Part shown: piece after piece, positions 1-28,367 of the stretch
How positions within the stretch are numbered: the first letter of the stretch is position 1
How the letters are laid out: each line of letters starts with the position of its first letter
Source of the DNA: Phenylobacterium sp.
GTDB taxonomy: Bacteria; Pseudomonadota; Alphaproteobacteria; Caulobacterales; Caulobacteraceae
Assembly (NCBI GenBank): GCA_019264505.1
Contig: JAHUZY010000514.1
Coordinates: 1 to 28,367, forward strand
Direction of reading: 5' to 3'
Length of the DNA: 28,367 nucleotides
Position numbers and translations under genes: made by a program
Notes under the pieces: generated by a model
The model's database searches: none
Seen by the model: the letters and a program-made list of their open reading frames with translations, nothing else
What the model was told of the DNA's origin: nothing

Positions 1-55
1 CCCCCATGCTGAGCGCACGTTCTGCTTGCGCTGTGACTCCCAATGATCGAGGATT

Positions 56-85
56 CCCCTGCTGGCGCCGCAGCGTCAGCAGGGG
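56..85. repeat. Inverted repeat upstream of the sigma factor gene
   Basis: CCCCTGCTG at 56-64 is repeated as its exact reverse complement CAGCAGGGG at 77-85, with a 12-nt loop. No T-run follows, so a simple intrinsic terminator is not supported. It lies about 115 bp upstream of the sigma factor start and could be the end of the gene before the window or a regulatory site. No other feature was found in 1-201. Confidence 0.35.
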
Positions 86-201
86 CGTGGAAACCCCTGT
101 GCAAGGACAAGTCCGACGCCCGGCAAGCCTTATGGCTTGAGCTGCGGCGACGCCCCCCATGCATGGTGGTCAACGCCTCTCCTTCCGCGAGGAGGCGCGC
201 C

Positions 202-702
202 ATGGATGAAGACGTCGATCAGCATAGGTCTACCGAGCCGAGGGCGCTGGAGGCCCTCTACCGCCGCTATGCGGCCTGGTTGCGGCGCGCCTTGCGACGC
301 AGGTTTGGCGCCGACGCGGCCGATGACCTGGTCCAGGAAGCCTATCTCCGCCTCGCACAATCGCGGCAATCCAAGGTCATCGAGCACCCCAAGGCCTTCC
401 TCTTAAGGATCGCGGTCAACGCCGGCGTTGATCGGCAACGCTACGCCGAGCGTCGCTCAGGCGCTGGACCGGCGCTCGCTCAGGAGGATCCTGCCGACGC
501 CGTCGACCATGATGACCTGCTGATCCTCAAGGAGGCCATCCTTGGGCTCCCGCCCATTCTGCGGGACGTGTTCATCCTCAGCCGGTTTGAGGGCCTGACC
601 TATGGGGAAATCGCCGAACGCCTTGGCATCTCGGTCAAGACCGTCGAATGGCGCATGTCGCGCGCCATCGCCCTCTGTGCAGCCAGGCTTGCTGAGCGCT
701 AG
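202..702 (+). CDS. ECF-type RNA polymerase sigma factor (FecI-like)
   Basis: A 166-residue sigma-70 family protein of the extracytoplasmic function class, which would redirect RNA polymerase to a small set of promoters. Residues about 15-80 carry a region 2 pattern (LYRRYAAWLRRAL, then DDLVQEAYLRLAQ). Residues about 105-160 carry region 4 with its helix-turn-helix (LTYGEIAERLGISVKTVEWR). The start was chosen at ATG 202 because GGAGG lies at 191-195, six bases upstream; longer in-frame starts give an N-terminal extension with no family resemblance. FecI-type factors are often followed by a FecR-like anti-sigma and a TonB receptor. Neither is here: the next gene is convergent, so its regulator must lie elsewhere or upstream of the window. 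The target regulon cannot be told from the sequence. Confidence 0.9.
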   Translation: MDEDVDQHRSTEPRALEALYRRYAAWLRRALRRRFGADAADDLVQEAYLRLAQSRQSKVIEHPKAFLLRIAVNAGVDRQRYAERRSGAGPALAQEDPADAVDHDDLLILKEAILGLPPILRDVFILSRFEGLTYGEIAERLGISVKTVEWRMSRAIALCAARLAER

Positions 703-727
703 GATCGTCCCTTGGCGCCGACGATGG

Positions 728-1174
728 TCAGCACCAGGTGCTCTTTCGCCCCCTCCAGACCTTGGCGAGACCCTCTGAGACCAGGATTTCACCCACGTCG
801 ACGCCATCGACGCTGACATCTCGCAGAAGCCGGTCATACCGGTCCCGATCGGGCTCGTCTGGCCTGGGCGTCGTCGCGATGTGCGTCGCGCCCTCGACTA
901 GGTCGGTCAGGCGATCCTTGGCCGCCAGCGCCAGCTCGGCCTCACCGCCGCAGCTCGCCCTCGGGGGCAGTTCTGGGGCATCGATCCCGATCAGCCTGAT
1001 CCGCTCCCCCTCGGCCGTCCTTAGGGTGTCCCCATCGACGACCTGGAAGCTGGCGCGTGCCGGGACGCCGTCAACGGCCGTCGGCGCTGATCCATTGACG
1101 TGGAAGATCTCGAGCAGGGCGGCCGCGGCGATGAGGCCAACGACGACGAATGAGCCGAGCTTGGCGATGCTCAT
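728..1174 (-). CDS. Membrane-anchored thermonuclease (SNase-like) family protein
   Basis: A 148-residue staphylococcal-nuclease-like protein. A hydrophobic segment at about residues 6-22 (LGSFVVVGLIAAAALL) predicts a signal peptide or membrane anchor, so the nuclease domain should face the periplasm. The domain starts at VVDGDTL. It keeps the family's catalytic pattern: Arg in RLIGIDAPE with the following Glu, and the second Arg in DRYDRLL. These correspond to Arg35, Glu43 and Arg87 of the S. aureus enzyme. The C-terminus ends in KSTWC soon after the EGLAKVWR core, so the domain is complete but short. It lies 73 bp downstream of sfsA on the same strand and may be cotranscribed with it. Family members degrade DNA or RNA in a Ca2+-dependent way; the physiological substrate here is unknown. 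Confidence 0.85.
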   Translation of the reverse strand: MSIAKLGSFVVVGLIAAAALLEIFHVNGSAPTAVDGVPARASFQVVDGDTLRTAEGERIRLIGIDAPELPPRASCGGEAELALAAKDRLTDLVEGATHIATTPRPDEPDRDRYDRLLRDVSVDGVDVGEILVSEGLAKVWRGRKSTWC

Positions 1175-1247
1175 CTGTGCACGCCTCTGCCGGGTGCGCT
1201 GAGCCGCGCCCAGGCCCTCCCTCGTAAGCCTATGGTGGGAGCAGCCC

Positions 1248-2003
1248 TCATGACCGCGTCCAGGGGATGGGCGCGGCGATCCTCACGCCGGTTACATCCA
1301 TCTCGCAGCTGAAGACCATCACCTCGACCCCGGCGTCTGCGGCGCGCTCAAGGCCCGCGGCGAACTTGGGATCAAGATCATGGCAGGCGCTGAAGGCGAA
1401 GCAGTCGCTCCGCTGGACGACAAAGAGGACGACGGCCCGATCTCCGGCGGCGACCATCGCCTCGAGCTCATGAAGATGTTTGGCCGAGCGGGCCGCCACG
1501 CAATCGGGAAACTCCGCCAGCCCAGGCTGACGCATCAGGTGGCAGTTCTTCACCTCAAGCCAGGCCCGTTGGTGGGGCGGGGTGCGCGCCTGGGTCGGGC
1601 CCGACGCGCCTGTCAGATGGGAGGTCCCGGCGCCCTCCAGCAGGAAGTCGATCCGGCTAGCGACCCCATACTTCACCTCGCGACGACACAAATCATAGCC
1701 GCTCAGTTCGGGGATGGCGCCCGCCGCCAGCGCTTCAGCTACGATACGGTTGGGATGCATGGTGTTGACCCCCACCAGGCCGCCGTCGATCTCAACCAGC
1801 TCAAGGGTGTGAGCGAGCTTGCGCTTCGGGTCAGGGGAGAGGGAGACCCAAACGGGCAGGCCCGGCATGTTCAGGCCCAGCATGGCGCCTGGGTTGGGGC
1901 AGTGAGCCGTAATCCTGCGGCCATCATCGAGTTCGATATCAGCCAGGAAGCGCTTGTATCGCTCCAGGAGGATTCCGCGCTGAAGCGGGGAGACGAAGTT
2001 CAT
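1248..2003 (-). CDS. sfsA: SfsA family protein (sugar fermentation stimulation protein homologue)
   Basis: A 251-residue protein of the SfsA family, close to the usual length (about 230-250). The N-terminus has an OB-fold-like part ([18 protein letters not shown], then AHCPNPGAM). The C-terminal part carries a restriction-nuclease-like core: the acidic residue in SRIDFLLEG and the pair in [10 protein letters not shown]. The E. coli protein was named for raising maltose gene expression and binds DNA, but its true function is not settled. The start at 2003 has GAGG five bases upstream. The residues around 133-145 (a [16 protein letters not shown] loop) are longer than in many family members. 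It faces away from the conjugation module and is probably core chromosome flanking that module. Confidence 0.93.
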
Positions 2004-2093
2004 CGCAACCTCAATTCACAATACCGATTACCGCTGACCGCGCGCGCCCAAGGTCCGGAGCTTGGGCGCTAACTGCAGGTTTCGGCCCTGCCG

Positions 2094-2111
2094 ACCCGTA
2101 ACCTTACGGAT
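2094..2111. promoter_or_regulatory. Left copy of an 18-bp palindrome upstream of the mobilization operon
   Basis: ACCCGTAACCTTACGGAT contains the perfect inverted repeat CCGTAA-CC-TTACGG (2096-2109). It matches 16 of 18 bases of the copy at 14714-14731, in the same orientation. It lies 98 bp upstream of the chosen mobC start and 83 bp upstream of sfsA's start on the other strand. The palindromic shape and the placement upstream of both transfer operons suggest a binding site for a dimeric regulator. An attachment-site or oriT role is not excluded. Confidence 0.6.
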
Positions 2112-2208
2112 GGCCTTAGGACAACAGAGGGCGAATTCTGACGCTCCAGAGCAGCGCCGCGAGCCCCGAGGCGGCTCGCCCCTAAGCCTTCCGATTTCAG
2201 GGATCGTC

Positions 2209-2565
2209 GTGCCGGCCCGCCCAGACCGCGTTCAGATCAAGATTTCCCTTCGGCCCGCTGAGTACCGGCAAGCCCAGGCCGCCGCCAAGGCCGCTGGTCT
2301 ATCCTCAGCAGGATGGGTCCGGGCCCTGGTGAGGGCGCGCCTGTTCGCCCAGCCGACCTTAGGCGCGCCGGTGGATGTCGCCATGGCCGATGCCCTAACT
2401 GAGCTGCGCCGCATCGCGGTTGCTCTGACGCATTTGGCCAAGACGAATGGGGAGGCGGCCGGCGGGCAGGTCGAAACCCTCGCAGCAGAGGCTCAGTGCG
2501 CCAACCAGACGCTGCATGCCGTCCTTGCAGGAAATTTGCGGGACTTGGGCCATGAGAGCCTCTGA
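2209..2565 (+). CDS. mobC: MobC-like relaxosome accessory protein
   Basis: A 118-residue protein that would bind the transfer origin and help the relaxase nick it. The N-terminus RVQIKISLRPAEYRQAQAAA is the ribbon-helix-helix opening typical of plasmid MobC/relaxosome proteins, followed by GLSSAGWVRALVRARLF. The C-terminal half, TELRRIAVALTHLAK then a helical tail, matches the family layout (ELRRIGNNLNQIAR-like). I chose GTG 2209 with AGGGA at 2199-2203. An ATG at 2110 is in frame but overlaps the palindrome and would add a 33-residue tail with no family match. The stop overlaps the relaxase start by 14 bp, so the two are coupled. The symbol reflects role, not a specific plasmid allele. Confidence 0.75.
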   Translation: MPARPDRVQIKISLRPAEYRQAQAAAKAAGLSSAGWVRALVRARLFAQPTLGAPVDVAMADALTELRRIAVALTHLAKTNGEAAGGQVETLAAEAQCANQTLHAVLAGNLRDLGHESL

Positions 2566-3580
2566 CTTCCGTAGCCCGCAGGGCTTTGAGGACCGTCGAC
2601 CTGAACAGCCCCAGAACCGACGAACGCCAGCAGAGCTGCTCGGGGCGAAGGCGCCCCTGACAGGCGGCCAACGGGCCGCCCTATGGAGGATCGTCAGGGG
2701 TACGCCTCAAGCTGTTGTCATCGTTCCAACGGGACTAAAGACGGCCACCCAGCTGAGGGCCCACTTAAACTACATTTCTCGCCACGGAACCCTGCCTGTA
2801 CATGACGAAGCGTGCATCCCCCAGCCGGGTCCTGAGAGCGTGGGCGAGATGGTCGAGGCGTGGCGCGCCATAGATGGCCTCGACAGCCGTCGCCGAAGTG
2901 ACGCGCCATTGGCGAGGCGAATTGTCTTGAGTGGCCCCGCTGGGGCCGCGCCTGACAAGGTGGAAGCCGCGGCCCGCGCCCATTTGGCATACATGCACCC
3001 AGAGCATCCCTATGTCCGCGTCACTCACACCGATACGCCCCATCCTCACGTCCACGTGGTTCTCCGAGCGCTTGGACGCAATCGCCGTCGGCTGACACCG
3101 CAAACACGGGACCTGGAGCGCTACAGGGAGAACTTCGCCCAGGCCCTGCGGCAGGTCGGTATCGAAGCCGACGCCAGTCCGCGGTGGCTGCGCGGCCTCG
3201 CCGGGCGCGGTCTTGAGCCCGGCCAATGGCGCACCGCCAGGCGCTTCGAGCTGGACGGCGGGGAGCCTCCCAGGTGGCTCGAACACCAGGTCTCTGAGGC
3301 CTCCCAGATCGCCTTCGCTGCGCCCCCCGATCTTGACCGCGAGGTGCGGGTCTTGACCAGCCAGGGTCGCATCCGCCGCGCCTTCCTTGACTTGGCGTCT
3401 CGGCTGTCCGGCTCCCCCGAGCTCGAAGACCGGCGGCTAGGCCTTGCCATCCAGGGCTATGTCCGCGAGCTCCCGCCACCGGAAACCGAGCGCCTCACGC
3501 TCAGTCGTCAGATGCGGGCGCGAAATGCTGACCTAGGTGAGAGCGAACCGATCCCCCCACGACGCGAACGCCTCAGGTGA
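2552..3580 (+). CDS. Relaxase / mobilization nuclease (MobP/VirD2 type)
   Basis: A 342-residue DNA-nicking relaxase that would cut at oriT and pilot the strand into the type IV channel. Motif I with the likely nucleophile Tyr is in AHLNYISRHG (about residues 70-80). The metal-binding three-His motif is clear in HTDTPHPHVHVVL (HxDxxHxHxH, about residues 156-168). The C-terminal part after about residue 210 is basic and has no recognised helicase or primase domain, so the protein is short. ATG 2552 overlaps the mobC stop by 14 bp; an upstream in-frame start at 2447 would overlap mobC by over 100 bp and is unlikely. In many alphaproteobacteria a relaxase like this carries an LPD7 domain in the same chain. 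Here LPD7 is a separate gene on the opposite strand (3652-4314). Confidence 0.9.
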   Translation: MRASDFRSPQGFEDRRPEQPQNRRTPAELLGAKAPLTGGQRAALWRIVRGTPQAVVIVPTGLKTATQLRAHLNYISRHGTLPVHDEACIPQPGPESVGEMVEAWRAIDGLDSRRRSDAPLARRIVLSGPAGAAPDKVEAAARAHLAYMHPEHPYVRVTHTDTPHPHVHVVLRALGRNRRRLTPQTRDLERYRENFAQALRQVGIEADASPRWLRGLAGRGLEPGQWRTARRFELDGGEPPRWLEHQVSEASQIAFAAPPDLDREVRVLTSQGRIRRAFLDLASRLSGSPELEDRRLGLAIQGYVRELPPPETERLTLSRQMRARNADLGESEPIPPRRERLR

Positions 3581-3651
3581 TCGGCCCTAGTTGCTTGATG
3601 TCCGCCCACTTAAGGCCGCCCCCGTCTTGGGCCTGCCAGGGCGAACGCGGC

Positions 3652-4314
3652 TCACCTCTGCCGGTCCTGCGATCTTCGCAGTCGTTCAACCGACAGCGGC
3701 GCCCGAAGCGGATCGCCTTGACCATCTTGAGTGCGCAGCTGGTTGAATCGAGCCTGTGTCTGGGCCATCAATCTCTGCCGAATCTCTGGGCTGGCCACGC
3801 GAGCTGCAGCAAGGGTTTCGATGGCTCTCAGGGGCGACCATGAGGTCTGCGCTTGTTCATGGACGGCATGTCCTGGGACCCTGCCTCCGCGCTGCGCTTC
3901 AGGATCCTGCTCACTGGGGCGGCTTCCCTGTTCGGCCATTCGTCCCAGCACTTCCTGATCGCGTACACTGGGCTCATAGCCGCGCACCAGAAGCCCTTTG
4001 GCGCTAGCTGAGAGCCAGACGTCGCGCCGGAAGCCGTGATCGCCCTGCACCTCGATCGTGGTCCAACGCCGTCGTAGGGCGATCGCCACCATATCGGCGC
4101 TGGTCTGCCGATCCTCCCGGTCGGTTTGCAGGGCTCGCCCATAGTCCCGGATGACGGGGCGATAGGTGGTTCGGTCTGGATAGAAACCCAGGCCAGGCCC
4201 GCCACGGCCATCGACATAGTAGCGGCTCAGCAGTTCAGGGGGCACATCGGCCCGGACCGCGTCTCCAGCGCGGCTGATCGCCACCACGATATTGGGCGCC
4301 CTAGTCGCGGCCAT
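3652..4314 (-). CDS. LPD7-domain protein, relaxase-associated
   Basis: A 220-residue protein whose central part matches the large polyvalent protein domain LPD7 found in conjugative relaxases: YRPVIRDYGRAL, then MVAIALRRRWTTIEVQG, FRRDVWLSAS and GLLVRGYEPSVRDQ (about residues 50-130). The C-terminal 90 residues are polar and end in a basic RLRRSQDRQR tail. The start is ATG 4314, with GGAGG four bases upstream; it overlaps the virD4 stop by 14 bp, so it is the last gene of the virB/virD4 operon. LPD7 has no settled biochemical activity; it is usually attached to TraI-type relaxases. I infer that it acts with the relaxase encoded convergently at 2552-3580, perhaps by linking it to the VirD4 coupling protein. 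Confidence 0.75.
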   Translation of the reverse strand: MAATRAPNIVVAISRAGDAVRADVPPELLSRYYVDGRGGPGLGFYPDRTTYRPVIRDYGRALQTDREDRQTSADMVAIALRRRWTTIEVQGDHGFRRDVWLSASAKGLLVRGYEPSVRDQEVLGRMAEQGSRPSEQDPEAQRGGRVPGHAVHEQAQTSWSPLRAIETLAAARVASPEIRQRLMAQTQARFNQLRTQDGQGDPLRAPLSVERLRRSQDRQR

Positions 4315-6163
4315 TTGGCCTCCGGGGCGCACGGCCATAGGCCTGGTCGAGGTAATGGAGGCTCCAACGGCGCCAGGCCGCCTCATCGGCGTGGCTTGGG
4401 GGCGGGGGATCATAGCCCCCCGCTTCAAGCGCCGCGCAAATCTCCTCGGCCTCCACGGACGCTGAAGGGGCAGCGGCGTCTGCGGTTTCGAAACTGCCAG
4501 GTTCCGGCGAGAGGGCCGCAAATGGCAGGATGATCGGCGGCGGACAGATGCGGGCTTGGAAGGCCCGTTCGCGCCAATAGATAACCTTCTTTCCCCGAAT
4601 GGGCGGGACCCCGCCCCGCAGAACCAGCATGTCGTCCTGCGGCATGAGGAGCAGCTCCTGCGGCAACATGAGCGGGCGCCGCTGGGAGGACTCACTCAAA
4701 CTACGGCGACCGCTGGAGAAGCCGGCCGGCCGGCTGCGGGTCCTGGCGGTGAGCCCGTACTGACCGAGCCGCTCACTCAAGGTGCGGGCCACCTGGATGT
4801 CCTTGGGCGTGAAAATGACCTCGACGCCGCAGTTGGCGATGATCTCTTCAGCCAGCTCAGGCCCATAGAGGCCGCGCAGTTGAGCTGTGCTCTGCAAGAC
4901 CGGCATGAGCCGAAGCCCATATCCCGCGGCATAGGAGAAGGCGTGGGCCAGCACTCTGGCCGGACCGAGCCTGGCGAACTCATCAAGGATGACCAGGACC
5001 TGGTAGGGCTCATCATCGCCTGGAGGCCGCCGGGTATTGAGGTCGATCAGCTGCTGGAAGAACAGGTTATAGAGCGGGGCCAGTCGCGCCAGATTGTCAG
5101 GTGAGGCGCCGAGATAGATCGAAATTCGTCGGCGTCGCAGGTCCTCCAGGCTGAAATCGCTGGTCTCGGTCGCCGCACAAACCTGCGGGTGGATCCACAG
5201 CCCCATTTTCGAGGTGATGGTCTGCTTGATGGAGGCAAAGGTGTTGTCTGAGGCAGAGCAGAAGTCCGCCAGCGCCTGGGCGCAGGCGGGCCAGACGGGG
5301 TTACCGCTGGCCGCACGCTCGGCCACGAGCGCCGGCAGACGCCGCCGCGGATCGCCCCGGGTCAGCTCAGCATAGATGCCGCCGAGGCTGAAAGGCCGCC
5401 CCTCCAGCTGCGCCACAAGGGCGCCGACGCCGATGAACCCTGTCCGCGCCGCTTCAGCCCAGAAGGGGTCGGCGTTGTCGGGGGCGGGAAAGAGCATGGC
5501 GGCGATCTTCTGCAGCTCATCGATCACCCGAAAGGCGTCCTGGCGCGGGACATGGCCCAAGGGATTGAAGCTGGCGGTGCGCCCGTCCGGCGCAAAGGGG
5601 TCAAACAGGATGGCCTGCTGACCGCTGGCGGCCCGAAAGCCTGCGCTGGCGCCCCAGTTCTCCCGCTTGACGTCCAACACCACAGTGGAGTCTGGCCAGG
5701 TCAATAGGTTGGGGATCACGACGCCGACCCCCTTGCCCGACCGCGTCGGCGCGGCCAGCAGCACGTGTTCCTCACCGCCGAAGATCAAGAGACGTCTGCC
5801 GCGGCGCCCCAGGATGATACCGGTCGATTTCCGTAGGCCCGCCGCAGCGATTTCGCCTTCGTGGGCCCACCTGGCCGCCCCATGAAGCGGAGTGGTCTTG
5901 CGGACGAGCAGGACGGTGATCAGGCCCATGACGGCGAGGGCGGCCATCAGACCTTGTCCGAACCCTTCCCGAAGCGCCGGATCGGCCCTCGAGCGCCAGG
6001 CCCAAACCAGGACCTCTAAGGGGTTCAGGTTTGGGTCGAGCAAACCCAGTCTGGCCAAGGCGACCATCAGGGCGCAGCCGACCACCAGGCCGGCCGCGGC
6101 GACCAAGCCCAGAATGACGACAATGACCCTAGCTGGCGTGGAGAGCTGTGTGATCGGGCTCAT
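4301..6163 (-). CDS. virD4: VirD4/TraG-type coupling protein (T4SS ATPase)
   Basis: A 620-residue type IV coupling protein, the inner-membrane ATPase that recruits the relaxosome to the secretion channel. Two membrane segments lie at about residues 12-36 and 70-88. Walker A is APTRSGKG (138-145), followed by GVVIPNLLTW. Walker B is LVILDEFARLG at about residue 390. The DVKRENWGASAGFR and FNPLG motifs are typical of the TraG/VirD4 family. The start at 6163 has GAGG six bases upstream and overlaps the end of virB11 by 35 bp. The C-terminal part beyond about residue 540 is acidic and variable, as is usual for substrate docking. Its presence argues for conjugation rather than a purely effector-secreting system. 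Confidence 0.95.
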   Translation of the reverse strand: MSPITQLSTPARVIVVILGLVAAAGLVVGCALMVALARLGLLDPNLNPLEVLVWAWRSRADPALREGFGQGLMAALAVMGLITVLLVRKTTPLHGAARWAHEGEIAAAGLRKSTGIILGRRGRRLLIFGGEEHVLLAAPTRSGKGVGVVIPNLLTWPDSTVVLDVKRENWGASAGFRAASGQQAILFDPFAPDGRTASFNPLGHVPRQDAFRVIDELQKIAAMLFPAPDNADPFWAEAARTGFIGVGALVAQLEGRPFSLGGIYAELTRGDPRRRLPALVAERAASGNPVWPACAQALADFCSASDNTFASIKQTITSKMGLWIHPQVCAATETSDFSLEDLRRRRISIYLGASPDNLARLAPLYNLFFQQLIDLNTRRPPGDDEPYQVLVILDEFARLGPARVLAHAFSYAAGYGLRLMPVLQSTAQLRGLYGPELAEEIIANCGVEVIFTPKDIQVARTLSERLGQYGLTARTRSRPAGFSSGRRSLSESSQRRPLMLPQELLLMPQDDMLVLRGGVPPIRGKKVIYWRERAFQARICPPPIILPFAALSPEPGSFETADAAAPSASVEAEEICAALEAGGYDPPPPSHADEAAWRRWSLHYLDQAYGRAPRRPNGRD

Positions 6164-7130
6164 GCCATACCTCGGTCATACGAAATACGCCATCGACGCG
6201 GCGCAGTTGGACCACCACATCGATCAGGCGCCGCAGAAGCCGCGCCACGTCGTCGCCGCCCAGATGGCGGCCGGCGGCGGACTCGCGCACGAGCAGACCG
6301 AGCTGCTCAAAGGCGAGTTCGGCGCTGTCGGCGTGGATGGTTGTGATCGATCCAGGATGGCCCGTATTGACGTTGCGAAGATAGAGAAAGGCCGCCTCGT
6401 CCCTCAGCTCCTGCATCAGGATGCGGTCGGGGCGCATGCGAAGGGCGCTTTCCAGGAGATCCTTTGGCCCCGTGCGCGCGACGCCTTGCCCGTCCTTTGC
6501 ATAGAGGAGGTGGACGACATTACGGTGGGGCGGGGTGAGCTCCCGAGTGTCTTCGATCGTCACCAGGCGCTCTTGAGGCGGAATCTGCTCAATGAGCGCC
6601 TTGGCGAGCGTGGTCTTTCCAGAACCGGTCGCTCCGGAGATCAGGATGTTGCGGCGATTTCGGACCGCCTGCTGGAAGAAGGCTGGCCAATCGCCAGCCG
6701 CTTTCAGTGCGGTCAGCCGTTGATCCTCAGCGCTCCGTGCGCCTGAGGCCGCATTGACCTGCCCAAACAGGCCGCCCTTCTCCAGGGATTGAAGTGTCAT
6801 CCGTCGGCGAGACGGCTTGCGTAGGGTCAGTGAGACTTGGCTGGCCGCGGGCGGGATGATGACCTGGCACCGGACACCGCCAGGCAGGGTGGTTGAGCAA
6901 ATGGGATGAGCCTCGTCCACGTTCTGGCCTGAATAGGCTGCGGCCAGGTGCGCCAGGGTGGACAACCAGGTCGCCGACATCTGGGGCTCCTGGCGCCATC
7001 GCCAGCGTCCGCCTTCCTCGATGGCCAGCTCGCCAGGACGATTAACCACCAGGTCGGTGACGCCAGGGCGATTGAGCCATGCCTGGAGGGGATCCATGTA
7101 GCGACGCAGCACCATGTCTTGCGCCGCCAT
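6129..7130 (-). CDS. virB11: VirB11-type ATPase of the T4SS
   Basis: A 333-residue hexameric traffic ATPase that works at the base of the type IV channel. The N-terminal domain includes TDLVVNRPGELAIEEGGRW. Walker A is ISGATGSGKTTL (165-176). An Asp box (VTIEDTREL), a MRPDRILMQELR Walker B-like stretch and a STIHADSA-like His box (SITTIHADSAELAF) follow. These are the ordered motifs of the VirB11/GspE superfamily, and the length is normal. The start lies 2 bp after the virB10 stop without a strong ribosome site, so it is probably translated by coupling. It overlaps virD4 by 35 bp. Confidence 0.95.
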   Translation of the reverse strand: MAAQDMVLRRYMDPLQAWLNRPGVTDLVVNRPGELAIEEGGRWRWRQEPQMSATWLSTLAHLAAAYSGQNVDEAHPICSTTLPGGVRCQVIIPPAASQVSLTLRKPSRRRMTLQSLEKGGLFGQVNAASGARSAEDQRLTALKAAGDWPAFFQQAVRNRRNILISGATGSGKTTLAKALIEQIPPQERLVTIEDTRELTPPHRNVVHLLYAKDGQGVARTGPKDLLESALRMRPDRILMQELRDEAAFLYLRNVNTGHPGSITTIHADSAELAFEQLGLLVRESAAGRHLGGDDVARLLRRLIDVVVQLRRVDGVFRMTEVWHEPDHTALHAS

Positions 7131-7132
7131 GG

Positions 7133-8233
7133 TCAGCGCCCACGCAGGTCATAGACCCCAGAGAAGTCGAGGTCCTGAGTGACGAAGATGGAGACCTCCA
7201 AGCCCTGCGGCGCCACGAGCCTTGGAGGCAGATCGATCGAGGATTCCAAGGCCACGGTAGGCGCTTGCGAAGGGGCGACCCACACCTGGCCCTCTGAGGA
7301 CTGTCGCGGCGGTTGGACCTGATCAATCATCGACAGCAGCACCGCGCCGCCAAACCGAGACCAAAAGCGCGTATCAAGCTCACCAGCCAAACCTGAGCGT
7401 CCCAGGGCGTCGGCGGCTGGCGCGTCGAGCCAGATGGTGACGCCGGCTGGGGTCACGGCGCGCAGCCAGCGCACCAGCAGGCGTTGGTCGCCCCGGGCGA
7501 GGCCCGCATCGTATCGTCCCAACACCCTAGTCCCCTTCTCCAGGAGGACCGTCGCTCCATTTTCGGAATAGATGTCGCTGGGCAGGAGGCAGGTCGCATG
7601 ACCCGGGCGGCTGGAATCCAGGGCCGTCTGCAGCAGGCAGGGCAGGACCGCACCGGCCAGCAGCTGGTAGTTGCGGTTTCCCACCTGGGCAGCCTGAGAG
7701 CGCCCGATCCCCTCCTGCCCCGAGGTCTCCGCCCCGAGGCTGGTGCGCACCACAACGGGGCCGCTGTCGGGGACGAGTTCGGAGGCCGGAGCGGCCCCAA
7801 CCTCAGCGCTCATGGTGCTGCGATAGACCACAAGCGGGCCTGGGGTTGGCGGCGTGCTCGGTTGCGCCTCAGGGGCCGAAGCCGTGTCAGGACGTGCGGA
7901 GGGCGCGGGAAACATGGCGGCGCCAAGGGCGGCCTCATCTGATTCGCCCTCCGACAGGCTTGGCGCTCCCAAATCCGGATCGTCCGGGAAGGGCTGGAGG
8001 CTTTGGGGCTCGAACCTAACCACCTGCTTGGCGGGGCCAGCGGTCTGCGGCTGCGCGACGGGCGTCCGGTCGCTCTGGCTGACCAACAGGATGGCGCCCC
8101 CACCTAGCAGGCCCAGGACGATGATGATCAGGCTGCGGGACGGTCGATAGGTCAGCCCCTGGGCGATGGGAGAAATCGTGCGGTTGAGCGGTGCGGTATC
8201 TGGCCCTTCGGGGGGATCTGGGGTGTGGTTCAT
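7133..8233 (-). CDS. virB10: VirB10/TrbI-type T4SS channel protein
   Basis: A 366-residue envelope-spanning core protein. A cytoplasmic N-terminus of about 33 residues is followed by one membrane helix (LIIIVLGLLGGGAILLVSQ). A proline-rich periplasmic linker runs to about residue 185. The conserved VirB10 beta-barrel domain follows: LLAGAVLPCLLQTALDS, HATCLLPSDIYSENG and LLEKGTRVLGRYD, then GVTIWLDAPAADALGRSGL and FWSRFGGAVLLSMID. The ATG overlaps the virB9 stop in ATGA. Length and layout match VirB10/TrbI rather than the larger TraB. Confidence 0.95.
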   Translation of the reverse strand: MNHTPDPPEGPDTAPLNRTISPIAQGLTYRPSRSLIIIVLGLLGGGAILLVSQSDRTPVAQPQTAGPAKQVVRFEPQSLQPFPDDPDLGAPSLSEGESDEAALGAAMFPAPSARPDTASAPEAQPSTPPTPGPLVVYRSTMSAEVGAAPASELVPDSGPVVVRTSLGAETSGQEGIGRSQAAQVGNRNYQLLAGAVLPCLLQTALDSSRPGHATCLLPSDIYSENGATVLLEKGTRVLGRYDAGLARGDQRLLVRWLRAVTPAGVTIWLDAPAADALGRSGLAGELDTRFWSRFGGAVLLSMIDQVQPPRQSSEGQVWVAPSQAPTVALESSIDLPPRLVAPQGLEVSIFVTQDLDFSGVYDLRGR

Positions 8234-9072
8234 GGCCTCTCGGTCTCCGATTTGAGGTCCCGAATGAGGCGGCCCGAGGCCGTCCCGGTGCGTTCGACGC
8301 CGCCATGGGGATTAAACGCCTCATTGAAGAGACACAGGCGACGCGCGCCCCGGCGCAGCCGAAGCTGCTCGGCGACCAGGTGCACCACCAGGAACTCATC
8401 TTGAATGTGGAACGGGACCAGCCGCTCAAGCCCATCGGGGCCGACCTCGTAGATGGCTGGGATGGGCTGTTGAGCTGGGAACCGCAGGATCGTGAAGCGC
8501 CCATTGTCGAAGACTTCCGAGGGCTGCAGTTCGATGGCCCCCTGGGCTGCGTAGGCGAAGTTTCGCGGCCCCTCGAAGGGGGCGGCTTGGACGGTCTGAT
8601 CTACGAGGGCCTGCGCATGCGCCTCGGCGATCGCCTGCGCCTGAGCCAAGGCGAGGTCTGCGGCCTGGCCTTGCCTGGTCAGGCGCAGCTCATAGGGCGC
8701 AGGCTCATTTGCGACGGCCAGGCTCAGGTCGAACCGGTAGCGGTGAGGGCCCGTATCGTCTTTGGCGGTCACCAGGAGGTTGGTCGCCTCGGCGTCCGCC
8801 AAGGGCTTAAGGACAAGGCTGTCGCCGAAGACAGCGACCTCCCACCCCCGCGCCTCACCCATCACCGCATGCTCCACCTGCTCCTTGGGCGGCAGTAGAA
8901 TTTGGGTGGCGTAGCCAGGTCGCAGGCGCAGGGCGATCACGCCAGACTGGCTGACGTCGCGCTCTGACAGGCGAGGATCGGCCAGGTCGGCCGCCGGTGT
9001 GGCGGCTGCGGCGTCTCCACTCATGACCATCATCCAGCCGGGGACAAGGAGACTTGCAAGGATGCGTCTCAT
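8230..9072 (-). CDS. virB9: VirB9/TrbG-type T4SS outer-membrane core protein
   Basis: A 280-residue periplasmic protein that, with VirB7 and VirB10, forms the outer-membrane core complex. An N-terminal signal peptide is visible (MRRILASLLVPGWMMVMSGDAAAA). The N-terminal domain has LRPGYATQILLPPKEQVEHAVMGE and WEVAVFGDSLVLKPL. The C-terminal beta domain holds FAYAAQGAIELQPSEVFDNG, TILRFPAQQPIPAIYEVGPDG and the NPHGGVERTGTA end segment. Start and stop both sit in 4-bp ATGA overlaps, with virB8 upstream and virB10 downstream. Confidence 0.93.
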   Translation of the reverse strand: MRRILASLLVPGWMMVMSGDAAAATPAADLADPRLSERDVSQSGVIALRLRPGYATQILLPPKEQVEHAVMGEARGWEVAVFGDSLVLKPLADAEATNLLVTAKDDTGPHRYRFDLSLAVANEPAPYELRLTRQGQAADLALAQAQAIAEAHAQALVDQTVQAAPFEGPRNFAYAAQGAIELQPSEVFDNGRFTILRFPAQQPIPAIYEVGPDGLERLVPFHIQDEFLVVHLVAEQLRLRRGARRLCLFNEAFNPHGGVERTGTASGRLIRDLKSETERP

Positions 9073-9749
9073 GGGACGACCTCTGGGTCGGCGCGATAGC
9101 TGGAAACCTGAAAGCCCAGCGGATTGCGAAGCCGGTCGGCCTCGGCCATGGGCGCATCGGTGTAGTGAAACGCCACGGTGGCGATCCAGTCTGATGAGGT
9201 GGCGGTGGGCCCAAACCGCTCCATCCGGTTGAACCTGACGCTGGCCACATTGGCGCTGACGAAGCTGATGGCGCGGATTTCGATCTGCGCTTCGGCGCCG
9301 GCGCCGTAGCGGTTCTGCGGGCTCTTAGGGTTGGCGACCTCAGTGAGAGCCGCCCATCGCTGCTGTTCAGCTGGGGTGGACATGATCGCCACCTGGGCGA
9401 AGTCGGCGGCGGCAGCGGGCGCCAGCCAGCCTTCCCGGGCGCGCACGTATTGGGCCAGGAAGTGTTTGGAGACGGCTTCGTCGTAGGTCAGGGGCCGTTC
9501 TGAGGTGAGCGCCGTCATGACATCCACGGCGCCTGTGGTGCGATCGACGCGGACTACAAAGGGCTCGACCGTTTTCAGCGGCGCCAGGGCGAAGACGGCG
9601 CTCACGGCGAGGCCCGCCACCGCCGCTGACCCCGCCGCCAGCAGCCAGGCAAGCCTTCGCGATCGCTCGGCGGCCTGGACCTGATCGGCGCTCCAGCTGG
9701 TGGCTTCGGCGAAATAGGTCTCCAGATCTGAAGATCGTACGCGGGTCAT
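9069..9749 (-). CDS. virB8: VirB8-type T4SS assembly protein
   Basis: A 226-residue bitopic inner-membrane protein that nucleates assembly of the channel. A short cytoplasmic start (LETYFAEATSWSADQVQAAE) and one helix at about residues 33-55 precede the periplasmic NTF2-like domain. That domain has TVEPFVVRVDRTTGAVDVMT, a VSKHFLAQYVRAREGW helix and NRYGAGAEAQIEIRAISFV. The C-terminal DAPMAEADRLRNPLGFQVSSYRADPE ending is characteristic of VirB8. It is coupled by 4-bp overlaps to the lipoprotein gene upstream and to virB9 downstream. Confidence 0.93.
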   Translation of the reverse strand: MTRVRSSDLETYFAEATSWSADQVQAAERSRRLAWLLAAGSAAVAGLAVSAVFALAPLKTVEPFVVRVDRTTGAVDVMTALTSERPLTYDEAVSKHFLAQYVRAREGWLAPAAAADFAQVAIMSTPAEQQRWAALTEVANPKSPQNRYGAGAEAQIEIRAISFVSANVASVRFNRMERFGPTATSSDWIATVAFHYTDAPMAEADRLRNPLGFQVSSYRADPEVVP

Positions 9750-9970
9750 GGGACGCCTTGCCCCGGCGCCTTTTGCCCCGCGCCCTCAGGGGTGGGTTCC
9801 GCCAGCGAAGGCGCGAGCGCGCCGGCTTGGTTGGCCGAGCCCTGCAGATTGACGGGTCGGCGTGCGCCGCCACCGCAGTCGTCCGGGACGTCGAGGGCTG
9901 CGCATCCAGCGAGCAGGGCGGACGCCGCGCATGCGAGGGTGATGGTTCTTAAACCTAGCCTGCCGTTCAT
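9746..9970 (-). CDS. virB7: Small lipoprotein in the VirB7 position
   Basis: A 74-residue protein with a type II signal peptide: a basic start (MNGRLGLR), a hydrophobic stretch and the lipobox LLAGC with the lipidated Cys at about residue 23. The rest is short and low in complexity, rich in Ala, Gly, Pro and Gln. Sequence alone would not identify it. Its place between virB6 and virB8, with 4-bp ATGA overlaps on both sides, marks it as the VirB7 equivalent, which anchors VirB9 to the outer membrane. The longer in-frame reading upstream is antisense-free but lies within virB6 and was rejected. VirB7 often has a second Cys that bonds VirB9; here one is present in VPDDCGGG. Confidence 0.8.
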   Translation of the reverse strand: MNGRLGLRTITLACAASALLAGCAALDVPDDCGGGARRPVNLQGSANQAGALAPSLAEPTPEGAGQKAPGQGVP

Positions 9971-10842
9971 CGGCGACCTCTGCGTGGGGTGAACAGGTAG
10001 CTGCGTGACGTGGCTGCGGCGTTGGCGAAGTCCGCCAGGCCAGCGCTCGCCCCGCCGGCGATCCCTGAGGCGATGGTTGGTGTCTGGAGGAAGAAGATCA
10101 TCGCCAGAAGGCAAAGGGCGACGAAGACAAGGCCGCCCGCCACGGGATCGCCCCCCTCGATCCGGCTCCATTGGCCGGCCACCAAGCCCAGCACCAGCTG
10201 TAGGACCGCAAGGATCAGCGCAAACAGGACGAGATAATTGATCGCTTGGGCGAGCCACCCGAAGAAGAAGCGACGCGTGACGTCAAAGAGCGCGCAGGCG
10301 ATGAAGATGGGGCCGAGCGCGATCAGGAGGGCGAGCGCAAGCTTGGCCAGCAGGGTGACGCCAAAGCCCAGCGCTGCGGTCAGCGCGGCGGCGACATAGA
10401 TCACCGCCGACAAGATCCAGGGCCCAAAATGGGTCCAGCTGGCTTCCTGAGCGACGTTCTCGGCCAGAAAGGCCGCCCGGGCGTAGAACTGGTCGAAGGC
10501 GCCGCCTATGTCGGCCGCGCCGCCGCCGCCGACCGCGGCGGCCAGGGCGTTGGGCAGGCCGCGAAACAGCGGGTCGGTGACATACGTCTGGTAGGCGACG
10601 GTTGTCGACAGGATCGAGACGATGGCTAGCTTGAGGCTGCGGACCGCAAAGTCGAGCACGGGTTCGGTGATCGCGCCGCGCACGATGGCGATCCCATAGA
10701 GGGTGACATAGAGCACCAGCGCTGATCGCACCGCCGGCGCCAGCTCGGCCGTCATGACGCCCATGCGGTCGCTCAGGAAGAGCTCAAGCCTCTCGTCAAC
10801 AAAGAGGTAGGCGGGGCCAAAGACCTCAAAGGGCTCATCCAT
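9967..10842 (-). CDS. virB6: VirB6/TrbL-type polytopic T4SS protein
   Basis: A 291-residue inner-membrane channel component. At least five hydrophobic segments are visible: around SALVLYVTLYGIAIVRG, LAIVSILSTTVAYQTYV, the long WILSAVIYVAAALTAALGFG / LALALLIALGPIFIACALF pair, YLVLFALILAVLQLVLGLV, and LVFVALCLLAMIFFLQT. The ALGPIFIACALFDVTRRFFFGW stretch (shown here in outline) is the hallmark of the VirB6/TrbL family. I chose ATG 10842, with CAGG nine bases upstream; a TTG at 10851 would put the ribosome site too close. It lies 30 bp downstream of virB5. Confidence 0.92.
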   Translation of the reverse strand: MDEPFEVFGPAYLFVDERLELFLSDRMGVMTAELAPAVRSALVLYVTLYGIAIVRGAITEPVLDFAVRSLKLAIVSILSTTVAYQTYVTDPLFRGLPNALAAAVGGGGAADIGGAFDQFYARAAFLAENVAQEASWTHFGPWILSAVIYVAAALTAALGFGVTLLAKLALALLIALGPIFIACALFDVTRRFFFGWLAQAINYLVLFALILAVLQLVLGLVAGQWSRIEGGDPVAGGLVFVALCLLAMIFFLQTPTIASGIAGGASAGLADFANAAATSRSYLFTPRRGRR

Positions 10843-10872
10843 GGCCGACAACCTGCTCGAGCGTAATCGGCT

Positions 10873-11580
10873 TCATGGCTGGAAGGTCGCGGCGTAGGCC
10901 GCCATGCGCTGGCGCCGCGCCAAGGCTACCCGTTCCTCCTGCGCCTGGGCGATCGCCCGGGCTTCGGCTGCTTGGGCCAGTTGCAGCGCCTGGAGCTGCA
11001 GCTGCTCATTGGCCAGTCTGGTCTGCTCCAGGGCGGTCTGGGCCTGGAGATCCAGGACGGCCCGCGCGCTGGACGCTGAGGCTAGCGCCTGATCCATGGA
11101 GGCGAGGGCCGTATTCCGCTGCGCCAAGGCCGCACTGAGGCTTTCGGCCAAGGCTAAGTCGCGGGCGGCCCGGGCGCCGGCGGCCTCAAGTCGTTGGTCA
11201 TGATCGCTCTCAGGGTCGGCCTCAAACAGCCGCTGCTCATCGCGCAGCTGCTGGGCCCGAGCGGTGAGGGCGCCTAGGTCATCAAGGGCTGCTTCGCTTG
11301 GGTCGAAGATCGCCGCGTCCGGCAGGGCCGAGCGCCACGCCCCCGTCTCGAGGATCGCTGCGATGTCTTCGATGCCGGAGGCCTCATCCAGGGTCTCGAC
11401 CAGCCGGCGGCCTTGCTCGATCTGGGTGCGAAGGCTCTCCAGCTGATCCAGGGCCGTCTGGGCCTGCTGCACCAGCTGAACATAGCTGGTGGGATCGTGG
11501 ACGATCATGGCGGCCGGGGCGGTGGCCGCGCCAAGACCTGCGATCACTAGGGCGCCCGCGCTGAACCGAAGCTTCCTCAT
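10873..11580 (-). CDS. virB5: VirB5/TrbJ-type minor pilus protein
   Basis: A 235-residue secreted protein expected at the pilus tip. A signal peptide covers about residues 1-24 (LRFSAGALVIAGLGAATAPAA). The mature protein opens with MIVHDPTSYVQLVQQAQTAL and is almost entirely helical and Ala/Gln/Leu rich, with long coiled-coil-like stretches ending in VALARRQRMAAYAATF. This is the TrbJ/VirB5 pattern. GGAGG lies eight bases before the ATG, and the start overlaps the virB4 stop by 4 bp. VirB5 proteins diverge fast, so assignment rests on the opening motif, helicity and position. Confidence 0.88.
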   Translation of the reverse strand: MRKLRFSAGALVIAGLGAATAPAAMIVHDPTSYVQLVQQAQTALDQLESLRTQIEQGRRLVETLDEASGIEDIAAILETGAWRSALPDAAIFDPSEAALDDLGALTARAQQLRDEQRLFEADPESDHDQRLEAAGARAARDLALAESLSAALAQRNTALASMDQALASASSARAVLDLQAQTALEQTRLANEQLQLQALQLAQAAEARAIAQAQEERVALARRQRMAAYAATFQP

Positions 11581-13958
11581 GGGAGGCTCCTCCTTTGCCT
11601 GTGAAATTCTGGCAGCCAGTCCTGCGGCGACTCGCCGAGTTCAGCCCGGAGCCGCTCGGCCAAGGCGAGCGTCTCAGCGCGTCCCGAGAGGATGGCGATC
11701 TCGTCGTCCATGCCATCGAGGCGGAGGCTGACGACGATGGAGTCTCGCCCTTGCTTGATCAGAAATTGTCGGCCGCCGGGCGCCATCTCCTCGCGCACCA
11801 GCCGGAATTCCTTCTCCGTCAGGCCAAAGCCATCGACATAGTCCGCCGCGCTCGCCAGCGGATTGGGCAGGTAGATCTTGGTCGGACACTGCTCGAGCAG
11901 GGTGTGGGCGATGGACGATCTCAGGACGTCAGCCGGGGACTGAGTGGCCAGGATCAGAAAGGCGTTCTGCTTGCGGTAGGTCTTCAACCCATCCTGGGCG
12001 AGCCCCCGAAAGGCCTCGTCGCCTAGGGCCTTCCAGAACTCATCGATGTCGATCACCAGGCGGCGGCCATCCACCAAGCTGTTGATCTGGTGCAACAGAC
12101 ACATCAGAAGCGGGGTTCGCACCTGCGGCTCATCGAGAATTCGGGTGATGTCGAAGCCCATCAGGTCGGCCTGTAGGAGGTCGGTCTCGCCATCCCCATC
12201 CAGGACCCAGCCTAAGCGTTGACCGGCGCACCATGGGGCGAGCCTTTGGCTGATGCCGTCAGCCTGGCCTTGGCTCATCAGGCTGCGCAGGGCCTCAAAG
12301 GAGCGCGCTTGCGGGGCGAGCGGCTCCAATCCTGCGATGGCGGCGTCGATCTCCCGCTGGGCGCGAGGCGTCAGGAATGGCTCACCGCCCACAAGCTCAG
12401 CCACCAGGCGGCCCAAGAAGGCGCGATTGGCGGGCGTGAGCGGCAACGTCTTGAGGGGGGCCAGGCCGCTGGGGCGATCTGGGGCAAAGTCGAGATAGGC
12501 GCCGCCGCGGGCCCGAACAAACAGCTCTCCGCCGCGGTCCTTATCAATCAGGATTTGCCGGGCGCCCAGGCGCTCCAGCTGGGCGAGGAGGAAGTTCTGG
12601 ACGACCGTTTTGCCAGAGCCTGTGGGGCCGCAGATGAAGGTGTGGCCCACATCGGCCACGTGAAAGCTGAACTCAAACGGAGAGCCAGCTGAGCTGCGGA
12701 AGGTGGTGACGGGCGCGCCCCAGTGCAGGTTGCGGCCTTGGCCTGTGGGGTAGGTGTGGAAAGGCGCAAAGGCCGCGAAATTGCGCGACGTGATCGGCGC
12801 AGGCCTGGGGCGCCACCGGAACTGACCGGGGAATTGCGCCCAGAAGGCCGGCTGCAGACCAAGATCCTCACGGACCGCGACCATGCCGGTGTCGGCGAGC
12901 CGGGCGCGCATGTCAGCCATGTTCTGGGCGAGGGCGGTGGGGCTTGAGCTCCGGACGAGGACCGAGGCGTGATGCTCGCCCATGACAAAGCGGTTGGAAA
13001 TCAGATCATCCAGCGCCTCGCCTAGGGCCTCCACCTGGGAGTTTGCCCGGTCGCGGGCGGAGCGTAGCTGCCTTTGCTTTCGGTCCATCAAGGCCGTCGC
13101 GCTGGCCTTGGACAGAAAGCTGAAGCTGTGGCTGATGACTAAGGGATAGGGAGCCTGCAGCAGGCCATCCCATAGCCCTGGCCGGGTGCGAGCAGGGTAT
13201 TCCTTTATGCTAAAGAGGCCGGCGAAGGTGGCGCCGGCGGCCTGCCGAACCTCCAGGGCCTCGCGCCCGAAGATAAGCCGGGCCCCGGCGATGGCGCTGC
13301 TGGCGCGGCCGCGGATGAGGGGAATTTGGCCTGGCTCCCCCGTCAGAAGCAGGTTGATGAGTTCCAACGGCTCCGACCAGATCAGGCCGTTGGCCTCGTA
13401 GAGGCTTAAAGGGCGCGGGCCATAGCGCGCCAACAGCTGTGACAGGTCCTGGCTCGCTCGCTCCAGATGGGAAAGCGCCTCGTCCTGGCGACGGCTGAAG
13501 TCTGTCGCCTCATCTCGTCTTGGGGAGAGGTTGAGGCGCGTCTCGGGCGGCGGCCTCCAAATCAACGTCAGATAGAGGTCGTTGAGAAACATCCTCTCTG
13601 ACGCCAGGCCAGCGCGATATGCGCCATCCAAACCCTGCGCAAACGCGCTCGCTACGGGCCGCGGCGTCGGCGGCGTGTAGGGCCGGCGAACAATGTGATG
13701 CCAAAGGCCCAGTCGCTCATCGGCGAGGTTTCGCCAGACATTGTTGAGCTGGCCGATCTCGTCATTCAGGTCTTCAAGATCGGCCGTCTCGAAACTTGCC
13801 CCGGCCAGTTGCAGGGAGATCATCAGGGCCTGGTTCTCAAGGCCCAAGACCTCATCGGTCACGTGACGCACATAGGGCAGGGCGCCCGCCAGGCCCCGCT
13901 GAGGGGCGACACCGCTCCTGCCTCGCAGGAGGCGCAAGTGGGGCTGGCCGCTAACCAC
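11577..13958 (-). CDS. virB4: VirB4/TrbE-type T4SS ATPase
   Basis: A 793-residue ATPase, the largest and most conserved T4SS component, which powers pilus assembly and transfer. The N-terminal CagE/TrbE domain starts at GLAGALPYVRHVTDEVLGLE and includes FETADLEDLNDEI and ERMFLNDLYLTLIWRP. Walker A is CGPTGSGKTVVQNF at about residue 443. Walker B is RLVIDIDEFWKAL at about 632, and ILATQSPADVLRSSI follows. The start is uncertain: reading upstream of GTG 13958 continues for 102 codons antisense-free but merely shadows virB3, so GTG 13958, overlapping the virB3 stop by 8 bp, fits best. No strong ribosome site precedes it, suggesting coupling to virB3. Confidence 0.93.
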   Translation of the reverse strand: MVSGQPHLRLLRGRSGVAPQRGLAGALPYVRHVTDEVLGLENQALMISLQLAGASFETADLEDLNDEIGQLNNVWRNLADERLGLWHHIVRRPYTPPTPRPVASAFAQGLDGAYRAGLASERMFLNDLYLTLIWRPPPETRLNLSPRRDEATDFSRRQDEALSHLERASQDLSQLLARYGPRPLSLYEANGLIWSEPLELINLLLTGEPGQIPLIRGRASSAIAGARLIFGREALEVRQAAGATFAGLFSIKEYPARTRPGLWDGLLQAPYPLVISHSFSFLSKASATALMDRKQRQLRSARDRANSQVEALGEALDDLISNRFVMGEHHASVLVRSSSPTALAQNMADMRARLADTGMVAVREDLGLQPAFWAQFPGQFRWRPRPAPITSRNFAAFAPFHTYPTGQGRNLHWGAPVTTFRSSAGSPFEFSFHVADVGHTFICGPTGSGKTVVQNFLLAQLERLGARQILIDKDRGGELFVRARGGAYLDFAPDRPSGLAPLKTLPLTPANRAFLGRLVAELVGGEPFLTPRAQREIDAAIAGLEPLAPQARSFEALRSLMSQGQADGISQRLAPWCAGQRLGWVLDGDGETDLLQADLMGFDITRILDEPQVRTPLLMCLLHQINSLVDGRRLVIDIDEFWKALGDEAFRGLAQDGLKTYRKQNAFLILATQSPADVLRSSIAHTLLEQCPTKIYLPNPLASAADYVDGFGLTEKEFRLVREEMAPGGRQFLIKQGRDSIVVSLRLDGMDDEIAILSGRAETLALAERLRAELGESPQDWLPEFHRQRRSLP

Positions 13959-14289
13959 GGAGGGCCTGAGCCAGGCTGGGGCCCGCCTCAATCGGGGCCG
14001 GGTTAATGCTTGGGCCACCCCAACCGGCGCGCTCCGCAAGCCTGGCGTGACTGTCGAGGGAAAGCCAGAGCAGGCGGAAGGCGAAGGGATCGTGGCGGCA
14101 GATTTCCCGGGCGAGCGCGTGCAGAGCCGGGGCGATGAGTAGCCAGGCCGGCGAATGGGCCATGAGGAACACCGCCCCGGTGAAGACCAGGTTGAGGCCA
14201 ATCGCTTCCATCGGCGCGCCAGCGACCATGGCCGGCCGCGTACAGGCCAGAAAAAGCGGCTCATCTTTCAGCCGGGTAGGCGCGCTCAT
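13951..14289 (-). CDS. virB3: VirB3-type T4SS membrane protein
   Basis: A 112-residue inner-membrane protein. It begins with the VirB3 pattern LKDEPLFLACTRPAMVAGAP and has two membrane segments, around IGLNLVFTGAVFLMA and WLLIAPALHALAREI. DPFAFRLLWLSLDSHAR at the end is also typical. The start may be ATG 14289, two bases after the virB2 stop, or GTG 14295, which has GGAG upstream and would overlap that stop; the difference is two residues. Its end overlaps the virB4 start. Confidence 0.9.
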   Translation of the reverse strand: MSAPTRLKDEPLFLACTRPAMVAGAPMEAIGLNLVFTGAVFLMAHSPAWLLIAPALHALAREICRHDPFAFRLLWLSLDSHARLAERAGWGGPSINPAPIEAGPSLAQALRG

Positions 14290-14291
14290 GG

Positions 14292-14666
14292 TCACCCGGC
14301 TCCGACAATGAGGTCGACGATCGCTGCGGCGCTGAAGATGACGATGATGCCGACGACGACGGTTCCGGCCCGCCGCATGTCGATGTGCCCAAACATCCAG
14401 ACAATTCCGGTCAGGATGACGGCGATGGTCGCAAGCCCCCGAATGACGCTGCTGTTGAGGAGGTCGACGATGTTCTGGATGAAGCCGCCGATTTGACCGC
14501 CAACGCCCGAGCTCTGCGCCAGGGCGGGCCCCGCTGCGGCGAGGCTGGTCAAGACGGCAAGCGCCGCCAGGCGCTGGGCGGTCCGGCGCGCGCGCCCTGG
14601 CGCGCCTTGCTTGCGGCGTCGCGCTGCTAACGAGGATAGACTTGGCGCGGGGAGACGTTTGATCAT
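14292..14666 (-). CDS. virB2: VirB2/TrbC-type major pilin
   Basis: A 124-residue prepilin. A long basic leader (about 30 residues with RRRKQGAPGRARR) precedes the hydrophobic signal core LAALAVLTSLAAAGPALAQ, with cleavage expected near ALAQ at about residue 51. The mature pilin has two membrane helices, VIRGLATIAVILTGIVWMFG and AGTVVVGIIVIFSAAAIVDLI, joined by a short HIDMRRA loop, as in VirB2/TrbC. The start was set at ATG 14666 because GGAGGA lies five bases upstream; an ATG 18 bp earlier lacks such a site. It is the first gene of the T4SS operon, with the palindrome 48 bp upstream. Confidence 0.9.
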   Translation of the reverse strand: MIKRLPAPSLSSLAARRRKQGAPGRARRTAQRLAALAVLTSLAAAGPALAQSSGVGGQIGGFIQNIVDLLNSSVIRGLATIAVILTGIVWMFGHIDMRRAGTVVVGIIVIFSAAAIVDLIVGAG

Positions 14667-14713
14667 GGGGTCCTCCATGATCAACAGTCTGCCGGCGTCA
14701 TTCGCGCGGGCAG

Positions 14714-14731
14714 ATCCGTAACCCTACGGAT
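14714..14731. promoter_or_regulatory. Right copy of the 18-bp palindrome upstream of virB2
   Basis: ATCCGTAACCCTACGGAT has perfect 7-bp arms (ATCCGTA / TACGGAT) around ACCC. It is 16/18 identical to the copy at 2094-2111 and in the same orientation. It ends the T4SS block: virB2 starts 48 bp away on one side and the CinA-type gene 141 bp away on the other. No gene lies in 14667-14871. Confidence 0.6.
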
Positions 14732-14871
14732 TGCCGCATGTTGGCTGGGCCTGAGCGCTTCAGGTCCCGCAAACGTCAGGTGGATTTGAGCGAGCACCTG
14801 CCGATTGGCGCGCCCCCCTTGCGCGGCGACGATGCTCGGGTACTCATCCGGCAGCCAAAGGTGAGATGAAC

Positions 14872-15666
14872 ATGACAACCCCGTCCGACGCCGCCCCTGA
14901 CCCGTTCACTGCCGGCCGGGTGACCGCAGCGGTGCTGATCATTGGCGACGAAATCCTGTCGGGCCGTACCCGGGACACCAACCTCGGCGATATCGCCAAG
15001 TATCTGGGCGCCCATGGAGTGGAGCTGGCCGAGGCTCGCACGGTCTCCGACGTGCAGGGTGAGATCATTGCGGCCCTGGACGCCCTGCGCGCCCGCTACG
15101 ACTATGTGATCACCACCGGCGGCATTGGCCCGACCCATGACGACATCACCGCCGATGCGGTGGCCGCGGCCTTTGGTGTCGAGCTTTACGAACACCCCGA
15201 CATTCTGGCCATGATGACCGCCCGCTGGGGCGGCGAGATCAATGCGGCGCGCCGGCGCATGGCCCGGGTGCCGGTGGGCGGCGAGCTGGTGAACAACCCC
15301 GTCCAGGGGCCGCCGGGCTTCATGATCGGCAATGTCTTCGTCCTGGCCGGGGTGCCGCAGATCATGCGTGGCATGCTGCAGGACGTGGGCCCTCGCCTGA
15401 AGGGCGGCGCCGTCGTGGTTTCGCGCACCCTGAGGGTCGATGGCTCCGGCGAGGGTGCGATCGCCGCCCCCCTAGAGACCCTGGCCAAGGCCCACCCTGC
15501 CCTGTCGCTCGGCAGCTACCCGTTCTATGGCGCCGACGGGTTTGGCTCGAACCTGGTCATTCGAGGCCGTGATCCAGATGAGGTTGATGCGACGCTGACA
15601 GAGCTGATCTCGGTTCTGGCCGAGGCCGGCATCACGCAGGTGCAGGTCGTGGAGACCCCCGCCTAG
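14872..15666 (+). CDS. CinA N-terminal/MoaB-like molybdopterin-binding domain protein
   Basis: A 264-residue protein with the MoCF (MoaB/MogA) fold of the CinA N-terminal domain: LIIGDEILSGRTRDTN near the start and the signature TTGGIGPTHDDITADAVA at about residues 78-95. VFVLAGVPQIMRGM and the YPFYGADGFGSNLVIRG C-terminal part follow. It lacks the C-terminal nicotinamide-nucleotide deamidase domain of full-length CinA, as is common for the stand-alone alphaproteobacterial form. Related domains hydrolyse ADP-ribose; a molybdenum-cofactor role is not implied by context. I chose ATG 14872 because AAGGTGAG (14858-14865) ends six bases upstream; ATG 14866 directly abuts it. It lies outside the palindromes and is probably core chromosome. 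Confidence 0.88.
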   Translation: MTTPSDAAPDPFTAGRVTAAVLIIGDEILSGRTRDTNLGDIAKYLGAHGVELAEARTVSDVQGEIIAALDALRARYDYVITTGGIGPTHDDITADAVAAAFGVELYEHPDILAMMTARWGGEINAARRRMARVPVGGELVNNPVQGPPGFMIGNVFVLAGVPQIMRGMLQDVGPRLKGGAVVVSRTLRVDGSGEGAIAAPLETLAKAHPALSLGSYPFYGADGFGSNLVIRGRDPDEVDATLTELISVLAEAGITQVQVVETPA

Positions 15667-15710
15667 GGGACGCCGAGCGCGAGAGAAGCCTAGCGCGCGA
15701 CGCCAGGGCT

Positions 15711-16049
15711 CTAGGTGGCGGAGATCTCCACGGGCTGGGCGCGGCCTTGCGTCGCGGGGAGACGCGGTCGCGCACGGCCTTGGCGATAGGTCTGGGCCCG
15801 CGTGGTCTTCAGGCCGTCCAGACCGTGGCGTTCGAAGAGCGCCAGCCAGCCGGCGATCTCCTCGGCCGACAGTTGATAGAGGCTGACGGCTTCGCGCAGG
15901 GAGATCAGATCGGCCCGAATGGCCAGGAGCAGCTCAGCCTTGCGCCGGGCGTTCCAGCGCACGGTGTCGGGCGAGGGAAGGGTGTCGCGGGTGATCGGAT
16001 AGCCCAGGGGACCGACCACGGCCCGCAGGATGTCGCCAGGCTGGCTCAT
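15711..16049 (-). CDS. DUF1153 / SciP-like protein (CtrA-inhibitor family)
   Basis: A 112-residue protein of the DUF1153 family, to which the Caulobacter CtrA inhibitor SciP belongs. The family pattern is seen in order: VVGPLGYPITRDTLPSPDT, VRWNARRKAELLLAIRADLI, the helix-turn-helix stretch SLREAVSLYQLSAEEIAGW, and FERHGLDGLKTTRAQTYR. SciP is about 90 residues; this one has an extra basic C-terminal tail of about 28 residues. Several positions differ from what I recall of canonical SciP (VRWNARRKAE where SciP has RRWVVRRKAE-like), so I call it a paralogue and leave the symbol empty. ATG 16049 overlaps the upstream stop in ATGA, so it is the third gene of a coupled operon. Family knowledge suggests DNA or CtrA binding; its target is inferred, not shown. 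Confidence 0.78.
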   Translation of the reverse strand: MSQPGDILRAVVGPLGYPITRDTLPSPDTVRWNARRKAELLLAIRADLISLREAVSLYQLSAEEIAGWLALFERHGLDGLKTTRAQTYRQGRARPRLPATQGRAQPVEISAT

Positions 16050-16762
16050 TGGGGCAGGCCTTCTGAGGCTGAGGGTCCGGCTGCGCGACCGAAGGGATCG
16101 AACAGGCGAGCGAACAGGGGGGTGCGGCGAAGATCTCCGCCGCCGCCGGGACGGGGATCGAAGCTGCGGCTCTCCTCGACGGGAAAGGGCACGATCTCGG
16201 CGGAAGCGTCGTGCTCAGGCGGCGCCCGCATGGCTTCTTCGCGGATGGTCCAGAGCTCATGCAGCCGAGCGGCGACCAGGAAGGCGGTGAATTCGGTCTC
16301 AAGCGCTTCCGCATGCACCATCGCCATCCGGGCGCAGGCCCCGGGAGCATGGCGGCGGATCTGACCGACGCCATAGAATTCCTGGCCTTCCACCACGCGC
16401 CGCGCTTCTTCCAGGGCGCCGACGGGCAGACGGGACTCGTCGGCCTCCCGGCTTGCGATCACCACGGTCTGCCGGGTGATGGCCAGTCGCAGCATCAGCA
16501 GACCGGCTAGGGCCTCTGAGCCCGGCTGCCAGCGACTGCGGGTTCCGGTCCAGCCCAGGGTCCATTCGGCCCGGAACTTGAGCGCGATGGTCGCAAAGGT
16601 GTCGAGCAGGCAATATTCCACCACCCGCCGTTCGCCGTCGTCGCTCAGCACGCCTGATCCAAAGAAGTGCGGCGTCGCCGGGGCGGGCTGATCCAGGGCG
16701 CCCAGGTCCTGGCGCAACGCCAGGTGGATGATCTCGGCGCCGGAAGGGGGCAATTGGGTCAC
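16046..16762 (-). CDS. Protein of unknown family, middle gene of the SciP-like operon
   Basis: A 238-residue soluble protein that I do not recognise. There is no signal peptide or membrane segment. The first 150 residues look globular and helical (RRVVEYCLLDTFATIALKF, then LAGLLMLRLAITRQTVVIAS, LEEARRVVEGQEFYGVGQI and AEALETEFTAFLVAARLHEL). The last 55 residues are Pro/Arg/Gly rich and probably disordered. GTG 16762 was chosen because GGGAGG sits seven bases upstream and GTGA overlaps the stop of the previous gene. It lies between a winged-helix regulator and a SciP-like protein, both coupled to it, so a regulatory partner role is likely but unproven. Confidence 0.75.
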   Translation of the reverse strand: MTQLPPSGAEIIHLALRQDLGALDQPAPATPHFFGSGVLSDDGERRVVEYCLLDTFATIALKFRAEWTLGWTGTRSRWQPGSEALAGLLMLRLAITRQTVVIASREADESRLPVGALEEARRVVEGQEFYGVGQIRRHAPGACARMAMVHAEALETEFTAFLVAARLHELWTIREEAMRAPPEHDASAEIVPFPVEESRSFDPRPGGGGDLRRTPLFARLFDPFGRAAGPSASEGLPQ

Positions 16763-17220
16763 TGGAGCGCCTCCCAATCATAGGGCATCTCGAGCGGCTG
16801 GGCGCGGCGAACGAAGTCGCTGATCTCCTCACGGGCGAGTGTGAGGCTAAAGGCCGAGCCGGGGCCAGGGGTGATGAGGTCGCGTTCCACAAGGATGCGG
16901 AGCTTGCGGCGGACGGTCTCCCGGGGGATGCCGGTCATTGAACTTATGCTAAAAGCCGACAAGGTCGCGGTAATGGCCGCGCCGCTGTCGTCTTCATCCA
17001 TACTGACTGACTTCACGGCTTCAGCCGCCGAAGCTAGAAGAAAGGCAGTATAGATATACAAGGCTTCAGAGTCATTGCCGCACCTGGCGCGCCACGATGA
17101 CGTAAGCTTGAAAAGGGTGCTTGCGGCGAGGTGGAAGCGATACATCAACGAAGTGAAAGTCTCCGACCGCTGGGTTAATGATCGCTGTCTTGACCAGTGC
17201 GTGGATGTCTCGAGAACCAT
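16759..17220 (-). CDS. Winged-helix/HTH transcriptional regulator
   Basis: A 153-residue protein with a C-terminal DNA-binding winged helix: FSISSMTGIPRETVRRKLRIL as the helix-turn-helix (about residues 90-110), then VERDLITPGPGSAFSLTL as wing. The N-terminal half is helical (SLMYRFHLAASTLFKLT, then ALYIYTAFLLASAAEAV) and may dimerise or sense a signal; no ligand motif is seen. The HTH resembles the Crp/MarR-like group, but no named family is certain. ATG 17220 has GAGG five bases upstream. It is the first gene of the operon with the unknown protein and the SciP-like gene, and the repeats at 17261-17313 are candidate autoregulatory sites. Confidence 0.8.
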   Translation of the reverse strand: MVLETSTHWSRQRSLTQRSETFTSLMYRFHLAASTLFKLTSSWRARCGNDSEALYIYTAFLLASAAEAVKSVSMDEDDSGAAITATLSAFSISSMTGIPRETVRRKLRILVERDLITPGPGSAFSLTLAREEISDFVRRAQPLEMPYDWEALQ

Positions 17221-17260
17221 AGCAACCTCACGAATTCGGTTGAATGGTGGTCAAGTGCGG

Positions 17261-17313
17261 CAAATTGGCAATCAACTTGGTGCGCAATTTGGGCGCGGGG
17301 ACGCGTAATTTGG
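17261..17313. promoter_or_regulatory. AATTTGG repeat cluster in the regulator promoter
   Basis: AATTTGG occurs at 17286-17292 and 17307-17313, exactly 21 bp apart (about two helical turns). The inverse CAAATTG lies at 17261-17267, making an inverted repeat with CAATTTG at 17285-17291. The stretch is AT-richer than its surroundings and starts 41 bp upstream of the winged-helix gene. Such phased half-sites suit a dimeric regulator; binding is an inference. Confidence 0.4.
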
Positions 17314-17317
17314 ACGG

Positions 17318-17333
17318 TTACCGGTCCATTAAC
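17318..17333. promoter_or_regulatory. CtrA-like box
   Basis: TTAC-CGGTCCA-TTAAC matches the full CtrA consensus TTAA-N7-TTAA(C) with one mismatch. It is 98 bp upstream of the winged-helix/SciP-like operon on the minus strand. It is also 325 bp upstream of the GT4 gene on the plus strand. The spacing of exactly 7 and the flanking C support it, but one such match can occur by chance. Confidence 0.4.
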
Positions 17334-17657
17334 TCTCCTTGGCCGTCCAGAACGCGGCGGCTCCGATCGAGCTCCTGAGCGCGGGAGACATGGACATTTC
17401 ACGCACGGTCAAGCAAGGGGGCGGGCGGCATAAATTCGCCTCAAACGGGAACTTTTTTGATTCAACACGTAGCAGGCTGCGATCCAGGGTGGATTTAAGC
17501 CCGCCCTCGTCACATTTTGACATACGCCTGCAACAGGGGCCGTAGAGCCTCAGCCGGTCTCGAGCGGCGCCTGGCCGCAAGGCGCATTGCGCCCGGACGA
17601 TGGGAAAGGCGAGGTTCGCCTAGGCTCCCGCCCGTACAAGCTGTAGACCCCGAGGCC
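17334..17657. other. Intergenic region upstream of the glycan operon
   Basis: About 320 bp with no gene I can support; short reading frames on both strands have no recognisable features. It contains TTGACA at 17517-17522, a possible -35 element for the GT4 operon, but no good -10 at the right distance. The segment around 17430-17520 is noticeably AT-richer than the genes around it. Confidence 0.4.
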
Positions 17658-18962
17658 ATGCTCGAGACACCTGTGGTTAAAGACAACGACCGCGCCGAAC
17701 GCTCTGGCCGGCGTCGCGCCGGCGGACCCCTGCGGATCGCCTTCCTCTCTTACCGGTCAGATCCGAGGGTCGGGGGGCAGGGAGTATACCTGGCCCAAGC
17801 CACCCGCGCTCTGGCCGCTCGCGGCCACAAGGTCGATGTGCTGTCGGGCCCCCCATATCCGGATCTTGCGCCGGAGGTCGGCCTTGTGGAGATCCCGTCG
17901 CTGGATCTCTACGCCCAGCCGCACAACGGTCACCTGTCCCTGCGCCTCCGTCACCTGCTGAGCTGGACCGATCTGGCGGAGTATTTCGGCCACCTGTCGG
18001 GCAAGTTCATGGAGCCCTATACCTTCGGTCGTCGGGCGGCGCGCTATCTGCGGGCCCATGCGGCCGACTATGACGTGGTCATCGACAATCAGTCCCTCGG
18101 CTACGGCCTGCTGGACATCAAGCGCTCCGGCCTGCCCGTGGTCGGCGTCATCCACCATCCCATCCGCCGTGACCTGGAGCTAGCTCTGGACGCCGAGCCA
18201 GAGGCCAAGGTCCGCTGGCTGATCCGACGCTGGTACAGCTTTCTGTCGATGCAGGAACATGTGGCCCCCCGCCTGGACCGGGTCATCGTGGTCTCAAAGA
18301 GCGCCGGCGCCGATGTGGCGAGCTATCTGAAGGTCCTGCCGGAGCGGATGACCGCCATTCCGCTGGGGGTCGATCAGACCGTGTTCCGCCCGCAACCAGA
18401 CCTGCGCAGGCGCGACCGACGCATCCTGACCACCGCCAGCGCCGATGTGCCGCTGAAGGGGCTTGGGATCCTGATCCAGGCCTATGCGGACCTGCTGCCC
18501 GCCTATCCCGACCTGGAACTGGTGGTGATCGGCAAGCTCAAACCCGACGGGCCCACCGGCAAGCTGATCAACAGCCTAGGCCTGACCGAGCGCATCAGCT
18601 TCATCAGCGACCTGAGCGGCGAGGAGATGGCCGAGCAGTACGCCCGGGCCACTATCTGCGTGACGCCTTCCCTCTATGAGGGCTTCGGCCTGCCGGCGGC
18701 CGAGGCCATGAGCTGCGCGTCCCCGGTGATCGTCACCGATGGCGGTTCCCTGCCCGAGGTGGTCGGCGAGGCGGGCGTGGTGGTGCGGCGGGGTGATTCC
18801 GAAGCCCTGGCCACCGCCATTGGGCAATTGCTGGACGATCCCGCCAAGCGGCTGTCGCTCAGCGAGGCCAGCCGAAGACGGGCGCGGGAGGTGTTCTCCT
18901 GGGACCGGGCCGGCGCCGCCTATGAGGCGGTGCTTGAAGATGCGGTGATCGCGGCGTGCTAA
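17658..18962 (+). CDS. GT4-family glycosyltransferase
   Basis: A 434-residue retaining glycosyltransferase of the GT4/GT-B type. The N-terminal Rossmann domain begins RIAFLSYRSDPRVGGQGVYL at about residue 26, with the glycine-rich loop that binds substrate. The C-terminal domain carries the donor-binding E-x7-E motif in PSLYEGFGLPAAEAMSC (about residues 338-354). LTTASADVPLKGLGILIQAY marks the interdomain part. Donor and acceptor cannot be told. ATG 17658 was chosen as the first start near the domain; GAGG is only two bases away, so the start is uncertain. The stop overlaps the next gene by 7 bp. GT4 proteins of this subtype (opening LSYRS, GGQGVY) also occur beside a methyltransferase and a toroid-fold protein in actinobacteria, as here. 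Confidence 0.88.
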   Translation: MLETPVVKDNDRAERSGRRRAGGPLRIAFLSYRSDPRVGGQGVYLAQATRALAARGHKVDVLSGPPYPDLAPEVGLVEIPSLDLYAQPHNGHLSLRLRHLLSWTDLAEYFGHLSGKFMEPYTFGRRAARYLRAHAADYDVVIDNQSLGYGLLDIKRSGLPVVGVIHHPIRRDLELALDAEPEAKVRWLIRRWYSFLSMQEHVAPRLDRVIVVSKSAGADVASYLKVLPERMTAIPLGVDQTVFRPQPDLRRRDRRILTTASADVPLKGLGILIQAYADLLPAYPDLELVVIGKLKPDGPTGKLINSLGLTERISFISDLSGEEMAEQYARATICVTPSLYEGFGLPAAEAMSCASPVIVTDGGSLPEVVGEAGVVVRRGDSEALATAIGQLLDDPAKRLSLSEASRRRAREVFSWDRAGAAYEAVLEDAVIAAC

Positions 18963-19693
18963 CTGTTGAAATGAACCGCCTGGGCCTGCGCCCCGGCGAC
19001 TGGGTGCTGGATCTTGGGTGCGGCGAGGGCCGCCATTGCCACGGTGTCCACCTGGAAGATGGCGTGAACGTCGTTGGCCTCGACATGGACGAGGCCTCCC
19101 TGCGCAAGGCCATGGCCGGCGTCTTCGAGCTGCCGCCGCCGAAGCATCCTGGCGCCTGCGTCTTTCTGAAGGGCGACGCCTACCGGCTGCCCTTCGCCGA
19201 TGGGACCTTCGATGCGGTGATCTGTTCGGAAGTCCTGGAGCATCTGGACAACTATCCCGGGGCGCTGGCGGAGATCCAACGCGTGCTGAAGCCCGGCGGC
19301 CTCTTCGCCCCCACCGTGCCGCGGGCCTGGCCCGAGACCCTCTGCTGGAAGCTGGCGCCGGGCGAGGGCGGCTATGCCGACCAGCCCGGCGGGCATGTTC
19401 GCATCTTCCAGGAAGACATCCTGCGCCGGGAGATCGAGCGGCTCGGCTACCGGTTCCTGGGCCAGCACTATGCGCACGGCCTGCACAGTCCCTACTGGTG
19501 GCTGAAGTGCGCCTTCTGGAACCGCCAGGACGATCACCCGCTCATCAAGGCCTATCACCGGTTCCTGGTGTGGGACCTGATGGAGAAGCCGGCCTTGACG
19601 CGGGGACTTGAAACGATCGCCGCCCCGCTGATGGGTAAGAGCGTGGCCTTCTATTTCCGCAAGGCCGTGCCGAAGGCGAGCGGCCCGTCATGA
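18956..19693 (+). CDS. Class I SAM-dependent methyltransferase
   Basis: A 245-residue methyltransferase. SAM-binding motif I is VLDLGCGEGRH (about residues 17-27), the acidic motif II is VVGLDMDEASL, and VICSEVLEHLDNYPGALAEI then RVLKPGGLFAPTVP are the post-motifs of the Methyltransf_11 type. The C-terminus (SPYWWLKCAFWN, LIKAYHRFLVWD) is hydrophobic and may touch a membrane or lipid-linked acceptor. The GTG start overlaps the GT4 stop by 7 bp and the ATGA at 19690 couples it to the next gene. It probably methylates the product of the neighbouring glycosyltransferase or its lipid carrier; this is inference. Confidence 0.85.
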   Translation: MLTVEMNRLGLRPGDWVLDLGCGEGRHCHGVHLEDGVNVVGLDMDEASLRKAMAGVFELPPPKHPGACVFLKGDAYRLPFADGTFDAVICSEVLEHLDNYPGALAEIQRVLKPGGLFAPTVPRAWPETLCWKLAPGEGGYADQPGGHVRIFQEDILRREIERLGYRFLGQHYAHGLHSPYWWLKCAFWNRQDDHPLIKAYHRFLVWDLMEKPALTRGLETIAAPLMGKSVAFYFRKAVPKASGPS

Positions 19694-20751
19694 GCGCGCC
19701 GCGCGCCACCCGCAGGGCGCCGACCCGCCGCCGCGACCCGCTGACCGGGGCTGTGCTCTGCATGCTGCAGAGTCAGGGGCAGGATGGCGCGATCCCCTGG
19801 TTCGAGGCGGGTCCCTGGGATCCCTGGAACCACGGGGAGTGCGTCATGGCGCTGGCGGTCGCCGGCGAGTGGGACGCCGCCCGCAGCGGCCTGGACTGTC
19901 TGATGGCCCGTCAGGGCGCCGACGGCGCCTGGCTTGGTGAATATGGCAACATGCTGCCTATGGCCGACCGGCTGCACATGGCCAGAGTGCGGCCCCCGGC
20001 GTTTCGAGACACCAACTTTGCGGCCTATTGCGCCGTCGTAGTCTGGCACAGCTATGTGCTCACGGGGGATGCGGCGCTCGTGCAGCCCTACTGGCCCATG
20101 GTGCGCCGTGCGATCGACTTCGTCCTGTCCCTGCAGCATGAGGCCGGCGACATCTCCTGGTCGGCCGAGGCTCACCTGACCAGCGCCGATGACGCCGTGC
20201 GCGCCGGCGGCGGTTCGATCTACAAGAGCCTGGAATGCGCGATGCGGCTCGCTGAGCTGATGGGGGAGCCGCAGCCGCGCTGGGCCGAGGGTCAGGCGCG
20301 GCTGGGTCAGGCCCTACGCGGCCAGCCTGAACGCTTTGATCGCACGGCCGACCGGTCGGGTTTCGCCATGGACTGGTACTATCCGATGCTGGGCGGCGCG
20401 CTGACCGGCGTGGCGGCTCTGCAGCGTCTGGACGCCGGCTGGTCGCGGTTCGTGGAGCTGGGCGTCGGCTGCCGCTGCGTCGCCGAGCAGCCCTGGGCGA
20501 CCGTGGCCGAAACCTGCGAGCTCGTCATGGCCTTGGTGGCCCTGGGGCGGCGGGAACAGGCCGTCGAGCTATTGACCTGGCAGGACGCCCATCGCGACTC
20601 TGATGGCGTCTACTGGATGGGCTGGCAATTCCAGGAGGCGATCATCTGGCCGGAGGAGCGGCCGACCTGGACGCAGGCCGCCGCCATCCTCGCCCATGAC
20701 GCGCTATATGATCTGACACCGGCGTCACAGGTTCTAGTGAGCCACGGCTGA
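19690..20751 (+). CDS. Toroid-fold protein (annotated as prenyltransferase-like in relatives)
   Basis: A 353-residue protein with repeated helical pairs of an alpha/alpha toroid. The features are DPWNHGECVMALAVAGEWDA, LDCLMARQGADGAWLGEY, TNFAAYCAVVVWHSYVLTGD and PYWPMVRRAIDFVLSLQHE, then GDISWS. Repeats with Q.-DG-W resemble squalene-cyclase/prenyltransferase repeats, and homologues are often labelled prenyltransferase for that reason. The Trp/Asp/Glu-rich clefts would equally fit a glycoside-processing six-hairpin enzyme, and the operon (GT4 and methyltransferase) favours a carbohydrate or lipid-carrier role. I would not assign a reaction. The start overlaps the methyltransferase stop by 4 bp. 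Confidence 0.75.
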   Translation: MSAPRATRRAPTRRRDPLTGAVLCMLQSQGQDGAIPWFEAGPWDPWNHGECVMALAVAGEWDAARSGLDCLMARQGADGAWLGEYGNMLPMADRLHMARVRPPAFRDTNFAAYCAVVVWHSYVLTGDAALVQPYWPMVRRAIDFVLSLQHEAGDISWSAEAHLTSADDAVRAGGGSIYKSLECAMRLAELMGEPQPRWAEGQARLGQALRGQPERFDRTADRSGFAMDWYYPMLGGALTGVAALQRLDAGWSRFVELGVGCRCVAEQPWATVAETCELVMALVALGRREQAVELLTWQDAHRDSDGVYWMGWQFQEAIIWPEERPTWTQAAAILAHDALYDLTPASQVLVSHG

Positions 20752-20764
20752 GGATAGCCGGGCG

Positions 20765-21163
20765 CTATTCGTCCAAGGCCCTCGGCTTCGTGTCCTCGAG
20801 CCTATGAGCCGCATTGGCTTCATCGGAGCGCACCTCGCCTATGCCCACCGCAAGCATGCCTAGGATCACGCCGGTCAGATTGGCCATAATGTCGCGAACC
20901 TCGAAGCGCCCAGGCATCAGCTGAGCAAGTTGAAGCAATTCGAGGCCGGCGCCGAGGCCGAGCACCGTCAGGCCGATGAGCCAGAGGTGCGTCTGCGGTA
21001 GGGCTGCGCTGGCCAGCATGACGAGACCAAGGGCGATCAGGCCATGCTCGAGCGTGTCGGATGCGATCGCAAGACGCGAGGCATGGTGGTTCGGCTCGAA
21101 GATCATCGAGACGGCCCAGACTAGGAACATGATGAGCGCTACGCGCGCCGCAAGCTGAAGCAT
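20765..21163 (-). CDS. VanZ-like membrane protein
   Basis: A 132-residue membrane protein with the VanZ-like layout: hydrophobic segments around LAARVALIMFLVWAVSMI, HGLIALGLVMLASAAL, LWLIGLTVLGLGAGLELLQL and ANLTGVILGMLAVGIGEV. The LELLQLAQLMPGRFEVRDIMANLTG stretch (in outline) is the conserved VanZ signature. ATG 21163 has AAGG six bases upstream; ATG 21178 and GTG 21226 are alternatives that add an N-terminal tail. Such proteins are common beside exopolysaccharide genes; no precise function is known. It converges with the toroid gene, with only 13 bp between. Confidence 0.78.
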   Translation of the reverse strand: MLQLAARVALIMFLVWAVSMIFEPNHHASRLAIASDTLEHGLIALGLVMLASAALPQTHLWLIGLTVLGLGAGLELLQLAQLMPGRFEVRDIMANLTGVILGMLAVGIGEVRSDEANAAHRLEDTKPRALDE

Positions 21164-21343
21164 GCCCCGCCTTAGCATCCTGTCTGTGACCGATCGTCCT
21201 GGCTTCTCCAGCAAGGCGTCCAACACACGCCGGTCACCGCCGTCTGACGGGAATTCGAACAGGCCCGCTCTTCCCTCGCCGCGTTCTGATCAGGTTCGGG
21301 GCAAGGGTCAGACTGGGATGAGAGTGGCGCCTTCCCCATGCGA

Positions 21344-21970
21344 TCATAGGCGACGCAGTATCCGCAGGCTCTTAATCGACTCCATTTCAGCGAACAAATC
21401 TGAGGCGAGGGCCCGCTGATAGATCTCAAAGGGTGGGCGGCCGCCGTCGGCTGGGTCTGGAAAGACGTCGTGAATGGCCAGAAGGCCGGCAGGCGCCAGG
21501 TGTGGCGTCCATCCCCGATAGTCGGCCACGGCCGCCTCCAGAGTGTGGCCACCGTCGATGAAGAGGAAACCCAGGCGTCCACCCCAATTGGCGGCTACGG
21601 TTGCTGAACGTCCGACGATCGGGATCACCGTCTCCTCCAGTCCTGCCGCCCGCAAGTTGCGGCGCAGGTGGGGCAGCGTGTCCATGGCGCCCGCGGCCGT
21701 GTCCCAGAGGTCGGCGTCATGGTACTCCCAGCCGGGCTGGTTTTCTTCCGAGCCTCGGTGATGATCGACGGTAAACAATACTGCGCCGAGGCTCTTCAGG
21801 GCGGCGCCGACGTAGATGGCTGACTTGCCGCAATAGGCGCCGACCTCCAGACAGCCCCCGAGTCTTGCGCCCTCCATCGCGGCCCTCTGCAGGGCGGCGC
21901 CTTCAAGGGGGTCGAGGAAGCCTTTGACCTGGTCGATATCTAAGGGCAGTGGCAGGGGCGGCTCAGCCAT
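21344..21970 (-). CDS. Class I SAM-dependent methyltransferase (Methyltransf_24 type)
   Basis: A 208-residue methyltransferase. Motif I is CLEVGAYCGKSAIYVG (about residues 40-55), followed by VLFTVDHHRGSEENQPGWEY. The later FLFIDGGHTLEAAVADYRGW and GLLAIHDVFPDPADGG are the Asp-Gly-His and IHD motifs of the Methyltransf_24/cephalosporin-hydroxylase-like group. There is no membrane segment. The start at 21970 has GGAAG seven bases upstream. It is upstream of the VanZ-like gene on the same strand (180 bp apart) and divergent from sapC. A role in decorating surface glycan is likely from context only. Confidence 0.85.
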   Translation of the reverse strand: MAEPPLPLPLDIDQVKGFLDPLEGAALQRAAMEGARLGGCLEVGAYCGKSAIYVGAALKSLGAVLFTVDHHRGSEENQPGWEYHDADLWDTAAGAMDTLPHLRRNLRAAGLEETVIPIVGRSATVAANWGGRLGFLFIDGGHTLEAAVADYRGWTPHLAPAGLLAIHDVFPDPADGGRPPFEIYQRALASDLFAEMESIKSLRILRRL

Positions 21971-22101
21971 GGTTAAGCTTCCAAATTAGGGTGCGGCGCG
22001 GAGGCTTCGCACATCGACGGCTTCGCGTCAGGATGCGACGGAGAGGCTCGTCCTCAGTTCGAGGTTCAGTGTCGTTTCCTTGGGGGAGGGAGCCATCATT
22101 C

Positions 22102-22815
22102 ATGAAGCCATTGTTCTACGACAATCCGGTCATGATCAGCCTGGAGCGTCATGGGGCGCTGCAGCTTCGTGCGCCCCTCGACTTCAGTTTCGCCAGGTTC
22201 ACCAATGCAGTTCCGCTGACCTTGGCGGAAATACCGCTGGCGGCCCAGTGGTATCCCATCGCGTTCGCCGCCGGCGAGGCGAGCCGGCCTGTTGCGATCG
22301 TGGGGCTTCGCGAGGGCGAGAACCTCTTTGTCGGCAGTGATGGCGCGTGGCGTGAGGGAGCGTATGTCCCAATCTATGTCCGCCGCTACCCCTTCATCCT
22401 CCGACAGGAAGATGACCTTGTCGCGCTTTGTATCGAGGAAGCGGGCGATGTGCTGATCCCGAGCGGCGGCGCCCCACTCTTCGCCGAAGGTCAACCTGCC
22501 GAACTGCTGCAGTCGGCCATGCAATTTTGTCGTTCCGCCCAGGCTGCTGAGCGGGCGACCATTCCGTTTGTGGAGGGCCTGAGGGCGCTGGATTTGTTGG
22601 ACGGTCGCACGGCGATGATCGCCATGCCCGATGGGGCCAAGATGTCCCTGTCAGGCTTCCTGACGATTGACGAGGCGCGACTGCGAGCGCTCAGCGATGA
22701 GCGCTTTCTCGAGCTCCGCCGCAGAGGCTGGCTGAGCGCCATCTTCAGCCAAATTCAGTCGACCCTGAACTGGGGCCGGCTGGCCGACCGGGTGGGCTCG
22801 GTCGCCGCGGCCTAG
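22102..22815 (+). CDS. SapC family protein
   Basis: A 237-residue SapC-family protein. The opening HGALQLRAPLDFSFARFTNAVPLTLAEIP and the AQWYPIAFAA, VPIYVRRYPFILRQEDD and FLTIDEARLRALSDERFLEL segments (in outline) are the family's ordered motifs. SapC-type proteins were first noted with S-layer loci; the molecular role is not known. No signal peptide is seen. ATG 22102 is preceded by GGGGGAGGGAG about ten bases upstream; a longer frame beginning at 21949 would run into the divergent methyltransferase. The last 165 bp overlap the 3' end of the opposite-strand wecG-type gene. Confidence 0.85.
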   Translation: MKPLFYDNPVMISLERHGALQLRAPLDFSFARFTNAVPLTLAEIPLAAQWYPIAFAAGEASRPVAIVGLREGENLFVGSDGAWREGAYVPIYVRRYPFILRQEDDLVALCIEEAGDVLIPSGGAPLFAEGQPAELLQSAMQFCRSAQAAERATIPFVEGLRALDLLDGRTAMIAMPDGAKMSLSGFLTIDEARLRALSDERFLELRRRGWLSAIFSQIQSTLNWGRLADRVGSVAAA

Positions 22816-23658
22816 GGTGCGCCCTGTTGGCTGCCGAAACAGTCGTCCCTCTGCATGCGCCCGCGCGACGTCCTGCAGCGCAGGCACAATCATGAACCAG
22901 GGCTCGACGCAGTACCTACGCCAGAGCCTGACGGGGTCATGAACCAACCTGTAGAGCCACTCAAAGCCCGCTCGCCCCATCCAGCGCGGCGCGGCCTTTT
23001 GAACGCCGGCCTCGTAGTCGAAGGCCGCCCCGACGGAGAAGACCGCGCAAGGCGGCAGGTCCGAACGGTTGTGGACGATCCACTGCTCCTGACGGGGCAT
23101 TCCCATGCCTACGAACAGGATGTGCGGGGCGAACGCGGCTATATCGGCGAGAATCTCGGCGTTCTCGGCAGACCCGGGCGAGGCGTCGAAATACCCATGC
23201 CGAACGCGAATCTCAGCGTCAGGATACGACAGGTGCAGTTGATCAGCCGCCGCCTGAGCCACGCCCGGCCCGCCGCCCAGATAGTAGACCCGCCAGGCCT
23301 TTCGGTTAGCGACGCTCCAGAAGTGGTCGCGCCAGTCCAAATAGGTGCAGCGATGGAAGGGGCGGCTCTGGAGGCCAAGCGCCCGGGTGAAGGTGATCAC
23401 CGGCGTGGAGTCCACCTCAATCAGGTCCGCGCCTTCAAAAAAGGCGGCCAGCTTCGGCGTGCGACGCAAGAGGTAGAGGCTGTGGAGATTGTGATTGGCC
23501 ACGAGGTAGGGCGTGGCGGCGTCAACCGCCGCTTCCACGTGGTGCATGACCTCCTCGGGCCGGACGAGATCGACCTTGGCGCCGAGGACCTCGATCCGCT
23601 CCAGCGCGCGACGCGCCTTGCGAAATGGTCTGCGTTCTGAGGTTCGCCGCTCCAACAT
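22651..23658 (-). CDS. WecG/TagA/CpsF-type glycosyltransferase (GT26)
   Basis: A 335-residue glycosyltransferase of the GT26 family, which transfers a sugar such as ManNAc(A) to an undecaprenyl-linked acceptor. Landmarks in order are YLVANHNLHSLYLLRRTPKL, DLIEVDSTPVITFTRALGL, HRCTYLDWRDHFW, VYYLGGGPGVAQAAAD, RVRHGYFDA, LFVGMGMPRQEQWI and FSVGAAFDYEAGVQKAAPRW. WMGRAGFEWLYRLVHDPVRLWRRY (in outline) closes the domain near residue 265. The remaining 65 residues have no family match and are encoded antisense to the sapC 3' end. Related proteins work in holdfast and exopolysaccharide assembly in Caulobacter; I cannot claim orthology. Confidence 0.9.
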   Translation of the reverse strand: MLERRTSERRPFRKARRALERIEVLGAKVDLVRPEEVMHHVEAAVDAATPYLVANHNLHSLYLLRRTPKLAAFFEGADLIEVDSTPVITFTRALGLQSRPFHRCTYLDWRDHFWSVANRKAWRVYYLGGGPGVAQAAADQLHLSYPDAEIRVRHGYFDASPGSAENAEILADIAAFAPHILFVGMGMPRQEQWIVHNRSDLPPCAVFSVGAAFDYEAGVQKAAPRWMGRAGFEWLYRLVHDPVRLWRRYCVEPWFMIVPALQDVARAHAEGRLFRQPTGRTLGRGDRAHPVGQPAPVQGRLNLAEDGAQPASAAELEKALIAERSQSRLVNRQEA

Positions 23659-23813
23659 CCACCTGACCTTCGGGGTGCAGGATAACGCCCGGACCCCCTT
23701 GTTTCTGAGGCAAGGATAAGGGGAGACGGGTTAAGCGGCCCTTTCGGAGCTTAGCCACTGACCATATCGGCCTCGCCTCGGTCGGCCGCGTGTGGCAGGA
23801 AGTCGCCTCATAT

Positions 23814-24130
23814 GCGGACGTGGCGAAACGGTAGACGCAGCAGACTTTGACCATTGGAGTGCCCGCGGGGAAATCCGCGGCGTAGAACCGCTCAAACTCG
23901 GGGAAGGCTAACGGGGCGACCCCAGGCTAATCCCGAGCCAAGCCCTTTGAGGGGAAACTCTCGAGGGAAGGTGTAGAGACTAGACGGGCGGCGCCTAAGG
24001 CCTCTTCGCGGGCTAGGGCGAAGGGATAGTCCAGACCACGAACGCTCGGTGAGCGGCGGCGAAAGCCGAAGTGGTATGAAAATCTGCTTTCCGAAAGGGA
24101 GTGCGGGTTCGAGCCCCGCCGTCCGCACCA
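23814..24130 (+). tRNA. tRNA-Leu(UAA) split by a group I intron
   Basis: The two exons fold as a class II tRNA. The acceptor GCGGACG (23814-23820) pairs with CGTCCGC (24120-24126), followed by A and an encoded CCA (24128-24130). The anticodon stem is GCAGA (23840-23844) with TCTGC (24083-24087), and the T arm is GCGGG-TTCGAGC-CCCGC (24103-24119). A long variable arm (TTTCCGAAAGGGA) marks Leu. The joined loop reads CTT/AAAA, anticodon UAA, with the intron (23848-24078) after U34. That is the same position as in cyanobacterial and plastid tRNA-Leu(UAA). The mature tRNA would be 86 nt. Confidence 0.92.
23848..24078 (+). ncRNA. Group I intron (IC3-like) in tRNA-Leu(UAA)
   Basis: A 231-nt self-splicing-type intron. 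The 5' site is U47 with exon ACUU (23844-23847) pairing GAGU (23857-23860), giving the required U-G wobble. The intron ends in G (24078). Core helices can be written: P2 CCGCGG/CCGCGG (23863-23868/23875-23880), P3 CCGCTC/GGGCGG (23888-23893/23986-23991), P4 CTCGGG/CCCGAG (23897-23902/23932-23937), P7 GACTA/TAGTC (23978-23982/24027-24031). A GAAA-capped P9 lies at 24057-24068. The motifs GAGCCAAGC and GTGTAGAGACTAGACGG match the core of the Azoarcus tRNA-Ile intron closely. No homing endonuclease gene is inside, so it is not mobile on its own. Confidence 0.93.
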
Positions 24131-24224
24131 ACATGGGCGCCAGGAGGCGCGTGGTTTTAGACGCAGGAACTCAGCCTGGGTCTGGCCGGTTGGCCCGAAG
24201 TCAGTGTCCGCAAAGGAGACCCCC

Positions 24225-24410
24225 ATGCCCGCCAAATCCGCAGCCCAGCAGAAGGCCGCCGGCGCCGCCCTGTCGGCCAAGCGCGGCGACACCCCCAAGA
24301 GCGAACTCAAAGGCGCCTCGAAATCGATGGTCGACTCCATGAGCAAGACCGAGCTGGAAAAGATGGCGTCTACCTCGCGCAAGGACAAACCCGAGCACAA
24401 GGGCGACTGA
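24225..24410 (+). CDS. DUF3008 family small protein
   Basis: A 61-residue, very polar and Lys/Ser/Ala-rich protein. It opens MPAKSAAQQKAAGAALSAKR and continues with SELKGASKSMVDSMSKTELEKMA, the layout of the DUF3008 family, found widely in proteobacteria with unknown function. The start has AAAGGAG six bases upstream, which is the best ribosome site in this part of the window. It is probably small, soluble and disordered. The gene stands alone between the tRNA and the broken epimerase. Confidence 0.82.
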   Translation: MPAKSAAQQKAAGAALSAKRGDTPKSELKGASKSMVDSMSKTELEKMASTSRKDKPEHKGD

Positions 24411-24449
24411 TCGGCCCTGTCGGTCCTGCATCAGTGAAACTCGGGCCGT

Positions 24450-24463
24450 GGTGAAGCTTCACC
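24450..24463. repeat. 14-bp perfect palindrome
   Basis: GGTGAAGCTTCACC is a perfect palindrome 83 bp upstream of the start of the broken epimerase gene and 40 bp after the DUF3008 stop. No T-run follows, so it is more like an operator than a terminator. The rest of 24411-24545 holds nothing else I can name. Confidence 0.3.
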
Positions 24464-24545
24464 GCCGCGGCGTTTCGTGCGAACCCTGCGGCCCTTCCGT
24501 CGGCATGGGGTCGCAGGAGACTGATGCGGAGACCCTGGCCCAGCC

Positions 24546-25515
24546 ATGAGCCCCCCCGTGATTGTCACCGGCGCGGCCGGCTTCATCGGCATGTGGCTGA
24601 GCGTCTGTTGGCGCGGGGGGAGCGCGTCATCGGGGTCGACGACTTCAACGCCTATTATGATCCGGCGCTGAAGGCGGCCGGCGCCGCCCGGCTGGAAGCC
24701 AACCCCGACTTTCGCATGATGCGGCTGGATATCGCCGAGGCTGAAGCCTTCGAGAGGTTGGTCCGAGAGAGCGGGGCTGTGCAGGTGGTCCATCTGGCCG
24801 CCCAGGCCGGGGTTCGCTACTCGATCAAGAACCCCTTCGCCGATGAGCGGTCGAACCTCGCCGGTCATCTGTCGGTGATGGAAGCCTGCCGACGCCAGCC
24901 GGGCTTCAACATCTGGTCTACGCGTCTTCCCGTTCGGTCTATGGGGACCGACCGCAGGGCGGGGCGGGGTTCTGCGAGGATGACGCGGCCGCCGAGCCCG
25001 TCTCCCTCTATGCCGCCACCAAGTGGGCCTGTGAGCTGATGAGTTTTGCCTACGCGAAGCTCTACGGCCTCCCGCAGACGGGCCTGCGGTTCTTCACGGT
25101 CTATGGACCGTGGGGGCGGCCAGATATGGCCTATTTCAGCTTCACCCAGAAGATCCTGGCCGGCGAACCCATCGAGGTGTTCGGGCAGGGATAGATGGCC
25201 CACGACTTCACCTATATCGACGACATCGTCGATGGGGTATTGGGCGCCCTCGACCATCCGCCGGAGCGCGGCGGCAACCGCATCCTGAACATCGGCGACA
25301 GCGCGCCGGTGGGTCTGATGGAGATGATTGAAGTGCTGGAGGACGCCTTGGGACGACAGGCGACCAAGGTGTTCCGACCCATGCAGCCCGGCGATGTTAC
25401 CCAGACCTATGCCGACATATCTCGCCTACGCGCCCTGACCGGCTATCAGCCGAAGGTGAGCTTGGCGCAGGGGCTGCCGCGCTTTGTGCGCTGGTATCGG
25501 GATTTCCTTGGCTGA
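24546..25515 (+). pseudogene. UDP-glucuronate 4-epimerase-type SDR gene, disrupted
   Basis: Reading across frames gives a complete extended short-chain dehydrogenase of the CapI/UDP-glucuronate 4-epimerase type. The parts are VIVTGAAGFIG (NAD-binding GxxGxxG), VDDFNAYYDPALK, VVHLAAQAGVRYSI, YASSRSVYGD, YAATKWACELMSF (catalytic YxxxK), LRFFTVYGPWGRPDMAYF, and FTYIDDIVDGV to the end. The chain is broken three times. A shift occurs at about 24590 (one or four bases missing near GGCATGTGG, possibly CATG slippage). A second shift is at about 24910 (one base missing in TTCAACATCTG). A TAG stop lies at 25192-25194, where relatives have a charged residue. The active-site residues are otherwise intact, so decay is recent, or some lesions are assembly errors. 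The product would have made UDP-galacturonate for the glycan pathway. Confidence 0.85.
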
Positions 25516-25720
25516 GGCCCGTCCGGATGGGCGGCGATCAACCCGCCAGCCGTTATGTGGCCGCAACAAATTTCGTCGATAAGGCCCAGCCGCGCAGAAT
25601 GAGCGGCTTTCCGCTTGGCCGGCGCAGGACTTGCACGCTAACCGAGAGCCGGCGTCGGAATGCGCCGGGGGCGCAGCCGCCTTCGGCCAGGCCAGCCATC
25701 GTTTCGGGGGACAGTTTCGC

Positions 25721-27904
25721 TTGGCCATCTATCCCGTGATCATGTGCGGCGGATCGGGCACGCGCCTGTGGCCGGCCTCGCGTCCGGCCCATCCCAAGCA
25801 GTTCCTGCCCCTGGTGGGCGCCTGCTCCATGTTCCAGGAGACCGTGCTGCGCGTGGCGGGCCTGCCCGGCGCGGCCGAGGTGGTGGTGGTGGCGGGCCTG
25901 GCGCATCGCGCCCTGATCGAGGCCCAGCTGTCCGAAATCGGCACGACGGCCGCCGTCCTGCTGGAGCCGGAGGCGCGGGACTCGGCGGCCGCCATGGCCG
26001 CGGCCTGCGCCTGGATCGACGCCCGCGACCCCGATGGCGTGGCCGTGGTCGTCTCAGCCGACCATCACATCCCCGATGACGCAGCCTTCCGCACCGCGGT
26101 CTTGTCCGCGGTCGAGGGCGCGCGTCAGGGCCTGATCGTGACCCTGGGCGTGCGGCCCGACGCCCCGTCTGCGGCCTATGGCTATATTTCGCCAGGCGCG
26201 CCGGCCGGGCCGGTCTGGTCGGTGGACGCCTTTGTGGAGAAGCCCGACGCCGAGACGGCGCGAGGCTACATCACCTCGGGCTATCTGTGGAACAGCGGCA
26301 ACTTCGTGACCCCGGCCGGCCTGCTGCTGGCCGAGCTGGACGCCTTCGAGCCGGCCATCAGCGCTGCGGCTCGCAAGGCCGTGGCGGCGGCGCAGGGCGG
26401 GGCAGGCGAGACCCAGGTTCTGGGCGAGGCCTTTGTCACCGCCCCGAAGATCTCCATCGACTATGCGGTCATGGAAAAGACCCAGGCCGCCGCCGTGCTT
26501 CCGGTGGACTTCGCCTGGTCGGACCTGGGCGCCTGGGACGCCGTCTGGGCCGCCAGCCCGCGCGATGAGGCCGGCAACGCCATCCGGGGCGAGGCCCTGG
26601 CGCTCTCGACGCAGGACTGTCTCGTTCGCAGCCCGGCGGGCACGCAGGTGACCCTGATCGGGGTCAAGGACCTGGCCGTGGTGGTCGACCAGGGCCAGGT
26701 GCTGGTGTGCAACCTGTCGGCCAGCCAGCAGGTGAAGACCGCCGTCGATCAGCTGAAGGCCCAGGGCCGTGAGACCCTGGCCGCACCCGCGCCCTTCGAT
26801 ACGGTGGAAGGGGCGCAGGTCTGGTTCGACCGCTGGCTGCGCACCAGCGCCCTGCCGCTCTGGTGGACGCTGGGCGCCGATCATGTCAGGGGCGGCTTCC
26901 ATGAGGCGCTCACCCCAGAGGGCCTTCCCGTCGAGGCGCCCCGGCGCTCCCGGGTGCAGACCCGGCAGACCTTCGTTTACGCCACCGCCGGCCAGATGGG
27001 CTGGCAGGGACCCTGGCGGCAGGCCGCCTGGCACGGTATGACCTACTTCCTGGACCGCTACCGGCGTCCTGACGGCCTGTTTCGCGCCCTGGTGTCGGAG
27101 GCCGGCGGGCCCCTGAACGAGACCGCGGCCCTCTATGACCAGGCCTTCGCGCTCCTGGCCATGGCCACCCTGAACGCCGCCGATCCCGGCCACGTGGACC
27201 TGGCCAGCGAAGGCCGCCTCCTGCTCGAGGCCCTCCAGGCCCTGCGCCATCCGGCCGGCGGCTTTCGGGAGGAGGGCGCCCATCCCTTCCAGGCCAACGC
27301 CCACATGCACCTGCTGGAGGCCGCCATGGCCTGGGCCGAGCACGGCGGCGGGCCGGAGTGGCAGGCCCTGGCCGCCGAGATCATCCAGCTGGCCCTGACC
27401 CGCTTCATCGATCCAGAGGGTGGTTACTTGCGGGAATTCTTCGACGCAGAATGGCGACCCGCGCCCGGCGAAGACGGTCGCCTGATCGAGCCCGGCCACC
27501 AGTTCGAATGGGCCTGGCTGCTGGCCCGCTGGTCGCAGATGACCGACGAGCCCCGCGCCCTGCCGGCGGCCCGCAGGGTCTATGCCGCAGGGCTCCATGG
27601 CGTCGACCGGGCCCGCGGCGTGGCGATCAACGCCCTGAATGACGACTTCACCGCCCGCGACGCCGCCGCCCGCCTCTGGCCCCAGACCGAGTGGCTGAAG
27701 GCTGCCCTGATCCTCGGGGAAGAGGCCCTGGCCCCCGCCCAGGCGCTCGCCCGCTACCTCGACACCCCAGCGCAGGGTGCCTGGCGCGACCTCAGCTTGC
27801 CTTGTGATGACTTCCGCCCTGAGCCCGCTCCGGCGAGCTCGTTCTATCATATCGTCGCCGCCAGCCAGGCTCTGCGCACGGCCGGCGAACCTCAAAGGAC
27901 CTAG
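25721..27904 (+). CDS. Mannose-1-phosphate guanylyltransferase fused to an AGE-family epimerase/isomerase domain
   Basis: A 727-residue two-domain enzyme. The N-terminal 350 residues are a sugar-nucleotide transferase making GDP-mannose: YPVIMCGGSGTRLWPASRP (residues 4-22), PKQFLPLVG, FVEKPD (about 170), GYLWNSGNF and DYAVMEKT are its motifs. After a KTAVDQLKAQGRETL linker, the C-terminal 355 residues form an AGE-type six-hairpin barrel (FDRWLRTSALPLWWTLGADH, VQTRQTFVYATAGQMGW, LYDQAFALLAMATL, NAHMHLLEAAMAWAE, EPGHQFEWAWLLARW). In relatives such a barrel isomerises mannose or mannose-6-phosphate. This would give fructose-6-phosphate to GDP-mannose steps in one chain, a phosphomannomutase still being needed. 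TTG 25721 was chosen because the conserved domain begins right after it and GGGGGA lies about nine bases upstream. No gene was found in 25516-25720. Confidence 0.9.
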   Translation: MAIYPVIMCGGSGTRLWPASRPAHPKQFLPLVGACSMFQETVLRVAGLPGAAEVVVVAGLAHRALIEAQLSEIGTTAAVLLEPEARDSAAAMAAACAWIDARDPDGVAVVVSADHHIPDDAAFRTAVLSAVEGARQGLIVTLGVRPDAPSAAYGYISPGAPAGPVWSVDAFVEKPDAETARGYITSGYLWNSGNFVTPAGLLLAELDAFEPAISAAARKAVAAAQGGAGETQVLGEAFVTAPKISIDYAVMEKTQAAAVLPVDFAWSDLGAWDAVWAASPRDEAGNAIRGEALALSTQDCLVRSPAGTQVTLIGVKDLAVVVDQGQVLVCNLSASQQVKTAVDQLKAQGRETLAAPAPFDTVEGAQVWFDRWLRTSALPLWWTLGADHVRGGFHEALTPEGLPVEAPRRSRVQTRQTFVYATAGQMGWQGPWRQAAWHGMTYFLDRYRRPDGLFRALVSEAGGPLNETAALYDQAFALLAMATLNAADPGHVDLASEGRLLLEALQALRHPAGGFREEGAHPFQANAHMHLLEAAMAWAEHGGGPEWQALAAEIIQLALTRFIDPEGGYLREFFDAEWRPAPGEDGRLIEPGHQFEWAWLLARWSQMTDEPRALPAARRVYAAGLHGVDRARGVAINALNDDFTARDAAARLWPQTEWLKAALILGEEALAPAQALARYLDTPAQGAWRDLSLPCDDFRPEPAPASSFYHIVAASQALRTAGEPQRT

Positions 27905-27913
27905 GACCAGCGC

Positions 27914-28367
27914 ATGCAAGTGGCGATGATCGGGACGGGCTATGTGGGCCTGGTGAGCGGGGCGTGCTTCGCCGACTTCGGCCATGAGGTAACCTGCATC
28001 GACAAGGATGCGGGGAAGATCGATCGCCTGCGGGAAGGCGGGATCCCGATCTTCGAGCCGGGTCTTGAGGGGCTGGTGGCGCGCAATGTAGCGGCCGGCC
28101 GGCTGTTCTTTGAGACCGAGGCCGCGCAGGCGGTGGCCAAGGCCGATGCGGTGTTCATCGCCGTGGGCACGCCCTCGCGCCGGGGCGACGGCCACGCGGA
28201 CCTCTCCTACGTCTATGCCGCGGCCGAGGAGATCGCTGGCCTCATGGACGGCTTCACCGTGGTGGTGACCAAGTCCACCGTGCCGGTGGGCACGGGCGAT
28301 GAGATCGAGAGGATCATCCGGGCCAAGCGCCCCGACGCCCAGTTCGCCGTGGTGTCCAACCCCGAGT
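27914..28367 (+). CDS. UDP-glucose 6-dehydrogenase, 5' part (cut by window end)
   Basis: The first 151 residues of a UDP-glucose/GDP-mannose dehydrogenase family enzyme, which oxidises UDP-glucose to UDP-glucuronate with two NAD. Visible are the Rossmann motif IGTGYVGLVSGACFADFGHEV (in outline), IFEPGLEGLVARN, VFIAVGTPSRRGDGHADLSYV and KSTVPVGTGDEIERI, followed by VVSNPE. These are the family signatures in order, and the PSRRGDGHADLSYV form favours the UDP-glucose type. AGGA lies seven bases before ATG 27914, and the gene follows the guanylyltransferase by 9 bp, so they are one operon. The catalytic Cys and C-terminal domain lie beyond the window. Its product is the substrate of the broken epimerase. 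Confidence 0.93.
   Translation, partial: MQVAMIGTGYVGLVSGACFADFGHEVTCIDKDAGKIDRLREGGIPIFEPGLEGLVARNVAAGRLFFETEAAQAVAKADAVFIAVGTPSRRGDGHADLSYVYAAAEEIAGLMDGFTVVVTKSTVPVGTGDEIERIIRAKRPDAQFAVVSNPE

Follow-up and report, generated by a model that had tools for sequence, protein, structure and literature searches.

A group I intron in a tRNA-Leu(UAA) gene of Phenylobacterium and its relatives on integrative islands

A tRNA-Leu(UAA) gene of Phenylobacterium is interrupted between U34 and A35, which we take to be the insertion site of the cyanobacterial and plastid tRNA-Leu(UAA) introns. Is the insert a group I intron that can be spliced, and by what route could it have reached this gene? The sequence analyzed (here called the window) is the 28,367-nt contig JAHUZY010000514.1 from Phenylobacterium sp. 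(Caulobacteraceae), and the alphaproteobacterial host recognized in a first-pass annotation of the DNA is supported. We hold with high confidence that the locus as a whole is best explained as a resident tRNA-Leu(UAA) gene with a U34/A35 group I intron that is spliced to give the mature tRNA, and with relatives borne on islands.

The interrupted tRNA-Leu(UAA) gene

The gene and its parts were located as follows.

23814..24130, + strand: tRNA-Leu(UAA) gene, CCA encoded, split by a group I intron (exons pair)
23814..23847, + strand: 5′ exon, last base U34
23848..24078, + strand: group I intron of 231 nt, final G at 24078 (RF00028 and covariation)
24079..24130, + strand: 3′ exon, A35 through CCA

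The exons pair through an acceptor stem of 7 bp and an anticodon stem (GCAGA/TCTGC), as the first-pass annotation had claimed for a tRNA-Leu(UAA) host, and the coordinates agree with its placement of the intron after U34 and with its terminal G. In a permissive Rfam scan of 551 nt, the intron matched RF00028 (Intron_gpI) at 40.6 bits (E value, 5.5e−9), and the next-best match scored 21 bits. This score lies below the RF00028 gathering cut-off of 50, a curated threshold rather than a structural feature; the group I assignment proposed for 23814-24130 is carried by the E value and by covariation across 54 homologues. In a sample of 385 alphaproteobacterial genomes, 21 of the 34 RF00028 matches were also below the cut-off, so the score of the window intron is usual for Alphaproteobacteria. 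The Rfam check that had been suggested therefore gave a divided answer, with a match in the permissive scan and none at gathering score on the whole window. ARAGORN, run on the whole window, likewise reported nothing. Free-energy folding gave a z score of −2.1, which is weak evidence taken alone.

Core structure and covariation

Ten helices (P1, P2, P3, P4, P6, P6a, P7, P8, P9, and P9b) were placed manually on the window sequence, with the Rfam alignment and an alignment of 54 homologous tRNA-Leu introns (the window and a plasmid copy included) as guides. Among them are the following.

23844..23860, + strand: P1, exon 23844-23847 (ACUU) with intron 23857-23860 (GAGU)
23863-23868 with 23875-23880, + strand: P2, two-sided changes at 6 of 6 pairs, 87.7% of cells paired
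23888-23893 with 23986-23991, + strand: P3, UA/CG exchange in 22 of 54 rows
23897-23902 with 23932-23937, + strand: P4, 5 of 6 pairs invariant, 96.3% paired
23978-23982 with 24027-24031, + strand: P7, pseudoknotted with P3, 100% paired, AU/GC exchange in 4 of 54 rows
23992-23995 with 24017-24020, + strand: P8, AU/GC exchange in 26 of 54 rows
24035-24039 with 24071-24075 (span 24035..24075), + strand: P9
24057-24060 with 24065-24068, + strand: P9b, within P9

Across the 54 homologues, 97.3% of 2376 cells were paired; the 44 pairs of the window itself hold by construction, and the other rows are the actual test. Two-sided changes were found at 17 of the 44 pairs compared with 8.6 in shuffles, and none of 500 shuffles reached as high a value. 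When partner strands were shifted by one to three columns, pairing fell to 25 to 44%, a comparison that favors the unshifted version because the structure was read from the same 54 sequences. The exchanges in P3, P7, P8, and P2 amount to covariation. In P1, all 54 rows keep the U34.G wobble at the 5′ splice site, and the terminal G was invariant across them. The intron thus has the conserved P3-P4-P6-P7-P8 core with the P3/P7 pseudoknot, together with the U.G pair and terminal G of group I introns. P1, P3, P4, P7, and P9, all said in the first-pass annotation to be drawable, are among the ten helices.

Search for an uninterrupted gene

The window genome (G000; 3.2 Mb in 515 contigs) is 81.7% complete and contains one match to the intron gene. 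It has 28 tRNA matches, the partial match of the window among them, and the Leu anticodons that ARAGORN names in the other 27 are TAG, CAG, and CAA. A pattern for an uninterrupted tRNA-Leu(UAA) was absent from 12 of 15 genomes tested, including G000, G001, G005, and G018; a second intact gene in these four, the finding that the first-pass annotation named as its refutation, was thus looked for, and none was seen. The 12 also include the congeners G010 (100% complete), G025 (100%), and G029 (99%). G001, a further congener, is 100% complete, and its intron gene is 92% identical to that of the window. The pattern does work, as it found the gene in G012, a genome without the intron, and on inspection its matches in G024 and G006 were pieces of a split tRNA-Leu, not whole second genes. 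As G000 is only 81.7% complete, absence from it is not proof. The well-assembled congeners thus appear, from the genomes searched, to decode UUA with the interrupted gene alone, and this gene would have to splice.

Genomic neighborhood

Two genes in the surroundings of the window copy were placed as follows.

1248-2003: SfsA (Pfam)
14866..15666, + strand: MoCF_biosynth (molybdopterin-binding-domain) protein (Pfam)

A homologue of the MoCF protein lies near the intron in loci of 16 further genomes of other Alphaproteobacteria, and on this comparison of sequences the protein is a marker of an old chromosomal locus. Other window genes identified by Pfam encode a WecG-type glycosyltransferase, a group 1 glycosyltransferase, and a nucleotidyltransferase/GlcNAc-2-epimerase fusion. 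The surroundings are common to G005, G001, G018, L130, and L193, and the tRNA is therefore a settled chromosomal gene. Neither a CTTAAAA sequence nor a cut tRNA nor an integrase of the families searched was seen in any part of the window.

Between sfsA and the MoCF gene, positions 2062-14878 hold genes for a relaxase (PF03432), a type IV secretion system (T4SS) coupling protein, a T2SSE ATPase, and a VirB4-like protein. As sfsA and the MoCF gene are adjacent in the congener G005, this stretch is an inserted block resembling an integrative and conjugative element, and no integrase was seen in it. Separately, a frame judged by eye to resemble a sugar-nucleotide epimerase runs over three open reading frames at 24524-25515 (24524-25039, 25046-25288, and 25195-25515), perhaps through a frameshift or an assembly error; homologous pieces exist in congeners.

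The intron gene is present in 11 of 59 relatives, one of these matches covering only 271 of 317 nt. The mature tRNA of the window is 94 to 100% identical to those of its own small clade, 89 to 95% to three Rhodobacterales copies (Rhodovulum, Poseidonocella, and Paracoccus), 86 to 89% to the island and plasmid type, and 71 to 81% to 11 other copies from Phenylobacterium and Caulobacter. Exons so unlike those of most congeners compared suggest a past replacement of the entire tRNA gene. A cyanobacterial case is described by its title as "recombination of the entire tRNA locus" (Rudi 2002, cited in PMC3984707).

Relationship to introns in other tRNAs

The window intron is not a lone oddity; it is a member of a large alphaproteobacterial and acidobacterial family of tRNA-Leu(UAA) introns, found in at least 17 of the 385 alphaproteobacterial genomes, that of the window included. 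The 30 RF00028 loci examined among the 34 in this sample comprised 17 in Leu-UAA, 3 in Arg-CCU, 5 in Lys, 1 in Thr-GGU, and 4 without a resolved tRNA. For the class of G844 (Gammaproteobacteria), RF00028 matched 48 of 321 genomes, and 30 loci comprised 17 in Ile-CAU, 3 in Thr-UGU, 2 in Leu-UAA, 1 in Lys-CUU, 1 in Arg-CCU, and 6 without a resolved tRNA; tRNA hosts were assigned by the rules of a custom script, and 25 survey loci have no resolved tRNA.

A quick maximum-likelihood tree of 176 tRNA introns was built, which is alignment dependent, carries a long-branch warning, and has 76 of its 173 inner branches open. It leaves out three introns of unclear tRNA (L075, L076, and L253) and 11 duplicates, and contains no cyanobacterial introns. 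Seventeen tRNA-Ile(CAU) introns, three in Thr-UGU, and one in Lys-CUU form a long separate branch (SH-aLRT, 100), and 40 mostly alphaproteobacterial tRNA-Arg(CCU) introns form one clade (SH-aLRT, 97) near the Leu introns. Support for joining this clade to eight Leu introns is weak (82). Acidobacterial Leu introns sit among alphaproteobacterial ones. Because a motif search that favors this core supplied most of the Leu and Arg rows, the nearness of Leu and Arg introns is partly built in, the separateness of the Ile introns less so. The first-pass view that the core is closest to the Azoarcus type is not supported: in the core tree that it had called for, the window does not cluster with the Ile-CAU introns, and Arg-CCU introns are nearer. 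The insertion point also differs, after position 36 in the Ile introns and after 34 in the Leu introns.

Sources available in part describe tRNA-Leu(UAA) group I introns from cyanobacteria and plastids (PMC4476775 and PMC5733544) and tRNA-Arg(CCU) introns of the Agrobacterium type from Alphaproteobacteria (Paquin 1999, cited in PMC7717549), and the available part of PMC7717549 states that BbgpI, a Bartonella intron of the tRNA-Arg(CCU) type, splices in vivo and in vitro. Among the matches listed, no report of tRNA-Leu introns in Alphaproteobacteria was found; most journals lay outside the search, and such introns may be in print.

Group I introns in tRNA genes (Lys-UUU, Leu-UAA, and others) were also observed in IMG/VR contigs (L064-L079, e.g., L078, L070, L067, and L071), and 9 of the 11 loci scanned have further tRNA genes close by. 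No clear virion gene was present among eight neighbors checked with Pfam, and the viral status of these contigs rests on IMG/VR. According to the part of a review available, phage introns are so far known only from protein genes (PMC3984707). Gordonia phage Daredevil (L063, NC_048021) has, ∼580 nt away from its integrase gene, a 251-nt stretch with ∼70% identity to the window gene. A search of viral contigs for the cyanobacterial-type motif gave no matches, and the integrase search in viral contigs confirmed none.

A copy on resistance plasmids

The window gene has matches covering at least 80% of it on 1266 of 72,556 plasmids, almost always at 80 to 90% identity, and it also matched 624 of 5,426 complete Escherichia coli genomes, a set biased towards clinical isolates. 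With the copy from pCTX-M3 as the query, 1272 of 1293 matching plasmids had at least 99% identity. In pCTX-M3 the tRNA adjoins tmrB and the gentamicin-resistance gene aac(3)-IId, and a 1,973-nt query running from the island junction through the tRNA and tmrB to aac(3)-IId matched (at least 80%) in one place on 1,139 of the 72,556 plasmids. No feature was annotated under the foreign tRNA in E. coli among the matches listed (20 of 649). The intron of the plasmid copy scored 36.8 bits against Rfam (E value, 7e−8), and it retains 43 of the 44 pairs drawn on the window.

Several lines bear on the source of this segment. The plasmid gene is 95% identical to that of Enterovirga aerilata, 93% to that of a Novosphingobium metagenome-assembled genome, 91% to that of Mesorhizobium BR1-1-16, and 83% to that of the window, and its mature tRNA is identical to that of Enterovirga. 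The best named relative of TmrB in another kind of host is from Sinorhizobium (81%), with unnamed proteins at 83 to 88%. Relatives of AAC(3)-IId occur in Ensifer (86%), Brucella anthropi (85%), and Bradyrhizobium (77%), and equally close ones in Pseudomonas aeruginosa (87%), metagenomes (85 to 87%), and Burkholderia cenocepacia (77%). One genome from the Enterovirga family (G1320) has adjacent tmrB and aac(3) genes, with a DNA identity of 67%. These comparisons suggest an alphaproteobacterial origin for the aac(3)-IId segment, probably close to the Enterovirga family. The exact donor was not found among 397 genomes of the order, five of which have an AAC(3) relative (44 to 77% identity) with no tmrB in the 2.4 to 3.8 kb around it. 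Sinorhizobium meliloti psymA carries tmrB at 80%, and no aac(3) lies within the 12.6 kb examined around it. An aac(3)-IIe form (L284) is without the tRNA, its match beginning 84 nt downstream of the tRNA end. The available text of an article on the aacC2-tmrB region (PMC7096625) mentions neither "tRNA" nor "intron," and no report of a tRNA-Leu intron beside aac(3)-II was found among the matches listed, though one may be in print.

Islands that split tRNA-Leu(UAA)

The sequence GGACTTAAAA lies upstream of the plasmid copy and is followed by a stretch that Enterovirga also has; in Enterovirga this stretch lies directly 3′ of the 5′ half of a different, intron-less tRNA-Leu that is cut at the anticodon loop. 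In three genomes, an ordinary tRNA-Leu(UAA) is interrupted within its 7-nt anticodon loop by an island of 9 to 58 kb, the matching 3′ half lying 58,348 bp away in Enterovirga, 9,045 bp away in Beijerinckia GAS462 (G1355), and 40,772 bp away in G1334. The halves in all three rejoin at CTTAAAA with 7 of 7 acceptor, 5 of 5 anticodon, and 5 of 5 T-stem pairs. A tyrosine integrase (PF13356 and PF00589 in the Beijerinckia copy) lies at the 3′-half end; relative to that of Beijerinckia, the Enterovirga integrase is 77% identical and that of G1334, in two pieces, 57 to 61%. The intron-bearing tRNA-Leu sits just inside the left end, opposite the integrase.

The unbroken native gene, which represents the empty site, was found in 77 of 199 genomes of the Enterovirga family and is absent from G443 (Enterovirga), G1239, and G1334; 122 of the 199 lack the exact native pattern, most without a known island, and absence alone says little. 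Left ends only were identified in G444 and G1239 by motif search and, in degenerate form, in G445 and G1354 by eye; the right-end 3′ half was not found in the stretches examined of G444, G1239, and G445. No cut tRNA lies within 330 nt upstream of the similar tRNAs of G446, G1182, G1359, and G1363, from the same family. Relatives of the integrase of this first island design (class A) are present at 60 to 80% identity on 115 plasmids.

Beyond the right end of the Beijerinckia island (L351, 14185 onward), a partial second left end is followed by the 5′ part of an intron-bearing tRNA-Leu, perhaps a relic of an earlier island at the same site. The motif TAGGTGCA occurs within ∼100 nt upstream of the tRNA in L059, L118, L157, L350, and L351 and recurs near the right end of L351; it may be an integrase arm site or part of a promoter. 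No report of such tRNA-Leu islands was found among the matches listed, and they may be in print.

A second integrase design

Of 98 distinct Leu introns, 19 have a tyrosine integrase gene of a second family immediately upstream of the tRNA and in the same orientation, compared with none of 78 introns in other tRNAs, a count that leaves out the three of unclear tRNA (L075, L076, and L253); by its exons L253 is a Leu gene, with an integrase ∼2 kb upstream (L242). At least 1400 nt of upstream sequence was available for 83 of the 98 Leu and 34 of the 45 Arg introns, and no searched integrase was found upstream of the 45 Arg-CCU introns (34 with enough upstream sequence). The phmmer queries were three integrases only, so other integrases beside Arg, Ile, and Lys introns would be missed. 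The second family matches Pfam Phage_integrase weakly (25.2 bits; cut-off, 27.1). Its hosts are Alphaproteobacteria and Acidobacteria, including Phenylobacterium (L010 in G024, L011 in G006, L080, and L144). At 12 of 20 loci inspected, a tRNA-Leu 5′ half cut at CTTAAAA precedes the integrase; one of the 12 (L208) keeps a degenerate 3′ part, the other eight include two with too little upstream sequence (L145 and L162), and one of the 20 (L158) has no resolved tRNA. Another Phenylobacterium locus (L231 in G010) may hold a tandem pair of islands, as it has two second-family integrases and, ∼5.6 kb upstream of the intron core, a cut tRNA-Leu 5′ half.

Relatives of this integrase matched 13 plasmid records, of which seven were examined. 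Four near-full-length relatives lie beside tRNA-Lys or tRNA-Met sequence (by eye; ARAGORN reported tRNA-Met in L400), with tRNA 3′ halves or a whole tRNA adjoining and no intron core found beside them. A partial integrase (L403) has tRNA-Met upstream, and neither tRNA nor intron was seen at L402. In the loci examined, it is therefore the Leu target that the intron accompanies, rather than this integrase family in general; the plasmid control covers the second family only, not the class-A design. Bradyrhizobium ottawaense pBoOM27 (L404, 3004-3700) has an integrase fragment fused to a tRNA-Leu intron without the 5′ exon, probably an island relic on a plasmid.

Proposed model and alternatives

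By analogy with established group I introns, P1 (exon ACUU with intron GAGU) would define U34.G as the 5′ splice site, an exogenous guanosine bound to P7 would attack after U34, and the freed U34 would then attack after G24078, giving a ligated tRNA that would be matured normally. On this reading, integrative islands also carry members of the family as whole tRNA genes, recombine at the anticodon loop of the host tRNA-Leu(UAA), and supply a substitute tRNA. The window copy is best read as an integrase-less resident gene. It has neither an upstream integrase nor a host 5′ half cut at CTTAAAA, and since no integrase or truncated tRNA lies near it, its link to the islands is one that we infer; it may be a former island copy now resident or a member of the resident pool from which islands drew.

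The first of these two origins, in which the window tRNA is an island-borne replacement whose island was lost, seems to us possible but rather doubtful. Its exon type (GCGGACG..GCAGA) is the same as in the island and plasmid copies, the whole tRNA appears to have been replaced relative to congeners, and the integrase design is present at four loci of the genus, but the window lacks the searched integrases, a truncated tRNA, and CTTAAAA, and, its own clade aside, the mature tRNAs closest to it are Rhodobacterales copies that bear no signs of an island. That the intron is a decayed, non-splicing relic, with a tRNA-Leu(UAA) in the missing fifth of the genome doing the work, is highly improbable: incompleteness of the genome and an Rfam score under the cut-off would allow it, whereas core pairs are intact and covarying and G001, G010, G025, and G029 are also without an uninterrupted gene by pattern. 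We consider it very unlikely that an Azoarcus-type tRNA-Ile intron transposed to tRNA-Leu. Both are small tRNA group I introns, and a title cited in PMC3984707 describes the Azoarcus and Synechococcus introns as closely related IC3 ribozymes, yet the Ile-CAU introns occupy a separate long branch and the insertion sites differ (after 36 in Ile, after 34 in Leu).

The intron of the island-borne tRNA-Leu sits at CTT^AAAA. This position falls inside the 7-bp integrase core, and because the intron splits that core it may protect the replacement tRNA. The carried tRNA would rescue UUA decoding after splicing, and the intron would keep it from being a target. Tentatively, and with some reservation, we extend this to immunity in general: islands would keep and spread tRNA-Leu introns, CTTAAAA integrases would break the host tRNA, replacements with a split core would escape their own and sister integrases and would still splice to a functional tRNA, residents such as the window copy would be domesticated replacements that keep this immunity, and the aac(3)-IId gentamicin-resistance segment of clinical plasmids would be the left end of an alphaproteobacterial island that still has its intron-bearing tRNA. 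Two points count against this: the island sample was found through the intron, so that intron-less rescue tRNAs would be missed, and the recognition site may extend beyond the 7-bp core.

The window intron itself is one more example of an already known kind. Islands that target the interrupted site and carry whole tRNA genes offer a route by which such introns could pass from one bacterial order or phylum to another. Randau and Soll reportedly proposed in 2008 that tRNA introns shield tRNA genes from integrases in archaea, and the islands would be a concrete, testable bacterial case.

Comparison with known systems

Islands with a tyrosine integrase at a tRNA anticodon loop usually restore the tRNA. 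The Leu islands share the integrase family and the tRNA target with them and differ in leaving the host tRNA cut and in carrying a complete intron-bearing tRNA-Leu within them. Among introns, those of cyanobacterial and plastid tRNA-Leu(UAA) occupy the same tRNA as the window intron, whereas the window copy is from the Alphaproteobacteria. The Azoarcus-type tRNA-Ile(CAU) intron is likewise a small tRNA group I intron in an anticodon loop but belongs to a separate branch and has another insertion point. The tRNA-Arg(CCU) introns are the nearest in the tree from another tRNA, are also small, and have a host tRNA that is likewise missed by annotation; they differ in the tRNA and in insertion after position 36 instead of 34.
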